From NCBI RefSeq assembly GCF_000484535.1, contig NC_022600.1, forward strand, positions 1,736,001-1,800,000: a DNA stretch of 64,000 nt, written 5' to 3'. Below, piece after piece: positions 1-64,000 of the stretch. The stretch is from Gloeobacter kilaueensis JS1 (GTDB lineage Bacteria > Cyanobacteriota > Cyanobacteriia > Gloeobacterales > Gloeobacteraceae). The notes beneath the pieces are model-generated. The model did no database searches and was not told the DNA's origin. It was given only the letters and a program-made list of their open reading frames with translations. The translations under genes were made by a program, and so were the position numbers. Each line of letters starts with the position of its first letter. The first letter of the stretch is position 1.

Positions 1-850
1 GCTGGCGGCCTGCGGTGGGGACGCTGGCGGCAGTCAAGGAGCGCACGGCCCTGGCGGTCGCTGCCAGTGTGCAGGCGGCCTGGCAGCATCTGGCCACTGA
101 GGCGGTGGTGTATGTGGATGAGACGCCCTGGCCGGTGGCTGGGTGTAAAGAGTGGTTGTGGCACTTTGGCAGCGAGCGGCTGAGTCTATTTCATGCCGGG
201 CAGACGCGCTCGCGTTTGGAACTGCGTGGTCGGTTGGGCGAGCGCTTTTGTGGCACCCTCGTCAGTGATGACTTCAGTGCCTACAACGGCTATCAGGTGC
301 AGGCGCAGCAAAAGTGTCTGGCCCATCTGCGGCGGCATTTCAAAAAACTCGCCCTCCATCCAGCCGAGCCAGCAGGCATCGGCGCGGTCTTCATTGAGCT
401 GATTGACGAAGCGTTCAAGCGCTACCGGCAGTGGCAGCAGGACGGGGACAGCGCGAGTTGGCAAAGTTGGGGGCAGCAGTTTCGGGTGCGGGTGGAGCAG
501 GCGATCCGCACCTGGCAACCGAAAGCAGCCTATGCAGGGAGCAAACTGCTGCGCTCGTTGCAGGAGCGCGCTGGGCAGTGGTGGCAGTTTTTGTCGAATC
601 CGGCGGTGCGTCCGGACAACAATCTGTCGGAGCGGAACTTACGCTTGGCTGTGACCCGGCGCAAAGTGTCGGGAGGAAGCCGGTCGCAGGCAGGGTATGC
701 CCAGACGGCGGACTTGTTGAGTGTGATCCAATCGTGTCGGCGGCAGGGCCGCTCGGCGATGGAGTTTTTCGTGCGAGCGTTGCAGGCAACCTATCATGGG
801 GGTTTTGCTCAACCGTCACTGATCCCGGAAACCAGCACCTGAACAGTTAC
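1..850 (+). mobile_element. IS66-family insertion sequence, right-hand part
   Basis: The window opens inside an IS66-type element. The transposase reading frame is already open at base 3. The right end is placed at 850 because the sequence there ends in GTTAC, matching the GTAA.../...TTAC termini usual for IS66, and because the next base begins a Piwi-type gene fragment on the opposite strand. IS66 elements make 8-bp target duplications, so 851-858 (GATTGGAC) would be one copy. The left end is outside the window, so this cannot be confirmed here. Confidence 0.75.
3..842 (+). CDS. IS66-family transposase (TnpC-like), C-terminal part
   Basis: This is the C-terminal 280 or so residues of the DDE transposase of IS66. 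Visible hallmarks are VDETPW with the first catalytic Asp, a VSDDFSAYN segment with the second, a Cys/His stretch CLAHLRRHFKKL, and the conserved PDNNLSERNLR...RRKVSGGSRS block carrying the catalytic Glu. Family members are about 450-550 residues, so the N-terminal DNA-binding and zinc region lies upstream of the window. A GTG at 15 can be read as a start but is internal to the real gene. The element has inserted into the short-Argonaute gene that follows on the other strand. Confidence 0.9.
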   Translation, partial: WRPAVGTLAAVKERTALAVAASVQAAWQHLATEAVVYVDETPWPVAGCKEWLWHFGSERLSLFHAGQTRSRLELRGRLGERFCGTLVSDDFSAYNGYQVQAQQKCLAHLRRHFKKLALHPAEPAGIGAVFIELIDEAFKRYRQWQQDGDSASWQSWGQQFRVRVEQAIRTWQPKAAYAGSKLLRSLQERAGQWWQFLSNPAVRPDNNLSERNLRLAVTRRKVSGGSRSQAGYAQTADLLSVIQSCRRQGRSAMEFFVRALQATYHGGFAQPSLIPETST

Positions 851-1079
851 GATTGGACTTATTGCTTTGTTTTCCTTCAATGCCTCCCTGAATGACCGCA
901 AACCAATGAATAACTGCTTCAATAGTCTTATTAGTTCCAACTATGCCAATCAGTATTTCCTTGCGTAACTCGTCATTTTGTATAAGCGGGCCGTACTGCA
1001 TCAATCCAAAACGAATATCGATATGTTTGCCATCATTCCCAAACTGAAGTTCTGGCTCAGGCAGAAATCTAGTTTTCAT
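851..1079 (-). pseudogene. Short prokaryotic Argonaute, 5' fragment cut by IS66
   Basis: About 75 N-terminal residues remain of a protein starting MKTRFLPEPELQFG. The pattern EPELQFG...HIDIRFGLMQYGP...ILIGIVGT...TIEAVIHWF is the characteristic beginning of short pAgo (MID-PIWI) proteins. The frame runs into the IS66 right end at 850 and stops at 816, so the MID and PIWI domains are lost from this side. A TTG at 1091 overlaps the stop of the upstream DUF4365-APAZ gene; the ATG at 1079 is the more likely start. In intact loci the pAgo and its APAZ partner form a guide-directed abortive-infection complex. The rest of the gene, if still present, should lie beyond the left end of the IS. Confidence 0.7.
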
Positions 1080-1087
1080 AATACGCC

Positions 1088-2527
1088 TCAAAAATCTAGC
1101 TTCAATTGGTTTTCGTCTATCAGCTTGGCGTCAGAGGAACTCTTACTCTCATCTTCGTCTTCGTCCGCAGTAGATCTCCAATAGCCATCGTCAATTCCAA
1201 ATTCAGACTCGTACCTCATAAGGTCTCCGAACTTCAAATAAGAATACTCTGGATTGAGCAAACTTCCTTGTTGCTGAAGGTACCTTGCCCACATCACTAC
1301 CTGCCTGAAAACAGCCAGATTCTTTTCTATCTCCTTGATTTTTCTTAGCTTCTCGTAAGCATTAGGTAACGGCAGGTACCCATTTTTTGTGAACCTGTAA
1401 GTGGGTTCAATTTCCAAATACCACTCCCCATCATACCGTTGAAATTGACCGATGAAAGCTGAATGCCTGTAATATTCGGACTCTGATTTTGAAGTGGTAG
1501 TAGTGCTGCTTGAATTCGTTTCTTTTGCCAGAGTTATCACTTTAGTTTTTGTTGAAAGCGTGGTTTTTTGAGAAGACTCTATTCTAGAGTAGCCTTTGAA
1601 AACTTCTCTAGATGTGATATTTTGAGTGGCTTTATATTTAAACTCTCTTGGTGCCAAATCAGGAGTTGGTCTAAAGTAAAAAATTCCTTTGCGAAATAGG
1701 AATCCTACTTCGTCATCCACACGTTCTCTTAAAGCGCTATTTAGAAGTTGTATGAACTGACGATATTTTTCTGGACTGTCAGTAGTAGACCATTCTGCAA
1801 CGTCAAACTCCTCCATTGTCGTTAAATCACAAACATTTTCATAACCATTGCTGGAAGGATCAAAAAATGAAAATATTGTGTTATCTTCGAGAAGCCAGTC
1901 TTGCCTTTTGCGTACATTACATTTTATCAGTTGATCGTTGATGGCTCTAACACTAGAAAATCTAGTTGCTGCGGCAAATATAGATGGTCCGATATGGTCT
2001 ACTCTCAGTAAATTCGAATACAAGAGTTCAGATTTTTTGGCAGGAGAAAAATATATTCCTATTTTCGGATCAATGGCAAGGGCTTCAATGGCTAGCGCAG
2101 AAGAAATATCAAATTTGTCTTTGTTTTTATCAAAATATATCTTTCTTTTTTGCCTAGCTTTCTGGTCAGTGAATCTGTCTTTAATCGAAACCCAATAAGC
2201 CTCCTCAGACTCCAGTCTTATGACCACGAGAATCACTGGAGCATTTCCTTGCATCCAGTAATCAATGTCTGCAGCATCACAAGTCCATTCAAATTTGTCG
2301 TCTGTTTCTGCTGTGAATTTGTTTTTCCAAGTTTTGGACTGTACTTGAACAATCAGATTCGTGACTTCGTTTGTCGCAGAGTTTCGAAACTCGATATATC
2401 CATCAATTCCTGCTTCAACACCACCGCTTGGATTCCACAGATGACCCATGGAGAGTACTACCTTCTCTATATAATTAATGCCCTGCTGCCCAGAGATGCT
2501 ATTTTGGCTAATTTTCTTCGGTGACAT
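1088..2527 (-). CDS. DUF4365 nuclease-APAZ protein (SPARDA-type partner of short Argonaute)
   Basis: The protein has 479 residues from ATG 2527, which has a GAGGTGG ribosome site just upstream; an ATG at 2563 lacks one. Residues about 1-150 resemble DUF4365/DREN, a PD-(D/E)XK-type nuclease, with the SGGVEAGIDGYIEF and LIVQVQSKTW blocks supplying the acidic and QxK residues. The C-terminal half shows APAZ-like features: YRHSAFIGQFQRYDGEWYLEI, PTYRFT, then a helical run LRKIKEIEKNLAVF. APAZ domains stand in for the missing N/PAZ part of short pAgos. The next gene on the strand is the truncated pAgo, almost overlapping, which is the SPARDA layout. With the pAgo broken, the nuclease is probably not activated. 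The region is AT-rich compared with the backbone. Confidence 0.7.
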   Translation of the reverse strand: MSPKKISQNSISGQQGINYIEKVVLSMGHLWNPSGGVEAGIDGYIEFRNSATNEVTNLIVQVQSKTWKNKFTAETDDKFEWTCDAADIDYWMQGNAPVILVVIRLESEEAYWVSIKDRFTDQKARQKRKIYFDKNKDKFDISSALAIEALAIDPKIGIYFSPAKKSELLYSNLLRVDHIGPSIFAAATRFSSVRAINDQLIKCNVRKRQDWLLEDNTIFSFFDPSSNGYENVCDLTTMEEFDVAEWSTTDSPEKYRQFIQLLNSALRERVDDEVGFLFRKGIFYFRPTPDLAPREFKYKATQNITSREVFKGYSRIESSQKTTLSTKTKVITLAKETNSSSTTTTSKSESEYYRHSAFIGQFQRYDGEWYLEIEPTYRFTKNGYLPLPNAYEKLRKIKEIEKNLAVFRQVVMWARYLQQQGSLLNPEYSYLKFGDLMRYESEFGIDDGYWRSTADEDEDESKSSSDAKLIDENQLKLDF

Positions 2528-3028
2528 CCAACCACCTCTAAGTTGTGGAGTTACTATAATCATAATGCTTCAAAAATCGTCGAATACAATGATACCTTCT
2601 TAGGTTGAAAGCTAGTGTGACATTTGTAATGAACAACATCACTCCCGCTGCTGGCATCGAGCTTGAGGCGAGTGAGTAGGTCGCAGTGCTTCTATATTTG
2701 CTCCAGTGGCTGTACAGTGTGCTGGTAGAAACATCTGGGTCTTTTTGAGAATATCCCTACAGCGTGCTTGGAACGTCGTTTTGGCGTCAAGCAAGTGGTA
2801 GAGAGGAAATCCGCTCTGGTGGGTAGGGGGACATGCTACCTCATGGACAAGAGTTTATATCTTATCAAGAGATAGCTAATTGGCAAAAACGCTGGTTGCA
2901 AACATGACTGTGCAGATTTGATATGGTTTGCCCGAGAAAGATAGTCTAGATGATTCCCAAGCCGCCGTGCTTGCTAGGTCACCGGCCTTCTGCATTGCAG
3001 GAATGCACTCTAGAGATTGAAGCAATTC
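2528..3028. other. Gene-free stretch
   Basis: No convincing gene is seen in these 500 bases. A short phrase near 2760-2840 looks like worn coding sequence on the plus strand but cannot be tied to a family. No clear terminator for the VirD4-like gene was identified. Confidence 0.4.
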
Positions 3029-4504
3029 CTAACGTGGTAACGGAGTGTCATCGCTTTCTGCGGTATGGCCAGGAGGTTGTGGGCGGCTTCTCAGTTGCTG
3101 GACCTGATTTGACGCTTCCTGATAGAGATGGCGGATTCTCTGGTAGATCTCGCGGCGGTAGACTCCCTGGGCGTCTCGAGCTGCAAGCAGGATACGAGTC
3201 TGCATCGCCACCTGCTGAATGTCGCGCTCAGGCTCACGCAGCAACGGCAGCTTGACCTTCGTGCCGTTGCCAGAGGTTCGCTCCAGCCTGGCTTTAAGGT
3301 AGCGCAGCTTGATCTCTTCGGTGCCTACTTCTTCCCATAGGGTCTTGTCCTGGAAGAAGTACTCGCCGCGCTGCAAAGCACCGATCGTGGCTGCGTGGCA
3401 CTCTTTTTGGGCTTTCCAGTCACCGATCGAGTCCTTCCACTTTGGGTTGTAGCCAAATAGCTGATCGACAACCGCCGTGCGTGTCCGCTCATCTGAACAG
3501 CGAAACACGTAGAGCCGATCGACGTTGCCGAGGATCGAGTCGAAGGTCTCGGGCATCCGCCGCTCGATGATCCCTTTGTCCTGACAGATGAGCTGGAAGA
3601 GGACGCCGAGCTTGCGCGCTTCGGCCAGACCCAGCATCAGGGTGTCGGTGGTGTACTCGTGAAATTCGTCGGCGAAGACTGGCCAGAACTTGTCGTTGCG
3701 CGAAGCCAAGGCATTGAGCCGCAGGGCGGCCATGTAGATGGCCGAGAGCAAGAACCCGCCCAGAATCTGAACGCCGTCGCGGCCCAGATAGGCGCTGCTC
3801 AGATCGACCAGGAGAATTTCGTTTTGGTCGATGATCTGTTGCAGGTCGAAGCTCGGTTGGGGATGGAGGAGGGTGCAGGTGATGGCCGGGTGGTCGAACA
3901 GCAGCTTGATTTTGTTGAGGGAGGCTTCGAGCATGGCGTGCCGATCGCGGGGGGTAGGCAGGGCATCGATCACCCGCTGCAGGTATGCCTGATAAAAGGG
4001 ATTGCCGTGGTTGCACTGGGCATAGAGGCTCTGGCGGTAGGTTCTGCCCTCATCGCCCGGATCCCAGGCGAGATAAGCCTCGGCTGGATGGCGACCGGCG
4101 GTAAGCATCAGGCCCAGAATTTCTTTGAGGATGCCGCCGGAGCGGGCCTGCAGGGCTTCTGGTCCGAAGGCGTCGCGGATGGCATCGAGCAGGAAGCCAG
4201 CTGTGAAGGCAATGGCATCCTCTTCGCACAGTCCTGGATTGCACACTTCCAGGATGTTGATGCCCACGGCATAGTCGGGGTTGCAGGGATTGATAAGGTG
4301 GGTGCGGGCCAGCGCTTCGGGGCTGAGGCGAACCAGGATGTCGTCGATCACCTCGGGTGTCGGAGAGAGAAAAGCCAGGCCGTAGCCCATGTCGATGAGC
4401 TTGAAGGCTTCCTGGGCGGCGCGGGCGGTCTTGCCGACTCCAGTCGCACCCAAAAACAGGCCGTGGGAGGGGACAATGTGAGGGTTCCACAGCGACTGGA
4501 GCAT
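3029..4504 (-). CDS. VirD4/TraG-like conjugation coupling ATPase
   Basis: This 491-residue P-loop ATPase has a Walker A motif GATGVGKT near residue 20 and a Walker B-type FADEFHEYT near 270, followed by LGLAEARKLGV and QDKGIIERR as in VirD4/TraG/TraD coupling proteins. Such proteins pass DNA-relaxase complexes to a type IV secretion channel. The P-loop starts almost at the N-terminus, so the membrane anchor usual for VirD4 is absent. It may be a soluble form or rely on a partner. The ATG at 4504 has a GGAG upstream and lies 15 bases after the previous gene's stop. The last 40 residues are Gln/Arg-rich and look disordered. Confidence 0.7.
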   Translation of the reverse strand: MLQSLWNPHIVPSHGLFLGATGVGKTARAAQEAFKLIDMGYGLAFLSPTPEVIDDILVRLSPEALARTHLINPCNPDYAVGINILEVCNPGLCEEDAIAFTAGFLLDAIRDAFGPEALQARSGGILKEILGLMLTAGRHPAEAYLAWDPGDEGRTYRQSLYAQCNHGNPFYQAYLQRVIDALPTPRDRHAMLEASLNKIKLLFDHPAITCTLLHPQPSFDLQQIIDQNEILLVDLSSAYLGRDGVQILGGFLLSAIYMAALRLNALASRNDKFWPVFADEFHEYTTDTLMLGLAEARKLGVLFQLICQDKGIIERRMPETFDSILGNVDRLYVFRCSDERTRTAVVDQLFGYNPKWKDSIGDWKAQKECHAATIGALQRGEYFFQDKTLWEEVGTEEIKLRYLKARLERTSGNGTKVKLPLLREPERDIQQVAMQTRILLAARDAQGVYRREIYQRIRHLYQEASNQVQQLRSRPQPPGHTAESDDTPLPR

Positions 4505-4519
4505 CGACCCACTCCGTCC

Positions 4520-5011
4520 TCAGTGCGACTGGGCACTGTTGTGCAGAATCGATTCGAGCAGCGCCTGGTCGGAGGAGAGGGTCTGGAGATAGTAGTTCAG
4601 CACGTAGGCACCAGTCTGCAGTTGCAGGTTGAGGGAGCAGGAACCAGGAGCAGGCCCGCCAAACCCGCTTCCAGAGCAGCCAGTACCGCCTGGACCAGGC
4701 AGTTGCGGAACCAGGCCGCTCACGATCCCGGCCTGATACTCGCCGTCGTTGGCTGCCGGGAGTGCGGCCTGGATGTCTGCACTCAGGTCATTGAAGGCTG
4801 TCTGCCACTGCGGATACTGGGCCGGTAGCTCCGGATCGCCTGATAGGAAAACGGCCTGACCATGCAACTGCTGCGCCCGGACGACCAGATCCGAGACGGG
4901 TCCGGCAGCAACTGGAACAAAGCTGGTGAGAAAGCTAAGCAGCAAGACCGTCAGGAAGAAAGACCAGAACCGGCCCCGATGGATAGGAAAGTCCAATTTT
5001 TGAGAACGCAT
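4520..5011 (-). CDS. Exported protein of unknown function in the VirD4-like operon
   Basis: This protein of about 163 residues starts at ATG 5011, with GGAG upstream; longer starts only add arginine-rich noise. A clear signal peptide is seen: basic start RSQKLDFPIHRGRFW, hydrophobic core FFLTVLLLSFLTSFVPVAA, probable cleavage before GPVSD. The mature part is helical with a Gly/Pro/Cys patch (GGTGCSGSGFGGPAPGSC) whose two cysteines could form a disulfide. It lies between a truncated gene and the VirD4-like ATPase with 13-15 base gaps, so co-transcription and a role in the envelope part of a transfer system are likely. No family was recognised. Confidence 0.55.
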   Translation of the reverse strand: MRSQKLDFPIHRGRFWSFFLTVLLLSFLTSFVPVAAGPVSDLVVRAQQLHGQAVFLSGDPELPAQYPQWQTAFNDLSADIQAALPAANDGEYQAGIVSGLVPQLPGPGGTGCSGSGFGGPAPGSCSLNLQLQTGAYVLNYYLQTLSSDQALLESILHNSAQSH

Positions 5012-5024
5012 CTGGTGCTCTCCA

Positions 5025-5489
5025 TCAGGGTTTTGGCGGGCTGATCTTCTGGTAGGTGTTGATCGACGAATGCACAACCAGGATCGTGTTCTGCACACTC
5101 TGCGAGAGGGCGAGCAACCCGACCGCCGTGAAATCGGCGACCGCCTGTGCGTCAGGCGCAAAGCTCTGCGCGCTACCGGCGGCATCGACGGTGTTCACCG
5201 TTCCAGTCACCGGGAATCCGAATGTGGACAGGGGACTGTTGCCCGCCGCCTGATAGTCGCTGTACTGCTGCTGCACGAGAACGACGAAGCTGGTGGCGCA
5301 GGCAGCTTCGGTATCAAAGTTGGCGACAAGGCTGGAAGCAGCGGGATCCCCCAGGCCAACGGCCCGGATGACGGTCTGGCCCTGCTCGGCCAGCAGAGCA
5401 GGCGACTGCTGCACCGTCTGCAGGTTCTGGGCTACAGCCTGGTGGCCTGCACTGGCCGCAGCCTCGTAGCTGTAGCGGCTTGCAATCAT
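5025..5489 (-). pseudogene. 5'-truncated gene of the VirD4-like operon
   Basis: About 150 residues are clearly coding, from SRYSYEAAASAGHQ to SINTYQKISPPKP, rich in Ala, Gln and Val and helical in character. The codons upstream of about 5481 come from a cluster of insertion-sequence end repeats, so the natural N-terminus has been replaced. The ATG at 5489 lies within a repeat unit and may now serve as a start. It ends 13 bases before the exported protein, so it was probably the first gene of a three-gene transfer operon. The family is not recognised; the composition would suit a periplasmic VirB5-like or pilus-associated protein, but this is a guess. Confidence 0.45.
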
Positions 5490-5638
5490 CCAGTCTCGGA
5501 CCTGCAATCGTAGGGCTTCTCGACCAGGATTATCTGCAACTGGGGATCGCTCCCGGCCAGAATTAATTGCAACTGAACCTGCAATCATCCCCTCCCTGAC
5601 CTGCAATCATCTGAGTGGGCCAGCATTATTTGCAACTG
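5481..5638. repeat. Cluster of IS21-like terminal repeats (IS remnant)
   Basis: Three copies of CCAGNATTANNTGCAACTG lie at 5524-5542, 5557-5575 and 5620-5638, mixed with copies of TGCAATCATC or a one-base variant at 5481, 5503, 5580 and 5602. Several imperfect repeats of this kind, with a CCA...ATTA...TGCA pattern, are typical of the ends of IS21-family elements. No istA/istB gene is next to them, so this looks like a leftover end. It interrupts the 5' part of the gene ending at 5025. Confidence 0.5.
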
Positions 5639-5742
5639 TGAATTCGGTGATGGCCACTCGATTTCGGAAACTCTAGCCGCATTCAGCATCCCCAACATCC
5701 AGCGCTTTGTCAGACCATATCTGTACTCGCGGCCCACGCTGC

Positions 5743-6591
5743 TTATCCCTTGCCATGCTTGCTGCGAAACACCCGCCAAGCCGAGATGTTGAGGATGATT
5801 CCCAGCCCCACCTTCAAGGCCGACGCCGAGACGGCACCCACCAGCAATCCACCGACCACCGCCCCGACCACCGAGCCGATACCCATAGGAATGACCATCT
5901 GGCCGAACACTTCGCGCTTGGCAAACGCACCACGGCTGTTGTATTTGAGCACCCCCACCAGCACTGTCGGCAGGCTGACCAGCAAGCTGGCGGTACCAGC
6001 GCTCTTGATGTCCGCGCCAAAAGCAAACACTAAAGTCGGAATGATGATTTCTCCCCCTGCCACCCCCAGCAGACTGCTGACCAGGCCAATCACCAAGCCG
6101 AACGCGACACCAGCCGCGACACGCCAGCCCAAATCCGGCGGCAAAAATGCTGGTAGTTGACTGGGCAGCAATCCCTCAACCACCAACGCTACCCCGATGA
6201 CCACCAGCAGCACCAGGATCACCCGCTCCAGTTGTTCGTTGCTCAGACGCCCGGCGAGACTCGCTCCCCAAAAGGCCGTCACCACCGCCCCGCCCACCAA
6301 TGAGCTGACCACCGGCAACAGCGGCACGACGGAGGCAAAAGATAGCGTGCCGCTGCGGATGGCCAGCGAGGCGAGCACGGTCACCAGGCTGACCGCCAGG
6401 TTCAAAGGCACCGCCTGCCCGGCGGCGTACCCGAGGGGACCGACCAGCACCGGCAGACGGAACTCCGCCCCACCCAGACCGATGAGCCCCCCCAGCGCGC
6501 CGATAGGCAGCGAGTACAAAAAGGCAAGCCGGGGCCGATGGTCTGCCGACACAGGAACCGATGGTGGGATATCAGGGCGCAACTCACTCAC
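5743..6591 (-). CDS. TauE/SafE (TSUP) family membrane permease
   Basis: This roughly 280-residue membrane protein belongs to the sulfite exporter TauE/SafE family. It has the inverted-repeat architecture of TSUP proteins: a first half with IGALGGLIGLGGAEFRLPVL and a second half with GLVIGLVSSLLGVAGGEIIIPTL, each opening a four-helix bundle. TSUP proteins move small anions such as sulfite or organosulfonates. The reading frame stays open to 6765, but the extra N-terminal residues are Cys/Trp/Arg-rich and not membrane-like. The GTG at 6591 (MSELRPDIPP) is preferred, although no strong ribosome site is seen. It lies in a cluster of high-GC transport genes that look acquired. Confidence 0.75.
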   Translation of the reverse strand: MSELRPDIPPSVPVSADHRPRLAFLYSLPIGALGGLIGLGGAEFRLPVLVGPLGYAAGQAVPLNLAVSLVTVLASLAIRSGTLSFASVVPLLPVVSSLVGGAVVTAFWGASLAGRLSNEQLERVILVLLVVIGVALVVEGLLPSQLPAFLPPDLGWRVAAGVAFGLVIGLVSSLLGVAGGEIIIPTLVFAFGADIKSAGTASLLVSLPTVLVGVLKYNSRGAFAKREVFGQMVIPMGIGSVVGAVVGGLLVGAVSASALKVGLGIILNISAWRVFRSKHGKG

Positions 6592-6616
6592 AGGCAAATT
6601 CCAACGCAGGTATTCT

Positions 6617-6774
6617 TCACATAGGCAACACCAACGCCAGCATCCGCTCCTGCAAATCCCGTGCGCGGGGGATATCGAGCTGCCCCCGGAACAGCGAGCG
6701 GATCTCCACCGGTCGGGCATTGAACTGCTCCGCCAGGCTGCGAACGTCGTACCCACTTGAGGCAAGCTGCTTCG
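6617..6774 (-). pseudogene. C-terminal gene fragment, possibly a small DNA-binding protein
   Basis: A short minus-strand frame reads ...[20 protein letters not shown] then LFRGQLDIPRARDLQERMLA and ends at 6617. The amphipathic helices look like the tail of a small HTH-type protein, and the frame has no start of its own. It lies between the TSUP and YnfA genes and overlaps the 5' region of ynfA. It is read as a gene remnant left by rearrangement. Chance coding appearance is possible. Confidence 0.3.
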
Positions 6775-7092
6775 ATGAAAACCTTCCTTCTCTATCTCGT
6801 CACGGCCCTCGCCGAAATCGTCGGCTGCTATCTACCTTACCTCTGGCTCAAGGACGGGCACTCGATTTGGCTGCTGGTGCCGGCGGCGATCAGCCTGGCG
6901 TTGTTCGCCTGGCTACTGACGCTGCATGCGACCGCCGCCGGGCGCGTGTATGCCGCCTACGGCGGCGTTTATATCGGCGTTGCTATCGCCTGGCTGTGGG
7001 CCGTCGATGGTGTGCGGCCGACGCCTTGGGATGTTGCTGGCGTCGGTGTTGCCCTGACCGGCATGGCCATCATCATGTTTCAGCCCCGCTGA
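6775..7092 (+). CDS. ynfA: YnfA/UPF0060 family small membrane protein
   Basis: This 105-residue protein with four predicted membrane helices starts at ATG 6775 ([20 protein letters not shown]). The [13 protein letters not shown] start and the [19 protein letters not shown] segment are the UPF0060 signature. The family is related to small multidrug transporters and its substrate is not settled. The length matches the family (about 105-110). It ends 3 bases from the end of the convergent MerR gene. Confidence 0.85.
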
Positions 7093-7095
7093 ACA

Positions 7096-7548
7096 TCACC
7101 CGCAGCATCCGCGCTGCGCTGGTGCGTCGGGCAGCATCAGGTCTTTGAGGATCGTGCAATCGACGGCCGGGCCACCTGCGCAACTCGTGGTGCAGGCATC
7201 AACGAAGCGGACGAGACTGGCTTCGAGCGCTTGCAATTCACCAAGCTTGACGCGCACTGCGTCGAGATGTGCTTGCGCGATAACGCGCGTTTCCACGCAA
7301 TCGCGCTCTTTGCTGGTCGCTAAGGACACCAGCTCCCGCACCTGGTCGATGGAAAATCCGAAGTCGCGACAATGTCGGATGAAAGTCAGCTGCTGCTGGG
7401 CCGCGCCGCCGTAGACCCGATGGCCGCTGGGGCGACGTGAGGCCGCAGGAATGAGGCCAATTTCCTCGTAGTAGCGAATCGTCGCAACGGTGCACCCGGT
7501 GCGGGCGGCCAAGGTTCCGATGGTTAGAGCAGCTTCAGCGGTGGGCAT
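7096..7548 (-). CDS. MerR-family metal-responsive regulator
   Basis: This 150-residue regulator has the MerR winged HTH at the N-terminus (LTIGTLAARTGCTVATIRYY then EEIGLIPAASRRPSGHRVY) and a dimerisation helix. It has cysteines at DCVETR and in the tail CTTSCAGGPAVDC, in positions matching the metal-binding Cys of the MerR/ZntR group. A CC pair ends the protein. It is transcribed away from two small genes, and a consensus MerR-type promoter lies between them, so it likely controls both sides. Mercury is the best guess from the neighbours; other soft metals are possible. Confidence 0.85.
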   Translation of the reverse strand: MPTAEAALTIGTLAARTGCTVATIRYYEEIGLIPAASRRPSGHRVYGGAAQQQLTFIRHCRDFGFSIDQVRELVSLATSKERDCVETRVIAQAHLDAVRVKLGELQALEASLVRFVDACTTSCAGGPAVDCTILKDLMLPDAPAQRGCCG

Positions 7549-7560
7549 CGCATTTCGTCC

Positions 7561-7591
7561 TTGTATCTCAAGTTACTTGAGGTTCTATAGT
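7561..7591 (+). promoter_or_regulatory. MerR-type promoter with 19-bp spacer and operator dyad
   Basis: The -35 box is TTGTAT at 7561-7566 and the -10 box is TATAGT at 7586-7591, separated by exactly 19 bases. The spacer holds the perfect dyad CTCAAGTTACTTGAG at 7567-7581. The over-long spacer with a central palindrome is the hallmark of promoters that MerR proteins activate by twisting the DNA. It points at the gene starting at 7637. Confidence 0.85.
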
Positions 7592-7636
7592 GACGATAGT
7601 GGAGGACTGCCCCTCGTGACAATCTAAGAGGACAAC

Positions 7637-7897
7637 ATGAAAAAACGGCTGACGCTCCTGGGCTTGGGCACCGTTGCTTGCGGTGCCTGCTTCCTACTGC
7701 TGATCTTGCCGACTCTGGCTGGTATTGCCGCTAGCGGCTTTGTCGCCGGACTGATCTGCCAGTCCGGCCTGATCGCGGCCGTGGCCGCTGCCGTGTTGAT
7801 CGCCATTGTGCTCCATCGCCAGCTAAGAGCCTGTGCGATGGCGTGTAGCGTCGAAGGCATCTGCGGCTGCGGCCTGTCACCGGAGCCGCGTCCATGA
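7637..7897 (+). CDS. MerF/MerT-like small membrane metal transporter
   Basis: This 86-residue protein has two membrane helices (about residues 7-35 and 38-60). There is a Cys pair, CGAC, in the first helix and a Cys-rich tail, CAMACSVEGICGCG, after the second. Two-helix proteins with paired cysteines that sit behind a MerR promoter are usually mercuric ion uptake proteins (MerF, MerT). The exact family is uncertain because the first motif is CGAC and not CC. It overlaps the next gene by four bases, so the two are translated together. Confidence 0.6.
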   Translation: MKKRLTLLGLGTVACGACFLLLILPTLAGIAASGFVAGLICQSGLIAAVAAAVLIAIVLHRQLRACAMACSVEGICGCGLSPEPRP

Positions 7898-8259
7898 ATG
7901 CACATCCTGACCATGCGGCCATAGTTTGCACGCTGGACGCGGCCGACATGCAGCAACGCCTGGCACGGATTCGCACCCTGTCGCATACAGCTCTGCGCAA
8001 TCACCGGCAGCGGGAACGCACTCTGACTTTGCACTATGTACCAGCCGCTGCCGAGGAAGTCCGCGCGCTGGTCGAAGCGGAGCAGGCTTGCTGCGCCTTC
8101 CTTGACTTCGCGCTGAGCGAGACGGCCGCAGGCATTAGTCTGGTCATCACCGCGCCGACAAATGCAGGTGAATTTGCGCCCATGCTGTTCGCGCACTGGA
8201 CCAGGGTTGAGGCCGACAGCCCCGTGGCGAGTTGTGGCTGTAGCGTCCCGTGCCCCTGA
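7894..8259 (+). CDS. Small Cys-rich protein of the MerR-controlled operon
   Basis: This 121-residue soluble protein contains the motif EAEQACCAFLDF and a Cys-rich end ASCGCSVPCP. Proteins with this EQxCCxFL motif are often encoded beside MerR regulators and mercury transporters. Their role is not established, though the cysteines suggest metal handling. The start ATG overlaps the end of the MerF-like gene (ATGA), so coupling is likely. No mercuric reductase (merA) is visible in the window. Confidence 0.6.
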   Translation: MNAHPDHAAIVCTLDAADMQQRLARIRTLSHTALRNHRQRERTLTLHYVPAAAEEVRALVEAEQACCAFLDFALSETAAGISLVITAPTNAGEFAPMLFAHWTRVEADSPVASCGCSVPCP

Positions 8260-8442
8260 CAGCATGGGCGCTACAGCGACAGGTTACAGCGCTGAGTGCT
8301 TCGACCACTCTTTGTGGGATATTGCCTCAAGACTAGAGCTTGTGATGGACTGGCGAATGCGAGGCAATGGGTATGCAAGGAATAATCTTCGACCAGCAAA
8401 GGCCATAAATAAGAGATCTGGTGCATCGAGAGATTTACAGCA

Positions 8443-9414
8443 ATGATTGTCTTGTTATGGTCCCTTCTGCTTCTGATCGGGGTCGCAGTGATCGTGTGGG
8501 GAGCAGAGACCTTCGCTCTTCACCTCGGGGCTGCCTCTGTACAGCTTGGAGTGAGTACTTTTGCTCTGGGGGTGCTGCTTGCCGGGGCAGAGCCCGAGGA
8601 ATTGGTGACCGTCGTCACCGCCTCCTTGCGTGGCTCGCCAGGTATCGCCCTGGGCGATGTGATCGGTGCCAACGTGGCAATCTGCCTGGTTGCCCTTGGA
8701 GTCGGAGCAGTGATCGCCCCGCTGCCCTTCCGTTCGCGGGTGTTGCGCTATGCCCTGGCCGGTTTGCCGGTTGCGGGCATTGCCTGCTGGTTCACCTGGG
8801 ACGGGATGGTTGACCGCCCAGAAGGGATAGTGCTGATCGGGCTCTACGTCCTTTACGTGGCGGTTATCTGGTTTTTTGAGGGTCGCCCGCCCGCACTGGG
8901 GGAAGTGGAAGAAATCGAGGAGGCTGAAGCAGAATTGGCCATTGCCGACCGGACCCCCACTCCAAAGCGGGTAGGCCGCGAACTGTTGCTGGTGTTGCTC
9001 GCAGTGGCCGCGATGGCAGGTGGTGCCAGCTTGCTGGTCGAGGCCGTCCAGCGTATCAGTGGCGTGGAAGAGACCCAGACAGACCTGGGTCTCACTCTCG
9101 TCGGGTTCGCCACGGCTTTCGAGCTGGTGGTGCTGGCCTGGTCGGCATCTCGGCGAGGAGCCTCCGAAACAGTCGTCGCTGGTGTGGTGGGCTCATTCGC
9201 CTACAACTCAACGATGACACTGGGAGCAGGTGCCCTCGTTCAGCCCCTCGTCATTGAGGACACAGCCCGGTTGCACTTGCCGCTGCTGGCGATGCTCACC
9301 TCGCTCGCTCTGGTGATCGCCCTGGCTGTTCCCAAAAAACAACTCGGTCGTCTTGCTGGGCTGATCTTGCTCGCCGCCTATCCGCTATTTGTGCTGGCTG
9401 TTTTGTTCCAATAA
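8443..9414 (+). CDS. CaCA-superfamily sodium/calcium exchanger-like protein
   Basis: This 323-residue membrane protein has the two inverted alpha-repeats of the Ca2+/cation antiporter superfamily. The first is AGAEPEELVT...ALGDVIGANVA in helices 2-3. The second is VGFATAFELVVLAW...VVGSFAYNSTMTLGAGAL. An acidic loop (EVEEIEEAEAELA) lies between the halves. Such proteins exchange Ca2+ or other cations for H+ or Na+. The start ATG 8443 opens directly into helix 1. It is a single-gene unit, and the high GC matches the preceding acquired transport genes. Confidence 0.8.
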   Translation: MIVLLWSLLLLIGVAVIVWGAETFALHLGAASVQLGVSTFALGVLLAGAEPEELVTVVTASLRGSPGIALGDVIGANVAICLVALGVGAVIAPLPFRSRVLRYALAGLPVAGIACWFTWDGMVDRPEGIVLIGLYVLYVAVIWFFEGRPPALGEVEEIEEAEAELAIADRTPTPKRVGRELLLVLLAVAAMAGGASLLVEAVQRISGVEETQTDLGLTLVGFATAFELVVLAWSASRRGASETVVAGVVGSFAYNSTMTLGAGALVQPLVIEDTARLHLPLLAMLTSLALVIALAVPKKQLGRLAGLILLAAYPLFVLAVLFQ

Positions 9415-9590
9415 AGAAAAGGAGCACTTTCTTGACCGCCGATCCATCCTTACACAAAAGAACGAGTCCTCAGCCTGGGGGTCAAAAAAGTCCGTCAAGG
9501 TATCAAAGTCAAGGTTCTTACGGCTACAACCAGTTTTCTTCCTTTTCGCCAGAGATGCCAGGATGCATAGTTGGCAGTGCTTTCGGATAG

Positions 9591-9959
9591 TTGCATTTAA
9601 TCCCGGTTGAAAAAGCGTTGATTGCAGATCCAGCCTCCGATGATTTCAAGCCGCTACACCTACCGCTCAAACCGGACATTGACGGCTCTGGACCGACGGC
9701 CTATGCGGTTATCAACGTCAACATTTACCCGAACGACAACGATGGGCGCAGAGCCTACCATGGGCAGTGGTTGAATCTGGTACAGCAACAATCTGCACCG
9801 CTTTTGCTTGAAATCTACAAAGCCTACATGCTGATGACCTATGCTGAGAGCAGAGGGTCTCTGCAAATGCGTTTCAGTGCCGAGGTCGAGCAGTTGAATT
9901 TAACGGCAGGCATCGATCTTCAGCCACCCCAACTGCCTCCAGGAGAGCAACCACCGTGA
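9591..9959 (+). CDS. Hypothetical protein, TTG start
   Basis: An open frame of 122 codons begins right after a stop at 9588-9590, with TTG at 9591 or 9618 as the only starts. The text (IDGSGPTAYAVINVNIYPND, EIYKAYMLMTYAE, EQLNLTAGIDLQPPQ) has a normal protein composition. It overlaps the next small frame as GTGA, which is typical of real coupled genes. No family was recognised. Confidence 0.5.
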   Translation: MHLIPVEKALIADPASDDFKPLHLPLKPDIDGSGPTAYAVINVNIYPNDNDGRRAYHGQWLNLVQQQSAPLLLEIYKAYMLMTYAESRGSLQMRFSAEVEQLNLTAGIDLQPPQLPPGEQPP

Positions 9960-10117
9960 GCGACATCCGCAACGTAGCGTACCAGCAAAGCACCGAAGAG
10001 CGTCTGCATCGCCTGCGCTCGCTGGTCAAAGCTGTGGAGGAGACAGCGGATAAGGTGAGCAAGCCAGTGGGAAGCCAGTTTTTCCAACCCCAGGTTCCGG
10101 CACTGCCAACAACCTGA
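9956..10117 (+). CDS. Small hypothetical protein (53 residues), coupled to upstream gene
   Basis: The GTG at 9956 overlaps the preceding stop (GTGA). The product reads VSDIRNVAYQQSTEERLHRL and continues as a charged helix with a short Pro-rich tail. The 4-base overlap is the main support. Function is unknown; the helix could be an oligomerisation or regulatory segment. Confidence 0.4.
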   Translation: MSDIRNVAYQQSTEERLHRLRSLVKAVEETADKVSKPVGSQFFQPQVPALPTT

Positions 10118-10201
10118 GGCGGTAGAGGACGCATGGTCTGTTGCGCCAGTAAGGCTCTCAACATTTCTACTTGCTCACCGTTGACAGAGCCTGGCAACAG
10201 C

Positions 10202-10687
10202 TCAATGCTCGTTTGTTTCGAGAATGCTCAAGATGAGTTGGAGGGCGGAGATCTGCTGCTGGACGCTCTCCAGTTTCAATTCGTCACCTGCAACCCGTCG
10301 GAGGTCTGCAGCGAGATTCTTGGAGCCAATTAGTTCGACCACTTTTGCCTGGGGCACATTGCAACGTAGCAGGGCAACCAGCACGTCGAAGGAAGGATCG
10401 TCCGGGGCCAGAGCGAACAGCCGGTGGACCACCTGAATCTTGAGCGGTAGATCCCGGATTTGCTCGAAGCGGGGGTCTTTTCTGAGCTTTGCCCGGCTGT
10501 AGAGTGTCTGCGGCGCGTAGCCCAGATCTCTGGCGAAGTCGTTGAAATTCTGGTAGGGTTCGCCGTTGTCTTTGCTCCAGTGCGACCACAGGCGCTGCTC
10601 TTTGACGGCGAACGCCGCCTCGGCCTGCTCCTGCCAGGGCCGATTCTTGTCTTTGAGGATGGAGACGTACTGGTCTTTTTGATCCAT
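10202..10687 (-). CDS. Putative HTH plasmid protein
   Basis: This 161-residue soluble, helical protein contains a likely helix-turn-helix, NFNDFARDLGYAPQTLYSRA, near residues 47-66. The C-terminal third (VPQAKVVELIGSKNLAADLR, then a long helix) could be for oligomerisation. The family is not recognised. An HTH protein on a plasmid is a reasonable candidate for a partition or operator-binding regulator, but nothing links it directly to the palindromes described elsewhere. The start ATG 10687 is the first in frame. Confidence 0.5.
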   Translation of the reverse strand: MDQKDQYVSILKDKNRPWQEQAEAAFAVKEQRLWSHWSKDNGEPYQNFNDFARDLGYAPQTLYSRAKLRKDPRFEQIRDLPLKIQVVHRLFALAPDDPSFDVLVALLRCNVPQAKVVELIGSKNLAADLRRVAGDELKLESVQQQISALQLILSILETNEH

Positions 10688-10809
10688 CTGCGGCGCATCC
10701 GCCGGGCTCTAGATCACGTCCATCGCCCGCCCTGGTCGCCCTGAACTATATCGCAACTGGAGCGGGAGTGACCTTCTCACAACACGCCGCACGGGGGTAG
10801 CGACAGAAT

Positions 10810-11346
10810 CTACGGGTCGAAGATGCCCCGGCCCCGATTATCGAACAGTCCTCCGTCGCCCCGGTTGTCCAAAATTCCTCCACCTGGCCCATTGCCGAGG
10901 CTCGCAGGATTGAGGGGATCGTAGCCGCCGCCGCTACCCGCGAGGGGTGAGCTGCTTTCACCTGAAGCGCGTGTCGTTGTGCCCGAAGGGGCTTTCAGCA
11001 CCACCTCCACCTGAATGCGTTGGGTGGCACTCGTCTGGGACTGCTCGTTCAACGCATTCCTGAAGACCACTTCCCCCGGTTTGCGGCTGCGCATCGACTT
11101 GAGCCGCACGCTCAAACCGGCGGCCAGTTGCTGCAGCCGGGACTGCTTTGCTGCACCCGCCTCTCCTGCCCTCCGCTTTGCTCGGAACCTGGCCATTCTG
11201 GCTTGCCACCAGTCCAGGTCTTGACCGACCATTCCCGACCCGTAGACAATGAGCGAGAGGAAGGCGACCAGAAGATTATGAGTTGCAAGTGCTGCAGCAG
11301 CTAAAACTATCCCAAAAATCATTGAGCAGGTCGGTAACTTCTTCAT
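10810..11346 (-). CDS. Small membrane protein with Gly/Asn/Asp-repeat tail
   Basis: About 178 residues from ATG 11346 (MKKLPTCSMIFGIVL); the frame opens at 11373, but the earlier codons lie in the operator palindrome. Two hydrophobic segments near the N-terminus (about residues 8-40) are followed by a basic helix (RMARFRAKRRAG) and a polar region. The end carries short repeats GGGILDNRG, GGLFDNRG, RGIFDP. No family was recognised. It is divergent from the membrane AAA+ ATPase across 88 bases that hold a shared palindrome, so joint control is plausible. Confidence 0.5.
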   Translation of the reverse strand: MKKLPTCSMIFGIVLAAAALATHNLLVAFLSLIVYGSGMVGQDLDWWQARMARFRAKRRAGEAGAAKQSRLQQLAAGLSVRLKSMRSRKPGEVVFRNALNEQSQTSATQRIQVEVVLKAPSGTTTRASGESSSPLAGSGGGYDPLNPASLGNGPGGGILDNRGDGGLFDNRGRGIFDP

Positions 11347-11358
11347 GTTTTTCACTTC

Positions 11359-11373
11359 GTGCATGGCTTGCAC
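11359..11373. promoter_or_regulatory. Palindromic operator, copy 1 (AAA+ / small membrane protein)
   Basis: GTGCATGGCTTGCAC is one of five copies of an NTGCAWGNCNTGCAN palindrome in this window. It lies in the divergent gap between genes starting at 11346 (minus) and 11435 (plus). A TATAAT box is present on the minus strand at 11391-11386, which would place the palindrome just after the transcription start of the minus gene, a repressor-like position. Confidence 0.55.
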
Positions 11374-11434
11374 AATACTGCAGCTATTATAGGCACACCG
11401 TTTGCTGAGCTAATCACCTTACTGGTGCAGACCG

Positions 11435-12997
11435 ATGGCCGAAATTCACCGCTCGAACCCCTTGCCCACTCCCGACGAGCTGCAGCGCTTCGAGCAGGCT
11501 GTCGCAGAGGGCACTGCCGGTTACATCCTGATCCAGGGACTGCTCTGGTCGGCCTACGTCGCTGCGATCCTCTGGGGTGGGACGCGCCTGATTCTGGGCG
11601 GTCTGGATTTGGGGCTGCCTTACTACACTTCGACCCCTCTTGAGGAGATGCTCGATGTTGTGGGCGAGGTTCTCGCTCACACTCAACTCATCGTTCTGGA
11701 GTTTCAGTACGCCACCGGTCTGCCCTGGTGCGTGCTGGGTCTTCTGCTGATCGCTCTGCGCATGTTCAGCTCCGCGCACTTTCGTCTGCGCGTGGCAGCG
11801 GAAGCTTTTGGGGAACCTACGACGCCAAAGGCTTATCTCAAACCAACCCTGATCATCCTGGTCACCCTGGGAAGCATCGGTGCAGTTCTGTGGCTCAACT
11901 GCCTCCCCGACGCCGCCCGAATTCATGGACTGATCCGCACCTGGGAGATGGCCCGGTACAGCTGGCGGGCCGCTCATCCGGTTGCAGGCATCTCTAACCC
12001 TGCCCAGGCAGTCCTCTTCGTCGCTAACTGGGCGATGATCCTTTTCTGGTGCCGCTGGCTGGTCGGCCCCCTGCCCCTCGATTACCGCCGCTCACGTGCT
12101 CGAGAAGTCAAAGCTGATCGCGCCTGGCTGCGGACGATATTCCTCGGTGCCCCGGTCAAGTTCGGGTTGCCCCGCCTACGAGACTTCACTTTCCGGGAAG
12201 TGCCTGGAACCGGTAGCGCTCCCGAACCGGTGATCTCCACCTCCTCTCTGGGTTGGGAGGATCTGATTTTGCCGGAACCTACCCTGGAACACATCCGCCT
12301 CACCCTCGAAGTGCTCAGCGATCCAGACAAGCAGCGCCTGCTGCCTGTGCCGCCTCGGGGGATGCTCCTGTACGGTCCACCCGGCACCGGTAAGACCCAG
12401 GTTGCCCGAGTGATCGCCTCGGTCGGAAACTTCAACCTCTACACGATCGGCACCGCAGAAGCCCGTGGCCAGTTCATCGGTTGGGGCCCGGCTCGAATCC
12501 GTTCCATCTTCGAGGCAGCCCGCAACAACCCGCCAGCTATCCTGTTCATCGATGAGATCGATGCGCTCGCTCCCAACCGGACCTCATTTGTCGATAGCGG
12601 CGGCATGTTCGCAGATACCGTCAACGAACTTATCCAGCAGATGGACGGCCTGAGCGGCGAGCGGGTCTTCACGATCGCTGCCACCAATCATCCCGAGCGC
12701 ATCGACCCTGCTGTTCTGCGTCGCCTGGGCGTCGATCCTGCAACCCGGCTCTGGGCCATCGAGATCCCACTTCCTGACTACGAGTGCCGCCGGAAGCTGC
12801 TTCAGCACATCCTCAAGAACCAGCCCCTGTCTGCCGATTTCGACTGGACAGCGATCGTCAGGCTGAGCGATGGTCTATCCGGTGATGGGCTCAACTCGCT
12901 TTGTACCCAAGCGGGCCTGAATGCCATCAAGCAGCGACGAGTTGCGCTCACAACTGAGGATTTCTTTGCCGCTTTGGGTCACACCTGCACTTCCTGA
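11435..12997 (+). CDS. Membrane-anchored AAA+ ATPase without a protease domain
   Basis: This 520-residue protein has about three to four hydrophobic segments in residues 20-205. A classical AAA module follows at about 270-520: Walker A LLYGPPGTGKTQVARVIA, Walker B AILFIDEIDALAP, sensor 1 AATNHPERID and an Arg-rich RRLGVD region. The layout resembles FtsH, but the protein ends after the AAA lid and no HEXGH zinc protease is present. It could act as a membrane unfoldase or remodelling ATPase for an assembly encoded nearby. The start ATG 11435 is 62 bases downstream of the palindromic operator. Confidence 0.75.
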   Translation: MAEIHRSNPLPTPDELQRFEQAVAEGTAGYILIQGLLWSAYVAAILWGGTRLILGGLDLGLPYYTSTPLEEMLDVVGEVLAHTQLIVLEFQYATGLPWCVLGLLLIALRMFSSAHFRLRVAAEAFGEPTTPKAYLKPTLIILVTLGSIGAVLWLNCLPDAARIHGLIRTWEMARYSWRAAHPVAGISNPAQAVLFVANWAMILFWCRWLVGPLPLDYRRSRAREVKADRAWLRTIFLGAPVKFGLPRLRDFTFREVPGTGSAPEPVISTSSLGWEDLILPEPTLEHIRLTLEVLSDPDKQRLLPVPPRGMLLYGPPGTGKTQVARVIASVGNFNLYTIGTAEARGQFIGWGPARIRSIFEAARNNPPAILFIDEIDALAPNRTSFVDSGGMFADTVNELIQQMDGLSGERVFTIAATNHPERIDPAVLRRLGVDPATRLWAIEIPLPDYECRRKLLQHILKNQPLSADFDWTAIVRLSDGLSGDGLNSLCTQAGLNAIKQRRVALTTEDFFAALGHTCTS

Positions 12998-14007
12998 GAT
13001 GAGCATTTACCCTCTTATCAATGCTGATCGGAGATGAAAATGACTACTGAACTTGTCACATCTACTACCGAGCTGCCCCCGCTACTCAACTAGATCGAGC
13101 TTTCATGGGTGAGTTCTGGAGCACAATTCAACAGTGCGTACCGCTAAAAGTATAGATTAATTTCCCAGCAACGAGGCTCATTGCTACAACGTCAAACGGC
13201 TGGGCAGCTATCCCTACCTAAATCAATATCATGATCTTGGGTAGTGACCAGCAACTGTCAGAAACCCGTGAGCATAGACGCTTGTTGTACCAAAGCATCT
13301 AAGTAGGTGACCAAGAAAATGCTCCCAGTACTCGCTCCTAAAACTAGCTCGTTGCATAGGTTTTAGGCGCTGGACACTAAAGGATTTTTTAGTGCTTCTA
13401 CTTAACAGTATATAAACTAATCCTAGACAAAGCCCTTTTAGGTGAGTTCGTCGCATATCAAGTGGGTTGTTCGGTTTCGCAAGCTTTTACCTCATCATAA
13501 TTGTTATAAGGACAAAGCCGCAACGCAGAAATATGTAACTAGCTTCGACAAAACACAGTGCTTCGCTTATTTATTTGATCTCCGCCAAATCTTACATCTC
13601 CTATATGTATTTACTTTTTACAGATATATTCCCAGCATCTCACTGTTCCTCTCGAAACCTCATTGTCGATTGTCTTGCCGTTCAGCCTGATTGAAACTGA
13701 CTGTGGCTCGCGAGCAGCGCACTTGACTTGGAAGCGACATCTTCTTCCGGAATTAGCTGCAGGAGATTTAAACACAGCGATATGCAGTCTAGCTGCAGCT
13801 TGAACCATAAATCCGCCGTTTCGGCAGCTTTATCCTTCCAATTTACACGGCGGATTTATGCTTTCAGTCATCGGGAGTCTATGAGCTCAGTTGCATGGGG
13901 AACCATCGGGACACATGTCAACTTACGACTTAAATTATAAAGCTGCCGAATTGGCAGCCTTATGATTCCAAATTTGACGTGGCGGATCTATGCACCAAGT
14001 TACAAGA
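12998..14007. other. 1-kb gene-free, AT-rich region with repeats
   Basis: No convincing gene is seen; short frames here lack ribosome sites and family resemblance. The right third holds the inverted and direct repeats described at 13806-13993. The rest shows no structure that could be assigned. A replication origin is conceivable in AT-rich repeated DNA, but neither iterons of regular spacing nor a Rep gene was found. Confidence 0.4.
13806..13993. repeat. Inverted and direct repeats of the CATAAATC(C/T)GC family
   Basis: A perfect 13-base inverted pair, CATAAATCCGCCG (13806-13818) and CGGCGGATTTATG (13848-13860), is followed by a second unit. The block at about 13822-13861 recurs with changes at 13952-13993: GGCAGCTTTATCCTTCCAA versus GGCAGCCTTATGATTCCAA, each followed by GGCGGATNTATG. 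A near-perfect dyad, ATAAAGCTGCC-5-GGCAGCCTTAT, lies at 13937-13963. Related elements occur at 44164-44196 and 46766-46780. They lie just after the 3' end of an exported-protein gene. Confidence 0.6.
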
Positions 14008-15180
14008 TTACTTTACCAATAAGTTAATCATTGCGATGCAATCCCAGCCAAATGACTTCTCCCAGACCGGGCTATCCTTATCTTTGTCGGAGCGTTCCCA
14101 AGTCCATTGATCATGTCGTCTATTAGGATTGGCAGCATGAGTCTGATGAGCTGCTGAACAGCGATTGTACACCAATTCCCTAATTTGACCTGTTTGTTTC
14201 CGTCCATTATTTACCCACAAAGCAAACGGATTTTGAAGAAATTCAGGATCAACTTTTATTCTGCGGTCATCTCCCATTTCCTGCAGAATGAGAGAAGCAA
14301 CCTGAGCAAAATGGCAATTGTATTTGCCGCCTGTGCTGGAGTACTTACATAACAGATTTAGATACTCAATGTAGTCGCTAACATCCTTACCATCACCAAG
14401 TCGAATTCTTCTAAAGCCTGAGCGCCTTACTGGAGAGTGTGCATCAACATAATCAAACACACGCCGTACCATTGCTCCTCTTCCTTTAATAGCAAGAGGT
14501 ATTTTGAACGGTGCACCAAACTCATCCACAGATATATCATCTAATGTGCAAGCATCCAGTGATACGAGGCTTGTAAGATCCCATGGACAAAGAGCGAACC
14601 TACTCTGTGAGAGATGATTTTCCATCCAGCTGCTCCAGTGGTCTGCGAATTCGCGAGCTTTATTGGGGTTACCATATTTTTTCTGAGCAACAAGGTAGAG
14701 AAGTACTCCTAACATTTGATCTTGAGAAAATCGGTTTATACCCCATTCCCCAACTCTTGCACGAAGACGTTGTGGTGAGCGCCACATTCCACCCTCACCG
14801 TCCTTTGAATTTTCGATATTTTGACCAGCCCATTTCTCTCCACTATAGTAGAGAATTCCGCTGAAAAGAATTGAATCAGCATCTCCCGAACCCGTAGAAG
14901 GAGAATTGCACTGAGCTGGAGTTTTAGTTGGGGTTATTCCCTCACATCTATATTTGTTAGCCCAGGGGCGAATCTGTTCGCGTAATGCGGCAAGAGATTG
15001 ATTGGTGATTTGAACTGCCAATACTTCTTTTGAAAGCAGTGAATACGAAAAGATATTTATACAAAAAAACGCCAAAATCAACGCTCTTGCTTTAATCAAA
15101 AGTGACAGGGTCACCTTCAATATTGGAATGGGAAATCTGCTACTAAATTTAATCTGAGGTAACATCAACGTAATCTCCAT
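14008..15180 (-). CDS. Exported protein of unknown function
   Basis: This 390-residue protein has a hydrophobic N-terminal export segment (around ALILAFFCINIFSYSLLS). The mature part has several Trp and Cys residues and helix-like text such as FSQDQMLGVLLYLVAQKKYG and FADHWSSWMENH, and a conserved-looking end WEKSFGWDCIAM. The alternation of helices could suit an alpha-toroid glycosidase-like fold, but no catalytic signature could be named. It is AT-rich compared with the backbone and has repeats right after its stop, so it was probably acquired as a unit. No operon partners are seen. Confidence 0.6.
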   Translation of the reverse strand: MEITLMLPQIKFSSRFPIPILKVTLSLLIKARALILAFFCINIFSYSLLSKEVLAVQITNQSLAALREQIRPWANKYRCEGITPTKTPAQCNSPSTGSGDADSILFSGILYYSGEKWAGQNIENSKDGEGGMWRSPQRLRARVGEWGINRFSQDQMLGVLLYLVAQKKYGNPNKAREFADHWSSWMENHLSQSRFALCPWDLTSLVSLDACTLDDISVDEFGAPFKIPLAIKGRGAMVRRVFDYVDAHSPVRRSGFRRIRLGDGKDVSDYIEYLNLLCKYSSTGGKYNCHFAQVASLILQEMGDDRRIKVDPEFLQNPFALWVNNGRKQTGQIRELVYNRCSAAHQTHAANPNRRHDQWTWERSDKDKDSPVWEKSFGWDCIAMINLLVK

Positions 15181-15726
15181 AGTGTGTACTCAATCTTTTG
15201 GATAGCTTGAGGTGTTCTTAAGTCAATGCCTTATCTTGAGAAGCTTGGAGTATTATTCTTTGTTATCTAGCTTAAAGAGGGTATTCCCCAAGAAAAAGCT
15301 CCGGTAGCTGTACAGACCAAAGTAACAGACAAAACCTTGGCTAAAATACTCTTGTGACTATTTCTCCTCACTTCGCTATCACCAATTTGTTTGAACCTAC
15401 AACACACAATTTGCAGGCGTTTCTCCAGGGAATGTCAATCATCTCTAGACCTGGTGCTATGAGTAAGCTGAAATGAACTCACAGCTTGTAGTTAAGCGTT
15501 AACTATGGCGGGTCACGGGTGGTCTCTTAAGAGTTCTACCCCTGCTTTTAGCTGCTTGCCCACCTTCACTGCTAGTGCCAGCTTGGGAGCTAACAATATT
15601 CTTGGTTACCCACTCCAACTTGAAAATGCAGAAAATGTGAGATGTAATATTGAGATTCGTTACGAATGCGATGTATTGAGGCAGAAGTGGCTATAGAAAC
15701 TGATCTTAGATCTTGGGAGTAGAGCC
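15181..15726. other. Gene-free AT-rich stretch before the STAND gene
   Basis: No gene is supported in these 546 bases; the 63-codon frame at 15505 lacks a ribosome site and family resemblance. The stretch presumably contains the promoter of the large WD40 gene, but no strong consensus boxes could be fixed by eye. Confidence 0.35.
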
Positions 15727-18700
15727 TTGGATTTCGAGGAAGCTGTGCAATTTCTCGCCAGCAGAACAGATTTTGATGAACTTTCCGACTTAGAATTGTC
15801 GATCCTCCGGGAATCTTGGCGAGGATCCACCTACGAAGAAATTGGGCAAAAATGCCGTTACAACCCCGATTACGTCAGGGCAGTGGCGTGTAAATTGTGG
15901 AAGCGTATATCGAAGGCATTAGCTTGCAAAGTCACGAAGAACAATTTTAAAGCGTCTATAACAAGTAAAGCTTCTAAAACAGCAATTCAACCAGCTGTAG
16001 ATAGCGTGGTCGCCGAGCTGCTCTTGCCTAAGCTCCAGTCATGGGACTGCGATGAAGAGGTAGTCACCGCCAGATTTTTCGGTCGTTGCTTGGAACTAGA
16101 GAAGATCAGTCACTGGTTGAAGGAAACCAACGGTCGCATGATGATTATTTCTGGAAATGGTGGTATTGGCAAAACTTCACTAGCATGGCAAGCCATCAAG
16201 CAATCATCCGAAGGCTTCGATTTTGTTGTCTGGCGTTCGTTGCGCAACGCACCATCGCTTGAAAAGCTTCTAGAAAACCTTGTTGGTTTCGTTTCGGGAT
16301 ATAAAGAGCCGCTTTTGGCGGAAAGCCTCACCGATTGTATCCGAAGACTGACTGATCACCTGAAGCTCAAAAAGTGTCTGATTGTCTTGGACAATTATGA
16401 TGCCGTACTCGATCCAGAGGAATCTAATCCTGCGTTTCAGAAGTATTCAAGATTAATTTCGGCAGTCTGCGAAGAAGCACATATTAGTAAGGTGATAATC
16501 ACAACTAGGCAACCTCCGATCAGTTCTATTTTCAAGCGCATTGACCACATAAAGAACTTTCAACTAGGAGGGCTAGACGAGGATGCTGGGAAGAATGTTC
16601 TACAAGGCGGTAATTTGCAGGGATCAGATGAGCAGTTTAAACGCCTGAACCAGTTTTATCAAGGAAATCCGCTGCTTCTAAAAATCGTGGCAGCCTCTAT
16701 TATTGAGATATTTGCTGGCGACATTGATACCTTTTTTAAGCAAGAGAGCGGTTTGTTTCTTGGGGTCAGTTCTCTACTTAATGAGCAGTATTCTTTATTA
16801 AAGCCGATTGAGAAAGACATCATGATTTTGCTCGCTATCGCTCGTGTGCCTCTCTCTTTCGTTGAATTGCACCAAAAAATTTATCCCGCTCGTTCTACTG
16901 TCAATGTGATGCAGTCTCTCGAGCTTCTTCTATCAAAAGCCTTGGTGGAAAAAACCCTGAGAGGCTTCACGCTTCAACCGGTTCTGATGGAGCATGTTAC
17001 CGACCTTTTTATAAAATCGGCTTGTTCTGAAATCACTGATAGCAGTAGCAATGCTCTCTCACGCTTTCCACTTGTAGAAGCTCAAAAGGCCGAACACATC
17101 CGCTCGAGCCAGAGACGGATGCTTCTTGTCCCTCTATTGCAAGCATTGGATGTGCATTACGGGTCAAAAGAAAAACTTGTTGAGCGACTGAACATTCTTA
17201 ATGACGGTAAGCGATTGCACAACGAATTAGGCCAGAGTTACTGGACAGCTAACTTAATCCATTTGTTTGCCCACCTGCAAGAAAACCTTTGTGACTACGA
17301 TTTTTCCGGTTGCGCTGTTTGGGGAGCTTGCCTGGATCAGGTGCCATTCCACCGCGTCGATTTCTCGGGTGCTAAATTTCTTAATTGCATCTTTCAGGAT
17401 TGTTTCGGCCAGATCATTTCCATGGCTTGCACCGAAGACAGCACCAAACTGGCCGTAGGAACTGTCCAGGGCGAAATTTTAATTTATGACAAACACGGGA
17501 ATATGCTGAACCGCTTGTTGGGGCATAGTCATTGGGTGGGGGCACTTGCGTTCAATCCAGCTGGCCAGCTGCTAGCAAGCGGCGGTAACGATCAAACCGT
17601 TCGGTTATGGGATGTCGAAACTGGAAAGTGTGTGAAAGTCTTTGCACAACGGGGCAGTTATGTCCATGCAGTCTCTTTCAGCGCGGACGGGAGGTTTTTG
17701 GCCTTTCCCGATGTTGATAGCTGCGTATGTGTCTGGAATGTAATAGAGGATGGGACTGCGTTTTGTTTACGAGGGCATTCGATGTTTGTTACGTCCATCG
17801 CTTTCCACCCACAGGGACGATGGTTAGTAAGTAGTGGGTTCGACGGCGGCGTTTTGGTGTGGGATTTAGCAGACGGAGAGAGTAAGCAACTCGGTCAATT
17901 TCAGGGGGCAATAGCGTGGGATGCAAAATTCAGCAACGATGGCCAGTTAGTAGCTGTCGCGGGCAGTGAGGGTTTGGTCAGGATCTGGGATTGGGCATCC
18001 GGTGAATTGCTGCACGAACTAGCTTCGGGCTTGGGTTTTGTCATGGCTTTAAAATTTGTGCCCGGATCGCCGTTGCTGGCTGCAGCTGGGGCGGATGGAG
18101 CGATCCGGCTCTGGAACAGCGATACGGGCATCTTGCAAAAATGCCTACTTGGGCACCGCGCCCGTGTTCACGAGCTGATCTGGGTTGCTGCCCACGGGCA
18201 CCGGCAAGAACCAATGCTTGTGAGTGGAGGTATCGACCGAGAACTGCGGTTCTGGGATCTATCCAATGGGAACTGCCTCCGTACTAACCAAGGTTTCAGC
18301 AACGGCGTTTGGAGTTTGGCTTTGACTAGCGACGGCAGACGTCTCGTAAGCGGACACGAAGACGGTACCGTTAGTTGGTGGGATACAGTCTCGAGGGAGT
18401 ATCTATACAGCTTCAAAGCGCATGAGGCGTGCATTTGGTACATCGCGCTTAGTGGCCAAGAAAGGTGGATCGCCACTGCAAGCGACGACTGCACTGAAGC
18501 AGTTTGGGACAATGAAGAGCGTCGGCAGGTGTTCCGATGGCGGTGCCCCGACCCCTATATCCGCACACTCACCTTTGGCAAGGACGATCAATTTCTAGCA
18601 ACCAACGGAGAAGGGGGCAGTTTGTGTCTGTGGAACACCCAAACTTGGGGGCAGCAAGTTGTGCCGACCCTGCATCATGCTCCAATCAGTGCTGTGGCTT

Positions 18701-19302
18701 GCCTACCTCCCAACCCCAAATGGGGAGATTGTGTCTGGATCACCGGAAGCTTCGACGGATCTGTACAGGTTGTGCATCACAATGATCTCGCGACGCCCCG
18801 TCTCCTCAGAAGGCAGGGGATGCCCGCGCACGTCATACTCCACCATCCAACGACTAAGACTCTAGTAATCGGCTGTAGCGACGGGAGCATTGAACTTTGG
18901 CGGCTCGATACCGAGCAGCCGTACGCCGTTTTGCAGGCCCACACCGGTGTTCTCGAAACCATTGCTGTCCATCCGCATCATCCGATCATCGCCAGCGGTG
19001 GAAGCGACAAAGCGATCCGGATCTGGAACTTGAACAGCGGCAAATGTGAGGGAACGTACTTGGGGCACAGCCTAAATGTTACGTGTTTACAGTTCCTGCC
19101 CAATGGTACATCCTTGGTCTCCGGCAGCGCTGACGGCACTATCCGTTTATGGCACTATCCCGATGGCGAATGTTATCGGGAACTCCGGTTGCCACCTCCC
19201 TATGACGGAATGAACATCAGCAATGCAGTCGGCTTGGCCCCGTCGCGAGTAACGGTACTGAAAATGCTAGGAGCACAGGGAGATCCAGCGGGTTATCCAT
19301 GA
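15727..19302 (+). CDS. STAND NTPase with WD40 repeats (NB-ARC type)
   Basis: This 1191-residue protein starts at TTG 15727 with GGGAG upstream. Residues 1-75 form a small helical HTH-like domain (ELSILRESWRGSTYEEIGQK) common at the start of cyanobacterial STAND proteins. The NB-ARC ATPase follows, with P-loop GNGGIGKTSLAW near 143, LIVLDNYD (Walker B) and IITTRQPP. A helical arm ends in a short pentapeptide-like hinge (DFSGCAVWGACL, VDFSGAKF). From about 565 on come a dozen or more WD40 repeats, seen as repeated LWD, IWD or VWD ends. STAND proteins are ligand-triggered signalling switches, several of which act in phage defence; the trigger here is unknown. Confidence 0.85.
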   Translation: MDFEEAVQFLASRTDFDELSDLELSILRESWRGSTYEEIGQKCRYNPDYVRAVACKLWKRISKALACKVTKNNFKASITSKASKTAIQPAVDSVVAELLLPKLQSWDCDEEVVTARFFGRCLELEKISHWLKETNGRMMIISGNGGIGKTSLAWQAIKQSSEGFDFVVWRSLRNAPSLEKLLENLVGFVSGYKEPLLAESLTDCIRRLTDHLKLKKCLIVLDNYDAVLDPEESNPAFQKYSRLISAVCEEAHISKVIITTRQPPISSIFKRIDHIKNFQLGGLDEDAGKNVLQGGNLQGSDEQFKRLNQFYQGNPLLLKIVAASIIEIFAGDIDTFFKQESGLFLGVSSLLNEQYSLLKPIEKDIMILLAIARVPLSFVELHQKIYPARSTVNVMQSLELLLSKALVEKTLRGFTLQPVLMEHVTDLFIKSACSEITDSSSNALSRFPLVEAQKAEHIRSSQRRMLLVPLLQALDVHYGSKEKLVERLNILNDGKRLHNELGQSYWTANLIHLFAHLQENLCDYDFSGCAVWGACLDQVPFHRVDFSGAKFLNCIFQDCFGQIISMACTEDSTKLAVGTVQGEILIYDKHGNMLNRLLGHSHWVGALAFNPAGQLLASGGNDQTVRLWDVETGKCVKVFAQRGSYVHAVSFSADGRFLAFPDVDSCVCVWNVIEDGTAFCLRGHSMFVTSIAFHPQGRWLVSSGFDGGVLVWDLADGESKQLGQFQGAIAWDAKFSNDGQLVAVAGSEGLVRIWDWASGELLHELASGLGFVMALKFVPGSPLLAAAGADGAIRLWNSDTGILQKCLLGHRARVHELIWVAAHGHRQEPMLVSGGIDRELRFWDLSNGNCLRTNQGFSNGVWSLALTSDGRRLVSGHEDGTVSWWDTVSREYLYSFKAHEACIWYIALSGQERWIATASDDCTEAVWDNEERRQVFRWRCPDPYIRTLTFGKDDQFLATNGEGGSLCLWNTQTWGQQVVPTLHHAPISAVACLPPNPKWGDCVWITGSFDGSVQVVHHNDLATPRLLRRQGMPAHVILHHPTTKTLVIGCSDGSIELWRLDTEQPYAVLQAHTGVLETIAVHPHHPIIASGGSDKAIRIWNLNSGKCEGTYLGHSLNVTCLQFLPNGTSLVSGSADGTIRLWHYPDGECYRELRLPPPYDGMNISNAVGLAPSRVTVLKMLGAQGDPAGYP

Positions 19303-19439
19303 ATTCGTTCCTGCACCAGCAGCTTATCCGGCCAATCAGGTTGCCGATGTCTTCTCCCTCCCTTGCCCACCACTGAAACTGCGTCAAACTGCTGAGCTAA
19401 TCCTGCCACCTGCTTAGTACTCGACACCGCCTTATAAAA

Positions 19440-19508
19440 TAGATGCGCGGTTTATCCGGGTTGATTCATGCTGGCTAAGGCTGTCATGCTCAACATTCCG
19501 CGCATCTA
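19440..19508. repeat. 11-bp perfect inverted repeat element
   Basis: TAGATGCGCGG at 19440-19450 and CCGCGCATCTA at 19498-19508 enclose 47 bases. This could be a small hairpin terminator for the WD40 gene, although no T-run follows directly, or a tiny MITE-like insertion. Only one copy was found. Confidence 0.45.
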
Positions 19509-19558
19509 AACCAACGGAGCAGACGCCGTTTTGATACTGCACTGGATCAGTTCTCTCC

Positions 19559-20971
19559 TCAAGCCGCGACCAACTCGCGGTTTTGAGCCTGGGTCTGACG
19601 GTATTGCTCGGCTTCTGCCACCTTGGTCAATTGCATCTTGAACTTCAAGTCGGGATTCGACTGCATTGCTTCGTTGAGGGCAGCCTCGATCTCTTCGATC
19701 GATACCTTGAAAAATTCTTTGCGTTCGTTGATTACGTTCATCCGCCTACGGTGGAACTTTGTGTGCAGCAGCTTTTCTAAGGTCGGGGCATTCGTCGTGT
19801 AGATCATTGCATGCACGTCGAAGGGGAAGGGCACTGAAGCGTCCCCGAGTTCGACAACGCGATCCATTGGATCGAGGCGACGAGTCATGCCAATCTTATA
19901 CACGTTTTCGCCAAATGAACCGATGTTCGAGATGATGTAGACGTGGCCCGAGCGAGTGATTTGGGCCAGGGACTGAGCCCGATCCTTGAGTTTCTGAGCT
20001 TCCTCTAATTGTCTGGAGAGTTCGTCAATCTGGGCCAGCAGCTTGCTTTGCTTGGCAGCCGTTGCAGTTTCGAGCTGCCTGCGAGCTTCTTCCAGGGCTT
20101 TCTGATATCGTAATTCTTCTTTTTCGGCTTCAAGCCGTGCCTTTTCCGCTTCACGTTGCGCACGTTCCTCCTCGCGCATCTGTTCGCGAATGCGTTTTTG
20201 CTCTTCGGCTTCTTCTTGCTTGACCACCTGATACTCGTAGGCCAATTGCAGTTCCTGAATTTTCTCTTGCTTGTAGGTTGGGGCGATCTGGAAGTTCAGG
20301 GTTTGCCCCATCTGGTTGATCGCTTTGTAGGAGCCCTCAATACGATTGATCATCGTCTCGATGTTGTTGTACTTGATCCGGGAGATCGCAGCGTCACACT
20401 CCCCGTTAAAGGCCCGCAGGATGAGCTTGAGAATGTTGCGAGTCATCTTTTGCCCCTCGGCCTCACTATTTCCAATGCTCCAGGTGGTCTCGCAGAGGGC
20501 GGCGCGGTTGTCTTTGAGCATTTGCTTCTGCCGCTCGCGGCAGGCGTTAAGAGCCTGTGCGTACTTGCCCGAGTCCTCGTAGGTGAAGCGGCGTTCGTAG
20601 AACCCATAGTCTTCCAGGAACGAAAGCTCTTGAAGTTTCGCCAGGTCTTGCTTGAGAGTCTGGATTTCCTGCCCGATGCGCTTGGCCTCCTGGGTACTGG
20701 CATCAACGGCCTTGGCTGCTGCGGTTTCTTGCTCCCGCAGGCGCTGCTGCTTCTGCTCAATCTCTCTCTTGACGGCCGCTTCTTGTTCTTGCAAAGCGCG
20801 CTGGCGTTTGTCGGCTTGGTCGTCAATCTCGGCGATGTAAGCCTCTTTGTCTACAATCTCGGAATACCGGGCCAGCTTCGCCTTGAATTGGGAGCCACGG
20901 TAGTACGAATACCCAGCCAGGACGGCACCGAGGGCTGTGGAGAGGGAAAGCAGAAGTTCGATTGAGTTCAT
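19559..20971 (-). CDS. DUF4041 protein with C-terminal GIY-YIG (T5orf172) nuclease domain
   Basis: This 470-residue protein has an N-terminal membrane helix (about 4-24), then long coiled coils (KREIEQKQQRLREQETAAAK) framing a DUF4041-type domain (LEDYGFYERRFTYEDSGKYA, ALNACRERQKQM). The C-terminus is a T5orf172/MUG113 GIY-YIG domain: GHVYIISN...VYKIGMTRR...DRVVELG, with the Tyr pair, Arg and the later Glu visible. Similar proteins occur in phages and mobile DNA. It may anchor a nuclease at the membrane, possibly against incoming DNA. It is a single-gene unit. Confidence 0.8.
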   Translation of the reverse strand: MNSIELLLSLSTALGAVLAGYSYYRGSQFKAKLARYSEIVDKEAYIAEIDDQADKRQRALQEQEAAVKREIEQKQQRLREQETAAAKAVDASTQEAKRIGQEIQTLKQDLAKLQELSFLEDYGFYERRFTYEDSGKYAQALNACRERQKQMLKDNRAALCETTWSIGNSEAEGQKMTRNILKLILRAFNGECDAAISRIKYNNIETMINRIEGSYKAINQMGQTLNFQIAPTYKQEKIQELQLAYEYQVVKQEEAEEQKRIREQMREEERAQREAEKARLEAEKEELRYQKALEEARRQLETATAAKQSKLLAQIDELSRQLEEAQKLKDRAQSLAQITRSGHVYIISNIGSFGENVYKIGMTRRLDPMDRVVELGDASVPFPFDVHAMIYTTNAPTLEKLLHTKFHRRRMNVINERKEFFKVSIEEIEAALNEAMQSNPDLKFKMQLTKVAEAEQYRQTQAQNRELVAA

Positions 20972-21242
20972 GGATATCCTTGGGGAAGAAATAGGACAAA
21001 TAATGACGTTTTAGTAGGATATCAGAATTCCTCAACCGGCGGCATATCCCACATAAAGTTACGACACGCAGGCGGAGCCGTCCGCCGGGGTTGTGTCTCG
21101 GCGAGACCTCGCGTGTTCAAGCTGCGAATGCAGGAGACGTGCCGCATCGCATTAAGGAGGTTCTGTGTTTTGGCTATAGCAAGGACTGCTGGATTGGTAG
21201 TCTAGAGAGCGGCAGGTAGAGCCAAATCAGCGACATCGGCAG
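20972..21242. other. Intergenic stretch with GC-rich hairpins
   Basis: No gene is seen. At 21063-21098 GACAC and GTGTC flank a GGCGGA-loop-TCCGCC stem, followed at once by GTCTCGGCGAGAC. The tandem stems could be a transcription terminator region, a small structured RNA or a recombination relic. The evidence does not decide. Confidence 0.35.
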
Positions 21243-21728
21243 CTACCTCAACGATTGCCGTTGCCCAATTTTCAGAATGCTTTTGATGGCTCCGATTATT
21301 CGGGAGGAAAACCGAGCTGGTCCCTGCAGGTCATAAGCTTTCCAGATGGCGAACCCCACGACTGGCCAGACAACAATCCAGGTGATCAGGCTTAGGCCAG
21401 TAGGGTCGAGCAACAAATACCAGAGGGCAATCCAGATCGCTGTCGCTCCCCACTGTGCCCTGCGCTCGAATCTGCCTGTCCAGCTTAGGGAGTGGGTAAA
21501 CCAGATGAGAGCCAGGGGCAAACCGAAAGCGGCACTTTTGACAAGCACCTCGGAGATAGGCGGCAGGGAGCGGCTGACGGTCAGTGCTAGCAGTATGAAT
21601 CCCCACAGGCAAACCAGTCCTGCAGCGGTTGTCCAGCGGAGGAGCCAGGGGCGCTTGCTCCTGAAGACCATACCAGCAATGAGCGCCAGCGGTGCATAGA
21701 CGATCAGGATAGGAATCCAGCTGTGCAT
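21243..21728 (-). CDS. Membrane protein of the VirB-like block
   Basis: This protein of about 161 residues, from ATG 21728 (GGAGG nearby), has roughly five hydrophobic helices (MHSWIPILIVYAPLALIAG..., AGLVCLWGFILLALTV, AAFGLPLALIWF, WIALWYLLL, ITWIVVWPVVGFAIW) and a basic tail. No family was recognised. It is last in a minus-strand run starting with the VirB10-like gene, so it is probably a channel accessory in the inner membrane. Confidence 0.5.
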   Translation of the reverse strand: MHSWIPILIVYAPLALIAGMVFRSKRPWLLRWTTAAGLVCLWGFILLALTVSRSLPPISEVLVKSAAFGLPLALIWFTHSLSWTGRFERRAQWGATAIWIALWYLLLDPTGLSLITWIVVWPVVGFAIWKAYDLQGPARFSSRIIGAIKSILKIGQRQSLR

Positions 21729-21791
21729 GACCTGCCTCCATAGCAAAACGGCCATCTTCTTCCACCGAAGGTGCAGATCGTATCGTGTCGC

Positions 21792-22097
21792 TCAGCGTCC
21801 GAGGTGAGCAGGATGTTCTTCTCTATCGGGGCTGGTGGTCGTTTCGACAGTTTGCGGTTGAAGCATCTGTTTTCTCGCCTTCCACTTTGACCAACCCGCC
21901 GCTGCTGCTCTGGCGATGAGGCAGCCCCCGATCACAAGGCTCATTGCCTGAAAGAGGATACCGGCCCACCCGCTCATCCCTTCGATGCTCGAGTGCAGGA
22001 CCGCTCGCAGGACAGAAATAACGATGCCTACCCACTGCTGCCAGGACAGGTGCGGGTCTGGGATGAAGGGAATTTGCAGGGGATCGAAGGGGCTCAT
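21792..22097 (-). CDS. Small membrane protein of the VirB-like block
   Basis: This 101-residue protein has two hydrophobic segments (WVGIVISVLRAVLHS and GWAGILFQAMSLVIGGCLIA) and a basic, probably cytoplasmic tail. Its start overlaps the end of the upstream gene by four bases, which supports co-translation. It could be a VirB2/VirB3-like small channel component, but no diagnostic motif is present. Confidence 0.5.
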   Translation of the reverse strand: MSPFDPLQIPFIPDPHLSWQQWVGIVISVLRAVLHSSIEGMSGWAGILFQAMSLVIGGCLIARAAAAGWSKWKARKQMLQPQTVETTTSPDREEHPAHLGR

Positions 22098-23272
22098 GGC
22101 TGTGCCTCCATCGAGGTAGCAGGATGGTATCGCCGGTAGGCTTCCTCTACCAGCTGGACCTGCTGTGGATCAAGGTTTTGGGGTGGCTGGCTCCGGGCTG
22201 TGTAGCCGTAAGCTGCAGGATCGAGGCCGCTTCTGGCTGCCTCGACCCACTGCTGCCAGTTCATCACTGGCTGTGGAGCTGCTCTTAACTGTTGGCGCAG
22301 GTCTTCGGCCCGGATCGCCAGAGCTTCTTCTTGAACCCGTGCTTCCTGAGCTTGCTGCCGCAGTTGCTCTGCTCTTGCTGCCTGCTGGTCAAGGAGAGCC
22401 TGGGTCTGCTTACCCGGCGATTGACTTCTGTCACCCGATTGCAGAGATCGAGCCGCCTCGGTGAGATTGCGACGCATCTGTTCGGCTTCTCGGGTCGCAT
22501 CTGCCGCTGCCGTCTCGTGAGCCTGGCGGTTTTGAGCACTCTGCAGTCGATCGGCTTCAGCCTGAGTCAGCCTGTCCAGTAGTTCCTGCTCGCGGTTCGC
22601 GTACCTCGGTTGATTGCTCTGGCTGATGCCCTGCGGTGCTGCAGGTGGGCGCAGCCCGAGGGCCGGCTCGCTGAATTTGAGGGTATAGCGTCGCCCCCGC
22701 AGGTTATCGTCGCTCAGTACGTTGAACATCCAGATCTTGCCGCTACGGCTGACGGCCACGATGTTGGTGATTGCAGGAAGAGCGTTGAGTCGCCTTTCTT
22801 TGAGCGTCAGGTTCGATTTGACAGTGATGAGCTGGGGCGAGTGGCGCTCGAAGATCACCGAAAACGTTCCGCCCTCCCCGGCATCTCCTGCTCGAATATC
22901 GACCAGTTCGTCGGGGGCAATGGCCGATAGATCGATGACGGTATGCGCCAGTCCAGCATGAATATCCAGCCCGCCAGCCGTCGCCTGCGCCTCGTCGAAC
23001 TCGTTTGCCAAAGTCGTGATCGGAGCCACAATGCCTGCTACCGCCTGCCTTGTCGGACGCTGATCGCCGTGCTTTGTAGAGTGCGCTGGAGCGGATGCAG
23101 TTGGGAAAGCGATAGCTGCCCCGTTCCCGTCGATCCCGAAGCCGAGAGTAGCCGGAACGACGACTGCTCCGGCGAGCAGTGTCTGCCGAATAGGAGCGAC
23201 AAGGTTGCTGATAAGTTTCTGCATCGCGCCCGGAATACTGGTCGCTGATGTGCTGTGCTTGAGCCATCTCAT
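22094..23272 (-). CDS. Exported coiled-coil protein of the VirB-like block
   Basis: This 392-residue protein has a signal-like N-terminus (TLLAGAVVVPATLGFGIDGNG...AIAFPTASA). A second possible start, ATG 23224, would place it nearer the end. The middle (about 115-210) looks like a beta-rich periplasmic domain (IKVT-type strands, ALPAITNIVAVSRSGKIWMF, RRYTLKFSEPA) that could correspond to a VirB9/TraK-like fold. Residues 230-345 are an Ala/Gln/Glu coiled coil. It lies 46 bases downstream of the VirB10-like gene, where VirB9-type partners are often found. The VirB9 link is only suggestive. Confidence 0.5.
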   Translation of the reverse strand: MRWLKHSTSATSIPGAMQKLISNLVAPIRQTLLAGAVVVPATLGFGIDGNGAAIAFPTASAPAHSTKHGDQRPTRQAVAGIVAPITTLANEFDEAQATAGGLDIHAGLAHTVIDLSAIAPDELVDIRAGDAGEGGTFSVIFERHSPQLITVKSNLTLKERRLNALPAITNIVAVSRSGKIWMFNVLSDDNLRGRRYTLKFSEPALGLRPPAAPQGISQSNQPRYANREQELLDRLTQAEADRLQSAQNRQAHETAAADATREAEQMRRNLTEAARSLQSGDRSQSPGKQTQALLDQQAARAEQLRQQAQEARVQEEALAIRAEDLRQQLRAAPQPVMNWQQWVEAARSGLDPAAYGYTARSQPPQNLDPQQVQLVEEAYRRYHPATSMEAQP

Positions 23273-23318
23273 CCGTTGACCCTCTGCTGGTAGATTTGCG
23301 CCTGGCTCTGCAATCGAC

Positions 23319-24536
23319 TCAGAAGTCCATGCCTTTGGTGAGCCGGATTACGAAATCGGTCGGTGGCACCTTGAACTGGATAGGCTGGCGGCGGGTCTCG
23401 CTCTTCTGGTAGCGGCCACTCTGCTGCACGGTAGAACCGATGCCCTGCAGAACACTGCCCAACAATCGCTGTTCGATGGGGGCGTTGTTGAGCGCTCCAT
23501 AGCTCCCGGCGGCACCCCCGTAGGTGTAACTGCTGAGCGGCTGGGTCAGTTGCTGACCTGCCGCAGTAAGGGTGTTGGTGAGAAACGTGTCAAAGCCTTT
23601 CGGGGAGAGCGGGTCGGACACTTCCGCTGCCAGACCGCTCTGCGTGCCCTGCATCGCCACTACCCCGTCGAGGCTGCGCTCGATGCCGCCTGGTGTGACC
23701 AGGGTTGCGAAGGTTATCTCTACCCGACCGGCCTGCAGGTCGCTGACTGCACCGACCAGCCGTGAGCCGGTTGGAATCAGCACTTCGCCATCCAGACTGA
23801 CCGGTGCGGCGACCTCGGCGAACACTGGCGCATTCGCTCCGAAACCCGCCAGTCCCTGCGTCAGTCTGGCCGGAATTTCTGTTCCTGCCGTCAGGCGACG
23901 CCGGGGCGATGGAACCTGCTGCTGGGACACACCGGCACTCATCGAAGCGATGCCAGTAGCGTTTCCCAAACGGCCAGTCTCATCTGCCACGTACAGTGGC
24001 CGGGTCTGGGCTCGTCGCTTGAGGAGTTTCGTCAGTGCCGCATCCTTATCTTCCCTGGCCGCCAGCGCTGGACTGGGCAGCGCCGGTAGCCGGTAGGTGA
24101 CTGGTGTCGGCGGCAGGCTCTGAATCCTGGGTATTCGCTGCTGAGGCAGTACCGGGGCGCGCAACTGACTCGGCGGCGGTAGAGAGGGAGCCAGTGAAGT
24201 GGCTGGAGCTGGCTGCACTGGTCGGGCTGGTTGACTGGACATGGTCGGCTCCGATCTGGCCGGTCGCGCTGCTCTGGCCGTCCGGTGGTGCGCTGGTCCT
24301 CCGGCAGACCTGACCAGGGCCAGAAGCAACAGGGCGCTCATTGCCGCCCCGCCCCCGCCCACCAGCAGGATTCTGCCCCACAACCATCGGCGGACGGGCA
24401 ATCCATCCTCGTCATTGTCTTCGAGGCGGGTAAAGAAGCGCTTGACCACACTGACTCTCGATGCTTCCTGGGCCTTCACGGCACTGGCTGCCGAGGCGAA
24501 CCCGTTGCGTATCTGCTCAAGCTGGCTGGAGTTCAT
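23319..24536 (-). CDS. VirB10/TrbI-like conjugation channel protein
   Basis: About 405 residues from ATG 24536, with GGGGAG at a good distance; the frame opens at 24707, but the early part is not protein-like. The order is a cytoplasmic segment, one membrane helix (LLVGGGGAAMSALLLLALV), a Pro/Ala/Arg-rich periplasmic linker, then the VirB10 domain: LTAGTEIPARL, APVFAEVAAPVSLDGEVLIP, TGSRLVGAV and RVEITFATLVTPGG. VirB10 spans both membranes and links ATP use to channel opening. A promoter (TTGCAC-17-TACTAT on the minus strand) lies upstream and its -35 is half of a conserved palindrome. Confidence 0.75.
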   Translation of the reverse strand: MNSSQLEQIRNGFASAASAVKAQEASRVSVVKRFFTRLEDNDEDGLPVRRWLWGRILLVGGGGAAMSALLLLALVRSAGGPAHHRTARAARPARSEPTMSSQPARPVQPAPATSLAPSLPPPSQLRAPVLPQQRIPRIQSLPPTPVTYRLPALPSPALAAREDKDAALTKLLKRRAQTRPLYVADETGRLGNATGIASMSAGVSQQQVPSPRRRLTAGTEIPARLTQGLAGFGANAPVFAEVAAPVSLDGEVLIPTGSRLVGAVSDLQAGRVEITFATLVTPGGIERSLDGVVAMQGTQSGLAAEVSDPLSPKGFDTFLTNTLTAAGQQLTQPLSSYTYGGAAGSYGALNNAPIEQRLLGSVLQGIGSTVQQSGRYQKSETRRQPIQFKVPPTDFVIRLTKGMDF

Positions 24537-24565
24537 TGAATAGCTCCCCGGTTTGACATGGCTGC

Positions 24566-24604
24566 TATAGTAATGCCTGATGCGCAATAGTGCAAGCCGT
24601 GCAA
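24566..24604 (-). promoter_or_regulatory. Promoter of the VirB10-like operon with palindromic operator, copy 2
   Basis: On the minus strand TTGCAC and TACTAT are 17 bases apart, a good sigma-70-type promoter 30 or so bases before the ATG at 24536. The -35 box is the right half of the palindrome at 24590-24604 (plus strand GTGCAAGCCGTGCAA). A protein binding there would block or recruit RNA polymerase directly. The palindrome also covers the start of the divergent transglycosylase gene. Confidence 0.65.
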
Positions 24605-25453
24605 AAATACTTCTGGTTGCTTGCCCCCGTCTTTGTTCTCGGACTTTTTCTACACAGAAATGAATCCTCGTCAGACTTCGGGGCTTCTTCGGGTACGAGG
24701 GGTCCATTCGATGCCACTCAGCCCTTCGGCGTGCAAACTCCGAATGCCGCCCCTCACCTCGCGAAAATGTCTCTGGGCAATTTCGGCATCATCCAGGGGG
24801 CAGTCAATATGCGCTGCCTCAAGCCGCCGCTGGCGGTCGCCGCTCTCATCGCCGCGATCCGCAGTGTCGAGAGCGACAACGACCTGCTGATCGTCGGTTA
24901 CGACTGGCGGCCCACTGCCAGACAGAATCCCGCCAACCTATCGACTTTCAAAGGTCCGACCATCGGCCTGGGCCAGATCCAGGAGCCCCGCGACGAGGGC
25001 AACACCGTCATCGTCAACCGTAACCTGTATACAAAGCTGGTGCAGCGCTCCAGGTGTTTTCCGAAAAACAGCAACTGCCAGGTGCTCCACGCCGACGGCT
25101 ACGTCAACCAGGCCACCATCCGCTACGACACTGGCCAGCAGGTGCAGTACCTGGAGACCACCGAGGGCGTCGGCGTCTATCAAAAACGCGCCGATCGGCT
25201 CTACCGCTGGGCCATGTCCCACGCTCTGGGTGAGAAGAACCCGCCATCCTACGATGTGCGCAGTGCCGACATGCAGAATGTCGCCATCTATGGTGTGCTC
25301 GCCCTCGAAAAAGGTCTGGAGCGCAACGCTTATGCCGCCCTGGTTGGCTACAACGGCTTCGAGCCCTACGCCACCAAAGTCCTGTCGAGAGTGCCAGTGC
25401 CCCAGTCCCAGATAGACTGCCTCAGCGCTTTCTATCATGGGGCTAGACCCTGA
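24590..25453 (+). CDS. VirB1-like lytic transglycosylase
   Basis: This protein of up to 287 residues starts at GTG 24590 or 24599; neither has a strong ribosome site. An N-terminal membrane or signal segment (YFWLLAPVFVLGLFL) is followed by a transglycosylase-like domain: ALIAAIRSVESDND with the likely catalytic Glu, a GLGQIQ motif (cf. GLMQI), and YAALVGYNGFEPYATKVL near the end. VirB1-type enzymes open peptidoglycan for the secretion channel. It is divergent from the VirB10-like gene and shares its operator, which fits joint control. Confidence 0.65.
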   Translation: MQAVQKYFWLLAPVFVLGLFLHRNESSSDFGASSGTRGPFDATQPFGVQTPNAAPHLAKMSLGNFGIIQGAVNMRCLKPPLAVAALIAAIRSVESDNDLLIVGYDWRPTARQNPANLSTFKGPTIGLGQIQEPRDEGNTVIVNRNLYTKLVQRSRCFPKNSNCQVLHADGYVNQATIRYDTGQQVQYLETTEGVGVYQKRADRLYRWAMSHALGEKNPPSYDVRSADMQNVAIYGVLALEKGLERNAYAALVGYNGFEPYATKVLSRVPVPQSQIDCLSAFYHGARP

Positions 25454-25466
25454 TCCAGAGAGCTAT

Positions 25467-25979
25467 ATGCGTATATATGCCGCCGTATTGTTCACGCTCG
25501 CTACCATCCTGCAGTGTTTCATTGCTCTGGCGCGACCGAAACCTCCCGGTTCTACCTGCCTGAAAAGCCAGATGGGCCAGGTTTGCTTCGTCAGTCGTAC
25601 TACCCACCGCCCCTGGTACACTCGCATTGAGTCGAGGAGCCGCTCCTACGTTCTCACCGGTAGCAGCCTGACCAGCAACAGCGATAGCACGCCGCCGGAG
25701 CATGCCTGGTCGCCGGATGGTAGCGGGCTCATCGTTACAGGTGGCCGCGAGCGCCCTGACGGTCGAGTGATCGGCTTTGCTCTGGTTATTGATGTTAGAA
25801 CCGGTGCACTCCACAACGGCAATGGTGAATTACTGACACCTGGCAAAACTGACATAGCTTCCAGTGCCGTTGGCTCCCAACTGCAGTGGGTGCTCAACCA
25901 GCCCCATACCTGGGGGATGGTTTTGTTGCCTAAGGGAAGCATCACTGCTTTGCACTCTCTTTCCAACATTGGCAGATGA
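25467..25979 (+). CDS. Exported protein downstream of the transglycosylase
   Basis: About 170 residues from ATG 25467 (MRIYAAVLFTLATILQCFIA), a clear signal sequence, with an AGAGAG ribosome site. The mature part has segments like HAWSPDGSGLIVTGG and VIGFALVIDVRTGALHN, resembling a beta-propeller blade pair (TolB/WD-like), and two Cys near the start. It follows the transglycosylase after 13 bases and is likely co-transcribed. The role is unknown. Confidence 0.5.
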   Translation: MRIYAAVLFTLATILQCFIALARPKPPGSTCLKSQMGQVCFVSRTTHRPWYTRIESRSRSYVLTGSSLTSNSDSTPPEHAWSPDGSGLIVTGGRERPDGRVIGFALVIDVRTGALHNGNGELLTPGKTDIASSAVGSQLQWVLNQPHTWGMVLLPKGSITALHSLSNIGR

Positions 25980-28080
25980 ACTAGCTAACTCAGTATTAGT
26001 TTTGGCACTCCTAAAGTTAGTGCGGGAAGTACTCGGTTCGATACATTCTAGAATTCCTGCGAGCACCAGGATTACTACAGCATAAAGATTTTAGAAGCTT
26101 CACTGACTAAAGACGACGCACCGAACTCAGGAGAGCCTCAGTTTCTTATTTGAAGAATATGTTTCCCCAATTAGAAGTCACTTTCCACCCCAATAGCTTG
26201 TAGTTAGAAACATTCACTGATCGCCCATCTAGTAAATCTTGCCAATTACCATTATCGGGGAAAGGTACATCAACTATTCGGTCAGAATCTGAAAAATTGA
26301 GTACGACAATAAATCTTTCAAGGGTGCCAGTACTAGTGCTTCCCCAACGATGATAAATGAGTAGCTGGTTTTCTGAGCTTACTCCATAGCCCTCAGGATC
26401 AAACTGGGTTTGCCAATCTTCCCATTTGCTCGGATAGAAGTTGTCTGAGCGTAAGCTAGGGTGATTCAGACGTATTTCTATAAGTTTTGCATAAATTGGA
26501 AGTAGTTGTTTACCAATATTATCGCTCTGAAAGTCCCAACGTAAGGGTCTGGGTTTAACCCGTCGAGCTGAACCTTCATCGTCTTCCATCAACCAATAGT
26601 CTTCAGCGAACTCCTGTCCATTTTGGATCATTGGTACTCCAGGACTTGTGAAAAGAGCAATGGCATAAGGTTGAGTACGATACCATAGCAGTGATCCTTT
26701 GTATTCTCTACTCGCTGCTCGGACTCCTGCTTGCCATGCAACATGAGAATGATCATGGTTGCTGATATATAAGGTTGCTACTCTATCGCCCTCAAGCCCA
26801 ACATGTGTATTCAGAGCACCAACGATGCTAGATTTTAAAGATCCATTCTGTAATTGTTCAAAGCACAGTTGCCACAACCCATTGTTCCAATAGCTACTAG
26901 CTTTCGTCTGGTTGACAACGTAGCTTGCTTCAAAAGATAAGTGTTCTAGGGTTAATGAAAAGTTAAGGTCAGGTACATGAGTACGAATACTTTTCAGCAG
27001 TGTTGGTAACCCTCGTTCATCATCATTTATCCAATAATTGGGAGTATTGTCAAAGCGGATGCCATCAATATTAAAGTTATCTATCCAATAACGGCAAACA
27101 TCCTCGATAAACTCTTGAGTACAAGTGTTGTTATAATCGAGGTCAACTAAGCCTGGAAATAGACCGCCAAATCGTCCTACGAACGGGCAATCTTGTGGAT
27201 CCTGATATAACCAACGATAAGGAAATCCATTAGCTAGCTCCTCTTCCGGTTCAACATCTCCAATATGATTGAAAACGCCATCCATAATAACATGTATGCC
27301 TCGCTGATGGCATTCGGTAATAAGCTTCTTGAGCAATGAGAGCTTTTCAGCTGGAGCATTCAAATCGTTTGTATAACGAAATTCTACTGAGAAGTACTGA
27401 TATGGAATATAGCCCCAGTTAAATCTCGGATTAGGCCAAGCAGTCCAAGGCAAGAACAAGATAGCATTAATGCCTAGAGTGCTTTTAAGATAATCTAGCT
27501 TATCCACTACTGCTCTTAGAGGAGCACGATAACCTCGATATTCGTCAGTAAAGTCATCAATCATAAGCTCATAAATTACTAAGTCTCGCAAGGATTTTCG
27601 TCCACCGACTACTTGAGTCACTGTGTTACCTGCGGGACGGCTACCGCCTATGACAAAGGCAGAATTTTGGTTTTCGGTGCCACCATAGCGTGCACAGGGA
27701 TCACCTACAAAACGCTTTCCGCCATCACGAAAAGTAACATAGTATTTATATTCGTAAAAGCCTGCTGGAAGCTCCACATCCGTTTGATATGTCCAGACTT
27801 CGCCTTCAGGATGGCTAGGGTCTAGGTTCATGCTAGGTGCTGTTGCAGTATCCCAATCGAGAAGACCAGGACCAAGTTCCGCTTGAAAGCTACCAACCAC
27901 TTGGATGGACTGAATTTGCGTCTCACCATAGTTTTCACCTGGAGGATCAAAATGCCGATCCTTCTTTCCTGTATTAGGAACACATACTTCTTGACCGTCT
28001 CGAGGTGGATTAAATTGATTTGGCTCTTTGAAGTACTGTACTTTATCGTTCTTATTCTTTGGAAAAAAAATCTTGAACTG

Positions 28081-29163
28081 GGCCAATTCAAGTTTGAAGT
28101 GCAACGCAGCCTGACTGCTCTAAGAATACCTCTCGCGGTGTCCGATAACCCAGTGACTTCCTCGGTCGGTCGTTCAGCAGGTCCACTACCCGCTGCAACT
28201 GCTCCGGCTTGACAATCAAGAAGTTCGTCTTCTTACCGAAGAACTGACGCACCAACCCATTCGTATGCTCATTCAACCCTCGCTCCCACGAATGATACGG
28301 CTTCGCAAAGTAACATGCTATGCCAACAGCTTCACTCAATTTTTGATGTTGACTAAATTCTTTGCCGTTGTCAAATGTCACCGTCTTCGCATACTCTCTT
28401 GGCACAGACTTCAACAGTCTCTCGCTCACTTTACGCACCAGACTCGACCTTCTATTTCTAATCAATCCTGCCAACAAATACTTCGAGCACTTGTCTACTA
28501 AGGTTACCAGCCCTCCTTGGTAATTTGCTCCAATAACCGTATCACCTTCCCAATGTCCTATTTCCACTTTCATCCCAGCAAGGACTGGGCGCTCATCGAT
28601 GTCTATCCGTCCTGGTATCTGGCCGCGCTTCTGGTTTGACCCACCGCGCTTCTGACGCTCCCGCCTGCCTTGACGTAGATACTTCTGGTACGCTCCCATT
28701 CCTGCATGGTCTGCGTAGATCATCTTATAAATTGTCTCATGGCTGACATAAGCTTTGCCCGCCAACTTCAGGCGTCCACGAATTTGTTCGGGGCTGTGGA
28801 AGTGATGCAAGCCGTGCTTGATTTCACCGAGCAGTTGCTCTGACACTTTCAAAAAAGGCGTTTTACTCTGTGCGCGTCGATAGCGAGCAAGGGTATGAGC
28901 TGTATCTGGTAGATAAAGCTTGTTCAGATGATTGCGTTGTAATTCTCGGCTGATGGTGCTGGCGGAGCGAGCGAGTTTTTGGGCAATGGCTCGCAGACTG
29001 AGGTGTTGCTGGTAACGCAAGAGGAAGATCTGTTGGCGCTCGGAGGCGCTAAGCTGCTTGTAACTCATGGAGGTGGTTGAGCGTCGTGGTAAACGTCAGG
29101 CTACCTCTGTGAGCCCTCTCAGGACAAGGCTCTCAGCCGTTGCACTTCATTTTTGAATTGGCG
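28081..29163 (-). mobile_element. Complete IS30-family insertion sequence (1083 bp)
   Basis: The terminal inverted repeats are 25 bases with 4 mismatches: inner ends GCCAATTCAAGTTTGAAGTG at 28082 and the complement of TTCATTTTTGAATTGGC ending at 29162. A 3-base target duplication, CTG, lies at 28078-28080 and 29164-29166. The length and 3-base duplication suit IS30. The single transposase gene fills the element. Both ends and the frame are intact, so it looks recent. Confidence 0.9.
28088..29068 (-). CDS. IS30-family transposase
   Basis: This complete 326-residue DDE transposase has an N-terminal HTH (LSLRAIAQKLARSASTISRE) as in IS30. The catalytic core shows IGHWEGDTVIGAN (first Asp), TVTFDNGKEF (second Asp) and YHSWERGLNEHTNGLVRQ (Glu), ending RPRKSLGYRTPREVF. 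No frameshift is seen. Its stop lies within the right inverted repeat. Confidence 0.95.
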   Translation of the reverse strand: MSYKQLSASERQQIFLLRYQQHLSLRAIAQKLARSASTISRELQRNHLNKLYLPDTAHTLARYRRAQSKTPFLKVSEQLLGEIKHGLHHFHSPEQIRGRLKLAGKAYVSHETIYKMIYADHAGMGAYQKYLRQGRRERQKRGGSNQKRGQIPGRIDIDERPVLAGMKVEIGHWEGDTVIGANYQGGLVTLVDKCSKYLLAGLIRNRRSSLVRKVSERLLKSVPREYAKTVTFDNGKEFSQHQKLSEAVGIACYFAKPYHSWERGLNEHTNGLVRQFFGKKTNFLIVKPEQLQRVVDLLNDRPRKSLGYRTPREVFLEQSGCVALQT

Positions 29164-29235
29164 CTGTACTTTCCCTCTGGCAATGTCATCATTCACTTGC
29201 CATGCACCGAATTTCTCTGACATGTAATCTGGCAT

Positions 29236-29665
29236 CTGCAATAGTCTCCTGAAAGTAGAGAGTCTTACTGAACAATTAGCTTATAGATTTAGGACTAAAT
29301 CCAAGGTTATTATCGGTTTGGTTTCCTATAGTTTCTGTGAATAATTGTGGAGATAAAATACCACAAGTATAATGACTGATTCTTCTATTGATTCCCAAAC
29401 AGGGCATCACCAACAACTCACTGTTGCTGCTGCAAATACCTACTTTCACAAAGTGCCTTCCTAGATTAAATTGAGCGCATAGAACAAGGGAAACCTGATG
29501 ACTTTCTCCATCAGATGATAAACTACACAGTTCCTAATATGTCCAGAAAGCTCTTTTTATGCATCAGTAAATTATAAAGAGATATAACAAATTATGTACA
29601 CTCCCAGGGATCTCATCTCGTCTCCTAAAAAAGGTATAACAACCGGAAGTTATGTGTGATTCATA
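29236..29665. other. Gene-free AT-rich stretch
   Basis: This 430-base stretch lies upstream of the broken amylase gene and after the end of the signal peptidase gene. It presumably held the amylase promoter. No gene, repeat or clear terminator was identified. Confidence 0.35.
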
Positions 29666-30262
29666 CTACAACACGGAAAGATGGGTTGGAATGACCAGTA
29701 GAACAGTGCCTTTGCACAGATTCAGGGGTACTGCTCCCCAGAAGCGGCTATCGATGGAGTTGACGTTGCTACCCAGCAGCCACACATACCCAGCCGGAAT
29801 TTTTTGGGGAGTCGGGGCCAGTTGGGCGCGAATTTTGCTGAGTGGTACTGGCAGTCTGTACTCGTTCCAGAGCTTTTCTGAATAAGGCGGCGGTGTCTGG
29901 CCTTCGGTGGCTGCTACTCGCTTGATGTAGAAGGTGACCTGCGCGTCGTTGACACGGCTCGCCAGGGATCTATGGACCGCTGCAGTCCGCTCTCGTAGAG
30001 GAGAGCGATTGTCCACTAATACCAGCTCCCCTTTCTGTGGTCGGCACCAGCGGCAGACCAGCAGGTGATCGCCAGGTTTCATTATTGGGCTCATCGACGC
30101 GCCTCTGACCATCGGGGCCAGGTAGAGGGGCGCTGCGTCGAACCAGTTGAGAGCAGCCACGATAGCAGGGATTGTCAGAGACAGTAAGGCTATTCGAGGC
30201 TGCGTGTAGAACCGCAGTTGCCGACAGATGTGCTGCCTGACCAGGTTCAAGAATTGGGGCAT
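29666..30262 (-). CDS. S26 signal peptidase (LepB/TraF-like)
   Basis: This 198-residue protein has an N-terminal membrane helix (ALLSLTIPAIVAALNWF). The S26 boxes are GASMSPIMKPGDHLLV with the nucleophile Ser, FYIKRVAATEG with the general-base Lys, and GYVWLLGSNVNSIDSRFWG. It cleaves signal sequences of exported or pilin proteins. On conjugative plasmids the TraF members mature the pilus subunit. It overlaps the end of the NERD gene by 16 bases and is last in the parM operon. Confidence 0.85.
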   Translation of the reverse strand: MPQFLNLVRQHICRQLRFYTQPRIALLSLTIPAIVAALNWFDAAPLYLAPMVRGASMSPIMKPGDHLLVCRWCRPQKGELVLVDNRSPLRERTAAVHRSLASRVNDAQVTFYIKRVAATEGQTPPPYSEKLWNEYRLPVPLSKIRAQLAPTPQKIPAGYVWLLGSNVNSIDSRFWGAVPLNLCKGTVLLVIPTHLSVL

Positions 30263-31971
30263 CGCATCCTCAGATCCTCGATGACGACCTGACCGCTCTC
30301 CACTCCGAAGGCGACGACGCCCATTGCAACTTTTGAGGAGCGAGGTTTCTGGACGGTGAACCAGTAGACCGGCTTGCCAGGCCAGAGAGGGGATCCCAGA
30401 TGCACTTGAGCCGTCTTGCTGACCGGTAGACCGCTCATGACCTGGCGATTCTTGCCCATGAGCACCTGCAATTGGGTGGAGTAGAAGATCTTGGGTGCTT
30501 CTCGATCGCGCTGTTCGCGGGCAAGCACCGTGTACAGGTTCTGGAGTGTCTTGGCAGCAAGCCGATTCTGGCCTGAGAAGGCTGGTAGTTCGTGCAACTG
30601 AAGCAGTCCCTCCTCACGGATGCGCAACTGGTTGTCCCGCCGGCACTTGAGTTTGGCTCCTGGCAGCTCAGCCTTTGCTCCCCTCAGCAACCCCTTGGGA
30701 GTACTTACCTGCCAGCGGTCCAGCAACCATTGTCTACCGCTGCGCTCCCAGACTGCTTTCAGCACCGTGGTCGTATCACTGCCGTCGCCCATCTCGACCT
30801 CGACTCCGATCCGATCGGGACGACCGCTGGAGAGTTTCTGGCTGATTGGCTGCACGCCCCGCTCCGGCACCCACAGTGATCGCAGGCCGAGGGCGTACTC
30901 GTTGACCAACTCGTCTGCAAAGCGAGGAGTCAGCGTCTGCGTCTCCACGGCACCACCAGCATCGAGAGCGCTGACCATATCTGCCGTCCGCTCCGCGAGG
31001 CTCTCGCCAGTGGTCAGCGGTCGCCGCGTTGCCGATGCACTTCTGGGCGCGCCCGTGAGGGCAACCCAGAGACCTGCACCGACGACGAAGGCCAATCCGC
31101 TCCAGCGCAGGTAGGAGAGCAACCGTTCCTGCTGTGCTCCCTCAACTACTGCAGCGTCACTTTCGCTGATGCGCTCGAAATCGGCATCAGAAGCATTTTC
31201 CGTTCCAGGATCTGATGGTTCAGGCTGCGGCATCTCAGCGCTGCCGCTGTCTGCAGGAATCTCGCCGGTTGGTTCATCCTGCTGACTGGGCTCCTCTTCG
31301 TACATCCAGTTGGTCTGCCGGAGCGCCTGCTGGCTCCAGACCAGTTCCCCTTGCCTGCCGAATGCCACCGGTTCCCGACTGACCAGCTCCCGCTCCTCCG
31401 CAGTCGAGAGACAGTTGAAGATTGTCGCTTTCGCCATCGCCACGAACGAAGCGGTGAGCGCGTCGCCCAGCTGCACCAGAACTTCTTCCAGATGGCTCAG
31501 ATTGCAGACGATAACGCCTGTTGAGCGCTCTCCGGCATGACAGTTCACGCGCAGACCAGAAGCACCGCTCAGCTCACTTAGATCTGCTGAATTGGGAAAG
31601 ACCAGAATGCCGTGGACAAAGACCTCCTGCTCCGGCTGCAGGGTGGAGGCGATCGATTCTTTCAGGCCGTTGACCTGCTCCAGCACCTGCTCACACGGAT
31701 TGCCCTCGCTCTGAGAGGCTATCTGCAGGCCGTTGATACCGCCGGTTATCCGTCCAGTGGCGTTCTTACATTCGATAGTCGCTACCCCGGTTTCGAGCAG
31801 GGCGATGAGATCGCACTCGCGAGTTGCCCTACCGACCCGCGCACCACAGACGAGCATTCCCTTGATCCCGCGCTTCTGGAGAGCGGATGTGAGTTTTTCT
31901 CGCACGAGTGCTTCAAACGGCTCGTCCGGCGGTCCACTCTCGATCAGCTCCAGCCCGGTAATCAATCCCAC
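30247..31971 (-). CDS. NERD-domain membrane protein
   Basis: About 574 residues from GTG 31971, which has GGAGG at a good distance; the TTG at 31986 is poorer. The N-terminal 150 residues resemble the NERD nuclease-related domain (TRECDLIALLETGVATIECK with Asp and ExK). A low-complexity acidic linker (250-285), one membrane helix (WSGLAFVVGAGLWVALTG) and a C-terminal domain of about 240 residues follow; the latter resembles ARC6/IMS-like domains in layout (ALDAGGAVETQTLTPRFADELV). A membrane-tethered NERD protein in a parM-parR operon is unusual. It could process DNA at the segregation or transfer site; function is not known. Confidence 0.6.
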   Translation of the reverse strand: MGLITGLELIESGPPDEPFEALVREKLTSALQKRGIKGMLVCGARVGRATRECDLIALLETGVATIECKNATGRITGGINGLQIASQSEGNPCEQVLEQVNGLKESIASTLQPEQEVFVHGILVFPNSADLSELSGASGLRVNCHAGERSTGVIVCNLSHLEEVLVQLGDALTASFVAMAKATIFNCLSTAEERELVSREPVAFGRQGELVWSQQALRQTNWMYEEEPSQQDEPTGEIPADSGSAEMPQPEPSDPGTENASDADFERISESDAAVVEGAQQERLLSYLRWSGLAFVVGAGLWVALTGAPRSASATRRPLTTGESLAERTADMVSALDAGGAVETQTLTPRFADELVNEYALGLRSLWVPERGVQPISQKLSSGRPDRIGVEVEMGDGSDTTTVLKAVWERSGRQWLLDRWQVSTPKGLLRGAKAELPGAKLKCRRDNQLRIREEGLLQLHELPAFSGQNRLAAKTLQNLYTVLAREQRDREAPKIFYSTQLQVLMGKNRQVMSGLPVSKTAQVHLGSPLWPGKPVYWFTVQKPRSSKVAMGVVAFGVESGQVVIEDLRMRCPNS

Positions 31972-31973
31972 CT

Positions 31974-32294
31974 TCAGAACCTCCAACCGGTGGGAGTCTG
32001 GGTGAGTCTGTTGGGCTGATGGTATTCCGGTTCAGGCTGGGCCTCGATTTCTTGCAACACCAGCCCTGGCACGGTCGGCTGCTGAGGCGAAATTTGATCG
32101 CCAGGCCCATCCGGCTGCTGAGAGTCACGTGGTCCCACAGCTTCCACACTGCTCTGCTCAAAGTAGTGCTGATAAAGCACATCCCGTATCTCGTCGGAGC
32201 GCGAACCTTTGGGACTGCCGAGCAACCGTTCGTACAGCTTCCTCTGCCTGACATCGTTCAGGCTGAATCGAATGCGGATCTCCTCAAAAGCCAT
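31974..32294 (-). CDS. ParR/StbB-like DNA-binding adaptor
   Basis: About 106 residues from ATG 32294 (MAFEEIRIRFSLNDVRQRKL). The N-terminal half, with a beta-strand, then YERLLGSPKGSRSDEIRDVL, matches the ribbon-helix-helix layout of ParR proteins. The Pro/Gln-rich tail would carry the ParM contact. ParR binds the centromere and caps the actin filament. It follows parM by 10 bases. Confidence 0.65.
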   Translation of the reverse strand: MAFEEIRIRFSLNDVRQRKLYERLLGSPKGSRSDEIRDVLYQHYFEQSSVEAVGPRDSQQPDGPGDQISPQQPTVPGLVLQEIEAQPEPEYHQPNRLTQTPTGWRF

Positions 32295-32304
32295 GCTGCT
32301 CTCC

Positions 32305-33351
32305 TCAGGCAACTGACAGTGCGGATCGTTCTTGCAACCAGTGATAGAGTCCCCGCACGTTGGCCATGCGAGGCTCAGGACAAACCATCAGCAAGCCTCT
32401 GGGTTCCGGTTCGGTCGCCATCTCGATTACCCTTTCGGTCGCCATCCCAAACTTTCTGCTGAAGTGCTCGGCAAAGGCAGGCAGCACGGTCGTGGCACCG
32501 CCGCCGGTCAGCACCACCCGCCCTAGCGTCACCCCCTTCCAGGTCGTGGGCACCAGGTTGAAAATCTTCTCGCCGTAGGTGCGCATCGTCATCTGCAAGA
32601 TGCGCTGCAGGTCGATCACCTCGTTCATCCGCCGGATCTCGCCCGCCCCCGACATATACAGCCGCTCGATCATCAGGTCGCCTGGAAAATCGCCGGTCAT
32701 CCTTGCCACCTCCTGGCCGAGGAGTCCGTAGAACATCCGCATCCCCTCGTCCCGGTGGACGGAGCGCTCGGCAACGAACTCGTCATTCTCTACCAGACAC
32801 AAACCCACCGTAGAGTGCCCGACATCGACGATGCCCACCGTTTCATGCGCCCCCAACAGCCCGAGGCTCCTCAGGTGGAGGTACGTGCAGTAGCCCTCCG
32901 GCAGCACCCGGTTCGGATCGAGTTCTACCCTGACCCTGTAACTGCTCTTGCCCAGGGCGAAGGCATGCTCGCCAGAAAGCAACTGAGCCAGTGCGTCGCG
33001 GTGCGTCGCCCACATCTGCACCGGCAGTGAGCTGCCGAGGGTGACGTGCAACTGGTCGTAGCTCAGGCACTCGCAGATTTTGCCGAGGGCCGCCATCGCC
33101 AGCAGCTTTACATCCTGGCTAACCTTGCCACCGCCCCAGCAGGCTCGCGCAAATTCAGAAGCACGGGCGTCACTTCCAACGATCCGGCACTCGCTGCTCA
33201 TCGTGACTTGCAAGAAAGGCTTCTGCCCGAACCCCGGCTCGCGGGGCGGAGCCACAGCCGAGTCAATCAAGCCCACCAGCTTCTGACCGTGTAGCTGGCT
33301 GCAGTACTTGAAAGCTCCCATACCGACATCCAGGGCAATCCTCAAGTGCAT
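32305..33351 (-). CDS. ParM/StbA-like plasmid segregation actin
   Basis: About 348 residues from ATG 33351 (GGAG upstream; GTG 33360 possible). Actin-fold motifs: ALDVGMGAFKY (phosphate 1), VGIVDVGHSTVGL (phosphate 2), and VVLTGGGATTVLP (adenosine). ParM polymerises with ATP and pushes plasmid copies apart. The PRTRC cassette elsewhere also uses an actin-like protein (protein D in that scheme), so this gene might serve it. A conserved palindrome lies 47 bases upstream. Confidence 0.8.
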   Translation of the reverse strand: MHLRIALDVGMGAFKYCSQLHGQKLVGLIDSAVAPPREPGFGQKPFLQVTMSSECRIVGSDARASEFARACWGGGKVSQDVKLLAMAALGKICECLSYDQLHVTLGSSLPVQMWATHRDALAQLLSGEHAFALGKSSYRVRVELDPNRVLPEGYCTYLHLRSLGLLGAHETVGIVDVGHSTVGLCLVENDEFVAERSVHRDEGMRMFYGLLGQEVARMTGDFPGDLMIERLYMSGAGEIRRMNEVIDLQRILQMTMRTYGEKIFNLVPTTWKGVTLGRVVLTGGGATTVLPAFAEHFSRKFGMATERVIEMATEPEPRGLLMVCPEPRMANVRGLYHWLQERSALSVA

Positions 33352-33397
33352 GGTCGGCACTCCGCTAAGATCAGTCTTGAGGGAAGTTTAACAGAAA

Positions 33398-33412
33398 ATG
33401 CAAGTCATGCAA
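33398..33412. promoter_or_regulatory. Palindromic operator, copy 3 (parM operon)
   Basis: ATGCAAGTCATGCAA lies upstream of parM. Read on the minus strand it gives TTGCAT twice. A weak promoter with TAAACT 16 bases after the first TTGCAT can be drawn. The position matches copies 2 and 4, where the palindrome forms the -35 region. Confidence 0.55.
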
Positions 33413-33499
33413 TAATTTTTGCGACTTCGTTCCGTCAACCTGTGGCCAGGCAAGGTACCGACGCCGCCTCACACAAAATGCATTCTTTCGGGTTATTGA

Positions 33500-33530
33500 T
33501 TTCCAAAAAATAGCTGCTAAAATTTGGAAA
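33500..33530. promoter_or_regulatory. TTTCCAAA-N15-TTTGGAAA dyad
   Basis: TTTCCAAA at 33500-33507 and TTTGGAAA at 33523-33530 are separated by 15 bases, 24 bases before the start of the gene at 33555. The same dyad with the same spacing precedes the gene starting at 47997. Equal spacing at two promoters suggests a protein-binding site and not a terminator. Confidence 0.5.
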
Positions 33531-33554
33531 ACTTGAATCCATTGGAGCTGAGCA

Positions 33555-33965
33555 ATGGATCTAGCCACGCCATTTCCAGTCTCTGAACGGGACATCTTGC
33601 AGAATATGCCGTTCTACCAGAGAACCAAAGCATCTCTTTTTCTCGTCTACAAGAGTGCCTTTGCCATCGAGCCGCTTACGCTCAAATTTGAATGCGATCC
33701 CAGGTGGGTCACTGTGCGTCTGGAAGATGACTGGCAGGAAGATGAGGACATTGATCATTTGGCGATGATCAGAGAGTTGCTTACCTGGGTCGAAAGATTG
33801 TTACCGGGATCAACTTACATTCTGTGCCAGATCGAGCTGAGTTGGGGATTAGCAATAGAGCAGGCGCAAAAGGTAGAAGAAAAGCGACCTGTCAAACAGT
33901 ACAGCTGCTACGTCGAGGCCAGACTGCTGACTCTAAATCCATCCGTGCAACTTGCATCAGCTTAA
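33555..33965 (+). CDS. Hypothetical protein under the N15 dyad
   Basis: This 136-residue soluble protein has a GGAG ribosome site. It is acidic in the middle (VRLEDDWQEDEDIDHLAMIR) with a likely alpha/beta fold and has two Cys (ILCQIELSW, YSCYVEAR). No family was recognised. It is divergent from parM across about 200 bases that could hold the partition centromere. Confidence 0.5.
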   Translation: MDLATPFPVSERDILQNMPFYQRTKASLFLVYKSAFAIEPLTLKFECDPRWVTVRLEDDWQEDEDIDHLAMIRELLTWVERLLPGSTYILCQIELSWGLAIEQAQKVEEKRPVKQYSCYVEARLLTLNPSVQLASA

Positions 33966-34051
33966 CAACACATTGCTGTTCCAGAACTGCAGACAACTTT
34001 GGGAGATGCAGAAAAGGTTGAACCTGGTACTTGCTCCTACTTTCAGGAAGG

Positions 34052-35002
34052 CTATTGCTGAGCTTCTAGCTGCCTCACCCATTCCGGTTTGACCGATGCA
34101 GGCGGCTGATAACTATCGTCGATGCGCTGCTCGCGGGCATTGATAAACGTCCGGCACTGCAAGCCGTGCAGCCACAGAGCGTGCAGATGCTCTCGGGCCT
34201 GCTCTTCGAGAATAAACACGTAGCAGATACTGTCGATGGGCTTGTCTGAATCATTGAGGCCGTAGTAGACAGCAGCCCGCTGTTCAAGCATCTCGCGTTC
34301 AGAAACAGGTCGGTCGGCGATCACAATGCGCAACTGTCTCTCATCAGTCAAATAAAGACCTCTTAGCAGTTCTTCGTTTTCAAAGTAGAAATCTTTAAGC
34401 TGTCGGTCACCCATGTCAAATTTTTTAAGAAACTGGTGTCCGGGTTTAGCTTGTTCAAGGGCAGTTGCATCGTCAGCTCCTAGATCATGAAACTGGACAA
34501 GAGAAGTGTCATGAGGACCACGTAGCAATCGCCAGGGACCATAGTTGAGACAGCGACGAGAAGTCAGTCGCTCGTGTCCATCTCCCTTGAATGCACAACC
34601 CCAGCCCCAGTCCCAATGTGGCCATCCAAAATCAGGTGCAACATATCGAATGTCCCAATCAAACCAAGATTTATGGATGCTGCTGAATGATGCAGTACTC
34701 CACGTAAGAGGAGCAAGTAGTCTGAGGACGTCTTCTGAACTACACTTCCTATCAAACAAACTCAATCTAACGACACTATTGCGATCATATAAGACATAAC
34801 CTTGTTCTGCCCAGGTTGCACGAAAATCCTTTTCACAAGTCTCTGCCCAATACACAATTTGACTTTGTGTAATCTCTCGCCTCTCACTATCTACCTTTAA
34901 AGATGACGGTGGCTCACCAGCAAAAAGTTCTTTCTGTATCTGCTCCAAAAGGAGAGGTAGATCGATACCTATCAAGCTAATGTCCATGTCGGCAGTATGC
35001 AT
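34052..35002 (-). CDS. Putative immunity protein 2 (paralogue of immunity 1)
   Basis: This 316-residue soluble protein starts at ATG 35002, with GGAG upstream, 17 bases after the stop of toxin tip 2. It is clearly related to the 36206 gene. Shared blocks are WGCAFKGxGHxxLxSRRxL, GPW...GPxDxSLVxFHDL, and near the end E(E/Q)AR(Q/E)xLHxLWLxxLxC...KPEWVxxLExQQ. Each paralogue follows its own nuclease-like tip, the rule for immunity genes in polymorphic toxin loci. The immunity family itself was not recognised. Confidence 0.6.
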   Translation of the reverse strand: MHTADMDISLIGIDLPLLLEQIQKELFAGEPPSSLKVDSERREITQSQIVYWAETCEKDFRATWAEQGYVLYDRNSVVRLSLFDRKCSSEDVLRLLAPLTWSTASFSSIHKSWFDWDIRYVAPDFGWPHWDWGWGCAFKGDGHERLTSRRCLNYGPWRLLRGPHDTSLVQFHDLGADDATALEQAKPGHQFLKKFDMGDRQLKDFYFENEELLRGLYLTDERQLRIVIADRPVSEREMLEQRAAVYYGLNDSDKPIDSICYVFILEEQAREHLHALWLHGLQCRTFINAREQRIDDSYQPPASVKPEWVRQLEAQQ

Positions 35003-35019
35003 AGCATGATTTCTCCTAC

Positions 35020-36225
35020 TTATTTCAAACCGAGGCGATTACGGATGCCATCTGGCAAGACAAGCTCTCCATCTTTAGACCGTTTTAATGAACGCGCATC
35101 AATCATCATTCGTTTCCCTTGAGCATCGAACACCTCGAAAGAGAGGTTATTTCTATATTTAGTGAGTTGATCTACAATCCAGTCCTCATTTTTTGCGACG
35201 CCTCTGGGATCTGTGAGGGTGTAGACAACTTGATCCACTTTCTGCATCCTTCCATCAGCGCCCCTCGCCTCAACTCCGTTGCGTTCTGCTTTCGCAACCT
35301 TCATCATATCCTCGAACTGCTCCTTATCTCTTTCTTGAAGCTTGCCTTTCGTACTTTTTATCTCATGTAATGCTGGCTTTTCTTTGCCGCCGATATTCAC
35401 ACTATCTACCCGGTCGATAAACCTGTCTTTCTTTATCTGCTCACTTGCAGGCCGATTTTTGTTCCACTCTGCAGCACTTACTTTCTGATGCTGCCTCGAC
35501 TCTGGCCTGTTGCTGCTACCTGCACGCCTCTGCGCGTACATCCGCTCATACCAGTCTTCGACCAGATTCCCCTTGTCTGAACTGTTCAACTCGTCTGTCA
35601 GCCGACGCATCTCTCGATAGGCTGCTTCCTCGTGCGGCACTCCCGGATAGCGCTTCGCCAGACTCGCCTCGTCCGTCATCGACTTCAGCACCTGCGGCTC
35701 GAAGCGTTCTTCCAGGGCGTTGCGCACATCCTTTTGCTTGACGCCTCTGTACGGCACTGCCCCCGACTCCATCAGCTTGAGCATCTGCTTTTCCGGGTCT
35801 TTGATGCCGATTTTCTTGAGCATCTCCAGGTATGGACCCAGGGCTCGTCCTTGTTCTTGCAGCTCCTCTAAAACTGCTTTTGGGTTCGCATCAGTTGCAA
35901 ACGGCTTGTCGTCTTTGGTGTCTTTGGTTTTGCGAGTGCTCTCGTGTTTTTTCCAGTTGCGTTCACCCCGACTTTTGTTTTCGAGATATTCGCCGCCCTC
36001 GTACTTTTTGAGAAACTCGTCTTTGGTGAGGGTGCCGTCGTAATCTCCCTGTCTTTGCAGCTGTTGCCAGGCCGCTTCACCTTGCTGCCGCCACTGGGAG
36101 CGTTGCTGGGTGTTGATAGGAGAGCCATCTTCATCGCCCTCGGCTTCGCTTTCGTTTTTCTCGCGTCGCCGCTGGGTAGTAATCTGATAGCTTCCTAGCT
36201 TGTATTCAGGGGAACTGCTGGCTTT
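35020..36225 (-). pseudogene. Orphan toxin tip 2 (PD-(D/E)XK-type nuclease domain without its own start)
   Basis: An open frame runs from a stop at 36226-36228 to 35020 with no ATG before 35823. Its whole length resembles the C-terminal end of the 1227-residue toxin. The linker GEAAWQQL...TKDEFLKKYEGG matches GNAAWDQL...SKEEFLQEYRQG. GPYLEML, YPGVPHEEAA, DKGNL and YERMY all recur, and the core DR-Vx...ALHEIKSTKGKL...DKEQFED matches DR-I...ALQEIKNISGKL...DKGQFED. The D...ExK layout is that of PD-(D/E)XK nucleases. It begins exactly at the end of immunity 1, overlapping it by 20 bases, as expected for a spare tip that can recombine onto the main toxin. Expression from ATG 35823 alone is possible. 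Confidence 0.65.
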
Positions 36226-37186
36226 CTAGCCGCTTCACCCACTCGGGCTTGATTGGCACCGGATGGTACTCCGTGTCCAGCCGCACTTCCTGACCGCGAA
36301 TTATCGCCCAGCACTCCAGCTCCCGCAGCCACAACTCGTGCAGGTATTGACGAGCTTCTTCTTCGACTACAAAAATATAGGCCACACTCTCAAGCGGCTT
36401 CTGTTCGCCAAAGGCTTGATAGGCAATCGCTGCTTTTGCTTCGAGCATCTCGCGCTGAGAAATCTCGCGGCCATTGATGATGATTTTGAGTTTGCGTTCT
36501 TCTTTGGAGTACAAGCCTTTGAGGTCGTGCTCAAACTCCATCTCTTCGCGGATGAAGCCACCGCTGTCGGGAGAGGCCATGCGCTGATGACCTGGTTCTG
36601 CTTGTAGGCGGGCTATGCGTGAGTCTACTTCGAGGTCGTGGAAGAAGACAAGCGAGAGGTCGTCTGGTCCATAGAGGACAAACCAGGGACCGAAGTCGAG
36701 CCATCGGCGAGAGACGAGGCAGCTATGGCCATTGCCTTTGAAAGCACAACCCCAACCGAGGCTGCCCAGATGCCTGTCAAAGCTACGAGCTAGATAATAG
36801 TCCTCGGCACTCTCAGTATCAGACCACTCAAGATGAATATCGCCTATATTGGCGATCGTAAAGGGCATAGCCTGAAAGAACTGTTGAACCGAGGAGATGC
36901 CTCCTTCAACGTCTTTGATACGAGGCTCAATCGTTTTTTTATCAATGCCTATAAAAAGACGGGTGGCATTGTAATCTTTATCTCCTGCCCAAGTGATACT
37001 TATGTCTCTCTGGGCGAGTTTGAGACACTTGATAGCCCAATCAGGTGATACTTTTGTTTCCTTATAATCTACTTCAAGCTCTATCGGAAGTTTCTGCTGG
37101 AACACGGGCAGATTGAGTATATGCTGGGCAGTCTTGAAGAGGTCGTCGCTTGTGAGATTGACATCAAGATCGAACTTCTCAATCAT
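36206..37186 (-). CDS. Putative immunity protein 1
   Basis: About 326 residues from ATG 37186 with GGAGG just upstream, placed 4 bases after the toxin's stop. The N-terminal half differs from its paralogue at 34052, while the middle (GWGCAFKGNGHSCLVSRRWL) and the C-terminal third are conserved. Divergence in one part with a shared scaffold is usual for immunity proteins that each match one toxin. It presumably binds and blocks the nuclease tip of the 1227-residue protein. Confidence 0.6.
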   Translation of the reverse strand: MIEKFDLDVNLTSDDLFKTAQHILNLPVFQQKLPIELEVDYKETKVSPDWAIKCLKLAQRDISITWAGDKDYNATRLFIGIDKKTIEPRIKDVEGGISSVQQFFQAMPFTIANIGDIHLEWSDTESAEDYYLARSFDRHLGSLGWGCAFKGNGHSCLVSRRWLDFGPWFVLYGPDDLSLVFFHDLEVDSRIARLQAEPGHQRMASPDSGGFIREEMEFEHDLKGLYSKEERKLKIIINGREISQREMLEAKAAIAYQAFGEQKPLESVAYIFVVEEEARQYLHELWLRELECWAIIRGQEVRLDTEYHPVPIKPEWVKRLESQQFP

Positions 37187-37190
37187 TTTT

Positions 37191-40100
37191 CTAGCCTCCT
37201 CCATTAATCCAGGCTTGTAGATCTGCGTTACTCATCTTTTTAAGAACCTTGTCATTGAGAACTATCTTCTGCCCTTTCTTGTTGAAGATCTCGAAAGAGA
37301 GTTTTTTGCTATAACGGTCTGTCATATTTCTTATCCAGCCAATGTTGTCATCCACGCATTCAGGATCGGTAAATGAGTAGCGCATGTGCTCGACATTCTT
37401 ATCTCCTACCCTGGCTCCACCCTCCTTATTCACTAACCTCATATAGTCCTCGAATTGTCCTTTATCTTCCTCAGGTAACTTTCCAGATATGTTCTTGATC
37501 TCTTGCAATGCTATTTGTTTCTTTCCTTCTACTTCTATTGTAGTGATTCTATCTATCTGGCGTGTCCCTTGCAAACCAAACTTCTCCTTGTCCAGTTTGA
37601 CCTGACTGAGATCCCCCTCCTTACCATACATTCGCTCATAATACGCCTCCGTCAGATTCCCCTTGTCTTTCGAGTTCAATTCCTGAAAATTCGGGTTGTT
37701 GTCGATGTTCTTCGTCAGCTTCATCAACTCCCGATGCGCTGCCTCCTCGTAAGGCACTCCCGGATACTCTTCAGCTAACTTCTTGCGATCCGTCATCGCG
37801 GAGAGAACTTTTGACTGAAACTGCTCCTTCAGCGCATGACGCACCTTATCTTCATCGACACCCTTGAACGGAATTTTGCCGGATTTGAGCATCTGCTCCA
37901 TCTGTTGTCTCGGATTTTTGATGCCTGCACGCTCCAGCATCTGCAAGTACGGACCCAGCGACTTTTTTGGTTCTGTCAGTGTCGCCATCACACTGGCAGG
38001 TGTGGCCTCTTGAGCAAATGGGGGCAACTTCGGCCTCGCTCCTTCGCGGATGCGCCAGCGGCGCGTCTGCAGGTCGAACTGTTTGCCCTGACGGTATTCC
38101 TGTAGAAATTCTTCTTTACTTTTGAACTGTCCTTTGTAGGCTCCGAGTTGGTCCCAGGCGGCATTGCCTTCTGCTTCCCAGACGCGGCGCTCGCCAGAAG
38201 TCGGTTCGGCATCTTCTTCTGCATCCCGCCGTCTGGCTTCCGGTGGTTCTTTTTGCTTCTGAGCCCTATCGTTCTGGTCGTCCTGGCGACGGTGAGGCTC
38301 GCTTTGTGGTTCTCTAGTAGGCAGATTGACTGGTGGCTCACCTGGTTGTGGCAGCGGCTTCTCACCAGTTGGTACGGGCGACTCATCTGCTGGTGCTCTG
38401 CGAGCAGGCGGCAGGCTGCCTTCTTCACCCGCCGGATGCCCTTTGTGACCCTTGCCCGCTAACAGCCGGTCAATGAGCAACTGCCCACCGATGCCCAGCG
38501 CTTTTGCCAGATGCTGACCTGATTCCTCTAACTGCTCAGGCGTCTTTGCCGTCGCCATCTCTACAGCAAAGTCTTTGAGTTCTTCCAGCAGGGCTTTAGC
38601 CTGTTCACCGTACTGTTCGATCGCCCAGGCGGTGAGGGCGGCATCGGCGACAGGACCAAGCGGTGTCAGGTTGACGAGGGCCATCCCGCCGGTGACAGCG
38701 GCTCCGATGGCGATGTTGGTCGGGTCGAGCAGTTGGGCTAGAAGTTGCTTTCCTTCTTCGGGCAGGTAGCGGGCGGTGTAGCCGAGCACCGAGCCAAAGC
38801 GTTCGACCGGGTTCATCTGCTCGACCGGTTTGCTGGGCTGAGCGTTGGCCGAGGCAGCAGGTGTTGTGGGTGGGGAAGTGTTGGGATGTGGGGAAGCAGA
38901 GGGAGAGGGATTGGGGCCGCCGATGGAGCGGGCTTCTGGCCCCATCGCCAGGTAGACAGTCTCGGAATCCTGACGGGTTTCCAACGTCTGTGCAGATTCG
39001 TTTCTGGCTGGTTGCTCGTCCGGGTTGTCTTCAGGCTTTTTGGCGTCGTCCGGCCCGTCATAATCCTGGGGGTCAACCAGATTCTGCTGTGTCCCATCGG
39101 GATCTTCCACTTCAGCAGGCTCTTGTTCTTGATCTGCTTCAGCCTCTGGGTTTGCTAGTTCTTGCTGTCCATCTGGATCTTGCAGCTCAGGCGGCTCTTG
39201 TTCTTGCTCTTCGAGGTCCAATTCTAATTCTTGTAAATTGTTTACCTGTGCTTCTTGTTCCTCGTCTGGCGAATCTTCGTCCAGGACAGCGTTTTCGTCT
39301 TGCTTCCCAGCGTCTGCCTCGGTATCTACTTCCTCAAAAATGTCCGTCAGCCATTGCGCGCCCTCTGAACCTGCGCTTTCAGCCGTATCAGCCGGGGCAG
39401 CCTCTTGCGGTGACCACTGCGTGGGCTGCCAGGCGCTCCAGTCCACCAGCGAAGTCGTTGTATCCGACTGCCCTGCTACGAGTGAAAAAGGAGCAGCAGC
39501 CCACCAGGAGCTGTCTTCAAGAGTGCCGGTTCCCACTTCCCTACCAGACTTCTCTGGAGCATTCTCAGGCGGATTGAGTGGGGGATGGTTCCCAGCAAGG
39601 ATGCCCTGCCAGTCGGCCACGCTTGCCGACGGCTCAAAAGCAGGTGGGGAGCTCGTCTCAGCCAGCAACACCTCGTCTGAAATGAGCAGGGCTGCTACAG
39701 ATGCTTCTTGCTGCCTTTGGGCATCATCCTTGCTCTCGGGATTATCCTGGTTGTCCTGGATCTCCTGCGCACCGCTGACTTCAGCAACCGAAGTTTCTTC
39801 CGTAAAACCCGCTCCCTCCGGCCATGACTGCTCTGCTCCAGGCCAGGCAAAAGCAGAAAAATAGCCGATGTCTGTTTCGGTGCGGCTGTCAAAAAATTGT
39901 CCTTTTCCATGCAGATCACCAGAGCCGTTCAGTTCCAGAACTGGTCCCAAAAGCGGCAGGTGCTCTTCCTGGGTGCCTGCGTTGGTAGCTTGTTCTTCAG
40001 CCTTGAAGGAAGATGGTTGCACCTGCAACTTGCCCGTTTGCTCTTCTCCCTCTGTTGCCTGTTGCCAGAGAGGAGGAGCGTCCTCTTCTCCACCCCCATC

Positions 40101-40874
40101 CGCAGGGATACTGTTGCTGTTGGCGAAGAGGGTTGCTGACCATTCCTGCTCGGAAGGCCATGTCAACGGCTCGGAGTCAGACAATGCGCCGTCATCAGCC
40201 AGATCCATTGAGCTGAACAGATTCTCCGCCTCGGCGTCGATGCCTGTGTTCTGGTCTGGCTCCCAGCCTGCATCGAGTGAGAGCAGTTGCTCTTCGCCTG
40301 TGGGGTTCTGCTCGCCGTCGATGCCTGAATCGTCCGCTTCTAGATCCCGCAACTCAGCGATGAAGTCCGGCTCACCATCGCCGTCCGTGTCGGCACCCGG
40401 CGCGAACAGTTCGGCGAGAGAGCCATCCACGTCCTCTACAGCACTATCGAAATCAAAAGCCTCGCCTGCGCCATCGTCGTCCATATAGAACGAGTCGTCA
40501 GCAGCTTCTCCATCACCATCGGTGCCTGCATCGCCGATGTCCAGGTCGAACGGCGCATCGTCGCTATCCGTGTTGTCCGCAGCTACCCCGAAAGGGTCAG
40601 TACAAGGATTGTCTTCACCGTCTGCGATGTCGAACGGGTCGAACAGGGCGGGGACAGAACCCTCTCCATAGTCGCCAGTCTGCTCAGGGTCAGGTGGCAG
40701 ATAACCGTAGGCAGCTCCGATATCAAAAAGCTGTGAACCGCCCGCAGAAGCAGGATCGAGCCCTTCTGCGGACTGGTTATCGGTTTCGGTAGACGGGGGA
40801 GAGCTGGCTTGCTCACTGTGCGACGGGAAGACGTAATCCCAGTCCTCGGGCACGGGAACGGCAGCAGACGCCAT
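37191..40874 (-). CDS. Large polymorphic toxin with C-terminal PD-(D/E)XK-type nuclease tip
   Basis: This 1227-residue, very acidic protein has no signal peptide. Residues 1-300 are Asp-rich with calcium-loop-like DTDGDGEPD and DAGTDGDGEA stretches, then Pro/Glu/Gln low complexity to about 690. Residues 700-810 (LLDPTNIAIGAAVTGGMALV...AKTPEQLEESGQHLAKAL) resemble the helical pre-toxin segment of type VI or contractile-injection effectors. The last 280 residues are the tip: YEEAAHREL, DKGNLTEAYYERMY, and DRITTIEVEG...ALQEIKN with D...ExK for a PD-(D/E)XK nuclease. The immunity gene follows after 4 bases. No VgrG, PAAR or injection genes are in the window. It lies 119 bases after the rpoB-like gene. 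Confidence 0.65.
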   Translation of the reverse strand: MASAAVPVPEDWDYVFPSHSEQASSPPSTETDNQSAEGLDPASAGGSQLFDIGAAYGYLPPDPEQTGDYGEGSVPALFDPFDIADGEDNPCTDPFGVAADNTDSDDAPFDLDIGDAGTDGDGEAADDSFYMDDDGAGEAFDFDSAVEDVDGSLAELFAPGADTDGDGEPDFIAELRDLEADDSGIDGEQNPTGEEQLLSLDAGWEPDQNTGIDAEAENLFSSMDLADDGALSDSEPLTWPSEQEWSATLFANSNSIPADGGGEEDAPPLWQQATEGEEQTGKLQVQPSSFKAEEQATNAGTQEEHLPLLGPVLELNGSGDLHGKGQFFDSRTETDIGYFSAFAWPGAEQSWPEGAGFTEETSVAEVSGAQEIQDNQDNPESKDDAQRQQEASVAALLISDEVLLAETSSPPAFEPSASVADWQGILAGNHPPLNPPENAPEKSGREVGTGTLEDSSWWAAAPFSLVAGQSDTTTSLVDWSAWQPTQWSPQEAAPADTAESAGSEGAQWLTDIFEEVDTEADAGKQDENAVLDEDSPDEEQEAQVNNLQELELDLEEQEQEPPELQDPDGQQELANPEAEADQEQEPAEVEDPDGTQQNLVDPQDYDGPDDAKKPEDNPDEQPARNESAQTLETRQDSETVYLAMGPEARSIGGPNPSPSASPHPNTSPPTTPAASANAQPSKPVEQMNPVERFGSVLGYTARYLPEEGKQLLAQLLDPTNIAIGAAVTGGMALVNLTPLGPVADAALTAWAIEQYGEQAKALLEELKDFAVEMATAKTPEQLEESGQHLAKALGIGGQLLIDRLLAGKGHKGHPAGEEGSLPPARRAPADESPVPTGEKPLPQPGEPPVNLPTREPQSEPHRRQDDQNDRAQKQKEPPEARRRDAEEDAEPTSGERRVWEAEGNAAWDQLGAYKGQFKSKEEFLQEYRQGKQFDLQTRRWRIREGARPKLPPFAQEATPASVMATLTEPKKSLGPYLQMLERAGIKNPRQQMEQMLKSGKIPFKGVDEDKVRHALKEQFQSKVLSAMTDRKKLAEEYPGVPYEEAAHRELMKLTKNIDNNPNFQELNSKDKGNLTEAYYERMYGKEGDLSQVKLDKEKFGLQGTRQIDRITTIEVEGKKQIALQEIKNISGKLPEEDKGQFEDYMRLVNKEGGARVGDKNVEHMRYSFTDPECVDDNIGWIRNMTDRYSKKLSFEIFNKKGQKIVLNDKVLKKMSNADLQAWINGGG

Positions 40875-40992
40875 GAGATGAGGGAGTCAGAAACGAAGGG
40901 TTTCATCTACAAAGATATACGTAAGCTGGCCAGCTGATTCACTGGATAGATCTGTTTTCCCAAATTTGCGGGAGAAAAGCGGCGGCAACCAG

Positions 40993-43900
40993 TTACTTGA
41001 TTTTTCCAAAGCGCAGGTCTAAAGCGGTGCTGCGCAACTCCCCGATCAGCGCCTCGAAAGCCAGCGGAATGCCTGTTCTGTTCAGAACAGGCAACTTCCC
41101 CATGCACAGATCGTGGTGGCACTTGAGACGGGACTCGGGGTCATCGGATTTGACGGTCATCATCTCGTGCAGGGTGAAAGCTGCGCCGTGGGCCATTAGT
41201 GCCCAGGCTTCCATCTCGCCGATGCGCTGGCCGCCGCCCGCTTTTCTACCGGCCACCGGTTGGCCGGTCACCAGATCGTAGGCTCCTTCGCTGCGGGCGT
41301 GCTCTTTTTTGGCGACCATATGCTCGGCGGCGAGGATGTACTGGCTACCGACGCAGACCGGTCGGTCGTAGGTCTCGCCGGTTCGACCGTCACGCAACCA
41401 CACACGTCCACCAGGCAGAATCCAGGGAGCAACTTGCCTAGCCTTTTCCAGTTCCCGGTACAGCAAATCTTCGGACCTGTCGTCGTACACCTCGTCGAAC
41501 TGCGAGACCGTGTAGGAACGGCCCAGCACACGGGCGCACAGGCCCAGTTGCGTCTCATAGACCTGACCAAGGTTCATGCGGGAAGGCACACCTAGCGGGT
41601 TGAGGAGGATATCGAGGGGCGTTCCGTCGGGTAGCAGCGGCATGTCTTCTTCGGGGGCGATGAGAGTGATGATGCCCTTGTTACCGTTGCGACCGGAGAG
41701 CTTGTCGCCGACTTCTAACTGCGTGCGGTGCGCCACGGTGATGATCGCCCTGGCGATGATGTCCGGTGGCAGATCTTCGGTGACTATCCGCACATCGATG
41801 ACTGTGCCTTCCTCGCCCATACCGGCAACAGCGTGGCGTTCGCGGTAACGACCGCCGAAGTAGCCCAGCATCTCGGCCAGTACTTCCTCGCCGCTCAGCT
41901 CGCTTCTGGTCTTGCGGGGGCTGAGCCTGCCCGCGATGATTCGCCCGTTGCTGATTTTGGAGCCGATGAAGGGCAGGCCCGTTCTGGGATTGAGATGGGC
42001 GTTGGTGGCGTCGGCGGGGGCATCGACCAGCAGGCTGGCCGCGAAGCGTTCGTCCCCCAGTTCGGTGCGCCGCAGATCGACCTCGTGGGTTTTCATCATG
42101 ACCGCTGAGAGCAGGCCCTCGCGCACAACCCGCTCGCTGATCACGATTCCATCCTCGAAGTTGTAGCCTTCGTAGCTCAGATAGCCCACCCACAGGTTGG
42201 CTCCCAGGCTGAGGATGCCGCCGCAACTCGCGTACCCGTCCGCCAGCAGCTCTCCCGCTTCGACGTACTGTCCAACCTCGACCACCGGGCGCTGGTGGAT
42301 CTGCACTTTGGCGCTCGTGCGCATATTGCCGGGCCGGAACTTGATCAGCTCCAGCCGCTGCCCGCTTACCTGAATCTGCCGGGCACAAACCCGCTCGACT
42401 TTTCCATCGACGGGCGAGTAGAGGTTGAAGCCCGACTCCCGCGCAACCGGCTCCTCGCCGCCGCTCAGCACCAGAGGCACCTGAACCCGCCAGGGAGCAA
42501 CTGCCTGACCCATATGCCCGGCACTCATCACCGCCCGCGCTGCGTCCGTGTGCTCCAGAAACGGTGTACACACCAAAGAAGCTGAGAATCCAGCGGTCGG
42601 TGTCGGCCATGCCCACCGCGCCCCCGTGCCTGCTCGCAACTGGCCAGCAGACAGCTCGACCCCTGGTTGTATGCAGGTGAGATGCTCCTCGTCGCTCCAG
42701 ATAATCGCTCGCTCACCCGTCTGCTGATCGATCACCGCTGTACCCAGACGGCCCTCCTCGTCCACAGCGACGTAGCGGGCAAGGTGGTAGCGAAGTCCGA
42801 CACTCTGGCCCTCGCCAGCATCGATCGGGCAGAGGCGACCGAAGTGCGACGGATGTACGTTGCGGGCCTGATCCGGAACCCGCTCTTTTTTCAGGCCACC
42901 CTTGCCCAGCAGCGTCACGCGCCGTCGATGCGCCAGAGCCGCCAGGGGGTTGGTCTGATCGACCGCCTGGGAGGTGGGGCTGGTTTTGAGAAACACTGCC
43001 ACCACCCTGCCGATGTCCAGCTGGATCACTGGCTTTACCGGCATACACAGGCTCCGCCACTTGCGGGCGAATATCTCGAGATAGCGATGCACCTCCCGCC
43101 CGATCTGGCGGCCTACCGGGTAGAGGATCTTGTGGGCAAGGCCGTCCGTCTCGTCGGGTGGCGGAGTATCGCGCACCCAGGCTGACCAGGCGCGCCAGAG
43201 GAGTTCGAGATCCGGCCACCTCATCCATAGCCCCTGGGTGAGCGGTAAGCTCCGGGTGGCGAAGGGTGCAAGTCTGCTATTCACCCGCTGCCTGCCGTAA
43301 GTTCCCAGATACATCGAAGCGAGTTGCTTCTCGACGCCGCTGTCCTCGCAGTCGAGCCATTCTCGCCACTGCCGGGTACTGACGGTGATGTGCGCCCCGA
43401 GCCGGACAGTGGTCTTCTCGCCTACTGCCTCGATCTTCAGATGCGCTCCCCGTTCTCCCAGTAGCTGCAGCAAGTGTCGGATCCTGCCGTCCGTCTGGCT
43501 CGATTCCCAGTAGAGGCCAGGGGCGCGCAGCAGCTGGTGGATCACCACCCGCTCGACGCCATCCAGCCAGAAGGTCTGTTCCGGTCCCAGCATCGGCAGG
43601 TCTCCGCAGTGCAACCAGCTGGAGATACCGTTCAAGATGCACTCTGCCTCCAGCCTGCAGCGCCAGGATTGTTCTGTGCGCCTGATTTCACTCCAACCGG
43701 GTGTCCTGGCCCAGCGCAAATTTCCGGAAAATTCCAGCTGCCACCGACCGCACTCGGTCTTGAGCACCCCCAGCTGCACCAGTAGCGCCGGTAGCTGTCG
43801 ATTGCAGAATGCTATCCAGGAACGCGAATGGACGCCCAGGAGCGGCCAGCTTCCCGGTGGGCCAAGGCGCTCTTCGATCGCAATGCTCTGCTGCCAGTTG

Positions 43901-44001
43901 CTGCTCGTTCGAGCCGCCGCTTCCCGACCCCGGTCAGTGGCCCTTGCGTCTGGCTGGAAGATCGCTGCTTCGCCGTCTGGCTGATGAAATGGCTGTTCCA
44001 C
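40993..44001 (-). CDS. Divergent second RNA polymerase beta subunit (RpoB-like)
   Basis: About 1002 residues from GTG 44001 with AGAGGG six bases upstream; the frame opens at 44202, but that part covers the promoter. The catalytic half is well kept: DQTNPLAALAHRRRVTLLG and HPSHFGRLCPIDAGEGQSVGL (rifampicin/fork region), GYNFEDGI, VGDKLSGRNGNKGIITLI with both active-site lysines, LNPLGVPSRMNLGQVYE, and GGQRIGEMEAWALMAHGAA...TVKSDD. The N-terminal lobes are shorter and divergent; housekeeping cyanobacterial RpoB is roughly 1100 residues. The position equal to E. coli Ser531 is Thr. No rpoC-like gene is in the window, so it would have to pair with host beta-prime subunits or act otherwise. Confidence 0.85.
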   Translation of the reverse strand: MEQPFHQPDGEAAIFQPDARATDRGREAAARTSSNWQQSIAIEERLGPPGSWPLLGVHSRSWIAFCNRQLPALLVQLGVLKTECGRWQLEFSGNLRWARTPGWSEIRRTEQSWRCRLEAECILNGISSWLHCGDLPMLGPEQTFWLDGVERVVIHQLLRAPGLYWESSQTDGRIRHLLQLLGERGAHLKIEAVGEKTTVRLGAHITVSTRQWREWLDCEDSGVEKQLASMYLGTYGRQRVNSRLAPFATRSLPLTQGLWMRWPDLELLWRAWSAWVRDTPPPDETDGLAHKILYPVGRQIGREVHRYLEIFARKWRSLCMPVKPVIQLDIGRVVAVFLKTSPTSQAVDQTNPLAALAHRRRVTLLGKGGLKKERVPDQARNVHPSHFGRLCPIDAGEGQSVGLRYHLARYVAVDEEGRLGTAVIDQQTGERAIIWSDEEHLTCIQPGVELSAGQLRAGTGARWAWPTPTAGFSASLVCTPFLEHTDAARAVMSAGHMGQAVAPWRVQVPLVLSGGEEPVARESGFNLYSPVDGKVERVCARQIQVSGQRLELIKFRPGNMRTSAKVQIHQRPVVEVGQYVEAGELLADGYASCGGILSLGANLWVGYLSYEGYNFEDGIVISERVVREGLLSAVMMKTHEVDLRRTELGDERFAASLLVDAPADATNAHLNPRTGLPFIGSKISNGRIIAGRLSPRKTRSELSGEEVLAEMLGYFGGRYRERHAVAGMGEEGTVIDVRIVTEDLPPDIIARAIITVAHRTQLEVGDKLSGRNGNKGIITLIAPEEDMPLLPDGTPLDILLNPLGVPSRMNLGQVYETQLGLCARVLGRSYTVSQFDEVYDDRSEDLLYRELEKARQVAPWILPGGRVWLRDGRTGETYDRPVCVGSQYILAAEHMVAKKEHARSEGAYDLVTGQPVAGRKAGGGQRIGEMEAWALMAHGAAFTLHEMMTVKSDDPESRLKCHHDLCMGKLPVLNRTGIPLAFEALIGELRSTALDLRFGKIK

Positions 44002-44027
44002 CGCTTGCCCTCTCGCGTGCCCGCAAT

Positions 44028-44062
44028 CGTAGACCCATAGCGAGCAACATGCAAGCCTTGCA
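44028..44062 (-). promoter_or_regulatory. Promoter of the rpoB-like gene with palindromic operator, copy 4
   Basis: The palindrome ATGCAAGCCTTGCAT is at 44048-44062. On the minus strand its right half, TTGCAT, forms a -35 box followed after 17 bases by TACGAT, about 30 bases before the GTG start at 44001. The arrangement is the same as at the VirB10-like promoter. Confidence 0.65.
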
Positions 44063-44163
44063 TGAGTGCAAATTATTGCGAGGTCATGGTCAGCCTGCCG
44101 ACGTACACCATGCACTCCGACGCAGGACCAATCTGTGACCTGACCACAAATTCGTCGCCACTG

Positions 44164-44196
44164 GAAGCATAAATCTGCTGAAACGGCAGTTTTATG
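44164..44196. repeat. CATAAATCTGC inverted repeat; right-hand copy of a 15-mer direct repeat
   Basis: CATAAATCTGC (44168-44178) and GCAGTTTTATG (44186-44196) form an 11-base dyad with one mismatch and a 7-base spacer. The 15-mer GAAGCATAAATCTGC at 44164-44178 is identical to 46766-46780 on the other side of the nuclease gene. The size, two 11-base arms with a short spacer, recalls a tyrosine-recombinase core site, though the sequence is not dif-like. Confidence 0.55.
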
Positions 44197-44245
44197 GCTC
44201 AAGTTGCAACACGCTTCTTTTTTTCCTGCAGCAGGGTCAGCAGCT

Positions 44246-46672
44246 TTAGGGGAAAGTGAAGCGTGCTACCACCGCCTCGTGATCGCTGGCCTGATTGACA
44301 AACTCCGAATCGACGTGAACGATGTCGATTTCCGCTTTAGTTGACAGGTAGGGAGAGACCAGAATGTGGTCGATTGCCTGGCTGTTGCCCTCGTAGATGT
44401 AGGTGTAACGGTCGTTGGCGGCCACTTTTTCGATCAGGTTGGTGAGGGTGGTGCCTTTGAGGGTAAGCAGCGGCTGGGAAAACTCGAAGTCGTTGAGATC
44501 CCCGAGCACAACGATGCTCGCTTGGCTATCCAGGGCAAGGATGCTGCTGACGAAGGAGTTGATCACGGTAGCCTGGCTGACTCGCTGGGGCTGGGAGTTG
44601 AGCACCGGCGGTTGGGCCGCACCGAACAAAGCCGTGTCGCCACCTTTGGAGTTGAGGTGATTGGCAATGACAAATAGATGCTGGCCGTTGAAGAGGAATT
44701 CACCGGCGAGCGGTTTGCGGCTGGTGCTGAAGGCTGTGTTGGTCGGATCGATGCGGCCAGGGCTGTAGGTCAACTGGGGACCACCGCTGCCCGTTGCTGC
44801 GGTTGTCGCAACGGTGGAGCCGCCGCCGGGCCGGTCGATGAAGCTGATCCGTGCCGGATTGAATAGCAGCACCTGACGAATATTCCCGCCTGGCTGGCCG
44901 CCGTCTTGATCGTTGATGGGGTCAATCTGGCGGTACTGGTAGGCGGGACCACCGGCGCTGGTGATGGCACTGGTGAGGGCAGCGAGAGTCTGGCTCGCAT
45001 CGACGACGCCGTCATCGGTGGGACCGGAGTTGTCCTGGATCTCCTCGATGCTGAGAATATCAGGCGCTTTGAGATTCTTGGCGATGTAGCTGGCCAGAGT
45101 TTGGATGCGGCTGCCGGCGGCGGTATTGAAGTTCTCGAGGTTGAAGGCAGCGACGGTCAGCTGCTTGGTGCTTCCTACCAGAGCAGTGCTCTCCTGGGTC
45201 AGGCCGCCCACAGTGACCGAAGGAAGTGCTGCCGTATTCAAGATCTTGAAATTGCCACTGCTGTAATCGACGATGCCGACGATGCTCGCGTTAAAGCGGT
45301 CTGCGACGTTCAGCTTGGGGGGATTGGAGACAAGGGAGGGAGAAAGAATCAGCCGCTCAGGGTTGAAATCCGTTGCTCCAATCGCAATACCGCCGCGCAG
45401 GGTGCGTCCGCTGGCATTGCTGCCGTTATCGCCAAGCACGGCAATCTCGCCGCTGCTGTTGGTCGGGCCGACCACCACGGCGTTGTTGATTTGCACCCGC
45501 ATCCCTTCGAGACTCTCGTAGAAGTCGATGCCATCGCTCGCCGGGTCGAAGACACCGCTAGTGTTGACGTTGCCGGTGGCAGTGGCGTCGTCCTCGATGA
45601 TCAGGTTCGGGGGAATGCGTCCCCCGCTGCCGATCACCGTGGCGGCGGGTAAGGCATTGCCCGTAGAGAGCGTGGTGATTGTCGGAGTAATGATCTCGGT
45701 GGTCGAAAGATTGCCGGAGGTGCTGCCGCCGCTCACATACTCGCTGACGGTGCCGCTTACCTGAAGCGAGCTGCCGACGCTGACGGTGGGAGTACTGCCG
45801 GTGTAGACAAAGATGCCCTCGGAGGTGGCTGGGTCGCTGTCGGAAGTGGGATCTTGCAGGTAGAAGCCGTTGGAGCGTAGCGCTGTGACGATACCAGGAA
45901 TGTTGCTCACAGCCTGATTGTTCTTGGGCGAGAGGTGCGCTGCCCCTTGAATATCGTGGATGCGCGTTGCTGTCCCTGAGCGCAAGGAGGTGATCCAGCT
46001 GGTGTTGCTGCCAGCCGGGTTCGGTGCGCCGGGAGTAGCGCTGCTGGAAGCGGCGTCAGCGGTCCAGTTGGTAGCAAGAGTGGCGTCGCCAGTATTACCG
46101 CCACTGTAGGCACTGAACTTGGCAGAGTTTGGTGTGGGGGTGCGCGGGAAGCTGTAGAAGGTCGTGCCCTGGGCATCGACCAGTTGAGGAACATCCGTCG
46201 AACTGCCGTTGGCAAAGGCTCCCGTGGTACCGCTCCAACCGGCGGTGCGGGTGACAGCAAAGCTGCCGCTGTTATTGAGGGAGGAGACTTCCAGGCGATA
46301 GTCACCGCCAGTAGGGTTGTAGCTGAGGTCAGAAACGATCGTGCCATCGACATCGCCCCCGTTATAGACGACGATCAGCGTCCCGGCCCGTAGAGAAGCA
46401 AAGCCGCTACCGGCGAGGGTGATGCTGAGCGAGCCGTTGCCGTCGATCAATTTGTGGTTTTGCAGGTTGAGGTTGTCGGTGACGACAAGGATCTCTACCC
46501 ACTCCTTAGCCCCACTGCTGCCTTGAGAAAATTCGTTGATGATGACATCGCTGCTGGTGGCCGCCCCCACAGCGCGACAAAGAGCAAGTAGCCCAACTCC
46601 CGTGCTGAGCAGTCCCAGTTTGAAGTGCCGCTGCCAATGTCGCAAAGCCTGATTCACCGCCGCGCTCGCCAT
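44246..46672 (-). CDS. Secreted lamin-tail/endonuclease-exonuclease-phosphatase nuclease
   Basis: About 808 residues from ATG 46672 (GGAGA close upstream; an ATG at 46738 has none). The N-terminal hydrophobic segment LGLLSTGVGLLALCRAVGAA is a likely signal sequence. A lamin-tail-like domain follows (VIINEFSQGSSGAKEWVEIL), then an OB-like DNA-binding region (GIVTALRSNGFYLQDPTSDS), then the EEP domain with LSIEEIQDN (catalytic Glu), VIANHLNSKGGD, VVLGDLNDFE (Asp-Asn) and QASDHEAVVARF (Asp-His). Such enzymes degrade extracellular DNA, for nutrient use or matrix turnover. Identical 15-base repeats flank the gene. Confidence 0.85.
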   Translation of the reverse strand: MASAAVNQALRHWQRHFKLGLLSTGVGLLALCRAVGAATSSDVIINEFSQGSSGAKEWVEILVVTDNLNLQNHKLIDGNGSLSITLAGSGFASLRAGTLIVVYNGGDVDGTIVSDLSYNPTGGDYRLEVSSLNNSGSFAVTRTAGWSGTTGAFANGSSTDVPQLVDAQGTTFYSFPRTPTPNSAKFSAYSGGNTGDATLATNWTADAASSSATPGAPNPAGSNTSWITSLRSGTATRIHDIQGAAHLSPKNNQAVSNIPGIVTALRSNGFYLQDPTSDSDPATSEGIFVYTGSTPTVSVGSSLQVSGTVSEYVSGGSTSGNLSTTEIITPTITTLSTGNALPAATVIGSGGRIPPNLIIEDDATATGNVNTSGVFDPASDGIDFYESLEGMRVQINNAVVVGPTNSSGEIAVLGDNGSNASGRTLRGGIAIGATDFNPERLILSPSLVSNPPKLNVADRFNASIVGIVDYSSGNFKILNTAALPSVTVGGLTQESTALVGSTKQLTVAAFNLENFNTAAGSRIQTLASYIAKNLKAPDILSIEEIQDNSGPTDDGVVDASQTLAALTSAITSAGGPAYQYRQIDPINDQDGGQPGGNIRQVLLFNPARISFIDRPGGGSTVATTAATGSGGPQLTYSPGRIDPTNTAFSTSRKPLAGEFLFNGQHLFVIANHLNSKGGDTALFGAAQPPVLNSQPQRVSQATVINSFVSSILALDSQASIVVLGDLNDFEFSQPLLTLKGTTLTNLIEKVAANDRYTYIYEGNSQAIDHILVSPYLSTKAEIDIVHVDSEFVNQASDHEAVVARFTFP

Positions 46673-46765
46673 TTCTATCTCCGCCTGTTGCAAACCGCAC
46701 GGAGCAGCGTAGCGTGTCTGGGAGTACAGAGCATGCATCCTGGAGCACCAGTAGCCTTAACGGGC

Positions 46766-46780
46766 GAAGCATAAATCTGC
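46766..46780. repeat. Left-hand copy of the GAAGCATAAATCTGC direct repeat
   Basis: This 15-mer is identical to 44164-44178, 2602 bases away. The half-site only is conserved here; the second arm is not seen. It lies between the nuclease gene start and the end of the next gene. Confidence 0.55.
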
Positions 46781-46806
46781 CGGGTCACCATCCCCAACTG
46801 CACAGG

Positions 46807-47997
46807 CTAAAAGTCAGCCGATGGAGGATTTTCGGTGGAAGGGCTGAGAGCCTCATGCTGCAGTTCGTTCGCCAGATTGCGCAGCTGGCTCAGGGCCACT
46901 TCCAGATTCTGGGTGTCTTTGCGCAGCTGCTTGAGAAATTTTTTGCGCTCTTCGGGGTCTTCAGGTACGACGACGGTACCTTCCTTAAAGTACTCGCGCA
47001 GTCGAGGCCGGAACTTGACCACCGCGTAGGTTTTTCGAGCGGCAGTGTTTGCTGGTGCTCTCTTCGGTTGCCCGGCAGCGATCAAAAGCGGTTCGGGGCT
47101 GCCTTCTATAACTGCCCGCCGGATCGGTTCAATCAGGCGATCATCGAGGGGGTTGAGGATCTGCATCGGACGACCCAGCTCACCGTTGCGCCGCTGCACC
47201 GTTCGCTTCTCCAGCAACTCATAGACATCCAGCCACTTCGTCATGCTCTGGAAAGCAGGATGGACCGCGATCCAGTCCGCCTCCATCCCGGCTTTTCTGC
47301 CCACCTGCACGATCACCTCGCCAATGTGGAACCACTGCTGAATCCAGCGGCGACTCGTCTGCGGTCTGAGCCGGATCACCTCGTCCAGAAACTCGTACAG
47401 GTCCGCCCCCTCCTTCTCCCAGACCAGGTACAGGCGGATGCACCCGGCGATCAGCAACCGATCGCCCCGGTCCATCACGTCCAGAATTTTTTCGAGCGAA
47501 TCTTCTGGATCGGGGTGATAGGTAACGTCGCCATCCAGTTTTTCTGATCGGGCGGATAAAAAATTCTGTGTAGAAATTTCATCGCTTTCGGCAACCCGGC
47601 CTGCACTTATTTCCACCGGGGACTGGCCCTCCTCCCGCTTCTCCGGGGAAGGGGCTGTGTTACTCTGAGCGCCGCTCGACATACGAAGCCACTTCGTATA
47701 TGGGTCGTTGATTTTGGGTTCTTCAGGAACCGCAGCTGTCATCTGGCTGTTTTGGCCCAGATCGGTTTGCTGGCGTCTTGCCTGGGCTGATGGACCGAAG
47801 GTATTGTTCCAGGCTCCGACGATCTGCATGTAGCCGTTCAGGTTTCTTTCTTGGGCGAGGGCCAGCATCTGCTGCCCGATTACATCGCGGTTCACGTCGG
47901 AGCGAAAGCGCTCGAAGATCTCCTGCTTCTCCTGGTAACTCAGCCGCTTCTCGAAGATCAGAGTCTCCAGGCAGGCTGTCAGGCTCAAATAGTTCAC
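46807..47997 (-). CDS. Plasmid protein of unknown function under the N15 dyad
   Basis: About 396 residues from GTG 47997, preceded by GGGAG; the frame opens at 48123, but the extra codons lie over the dyad. The N-terminal helical domain (LSYQEKQEIFERFRSDVNRD) is followed by a low-complexity linker (100-190). The C-terminal half has RLYLVWEKEGADLYEFLDEV, RRWIQQWFHIGEV and a basic tail RKTYAVVKFRPRLREYF. It could be a replication-initiation or partition-associated protein, but no Rep family signature was seen. It shares its upstream dyad with the gene at 33555. Confidence 0.5.
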   Translation of the reverse strand: MNYLSLTACLETLIFEKRLSYQEKQEIFERFRSDVNRDVIGQQMLALAQERNLNGYMQIVGAWNNTFGPSAQARRQQTDLGQNSQMTAAVPEEPKINDPYTKWLRMSSGAQSNTAPSPEKREEGQSPVEISAGRVAESDEISTQNFLSARSEKLDGDVTYHPDPEDSLEKILDVMDRGDRLLIAGCIRLYLVWEKEGADLYEFLDEVIRLRPQTSRRWIQQWFHIGEVIVQVGRKAGMEADWIAVHPAFQSMTKWLDVYELLEKRTVQRRNGELGRPMQILNPLDDRLIEPIRRAVIEGSPEPLLIAAGQPKRAPANTAARKTYAVVKFRPRLREYFKEGTVVVPEDPEERKKFLKQLRKDTQNLEVALSQLRNLANELQHEALSPSTENPPSADF

Positions 47998-48031
47998 TGC
48001 CCATCTCCCGATCGCCGCCTCAATCCTAGAT

Positions 48032-48064
48032 AATTCCAAAAAACATCTCCATAGATTTGGAATT
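48032..48064. promoter_or_regulatory. AATTCCAAA-N15-TTTGGAATT dyad
   Basis: A perfect 9-base inverted pair, 48032-48040 and 48056-48064, with a 15-base spacer, ends 35 bases before the GTG at 47997. The core TTCCAAA-N15-TTTGGAA is the same as at 33500-33530. Confidence 0.5.
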
Positions 48065-48309
48065 TTTGGCGTTTGCCTCTTGACAGGGCCGGATCCGGGT
48101 GTAAGTTCTCTTTGAAACCCCACAGTCCCATAATTCTTCTGAAGCGATTCAGCCGGTGCCCCTGTGCCTGTTGAGTCGCTTTATTTTTGTGCCAATTTCT
48201 GGCACCGACAATTCGCATGACTGGCTCCCCGATCGCATCTGGGAGTGCGAGCCGGTTGTGCGAGCCGCCATTTCACCTGCTCCCGCCCTCAACCGGCAAA
48301 GGAGCCCTG

Positions 48310-48630
48310 ATGATCTATGCGATTGTGCCCCTGCTGCTTGCAGCCTGCGCTATCGGTCACGCCCTCTGGCTGCTGATCAACATGCTGAGGCAGGCGAAGC
48401 AGCTTCGCAAGCGGCAGCACGAACTGACCCAGCTTCGTCTCCAGGACGGCGATTTCATCTTTACCTTCGCTCCCTGTGGGCTGGGAAAAGTTTGTGTCCA
48501 GGTTCTGGGTCCGGCCATCAACAAACCTCTTGGCCGACCACTACTGGTCGAGCACGCCGAAAAGCTCACCCTCGTCGAGGCAGCCATACGCTTCGCGAGA
48601 ACTCAGACTTCTCACACTCTTTCTTCGTAG
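48310..48630 (+). CDS. Small single-span membrane protein
   Basis: This 106-residue protein from ATG 48310 has AAGGAG at a good distance. An N-terminal membrane helix (IYAIVPLLLAACAIGHALWLLI) is followed by a basic stretch (RQAKQLRKRQHEL) and a soluble part with GDFIFTFAPCGLGKVCVQVLG. The role is unknown. It is the first gene of a long plus-strand array. Confidence 0.55.
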   Translation: MIYAIVPLLLAACAIGHALWLLINMLRQAKQLRKRQHELTQLRLQDGDFIFTFAPCGLGKVCVQVLGPAINKPLGRPLLVEHAEKLTLVEAAIRFARTQTSHTLSS

Positions 48631-48660
48631 TTCCCAACCTCTACTCACAAGGAGTTCAAC

Positions 48661-48951
48661 ATGCTCACCATCTCTCCCTTCAAGTTCACCTTCTCCCTGG
48701 TTGCCCTCCTGGCAATTCAGATTCCTTCCATTGCTCAAATTCCTGCTCCCATACAAAGGGACTGGACTCTCATCACTCCACAGACCAGAGCAATCTCTTT
48801 TGTTTCTGGTCACCTTATTCGAGTTACTCGCCACGACGGGATTGGCAGGGCTCGACTCATCAAAACCACCTGTCCGGCAGATGTTCGACTTGCTCTGCAA
48901 GATGCATCTGCTGACTTTCCGGCTGGGCTTTTCATAACCCCCTGCCGATAG
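48661..48951 (+). CDS. Small exported protein
   Basis: A 96-residue protein with AAGGAG upstream. A signal peptide (FKFTFSLVALLAIQIPSIAQ) precedes a 70-residue mature part with one cysteine pair (TTCPADV, FITPCR) likely joined by a disulfide. The role is unknown. A strong terminator hairpin follows at once. Confidence 0.55.
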   Translation: MLTISPFKFTFSLVALLAIQIPSIAQIPAPIQRDWTLITPQTRAISFVSGHLIRVTRHDGIGRARLIKTTCPADVRLALQDASADFPAGLFITPCR

Positions 48952-48960
48952 TTCCCGACT

Positions 48961-48990
48961 GGGAGGCTACCCGGTAGCCTCCCTTTCTCT
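48961..48990 (+). terminator. Intrinsic terminator
   Basis: GGGAGGCTAC (48961-48970) pairs with GTAGCCTCCC (48974-48983) across a 3-base loop and is followed by a T/C-rich tract. Confidence 0.7.
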
Positions 48991-49058
48991 TCCTTTCCTG
49001 AACCTCATACCGCACCTGCCTGAGGAGACTTTCTGCTGCCCTGCTACTCACTGAGGAC

Positions 49059-49355
49059 ATGATGCACATGAGCGATACTGACCCTTTTAATCCCAAAGTT
49101 CTCGCGATCGAGATTACCGCCGACGGTACGCCGGTCCGTCAACTCGCTGCTGTCCTTGCTGCCTTCAGAGGTGGCAAGACTCTCCGTGGCTGCATACGCT
49201 TCGCATACAGATATCGCGAGACCTTCACTGCTCACCTTTGCGGGATCAGATCCTCCAACGGTCACTACAGCGATTTCTGGCAGCTGCGTTACATGGGCTA
49301 TGACAGCCTCGAAGTCGCCTTCATGGACTATCTGACCGGAAAGATGGGCCTCTAG
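49059..49355 (+). CDS. Hypothetical small protein
   Basis: This 98-residue protein starts at ATG 49059 or 49062 (MSDTDPFNPKV follows) with GAGG upstream. It reads as an alpha/beta protein (VLAIEITADGTPVRQLA, FWQLRYMGYDSLEVAFMDYL). The family was not recognised. It lies between two hairpins and so may be its own unit. Confidence 0.5.
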   Translation: MMHMSDTDPFNPKVLAIEITADGTPVRQLAAVLAAFRGGKTLRGCIRFAYRYRETFTAHLCGIRSSNGHYSDFWQLRYMGYDSLEVAFMDYLTGKMGL

Positions 49356-49413
49356 ATTTCTTCGGCAGAAACCTGCATGGCTTCTGCCTGCCAATTGAAT
49401 CGCATCTGGAAGG

Positions 49414-49445
49414 GCTGTTGCTGAGTAGCGACGGCTTTTCCTTTT
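49414..49445 (+). terminator. Probable intrinsic terminator
   Basis: GCTGTTGCT (49414-49422) pairs with AGCGACGGC (49427-49435, two G-U pairs) and a T-rich run follows. A further stem, GGCAGAA/TTCTGCC, lies just before it at 49364-49388. Confidence 0.55.
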
Positions 49446-49473
49446 TGTGTCAACACATCTCAGGAGACACATC

Positions 49474-49998
49474 ATGAGTATGGAACTCGCCCTTCAACTC
49501 GTTCTGCTCGTCCTCTTCGTCGGCCTGCCTTTCGGGTCGCTGCTTGCCTCTCTGTTTTTACCCGCATCCAATTTCGCTGTTCTCAGTCTGGACAGCCTCG
49601 AACGGGAGCGGCTTCTCGCAGACAACCGCGAAGATCACATCCTCAGCCGCTCAACAGCGCTTCCTCAGCAAAAGCCTCCCGTCCCGTTCCTGAACGTCTC
49701 CGGCCCAGAAGATCCCAGCGTCATCTACTGGAATCGGTCGGCCCCAGCGATCGGTGCGTGTTGGCCCTTCTTCAGCGACGAGATCTTCTGCGGTCTACTG
49801 GACGAAGAAGATTGCCGCCAGCCGACGCCCGTACCCGTTATCAGACGGCTGGCGCTCTGGCTTGAAGCGGCTGTTGGCGAGGTAAGGGTTCTGCTGGCCA
49901 GACTCGAGTGCGTCTGGACCTACCGTGCCTGTTGCCTGCACTACCCGGTCACTGCCCGCGTGGCCATCAGGGAGAGCCTGTGCTTCAACCTGCACTGA
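49474..49998 (+). CDS. Hypothetical membrane-anchored protein
   Basis: About 174 residues from ATG 49474 with AGGAG upstream. One N-terminal hydrophobic helix (LALQLVLLVLFVGLPFGSLLASLFL) anchors a soluble part with several Cys (IGACWPFF, IFCGLL, EEDCRQP, LECVWTYRACCLH). No family was recognised. Confidence 0.5.
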   Translation: MSMELALQLVLLVLFVGLPFGSLLASLFLPASNFAVLSLDSLERERLLADNREDHILSRSTALPQQKPPVPFLNVSGPEDPSVIYWNRSAPAIGACWPFFSDEIFCGLLDEEDCRQPTPVPVIRRLALWLEAAVGEVRVLLARLECVWTYRACCLHYPVTARVAIRESLCFNLH

Positions 49999-50032
49999 CC
50001 GCATTACCCACAGTCAACTTGCCGCTCACCAC

Positions 50033-50068
50033 CCCGCCATGCTCCTTGAGCTGGCGGGATTTATTTTT
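50033..50068 (+). terminator. Probable intrinsic terminator
   Basis: CCCGCCA (50033-50039) pairs with TGGCGGG (50052-50058), followed by TTATTTTT. The ribosome site of the next gene begins straight after. Confidence 0.6.
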
Positions 50069-50083
50069 CTAAGGAGCACGATC

Positions 50084-51259
50084 ATGATGGTTCAGGATTC
50101 GCAGAGTCAGCTCAGTGTCCTTGAGACCAGTAGCCAGACCCAACTTCCCCAGGTTCTCTCCCGCCGGATCTCCCTGTTGGTAGACCGCCGCGTCGGTGCC
50201 GATGCAGAACCTGTAGCAGCCGTGTCCGCTGCCACACAGTTCAACGAACTGAAGGTCACCTCCATCCACAGGCGAGATCTCGACCTCATTCAGAACCAGC
50301 CCATCTTCTTGATCTCGCTGATGATCCACGTCGGAGCGGGTCGGCTGTCGCTGCGCTTCGAGGAACTGGGACTGGCTCAGCCGGTCGTCGATGTCCTGAA
50401 AAAAGCCCACGCCAGCGCTCCAAGCATCGTGATATTTCCCGAGCTTCAAGCCCACGCTCGTACCCTGCAATACCGGCGCAAGTGCCTGCAGGAGCGGTTC
50501 ATGATTCGCTTCGAGCCCTTCTGGGTGGTCCACTCCCGCAACCTGCCGGAGGTCCACGCCGAGATCAAGGCTATGAGTGAGGAGCTGGATGGACTGCGGC
50601 AGCAGGTGCTCGATGCCTACGCTGCTGCCTACACGCGCTTTCTTCAGACGGTTGCTGAGCTGGCGAGCAACGCGGGCCTCAATTCAGTGGGTGTTGCTCA
50701 GGCTCTCGATGCCTACGCAGATCGCTTTCCCACTTGCGAGAAGGTTGCCCAGGACTTCCGCCTGGAACTGTTCGGTCCCGTCGCTATCCCCTCCCTGGTC
50801 GAGCAGGTCCGCGAGAATACCGAACTGGCCGCCGCAGTTGCCCGCCAGGAAGAGATCGACGCCCTGCGGATCCTGCAGCGCAGCTGGCAGCAACAGATTC
50901 AACAGAGCCTGGGCGATGCGGTGCGCTCCGCGCGCGACGAAGTCTGCGCCCTGATCGCAGACTCGCTCTCGGATATCGAAGGACACCAATCGGGCGGCCT
51001 CATCACCCCCGCTGCCCGTGATCGGCTTCATCGGACCTGTGAGCGCCTGCAGACTCTGGTCAACTTCGACGGCTCTCTCGGCGAATTGGTCAGCGAGGTT
51101 TCCCAGGTCCACTCTCTGTTCCTGGCCACCTCGACTGGCCGCTCGGCAACTCTGGCGCAAAAAATTCAGGCTCTGCGCTCCCAGTTGCGCACGGAACTTG
51201 CCCAGTTACACACTGCAGGCGACGGCCATCGCGCCCTTGCTGAGTGGGTCGAACTGTAG
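50084..51259 (+). CDS. Coiled-coil protein, possibly DUF3150-like
   Basis: This 391-residue helical protein starts at ATG 50084 with AAGGAG upstream. The middle reads RFEPFWVVHSRNLPEVHAEI, then KAMSEELDGLRQQVLDAYAA, then FPTCEKVAQDFRLELFGPVA. This layout resembles DUF3150 proteins of plasmids and phages, but the match is by eye and weak. The rest is coiled coil (WQQQIQQSLGDAVRSARDEV). A structural or scaffold role is possible. Confidence 0.45.
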   Translation: MMVQDSQSQLSVLETSSQTQLPQVLSRRISLLVDRRVGADAEPVAAVSAATQFNELKVTSIHRRDLDLIQNQPIFLISLMIHVGAGRLSLRFEELGLAQPVVDVLKKAHASAPSIVIFPELQAHARTLQYRRKCLQERFMIRFEPFWVVHSRNLPEVHAEIKAMSEELDGLRQQVLDAYAAAYTRFLQTVAELASNAGLNSVGVAQALDAYADRFPTCEKVAQDFRLELFGPVAIPSLVEQVRENTELAAAVARQEEIDALRILQRSWQQQIQQSLGDAVRSARDEVCALIADSLSDIEGHQSGGLITPAARDRLHRTCERLQTLVNFDGSLGELVSEVSQVHSLFLATSTGRSATLAQKIQALRSQLRTELAQLHTAGDGHRALAEWVEL

Positions 51260-51280
51260 TTCGGCTGCTGCCTTTTCACC

Positions 51281-51313
51281 GGCTGGGGATGCCTGCAATC
51301 CCCGGCCATTTTT
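51281..51313 (+). terminator. Probable intrinsic terminator
   Basis: GGCTGGGGAT (51281-51290) pairs with ATCCCCGGCC (51298-51307, one G-U) and a run of five Ts follows. Confidence 0.65.
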
Positions 51314-51334
51314 CCATCACTGAGGAGATTACCG

Positions 51335-51790
51335 ATGAGCCACTTCAGTTCAATCAAGACCCGGCTTAACGACGCCGATGCCCTGGTCGCTGCCCTCCGT
51401 GAACTCGGCCTCCAACTGGTCGTTCACGCCGAAGCCCAGCCCCTGCAGGGCTACTACGGCGGCTCAGAGGGGCAGAGCGCTGAGATCATCATCCCGGCGG
51501 CTGGGCTGGGAACCCAGGCAGACATCGGCTTCGCCCGTCAAGGCGACGGCACGTTTCAGCTGATCTGGGATCTTTATGAAGCCGAAAGAAGGTACCTGCC
51601 CAACAGTTCCCTCTCCTTTACTCAATTGCCCGAACGGCTGCCTGCCCTCTATGCCAGGCACCTTGCTATCGCTGTTGCCCATCGCAAAGGCCATACCGTG
51701 ACCGCCGTCGAGGCCCGCGCTGACGGCGGTTACACCCTCCGCATCCAGCCCCGCACCGTCCAGTCCACCACCGACAAGCGCAGGAGGTAA
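51335..51790 (+). CDS. ycf35: Ycf35-family (DUF1257) protein
   Basis: This 151-residue protein starts MSHFSSIKTRLNDADALVAA with GAGGAG upstream. The MSHFSxIKT start, the LQGYYGG turn, ADIGFARQGDGTFQLIWDL and the terminal DGGYTLRIQPR are typical of Ycf35/DUF1257, found in cyanobacteria and algal plastids. The family role is not established. It is followed directly by DUF2997 and Ycf46 genes, the usual partners, so these three probably act together. Confidence 0.8.
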   Translation: MSHFSSIKTRLNDADALVAALRELGLQLVVHAEAQPLQGYYGGSEGQSAEIIIPAAGLGTQADIGFARQGDGTFQLIWDLYEAERRYLPNSSLSFTQLPERLPALYARHLAIAVAHRKGHTVTAVEARADGGYTLRIQPRTVQSTTDKRRR

Positions 51791-51794
51791 ATCC

Positions 51795-52004
51795 ATGAGC
51801 AATCCCAATCAGCCGGAAATTGTCATCGAAATCGCCCCGGACGGCAGCGTCAATCTCGAAGCTCTGAATTTCGAGGGAACTGCCTGCACCGAGACAACTG
51901 CTGCCTACGAGCAAGCTCTCGGCAAGGTGGAAGCCCGCCAGTTCAAACCGGAATACCGCCGGACGCACAGGCGGACTAACAACACCCACCGCACCCAGCT
52001 CTGA
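51795..52004 (+). CDS. DUF2997 family protein
   Basis: This 69-residue protein, four bases after ycf35, reads EIVIEIAPDGSVNLEALNFE then GTACTETTAAYEQALGKVEA and RQFKPEYRR, matching DUF2997 (strand-turn-strand, then Cys and a helix, then KPEY). These proteins are regularly paired with Ycf35. Function unknown. Confidence 0.75.
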   Translation: MSNPNQPEIVIEIAPDGSVNLEALNFEGTACTETTAAYEQALGKVEARQFKPEYRRTHRRTNNTHRTQL

Positions 52005-52028
52005 GTCAGCCGCTCACCAGCACCAACC

Positions 52029-52062
52029 ACCCGTCGCCCACGACAGGCGACGGGTCTTTTTT
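52029..52062 (+). terminator. Intrinsic terminator
   Basis: ACCCGTCGCC (52029-52038) pairs perfectly with GGCGACGGGT (52046-52055), followed by CTTTTTT. Confidence 0.75.
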
Positions 52063-52090
52063 CGATTTCCAGATTGCTTCGGAGGCCCAG

Positions 52091-53656
52091 ATGATTCAAC
52101 ATGCACTGAACTTTTTCAAAGCAGCGATTCCGGTGGTGGCTATTTCCACTCCCGCCCCGGAGGAGCTGTCCGCCATCGAGCGCATCGTCCGCGACATCGC
52201 CGAACCGCTCAACCGACCGGTCTTCCTCTGGGATTTCGGGCGTGGCCTGCAGAAAGTCACCGTCGGCGACAGTGGGGTGAAGATCGATGTTCAAGACAGC
52301 ACAAGGGACGATCCGCTCACCGTCCTTCCTTTCATCGCCGACTACCCCGACCCGGCCATCTTTGTGCTGCTGGACTTCCATCCCTTCCTTACGGGCGAAC
52401 GGATGGATCTGCGGGTGGTCCGCACCCTCAAAAATCTCTGCTTCGCCCTCAAGCAGAGCCGCAAACGTCTGATCCTGTTGGGTCAAGATGTTCGGTTGCC
52501 GGACGAATTCGGCGGTCTGATTCAGGAGTTGCACAATCCCCTGCCTGATGCTATCCGCGTCCGCTCCTGCGTGGAATCGGTGCTCACCCAGCTTCATACC
52601 CGGCGCGGCATTGCTGTTCCCAAAGACGACGAGCAGCTCCAGCGGCTGGTGCGCTCTGCCCAGGGACTCACCGAGGAGGAGATCTCAGATGCCCTGCGCC
52701 TCGCGGGCCTCACCGAGGGGGCGATCGACGAGACCAGTGCCGATGTCGTCCGCTCGATGAAGATCGCCAAACTCCGCAAGTTGGGAGTCGAGTTCAGCGA
52801 GCCACCCAGCTACGCGGTCGGCGGCCTGGAGAGCCTCAAACTCTGGATCGCCAAGCGCACACGCCTCTTCTCCGCACAGGGCAGTGCGGCTAACATCCCG
52901 CCGGTCAAGGGACTGCTGCTGGTCGGTCCTCCTGGTGCCGGTAAATCCCTCGTCTCTCGAACGATCGCCCAGCAATGGGGCATCCCCAACCTGGCCGTCG
53001 ATGTCGGCAGCCTCTACGGCGGCATAGTGGGCGAAAGTGAGAGCAACCTGCGCAATCTGCTGCGCGCCGCCGAAGCCTGCGCCCCAGCGGTTCTATTCAT
53101 GGATGAGATCGACAAGGCTTTTGCCGGTGTCGGCGGCCCGTCAGGAGACAGCGGCGTTTCCCAGCGGCTATTTGGCCGCTTTCTCACCTGGCTAAATGAC
53201 AAGACTGCCCAGGTTTTCGTCGTCGCCACCGCCAACAATGTGCTCGGCCTGCCGCCGGAGCTGTTGCGCAAGGGCCGCTTCGACGAGATCTTCTTCGTCG
53301 ATCTTCCCGCCTGCCCCGAGCGCGTCGAGATCCTCTCGATCCACCTGCAGCGCTACGGTGCCTGCCTGGATCGCGCATACATCGAAGTCGTCGCTGCGGC
53401 GACACGCGGTTTCAGTGGGGCAGAACTGGCCGAGATCGTTAAGGAGGCAGCAATCGAGGCGTTCTACCTCGATGGCCGTCCCAGCAACATCGACCCCGAG
53501 CTTCTGCTGAACGCTGCTAAACAGACAGTCCCCCTCTCGAAAAGTCGGGAGGAAGAACTCGGTCGTCTGCGCGATTGGGCCCGCAACAATGCTCGCCAGG
53601 CTTCCCCCAGCAGTGACGATGATCCAGCCGGTGGTCATCGCGATGTTTGGGATTGA
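52091..53656 (+). CDS. ycf46: Ycf46-family AAA+ ATPase
   Basis: This 521-residue protein has GGAGG upstream. The N-terminal half is the Ycf46 pre-AAA region ([36 protein letters not shown]-like, [11 protein letters not shown]). The AAA domain has [13 protein letters not shown], Walker [31 protein letters not shown], Walker [32 protein letters not shown] and [20 protein letters not shown]. These are close to cyanobacterial/plastid Ycf46, a Cdc48-like remodelling ATPase. This is likely a plasmid paralogue; with Ycf35 and DUF2997 it forms a complete trio. Confidence 0.85.
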
Positions 53657-53683
53657 TTACATCTGAAGTGATTTGCTCTACCT

Positions 53684-53715
53684 GCTGAATCGAATAATTC
53701 AGCGGGTCAGTTTTT
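53684..53715 (+). terminator. Probable intrinsic terminator
   Basis: GCTGAAT (53684-53690) pairs with ATTCAGC (53697-53703), with TTTTT some bases later. The stem is weaker than the others. Confidence 0.5.
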
Positions 53716-53777
53716 GCGCGGCCAACAGTTGAGTCTGGCCGCATTTTTCCAGTCCATATTCTCCAGGAGATTGCATC

Positions 53778-54002
53778 ATGAACGCTCCCATCAAACCGCC
53801 TGAAATGCTCTTGATCAGCGCTGAGAAACTGTTTCTTGATGTCACCGAACCACTCGACTGCTTCATTGCACTTCAGCTCTGGAGCATCGTTCGTGGCCTC
53901 ATCTCTACAGCCTACGCTATGGGCTTTGCAGATGGACGAGGTGCATCCGGTGTCTCGATCTGTAGCGAATTCTCCTCTCAGCCTGAAAATCTGGAAAAGT
54001 GA
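53778..54002 (+). CDS. Hypothetical small protein
   Basis: A 74-residue protein with AGGAGA upstream. It is mostly helical (LFLDVTEPLDCFIALQLWSI, VRGLISTAYAMGFADGRG). No family was recognised. It stands alone between a hairpin and the region with operator copy 5. Confidence 0.45.
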   Translation: MNAPIKPPEMLLISAEKLFLDVTEPLDCFIALQLWSIVRGLISTAYAMGFADGRGASGVSICSEFSSQPENLEK

Positions 54003-54231
54003 TTACTCTTTTTCTGAAGAGTCCAGAGTTGCTGTAGCAGCAGATTAGAAAGAGCAGATCTGGTAGGTGCTCAAGCAAACAAAGACATCTCAACAGATGC
54101 GCTGGTTTTGATTGCTCGCCTGCCAGAATTTTCTTTCTTTATCTAATAGCTCGCCGAAAAATAAATTTCGGCAAAACTATTGCAAACCTCGCAACCCTGT
54201 GCTACTCCTGCAGCTATCGAGCTTGATTAAA

Positions 54232-54246
54232 TTGCAGGCCATGCAC
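54232..54246. promoter_or_regulatory. Palindromic operator, copy 5 (pentapeptide operon)
   Basis: TTGCAGGCCATGCAC is the fifth copy of the palindrome, 129 bases before the pentapeptide start and overlapping the ATG of a short exported-peptide frame. No promoter boxes could be fixed around it with confidence. Upstream, 54003-54231 holds no gene. Confidence 0.45.
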
Positions 54247-54378
54247 CACAGGTTTCTGATACCGCTGTGCCTACTCAGCTGGCTTTTCTCAGATCGTGCA
54301 TTCTTTGCAATGACAGCTGTCAAGCCTGTGTTCGTTCCATTCCCGCTTTCTCAACTTGCTCAAGGAGGGGTTCGATGA
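54241..54378 (+). CDS. Short signal-peptide-like frame coupled to the pentapeptide gene
   Basis: The ATG at 54241 opens a 45-codon frame (MHHRFLIPLCLLSWLFSDRA, ending LSQLAQGGVR) whose stop overlaps the pentapeptide start as ATGA. The hydrophobic start looks like an export signal. It could be a real small peptide or a translated leader that controls the downstream gene. No ribosome site is evident, so confidence is limited. Confidence 0.35.
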   Translation: MHHRFLIPLCLLSWLFSDRAFFAMTAVKPVFVPFPLSQLAQGGVR

Positions 54379-55733
54379 GGTTTATTTTCAGGCATCCCCA
54401 CCACGCCGCTCAGGTTGCTCAGGCAACCAACTCTCTTCAGGATCCTGACGAACCGAGGGTCGTCGCCTGCATTTCCCGGTTGGTCATCAAGAACGCTGCG
54501 GCTCAGCTTGGAGCTGAGGTATGTGCCGTTGGCGAAGCAGAACCGTGTCTGCGCGCTGAGGCTGCCATTTATGGCCTGCGCCTGCCAGGCCGGATACTCC
54601 GAGGTATTGACCTGTCAGCCTCGGACTGTCCGGATGCAAATTTCTCAGGTGCTGATCTGAGCGCAGCGCGTCTGACCGACGCTTCACTGCGCCGGAGTCG
54701 GTTCGATGGGGCCGTGTTGCATGGAGCCGATCTGCGGGGAGCTGACCTCAGGTGCGCTGAGCTGAATCGGGCGGACCTGCGAGGAGCCGATCTCGCCGGA
54801 GCGAATCTCGAAGGTGCTTCCCTCACCTCGGCTCTTTTGCCTGGACGGCTTGCTGGCGTGCATGCCCCGGATATCGTCCTGCGTGGCCATATCCTGCCCG
54901 GTTGTGATCTCCGCCGCGCCTATCTGTCCCGCTCCTGGCTCACGAACTGCAATCTGAGCGCTGCCGATCTGACGAACGCAAAGCTGTACCGGAGTTGCCT
55001 CTCGCGGATCAATTTTCGCGATGCTCGCCTCTGTCGGGCCGATCTCCGCAATGCCACCTTCGTAGGAGTCGATCTGACTGGCGCGGATCTCAGCGCTGCT
55101 CTGCTCGAAGGCGTCCGCTTTGACGGATGCAACCTGGAGCGGGTCCAGTTGCCCAAAGCACACCTGGATCGGCAGTTGCTGCGCGCCGGACGCCTGCGGG
55201 CAGCAAACCTTTGCGGTGCGCGCCTCGCGGGTTCTGATTTTGCCCATGCCGATCTTGCCTCTGCCCAACTGGCTCAGGCCGATCTCTCCGACTGCGACTT
55301 CACGGGGGCCAACCTGCGCGGAGCCTGTCTGCGCGGAGCCTGCCTGCTCGGCAGCTGCTTCGAGCGGGCCGACCTCACCGACGCGGATCTGAGCGGCGCT
55401 CAATTGCAGGAGACGAATTTCGACGAAGCCATCCTCGAACGGGCCTGCCTGGCCAACTGTTTCCTGAGCCTTGTAAGTGCTGTGCGAATTTACGCCCCTT
55501 TCTGTGATCTGTCTGGGGCAGAGCTTCTGAACGCTTCGCTCGAATCTTCTCACCTCATCGGAGCATCCTTTGCCGGTGCTCACATCTACGCCTGCGATCT
55601 ACGCGCCGCCGCCCTCGATCCTGGCCAGTTGCGCGCTGCTGCTCGGGTTCACAGTTGCTGGCTCGACGCCCAGCACTCTGTCCCTCCCACCCTGTCCTCT
55701 GTCGCCTACCTGCCCCCGCGCTCCGAAGCTTGA
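54375..55733 (+). CDS. Pentapeptide-repeat protein
   Basis: This 452-residue protein from ATG 54375 has AAGGAGG upstream. After about 75 residues come tandem A(D/N)LxX repeats (GADLRGADLRCAELNRADLR, GADLAGANLEGASL and many more) to about residue 430. These fold into a right-handed beta-helix. Some such proteins mimic DNA and protect gyrase (Qnr, MfpA) and others are structural. The number of turns is high for a Qnr-like protein, so the role is open. Expression may be tied to the palindromic operator. Confidence 0.85.
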   Translation: MRFIFRHPHHAAQVAQATNSLQDPDEPRVVACISRLVIKNAAAQLGAEVCAVGEAEPCLRAEAAIYGLRLPGRILRGIDLSASDCPDANFSGADLSAARLTDASLRRSRFDGAVLHGADLRGADLRCAELNRADLRGADLAGANLEGASLTSALLPGRLAGVHAPDIVLRGHILPGCDLRRAYLSRSWLTNCNLSAADLTNAKLYRSCLSRINFRDARLCRADLRNATFVGVDLTGADLSAALLEGVRFDGCNLERVQLPKAHLDRQLLRAGRLRAANLCGARLAGSDFAHADLASAQLAQADLSDCDFTGANLRGACLRGACLLGSCFERADLTDADLSGAQLQETNFDEAILERACLANCFLSLVSAVRIYAPFCDLSGAELLNASLESSHLIGASFAGAHIYACDLRAAALDPGQLRAAARVHSCWLDAQHSVPPTLSSVAYLPPRSEA

Positions 55734-55785
55734 AAGCCTTGAATCCCCGATTCCATCACCAACCCACTTTTTTCAGGAGGTTCCT

Positions 55786-56004
55786 ATGAAAACCCTCACC
55801 AGTCAGAAGTGCCCCACCTGTGACTACCACCGCTTGCTCGTGCGCGAAGGCCCAGATCTGGTCATCGTTCTGCCGGAGCCGGGCGATCCTCGCCTCGAAA
55901 GCGCGATCGTCGCACTGCCCGGTGACTACCAGGAAGCTGAGCAGGAAGCCTGGTCGATTATCGCGGCACGGCCCGACCTGGCTCTGCTGCTCCCCCGGCG
56001 CTGA
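55786..56004 (+). CDS. Small protein with one CxxC motif
   Basis: This 72-residue protein from ATG 55786 has AGGAGG upstream. It begins MKTLTSQKCPTCDYHRLLVR, a single CxxC knuckle, and continues as an acidic helix (EAEQEAWSIIAARPDLALLL). One CxxC alone could bind metal only as a dimer. No family was recognised. Confidence 0.5.
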   Translation: MKTLTSQKCPTCDYHRLLVREGPDLVIVLPEPGDPRLESAIVALPGDYQEAEQEAWSIIAARPDLALLLPRR

Positions 56005-56025
56005 TTACATCCGGAGGACACCACC

Positions 56026-56436
56026 ATGCAGACTTCCACTTCCCAACCCTCGCCTATCAGCGCGCTGCTGGATGCCTGGGCGATTGTCCTGAGCTACCGA
56101 CAGCACCTGAACATCCTGGCCGGGGCGGTCAGCCCCGACTTTGTGATCAGCGTCGGCTCCGGCAACCGCTGCAGCCTTGTCTGGCAGACTTTCACCTACG
56201 ACTTGCCGCCCTTCTCGGCGGAGCGCATCCCTGTCGCATTCCGGGAAGCCTGGTGCCTGGGTCACTACGACGGTTCGATGTTCCTGCCCCAGGATCCGCC
56301 CTCTGAACCACCTGCGCATCGAGAAGCTTACCTGCTGGGTCACGCTGCCGGTGAGGCGCAATCCTGCGGCCTGCCAGTCTTTCCACCAGATTTGACTTCC
56401 CTGGTGCCGGGCTCCCTTCCCAATCCCATCAGCTAA
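56026..56436 (+). CDS. Hypothetical protein
   Basis: This 136-residue protein starts 21 bases after the previous gene with GGAGG upstream. Soluble, with repeated segments of the type EAWCLGHYDGSMF and EAYLLGHAAGEAQ that look like an internal duplication. No family was recognised. Probably co-transcribed with dnaN, which starts 24 bases later. Confidence 0.5.
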   Translation: MQTSTSQPSPISALLDAWAIVLSYRQHLNILAGAVSPDFVISVGSGNRCSLVWQTFTYDLPPFSAERIPVAFREAWCLGHYDGSMFLPQDPPSEPPAHREAYLLGHAAGEAQSCGLPVFPPDLTSLVPGSLPNPIS

Positions 56437-56460
56437 AACCCAACTCACTGGAGCAGCCTT

Positions 56461-57585
56461 ATGTTCACAATCACGACAACTACCGCCGTTTTCGCCCGAC
56501 AGCTTGCGACCGTTGCCCGGATCGTTCCCTCCAGAACAAACGACCCTATTTTGACAAACGTCCTCTGTCGCGCAGATCGTTCACCGTTCCCCCAGGTTAC
56601 GCTCATCGGTTTTGATCTTGAGCTGGGTATCGAGACCAGATTTGAAGCCGGTGTGTCTGCCGCCGGCACCACCACATTGCCTGCTCGCTTGCTCGCCGAC
56701 ATCCTTACCCAGCTCCCCAATGAACCCCTGACGATTGAGGTGTCGGACACTCACGGCATCGACATCCGTTGCCCCTCCGGGCATTACCAGCTCCAGGGTG
56801 CTTCTGCTGAGGAGTTCCCCAGCTTGCCCAGGATCGACTCCACTCCGCTTGTACTTCCATTGCCGGTCCTGCAGTCTGGCTTTGGGCTCACTGTGTTTTC
56901 CGCTTCTACCGAAAAGACCAAACAGATACTCAACAGCGTCTGCCTGAGAGGACTACCCGATGGCCTTGAATTCGTTGCCATAGACGGACATCGTCTGGCG
57001 TATCGCTATATCGAACTCCAGACTCCCGTCACCGACATCACCCTGGTCTTGCCTCGACGCTCCGTGCGTGAACTCCAGAAGCTGTTGGTTAAACAGAACG
57101 CCGATTCTGTCAGGCTGCTTTTCGACGAAAAGCACATGAGCTTTCAATTTCCCAAACAGATCCTCACTACCAGGCTTTTGTCTGGTCGCTATCCCGAGTA
57201 TCCGCGTCTCCTTCCCCAGTCCTTCAAAATCACGGTCGAGGCCGATCGCAGAACCTTGTGTTCTGCTCTTGAACGCATTGCTGTCATTGCCTCACAGAAG
57301 CACCACATCTGTAAGTTTGAACTCTCTTCAAGTGGTGCCCTCACCCTTTCCGTCAATGCCCTGGATAAAGGTCAGGCTCGCCAGACCGTCTTCGTCGATT
57401 ATGCTGGCCCGGAATTTACCATCGCCTTCAACTGCAAGTACGTGCTTGAGGGTCTCAAGACCTTTGATTCTCGAAAAGTAGTCCTCAATTTCAATGGTCC
57501 CGACAATCCTGCGGTCTTCTCACCGTCAGGTGACGAACTCCATCATCGCTATTTGGTCATGTCAGTCTCCCTCAGAAATGCTTGA
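56461..57585 (+). CDS. dnaN: DNA polymerase III sliding clamp (plasmid-borne)
   Basis: The length, 374 residues, is normal for a beta clamp. Three clamp domains can be followed: ARQLATVARIVPSRTNDPIL and LPARLLADILTQLP in the first, SGFGLTVFSASTEKTKQILN then SVCLRGLPDGLEFVAIDGHR in the second, LLSGRYPEYPRLLP with RRTLCSALERIAVIA in the third, and the end HRYLVMSVSLRN in place of the usual YLIMPMRL. The clamp holds the polymerase on DNA. As a plasmid copy it may favour plasmid replication or repair. A terminator follows. Confidence 0.85.
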   Translation: MFTITTTTAVFARQLATVARIVPSRTNDPILTNVLCRADRSPFPQVTLIGFDLELGIETRFEAGVSAAGTTTLPARLLADILTQLPNEPLTIEVSDTHGIDIRCPSGHYQLQGASAEEFPSLPRIDSTPLVLPLPVLQSGFGLTVFSASTEKTKQILNSVCLRGLPDGLEFVAIDGHRLAYRYIELQTPVTDITLVLPRRSVRELQKLLVKQNADSVRLLFDEKHMSFQFPKQILTTRLLSGRYPEYPRLLPQSFKITVEADRRTLCSALERIAVIASQKHHICKFELSSSGALTLSVNALDKGQARQTVFVDYAGPEFTIAFNCKYVLEGLKTFDSRKVVLNFNGPDNPAVFSPSGDELHHRYLVMSVSLRNA

Positions 57586-57606
57586 GCGCCCGCCTGTCTG
57601 TTCATC

Positions 57607-57636
57607 ACCCCCAGGTCCGGTGATCTGGGGGTTTTT
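57607..57636 (+). terminator. Intrinsic terminator after dnaN
   Basis: ACCCCCAG (57607-57614) pairs with CTGGGGGT (57625-57632), followed by TTTTT. The loop is 10 bases. Confidence 0.75.
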
Positions 57637-57714
57637 CGTTATGGAGAATTGCCTGATCGAGACTTTGGAACAGGCAATCGACTTCCTCCTGATTTTCATT
57701 TCAAGGAGAGGCAC

Positions 57715-58935
57715 ATGTACCTGATCGTTCAATTTTGCCTGGCTGGCGATTGTTTGCCCCATCTGCTCATCGCGGAACCGATCGCAGATGACTCTGCGAT
57801 TGCGCCCGCCCTTCAGCAGACCTTGAATCTGCTCAAAGATTCCAGGCTCATTGCCGAACCGGAGCTGGTCCTCGACGAGCTTCCTGACGAAATTGCTGAG
57901 TTTGCCAGCACTGCTTTGATTCAGCGCCAATTGCGCGGACCCTGGACTGTCTACTCTGCCCAAACAGCAGCGAAACAGATGCTGGGTAAGCCCCTGGCCT
58001 TCGCCTACGCGAGAAAGCTGGGTCTATTCGAGCCTCTTCCAGCCGATGTTCCCCCAAAGATTCCGGCTTCCCTGCCGGCACCCCTGCCATCCAGCCCACC
58101 GTCGGAACCAGAACCGATACCAGCTCCAGAAGAGCCACTACCTGCTGCACCTGCGGTTGCAGCTCCCGATATTCCGGCTCCTGCCTCCACCGCTGAACCA
58201 GTTCACCCCCTCGATGCCGCCGAATACCTCGATGATCCTGACGAAGGCGAATGCTCCGAACCGGAAACAGAAAGCTGCGATTCTCCAGCAACTCTGGTGA
58301 GCCTGCCAGATTCCACACTCACCGAAGAGCAGCCAGTAGCACCTTCCGAAGCAACCCAACCTGCACAACCCTTCGAGGCCGTCTTTCCTGTTTCTGATAC
58401 ACAGCCTGTAGAGGAAATACCTCCGCCCGAGCAGCCAGATCTGCCTGCACAACTGCCCAGGACTGTGCTTACCGGAACGACCGAGGTCAAATTCAACGCA
58501 GCGGACGAAGCTTACGATTTCGAGCGCTGCACTGTCACTCTTACACTGCAGCTGCTGCCCGACGACGGGAATGCTCTGGGTCGCCAGGTTGTCTGCGGCG
58601 TCCGCAGCCACAACGATCCGCCCATTATCGACACCCTGCGATTGTCAGAGCTTCAACTTCCCCCAGTTTTGACCAGCCTGCTGGAGCAACTGGCAGCCAC
58701 CTATCCCGCTCGTCAGATTGCCCGGCAGAGACGAACCGTGTCAGCAGCGCCGCGCTCAGCAAATGGCAAGAACTCGCAGACGACCAGCACTTCGCCCAGG
58801 AATCGGCGATCGAAAACCCCTACGACACCTCCTTCAACCAGGCCCGCTGCACCACTCCCGCCCCTTTCTTCGGTCCCACTTTCAGCCGGTGAAGCCACTG
58901 AAGCTGATAAAGCCAATCAGCTCCCCATCTTTTGA
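57715..58935 (+). CDS. Pro/Glu-rich protein at the head of the PRTRC cassette
   Basis: About 406 residues from ATG 57715, which has AAGGAG; a GTG/ATG further up lacks one. An N-terminal domain of about 100 residues (MYLIVQFCLAGDCLPHLL, RQLRGPWTVYSAQTAAKQML) is followed by a long Pro/Glu linker (about 115-255). A C-terminal domain follows (VKFNAADEAYDFERCTVTLT, LLPDDGNALGRQVVCGVRSH) with a basic Ser/Arg tail. In order it takes the place of PRTRC protein E, but the sequence was not recognised as that family. Confidence 0.5.
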   Translation: MYLIVQFCLAGDCLPHLLIAEPIADDSAIAPALQQTLNLLKDSRLIAEPELVLDELPDEIAEFASTALIQRQLRGPWTVYSAQTAAKQMLGKPLAFAYARKLGLFEPLPADVPPKIPASLPAPLPSSPPSEPEPIPAPEEPLPAAPAVAAPDIPAPASTAEPVHPLDAAEYLDDPDEGECSEPETESCDSPATLVSLPDSTLTEEQPVAPSEATQPAQPFEAVFPVSDTQPVEEIPPPEQPDLPAQLPRTVLTGTTEVKFNAADEAYDFERCTVTLTLQLLPDDGNALGRQVVCGVRSHNDPPIIDTLRLSELQLPPVLTSLLEQLAATYPARQIARQRRTVSAAPRSANGKNSQTTSTSPRNRRSKTPTTPPSTRPAAPLPPLSSVPLSAGEATEADKANQLPIF

Positions 58936-58955
58936 CGAATTCAAGGAGACTACTC

Positions 58956-59432
58956 ATGGAATCGCAAAATCCACAATCTCAGATGCTCATCCAGTCCGCC
59001 GTCGTGCTCTACGACGGGCAGCAGATCCCTATCGGCCTCGATATTGCTCAGGACGACGAACTGCTGGTCAAGGCTCTCGTTCCCTATTTTCCCGAGGTGA
59101 CAAATGCCTCGATCACTCGGGCCGTGAAGGGCGCAGTGCTGGAGATTGCCCTCTCCAAGCGAGCCGGCCACAAGGGGAACACAGTCACAAACTTTTTTTC
59201 AGCATTGAGCGAACTTTCCGAGAGCATCAATCCGATCGTGCTTCTCTACCGCGAATGGCAGGAACGTGAGGCGACCGGCAACTTCAGCCTTGATCAGAAG
59301 ATCGAAATGATCCCTCGCCTGGAAGCCACCCTCACCGAAGGCACTGCGCTCAAGGACGAAGTCGATGCCATCTTCGCCGCCGTCGCCCTTTGCAAACCCA
59401 TTCCGGCTCTGCAGGCACCGATGGGCTTCTAA
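58956..59432 (+). CDS. PRTRC system protein C-like, extended
   Basis: This 158-residue protein from ATG 58956 has AAGGAG upstream. The N-terminal 75 residues (VVLYDGQQIPIGL, then LVKALVPYFPEVTNASITRA and LEIALSKRAGHKG) follow the pattern of PRTRC protein C: a strand, a helix ending in a Y-P-E-(L/V)-T segment, then strands ending in an RxxGxKG turn. About 80 extra helical residues follow. Protein C has been proposed to have a ubiquitin-like beta-grasp fold, so it could be the partner of the E1/E2-like genes downstream. Confidence 0.5.
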   Translation: MESQNPQSQMLIQSAVVLYDGQQIPIGLDIAQDDELLVKALVPYFPEVTNASITRAVKGAVLEIALSKRAGHKGNTVTNFFSALSELSESINPIVLLYREWQEREATGNFSLDQKIEMIPRLEATLTEGTALKDEVDAIFAAVALCKPIPALQAPMGF

Positions 59433-59611
59433 TCTGAAAAAAACCGTTGGTGGCTCTGTTGAAGCTGGACGTCTCGGGCGAGGATGGGGAACGACGCTCA
59501 CCTGCATGATAAAGGTTGCAGTCTCTCTATCGGGCACAAAACTCCTCGCCTCAGAGGGGGAGCTGGAACCTTGCGTTTGTCTGGCAATTTACCGACTGAA
59601 GGACACCGTCC

Positions 59612-60187
59612 ATGCCTCAGCTGTATCTGCTCGGCGGCCCTAACGGTGCGGGCAAGACCACCAGTGCTTACGCGTTGCTCCGCAGTGAACTCTCAGCAAT
59701 CGAATTCGTCAACGCTGATATCATTGCCGCCCGGCTCAACCCTGCCCATCCTGAATCAGTAGCCTTCCGGGCAGGGCGAATGATGCTGGAGCGCCTGGAG
59801 CAACTCATCCTCTACGGCAGCGACTTTATCTTCGAATCCACTCTTGCCTCCCGCAGCTTTGCTCGGCTCCTGCTGCGGTGCCGGGAGCGGGCCTACTTTG
59901 TCAACCTGCTCTATTTCTGGCTGGATTCACCAGAACTGGCGGTGAGCCGGGTGGCAAATCGGGTGCGCTCGGGTGGTCACTTTGTTGCTCCCGAAGATGT
60001 CCGCAGGCGCTACGATCGTAGTATCGCCAACCTGCGTGAGCTGTACATTCCCCTGGCGGACAGTTGGAGAGTTTACGATAACTCTTGCGAAACGGCCCGA
60101 AAGCTGGCTGAAGGCAACCGGACAGACAGCATCACTATCTACGACCAGCAGGGCTGGCAGTCGCTTACAGGAGCAGAAGATGTCTGA
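59612..60187 (+). CDS. Zeta-toxin family kinase
   Basis: This 191-residue P-loop protein has LYLLGGPNGAGKTTSAYALL (Walker A), FVNADIIAARLNP (substrate Asp), FIFESTLASRSF (Glu), a YFWLDSPELAVSRVANRVRS lid and VAPEDVRRRYDRS with arginines. Zeta kinases phosphorylate UDP-N-acetylglucosamine or other nucleotides and block growth. The 3' end overlaps the small next gene. The pair lies within the PRTRC cassette, between the C-like and F-like genes. Confidence 0.8.
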   Translation: MPQLYLLGGPNGAGKTTSAYALLRSELSAIEFVNADIIAARLNPAHPESVAFRAGRMMLERLEQLILYGSDFIFESTLASRSFARLLLRCRERAYFVNLLYFWLDSPELAVSRVANRVRSGGHFVAPEDVRRRYDRSIANLRELYIPLADSWRVYDNSCETARKLAEGNRTDSITIYDQQGWQSLTGAEDV

Positions 60188-60413
60188 GCCTCCCAAGGTA
60201 GTTCCCACCCGTGAAGAAGATGCTGTACCAGTCGAGCCGTCAATAGCCGGCGACCGCATCGACCAGCTCGTTTACGAAGGGCTGAGAAATGCTGTCATTG
60301 AACACGCTACTGCCGGTCGTTCGGTACCGGTGTCGAGGAACGGCAAGGTGGTTTGGCTGACGCCCGAGGAACTCCTCCAGGGCGAGTCCCATTCAAGCGG
60401 CTCTTGTTGCTGA
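60180..60413 (+). CDS. Small partner of the zeta-type kinase, putative antitoxin
   Basis: A 77-residue protein whose ATG overlaps the kinase's end by eight bases. It ends with VPVSRNGKVVWLTPEELLQG, a pattern seen in small proteins that accompany zeta-like kinases in many cyanobacteria and proteobacteria, plus a Cys pair. It probably neutralises or regulates the kinase. The gene order is toxin first. Confidence 0.6.
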   Translation: MSEPPKVVPTREEDAVPVEPSIAGDRIDQLVYEGLRNAVIEHATAGRSVPVSRNGKVVWLTPEELLQGESHSSGSCC

Positions 60414-60459
60414 GCGAGCGAGACGACGAGAGCGGCGTCACACACCTGAACCCCATACC

Positions 60460-60493
60460 AAGGCTCCAACCGTCTGCGATTGGAGCCTTTTTT
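60460..60493 (+). terminator. Intrinsic terminator after the zeta pair
   Basis: AAGGCTCCAA (60460-60469) pairs perfectly with TTGGAGCCTT (60480-60489) and runs into TTTTTT. Confidence 0.8.
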
Positions 60494-60574
60494 CGATCGA
60501 GGATTTTCGGATGCAAATCTGTCTTGCCTTTGGGTATTCCCGTTGGCTTTCAAATCTCATGAGGTTCTCGAATC

Positions 60575-61432
60575 GTGAACAGTCCTGTCTGCTGCCCACC
60601 GGCTCTCGCTGTCGGTGATTGCCTGCTGTTCTTCGAGCGACTGCTCGACCGGTTGCCCATCGCTGCTGCCGGTGGGTGTATCGAGGCGTTCATCCGCATC
60701 CTCAAGCAGCTGGAGTTGATGATCTGCTATCGGCATTTTTTTGCTGAAGAGTATGCCTGCTCCACTGCTTCTTCAGAAATAGGCATCAGCCGCCTCCAAA
60801 GAGAGCGGCTTGCCCGCGAGACCAGTGAGTTGCCTGCCTCGCCCCGCGAAATAGAGTTCCTGCGCTTGGTCAACGAGAAGTTGTTTCCGCTCCTCGATGA
60901 ATATCTGACGGACGACGACTTTGACGTTATTGCGCAACCACAGACAGTACCCATCCCGTGCATCGGTTGGGCTTTCGACTACGAGGCTGACCTTGAAGGC
61001 TACAGCTTTCCCTACCGCCTCGCACTCACACTGATCTTGGATGCTATCGAACCTGACGAGGAGGTGCGCCACTTTGCTGAAAGTCTCGTACCTGGTTGCC
61101 TCTCGGCTTCTGCTCACTGGTCTTTGTTTCAGACCGCCTGCACTGCTCTGGGTGGACATTACATCGACATCCCCGAACTGTTTGACTCGCTCACTGCCGG
61201 TACCGGCAACTTCTGGATCGATTACACACCGGATATATGTGCGGACAACATCGCCTGGACCATCGAACATCTCGACTATCTGCACACGCAGTTTCGTGAG
61301 TGCGAAGCGATCATCGCTCGAGTCAGTGCCGCCGCCGAGTGGCTCGGCGAAGATCCTGAGCGATGGCAGCCAGTCCTCGAAGCCTGGGTGCTGGCCGGTC
61401 ACAGTCAACCCAAGAAAAAGCGTTCTCCATGA
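60575..61432 (+). CDS. PRTRC system protein F-like
   Basis: This 285-residue protein from GTG 60575 has GAGG upstream. It is mostly helical. The C-terminal segment NFWIDYTPDICADNIAWTIE, followed by a long helix and AEWLGEDPERW, matches my recollection of PRTRC protein F (a W-T-(V/I)-E segment, then a helix ending in a WL(E/G) turn). Its stop overlaps the next gene's ATG (ATGA). Its biochemical role is not known. Confidence 0.5.
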   Translation: MNSPVCCPPALAVGDCLLFFERLLDRLPIAAAGGCIEAFIRILKQLELMICYRHFFAEEYACSTASSEIGISRLQRERLARETSELPASPREIEFLRLVNEKLFPLLDEYLTDDDFDVIAQPQTVPIPCIGWAFDYEADLEGYSFPYRLALTLILDAIEPDEEVRHFAESLVPGCLSASAHWSLFQTACTALGGHYIDIPELFDSLTAGTGNFWIDYTPDICADNIAWTIEHLDYLHTQFRECEAIIARVSAAAEWLGEDPERWQPVLEAWVLAGHSQPKKKRSP

Positions 61433-62094
61433 AAAGCAAGCTGGTCGATTCGATCATCGACCGAGCCAGATCCCTGCTGGCCCACGTCGATGATCAGTTG
61501 ATGTTCATCGATCTTTCTGGTTCTGCTGCCCAGTGTCGCTACATCAGTCCGCTCGATTTTCGGGCAGCAGCCAGTAAGATTCCGGCTGAAACCGGCTGGC
61601 TGCGGCCAGGGATCGTCCGTTGGGGACGCTCAGGACAGACGTCCTGGTTTGTTCTGTTCATCCCGCCGGGCGTTCACTCGTTTTTTATTCAGGCCCAGGG
61701 CAACGCGGTCGAGCAATTTGCGGTACCGATGCCGGGGTTGGTCTACTCCACTTTTCAGCAGCACATGATCTGGGCAATCAAGGAGCAACAATTCAACCCG
61801 ACTGCTCAGATCTTTCACGTTCCTTTACCCAACATCAGCAGCCGGGGCCTTATCTGCTTTGGCGAAAACACTCGTCCTGATCCCGGCAACCCTGATCGTT
61901 GCTGGCAGTTGTTCCTGGCAAGCCCCTTCAACCACCATCAGGCGGACGGCAAGTCCCGCAGCCACCCGAAGAACATCATTCCGAAGCTAACTGCCCTTGC
62001 TCAAAGCGAGACAAAGACGTATCCCCTCGATGACCTGATTGCCTGCAATCAGAACGTGGATCAGGCTTTCCAGGCTGCAGGAGGTCACCTGTGA
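61429..62094 (+). CDS. PRTRC system protein B-like, E2-like fold
   Basis: This 221-residue protein starts at ATG 61429 within the previous gene's stop. The central part FHVPLPNISSRGLICFG resembles the active-site region of ubiquitin-conjugating E2 enzymes (PN(I/V)...G.(I/V)C), with Cys as the candidate thioester residue. Comparative work on prokaryotic ubiquitin-like systems has placed PRTRC B among E2-like proteins. It overlaps the JAMM gene by one to four bases. Confidence 0.65.
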   Translation: MKSKLVDSIIDRARSLLAHVDDQLMFIDLSGSAAQCRYISPLDFRAAASKIPAETGWLRPGIVRWGRSGQTSWFVLFIPPGVHSFFIQAQGNAVEQFAVPMPGLVYSTFQQHMIWAIKEQQFNPTAQIFHVPLPNISSRGLICFGENTRPDPGNPDRCWQLFLASPFNHHQADGKSRSHPKNIIPKLTALAQSETKTYPLDDLIACNQNVDQAFQAAGGHL

Positions 62095-62699
62095 TGATTC
62101 GCTACCTTCCCCTGGCTGGCCCTTTGCCCCCAGCTTTGCCCTACGGCTGGGATTATCTCTTTGCTCAGGACGGTGTGGGACTGCGCGCCCGCCGCACTGG
62201 CCTGGAAGTCTGTATGCCGCTGAGCTGTGGGGCTATTCGCCTGCAGGGTCTTCGACCCCTTCGGCCTTACTTCTCTCTTGAATATCCCCGCGTCCCGGCC
62301 ACCTGCCTGCAGGCCATCGTCGCCCACTCCCTGGCCGCCACTGATCACGATGGTCGCCCTCTCGAAGCGTTGTTCTACCTGAAATACAGTCTGGGAGCCT
62401 GGCAGTTGCGCGCCCCGGCGACGAGCGCCACCAGTACCAGCGTTATCGCTGTCGATCGCCATGACAGCGACGCCGATGTCGAGTTGCATAGCCATCACGC
62501 CATGACGCCCCGCTTCTCGCTGCGCGACGACGAGGAGGAACAGGGTTTTCGCATCTACGCCGTCATCGGCCACTTGTTTACGACCCCGGCTCTCCACGTC
62601 CGGGTTGGCTGTTTTGGCCACTTCTGGTCCATCCCGGCGGCCAGCGTCTTCGAGATGCCTGTCGATATCATCGACTACCTGGAGATTCAGAATGGTTGA
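62094..62699 (+). CDS. PRTRC system protein A-like, JAMM/JAB peptidase
   Basis: About 201 residues from ATG 62094 (GTG 62091 possible; GGAGG upstream). The text HSHHAMTPRFSLRDD fits the JAMM motif HxH-x7-S-x2-D exactly, giving the two zinc His, the Ser and the zinc Asp. A Glu in EALFYLKY could be the catalytic base. JAMM proteases remove ubiquitin-like tags or mature them. It overlaps the ThiF gene by eight bases. Confidence 0.75.
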   Translation: MIRYLPLAGPLPPALPYGWDYLFAQDGVGLRARRTGLEVCMPLSCGAIRLQGLRPLRPYFSLEYPRVPATCLQAIVAHSLAATDHDGRPLEALFYLKYSLGAWQLRAPATSATSTSVIAVDRHDSDADVELHSHHAMTPRFSLRDDEEEQGFRIYAVIGHLFTTPALHVRVGCFGHFWSIPAASVFEMPVDIIDYLEIQNG

Positions 62700-63579
62700 T
62701 CTCTCCTATGCCAGAGCCGTGCCTCTCCTCACCCTCAAGGCCCGCCAGACAACCATTGTCCAGGTAGGGGCGGGCGGCACCGGTGGCTGGCTGTATCCGC
62801 ATCTGGTCCGCCTGTTGCGTGTCCTGCTCGATCGCGGTGAGAGTGTGCGGCTGTTGCTGTGCGATCCCGACATCGTCGAGGAGAGCAATCTGATCCGGCA
62901 GAATTTCTGTGCTGCCGAACTCGGTATGAACAAGGCCGAGGCTCTTGCTTTTCGCTACCAGGCCGCCTGGGGTCTGGAATTGCCCGCGCTGAACGTTCCT
63001 TTTTCCCGGAAGATCCTGGGTGACAACTTCCAGTACGCCCACGACCACTTCTTTGTGATCGTCGGCTGTGTGGACAACGCCGCCGCTCGCCTGACGATCC
63101 ACCAGTTGCTACTCAATATCGCGACAAGGAGCAACGTATCGAATATTCTCTGGATAGATGCGGGCAACCACGTAGACACGGGCCAGGTGCTCGTGGGCAA
63201 CATCGCCGAACCGGACCTGCTCGCCCATAGCTTCGATACACCTGGCCATTCCCACTGCGCTCTGCTGCCCTCCCCGGCCCTGCAGCATCCGGAACTACTC
63301 GTCCCCCAGCTGGAGGAGAATCCTGACGCTGATCTCAGCTGCGAGGAGTTGCTCCGCCTGAAAACCCAGAGCCTCACTATCAATCTGGCAATGGCTTCTC
63401 TGGCAGCCGATTACCTGCTGCACCTGCTGGTCACCCGCAACCTCCGGCGCTTCGCCTCGTACCTCGATATCCCGAGTGGAGCCCGCCGCAACCGGTACAA
63501 CACCCCCGAGCACCTCGCTGCTGCTGTCGGCCTCTCGCCGGACAGCCTCTTTTCTGCTGCAGGTGCCGCTATCGAATAA
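62692..63579 (+). CDS. PRTRC system ThiF/E1-like adenylating enzyme
   Basis: This 295-residue protein from ATG 62692 has GGAG upstream. The Rossmann motif IVQVGAGGTGGWLYPHLVRL, LCDPDIVEESNLIRQNF with the Mg Asp, Asn and Arg, and VIVGCVDNAAAR are the E1/ThiF adenylation signature. A Cys in GHSHCALLPS is a candidate for the thioester position. It would activate the C-terminus of a ubiquitin-like protein with ATP. It is the last gene of the overlapping F-B-A-ThiF run. Confidence 0.85.
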   Translation: MVDLSYARAVPLLTLKARQTTIVQVGAGGTGGWLYPHLVRLLRVLLDRGESVRLLLCDPDIVEESNLIRQNFCAAELGMNKAEALAFRYQAAWGLELPALNVPFSRKILGDNFQYAHDHFFVIVGCVDNAAARLTIHQLLLNIATRSNVSNILWIDAGNHVDTGQVLVGNIAEPDLLAHSFDTPGHSHCALLPSPALQHPELLVPQLEENPDADLSCEELLRLKTQSLTINLAMASLAADYLLHLLVTRNLRRFASYLDIPSGARRNRYNTPEHLAAAVGLSPDSLFSAAGAAIE

Positions 63580-63634
63580 CAGCAAATTCCTGCTCCCCGG
63601 TCCCTGCTGCCCCTGAACGAAAGATTGCATCCCT

Positions 63635-63662
63635 GGCCCGGCCTTCATCGGTCGGGCCTTTT
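63635..63662 (+). terminator. Probable intrinsic terminator
   Basis: GGCCCG (63635-63640) pairs with CGGGCC (63653-63658), followed by TTTT; the next ribosome site follows closely. Confidence 0.6.
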
Positions 63663-63679
63663 GCTTTGGAGATAGAACG

Positions 63680-64000
63680 ATGACGAACTGGAGACTCGCT
63701 GATGAGCCTGGCAGCCTCGAAAGTCTGCGCCGCGAGGTTGAGAAAGAACGCAGCAACCGCAAGATCCGGCCCGATTTTGTCTGCGCACCCCTGCAGCCCG
63801 GCTGGATGCGGCCCCTGCTCTTTGAGATGGACACGATACTCTGGGGCCGCTGGGAGTACTGGCTGCAGACTCAGGAGGCTGGCCATCTGCTGGAACGCCT
63901 GATTCCTCAGATCGCATTTCTCGATGACAGCCACAATTACGCTCGCCGGATGATAGAGCGCTGCCTCGATGCTATCGGTTGCGGCTGGTCAGGCTGGAGC
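63680..64000 (+). CDS. Hypothetical protein, 3' end outside the window
   Basis: The ATG at 63680 with GGAG upstream opens a frame of 107 codons to the window edge. It begins MTNWRLADEPGSLESLRREV and has a Trp-rich helix (DTILWGRWEYWLQTQEAGHL). No family was recognised. A ParB-related member of the PRTRC cassette, if present, would be expected beyond this point. Confidence 0.55.
   Translation, partial: MTNWRLADEPGSLESLRREVEKERSNRKIRPDFVCAPLQPGWMRPLLFEMDTILWGRWEYWLQTQEAGHLLERLIPQIAFLDDSHNYARRMIERCLDAIGCGWSGWS

Follow-up and report, generated by a model that had tools for sequence, protein, structure and literature searches.

A strongly diverged second, orphan RNA polymerase beta gene on a putative mobile element integrated in the Gloeobacter kilaueensis chromosome

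In Gloeobacter kilaueensis JS1, a window of 64,000 nucleotides (positions 1736001-1800000 of a single 4,724,791-bp contig) contains rpoB2, a gene for a divergent second RNA polymerase beta subunit (Table 1). Its open frame comprises 1069 codons on the minus strand (40993..44202) and offers three in-frame start candidates, TTG 44202, GTG 44115 and GTG 44001. Among these, GTG 44001 is preceded by the SD-like AGAGGG, and we regard it as the most plausible start, which would give 1002 amino acids; the start at 44062 assumed in the initial annotation is out of frame. The gene has a GC3 of 0.73, similar to that of the adjoining genes. Its recognition as a second beta gene is borne out by Pfam matches over cut-off to Rpb2_3 (E 1.5e-18), Rpb2_6 (E 6.4e-80) and Rpb2_7 (E 1.5e-15) and by the presence of a separate housekeeping rpoB in the genome. 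The Pfam protrusion and lobe domains find no match, though the N-terminal half aligns (GDLPMLGPEQTFWLDGVERVV), and the protein stays below the NCBIfam rpoB equivalog cut-offs TIGR02013 and NF001616 (569.3 versus 801.15 and 603.6 versus 896 bits).

Upstream of the gene, one promoter-like site was found against 0.1 expected in shuffled sequences, which is weak evidence for a promoter. The palindrome that follows this site had been described as plasmid-wide. It is indeed perfect but single-copy: the 17-mer occurs once in the 92-kb element that surrounds rpoB2, its near matches are at chance level, and a search for recurrent palindromes with 6-nt arms found none above two copies.

Table 1. Features of rpoB2 and of the surrounding element (window positions, except where genome positions are given)
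Feature	Position	Strand	Remarks
rpoB2, divergent second RNA polymerase beta subunit	40993..44001	-	1002 aa from the most plausible start, GTG 44001; Pfam Rpb2_3/6/7
Catalytic region of RpoB2: NFED (E813/D814), GDKLSGRNGNKG (K1065, K1073), R1106, H1237	41310..42160	-	RpoB alignment; coordinates approximate, from codon numbers
Rifampicin cluster I equivalent of RpoB2, FLKTSPTSQAVDQTNPLAALAHRRRVTLLGKGGL	42892..42993	-	L511T, F514A, S531T; RpoB alignment
Perfect palindrome CATGCAAGCCTTGCATG	44048..44064		between promoter-like site and GTG start of rpoB2
Promoter-like site TCGGCA-18-AATAAT	44072..44101	-	upstream of rpoB2; 9/12 matches; weak
ExeM/NucH-like extracellular nuclease with lamin-tail domain	44246..46738	-	upstream codirectional neighbour of rpoB2
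Very acidic 1227-aa protein without family match	37191..40874	-	directly downstream of rpoB2, codirectional
TrwB/TraG-like coupling-protein match	3029..4504	-	weak; below Pfam cut-off
TrbI conjugation protein	23319..24707	-
ParM/PRTRC_D-like actin	32305..33360	-
Second DnaN (sliding clamp)	56461..57585	+	nearest relatives on large cyanobacterial plasmids
Prok-E2_D (PRTRC-type) protein	61363..62094	+
ThiF (PRTRC-type) protein	62605..63579	+
tRNA-Gly (UCC) gene	genome 1732185-1732255		integration site of the element
Tyrosine-recombinase-like frame	genome 1732440-1733585		begins 185 bp past tRNA-Gly; R, RHxxR and GH...Y motifs identified by eye

The G. kilaueensis JS1 chromosome, CP003587, measures 4,724,791 bp (PMC3806779). 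Since the window lies within the contig of this published chromosome, rpoB2 is chromosomal, and its initial assignment to an accessory replicon fails, because this contig constitutes the entire chromosome. In fact, the gene sits inside an element of about 92 kb (genome 1732185-1824464, about -3815 to 88464 in window positions) that is inserted in tRNA-Gly(UCC). In the stretch from roughly 1732 to 1827 kb, G+C is only about 50-60%, down from about 62%, and a second copy of the 3' end of the tRNA gene lies at 1824412-1824464 (an exact match of 30 bp, and 94% over 53 bp). An att-type repeat at a tRNA gene thus occurs together with an adjacent recombinase-like frame, as in integrative elements; a Pfam search of this frame gave no match. 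Two congeners lack the element at the tRNA-Gly site and conserve its upstream flank, and the downstream flank has no match in congeners within the 10 kb examined.

Besides the proteins of Table 1, the element encodes a TraG/TraC/VirB4-like ATPase, a Toprim/CHC2 primase-like protein and a UvrD-like helicase; no relaxase was recognised among its scanned frames. The element DnaN shares about 32% identity with DnaN of large cyanobacterial plasmids. A host DnaN copy lies apart at genome 1290700, and an RHS-repeat protein of 1301 aa is encoded on the element outside the window. The whole is thus most plausibly a plasmid-like element of conjugation type that has inserted in tRNA-Gly. It appears uncommon among the 194 cyanobacterial genomes that we searched, since the VirB4-like protein has no relatives there at E<1e-60.

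The genome holds two rpoB genes (housekeeping and rpoB2) and a single rpoC1, rpoC2 and rpoA each. Thus RpoB2 is an orphan: no rpoC lies beside its gene, as had been noted from the start, and beyond that no second rpoC1, rpoC2 or rpoA occurs anywhere in the genome. The beta-prime motif NADFDGD is absent across the 92-kb element as well, which leaves the host subunits as the sole available partners. The host's own rpoBC operon is split, with rpoB at 116 kb and rpoC1-rpoC2 at 4094 kb.

To describe what RpoB2 has kept and lost we use the 219 alignment columns that are invariant among 26 diverse bacterial housekeeping RpoBs (E. coli and 25 others), with E. coli numbering. The initial annotation held that every hallmark of the beta active centre is kept. 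This stands for the motifs GYNFED, GDKLSGRNGNKG, LNPLGVPSRMN and GGQRIGEMEAWAL, which are all present, and for the catalytic residues, with E813, D814, K1065, K1073, R1106, H1237 and R678 retained in the alignment. It does not stand for the invariant columns at large, where 137 residues are kept, 78 substituted and 4 gapped; R540K, P564G, N568S, N684G, R687G and H1070N are among the changes.

The losses are spread unevenly along the protein. Retention amounts to 15/28 in residues 1-444, 3/8 in 445-505, 25/44 in 506-650, 20/35 in 651-830 and 12/29 in the flap (831-937), and reaches 31/36 in the second catalytic part (1030-1240), the best-kept region, and 31/39 in the C-terminal, beta-prime-binding end (1241-1342). 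In sum, 62 of 75 invariant residues are kept in 1030-1342 versus 75 of 144 elsewhere (Fisher p 8e-6, with positions treated as independent). The C-terminal clamp of beta is what holds beta-prime in known structures. A milder version of the same split is found in the betas of megaplasmids and, in part, in those of phages, so that it stems from the way constraint is distributed along beta; RpoB2 still shows this pattern, which speaks against free drift.

As the first reading had it, RpoB2 is shortened and divergent in its N-terminal half, with about 25% identity versus 33-56% further on, and a segment of the lobe/gate loop, the LRPGEPPT...KRYD stretch, is missing. At the flap tip, AIFGEKA has become EMLGYFG, and L901, I905 and F906, the hydrophobic residues that contact sigma region 4 in E. 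coli, are replaced by V, M and L, still hydrophobic but altered. AlphaFold2 models of RpoB2 are poor (pLDDT 46 and 52, the latter with pTM 0.41 and confident only at about residues 501-890). By sequence, the closest solved structures are cyanobacterial RNAP betas; a Foldseek search with the poor model also ranks these best, at an uninformative TM of 0.35.

The rifampicin pocket differs at L511T, F514A, S531T, P564G, N568S, I572R and R687G, the Thr at the E. coli S531 position having been read correctly at the outset, while H526, D516, Q513, R529 and L533 are unchanged. Several of the changed positions are known sites of rifampicin resistance in E. coli. Because the pocket differs at positions of resistance mutations, reduced rifampicin binding seems likely, and an altered rifampicin response of a polymerase containing RpoB2 is suggested.

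Where does this protein come from? Over residues 400-1068, RpoB2 is about 41% identical to the housekeeping RpoB of its host and of congeners, and its top identities are similar for Gemmatimonadota and cyanobacteria, as a branch of this length would lead one to expect. In our trees this branch measures 2.4-10 changes per column and lies outside the cyanobacterial clade, its finer placement being unsupported. The possibility that the gene is simply the housekeeping rpoB, placed inside the host clade with no other copy in the genome, is therefore not borne out. A recent duplication of the host rpoB is disfavoured by the 41% identity, with no formal rejection by the AU test, in which groupings of RpoB2 with Cyanobacteriota (p 0.27), cyanobacteria (p 0.14) and Gloeobacteraceae (p 0.094) all survive. 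Before DGRTGE, RpoB2 carries FDE-x-Y/F/H, a short insert and W, in common with 22 cyanobacterial RpoBs and 13 from non-photosynthetic Cyanobacteriota, and FDE is absent there from the 18 other RpoB rows compared. This signature, from a single region, points to an origin within the phylum Cyanobacteriota.

No ortholog of RpoB2 was found in 145 class-level genomes with the full-length protein as query, nor in 386 Cyanobacteriota genomes with the N-terminal half (E<=1e-12). In IMG/VR, the single RpoB2 query gave no ortholog and an alignment query gave only beta-prime-fused or partial betas; in two of the contigs there, a single frame of more than 2200 codons encodes a fusion of beta and beta-prime. 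Matches in the plasmid database are mostly chromosome-like records or whole polymerases. Some records labelled as plasmids of Clostridioides difficile (99-150 kb), with a normal-looking rpoB, are probably mis-assembled closed chromosome pieces.

These data support the reading of rpoB2 as a second, orphan beta with intact catalytic residues on mobile DNA. What might it do? RpoB2 comes without its own beta-prime and conserves the C-terminal clamp, so the simplest account is that it assembles with subunits of the host. If expressed, it would replace the housekeeping beta, a step that was proposed at the outset and that we find plausible, and join host alpha, gamma (rpoC1), beta-prime (rpoC2) and omega. 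The resulting polymerase would still catalyse RNA synthesis, which is likely given that the catalytic half is best kept, but its surfaces would be changed at the lobe/gate loop, fork, rifampicin pocket and flap tip. Such changes hint at different interactions with promoters, factors or inhibitors: promoter or sigma use, the binding of elongation factors, or sensitivity to inhibitors (antibiotics, phage proteins) could each differ, and the element would profit from the modified enzyme. We give this element-encoded alternative beta close to an even chance. It draws on the intact frame, the catalytic residues, the uneven retention and an actinomycete precedent (PMC5431353); against it count the substituted and gapped invariant columns, P564, N568, N684, R687 and H1070 among them, the missed NCBIfam cut-offs, the poor AlphaFold2 models and the lack of an ortholog.

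The same features can be read otherwise. RpoB2 could derive from a captured rpoB that no longer has a function and is drifting on the element, its frame still open by chance. The very long branch, the lack of orthologs, the strongly diverged lobe and flap and the missed rpoB cut-offs fit such decay, but more than 1000 codons have stayed open with a GC3 bias like that of adjoining genes, all catalytic residues are kept and constraint is strongly uneven between domains (p 8e-6), so that we consider it rather unlikely. It is also unlikely, in our view, that RpoB2 is a decoy or brake that ties up host beta-prime or alpha, or else a phage protein or drug directed at RNAP, in slow or inactive complexes, and thereby regulates host transcription or guards element and host from phage takeover without being a polymerase subunit itself. 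A decoy would be in keeping with the preserved beta-prime-binding end (31/39), the missing gate-loop segment and the R540K, N568S, N684G and R687G changes at universal fork, rifampicin-pocket and DNA/RNA-contact residues, on an element that lacks its own beta-prime; it would have no need of the second catalytic part, yet this is the best-kept one (31/36), K1065, K1073, R1106 and H1237 included.

We think it very improbable that RpoB2, in the manner of Nonomuraea rpoB(R), serves mainly to provide a polymerase insensitive to rifamycin or sorangicin. The seven pocket changes, several at known E. coli resistance positions, would suit that role, and so would the actinomycete precedent (PMC5431353). 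However, divergence spans the whole protein rather than the pocket alone, five pocket residues including H526 are unchanged, and profile searches recognised no antibiotic-resistance genes among the neighbouring frames.

In the textbook view, bacteria have one core RNA polymerase whose specificity is altered only by sigma factors. Going further than an alternative beta as such, we envision, tentatively and at somewhat less than even chances, that the element remodels the host RNAP through a lone re-engineered beta, diverting transcription to itself or shielding it from inhibitors; this would be the first such orphan beta in cyanobacteria, with a divergence well beyond that of the actinomycete paralogs. 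If so, RpoB2 would form a natural subunit-swap polymerase with a rewritten lobe, fork, drug pocket and flap, and thus offer a natural test of how dispensable the 'universal' residues of beta are.

Our literature search found no report of rpoB2, and the text of the G. kilaueensis genome paper mentions neither rpoB nor RNA polymerase; nor did the literature searched contain the combination of an orphan, integrated-element-borne and extremely diverged beta. Its separate traits do have counterparts. With housekeeping cyanobacterial RpoB (Synechocystis 8gzg/8gzh; the G. kilaueensis copy at 116 kb) RpoB2 shares family, domain order, catalytic residues and the FDE-x-Y insert, but its lobe is shortened, its flap tip and fork are changed and the cyanobacterial C-terminal tail is absent. 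In the actinomycetes Nonomuraea gerenzanensis, with rpoB(R), and Nocardia farcinica, with rpoB2, an extra rpoB alone gives rise to two RNAP forms, again with beta duplicated and no additional beta-prime reported (PMC5431353). These paralogs carry resistance-type changes and reside in the host genome, whereas RpoB2 is extremely diverged and on an integrated mobile element; H526N, the central change of rpoB(R) (PMC5431353), does not occur in RpoB2, where H526 is kept.

The betas of Bacillaceae megaplasmids (Pontibacillus ALD_SL1, NZ_CP062975; Priestia pFDU301A, NZ_CP045273) are, like RpoB2, element-borne and divergent with an intact active centre. However, they are less diverged, keeping 190 and 195 of the 219 invariant residues, and their megaplasmids encode an adjacent beta-prime and, in Pontibacillus, alpha too. 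Caudovirales phages of the mReC group possess multi-subunit RNA polymerases with beta and beta-prime (PMC7481178). Their betas, and those of Vibrio phage D69 and Yersinia phage GN1, resemble RpoB2 in that catalytic residues are kept and many universal ones lost (76-86 of 219 remain in phage betas); they are accompanied by or fused to beta-prime and are not of cyanobacterial type, whereas RpoB2 bears the cyanobacterial signature and lacks its own beta-prime. In fact, phage betas are changed at several of the positions altered in RpoB2 (511, 514, 540, 568, 684 and 687), and such changes thus appear compatible with an active polymerase.
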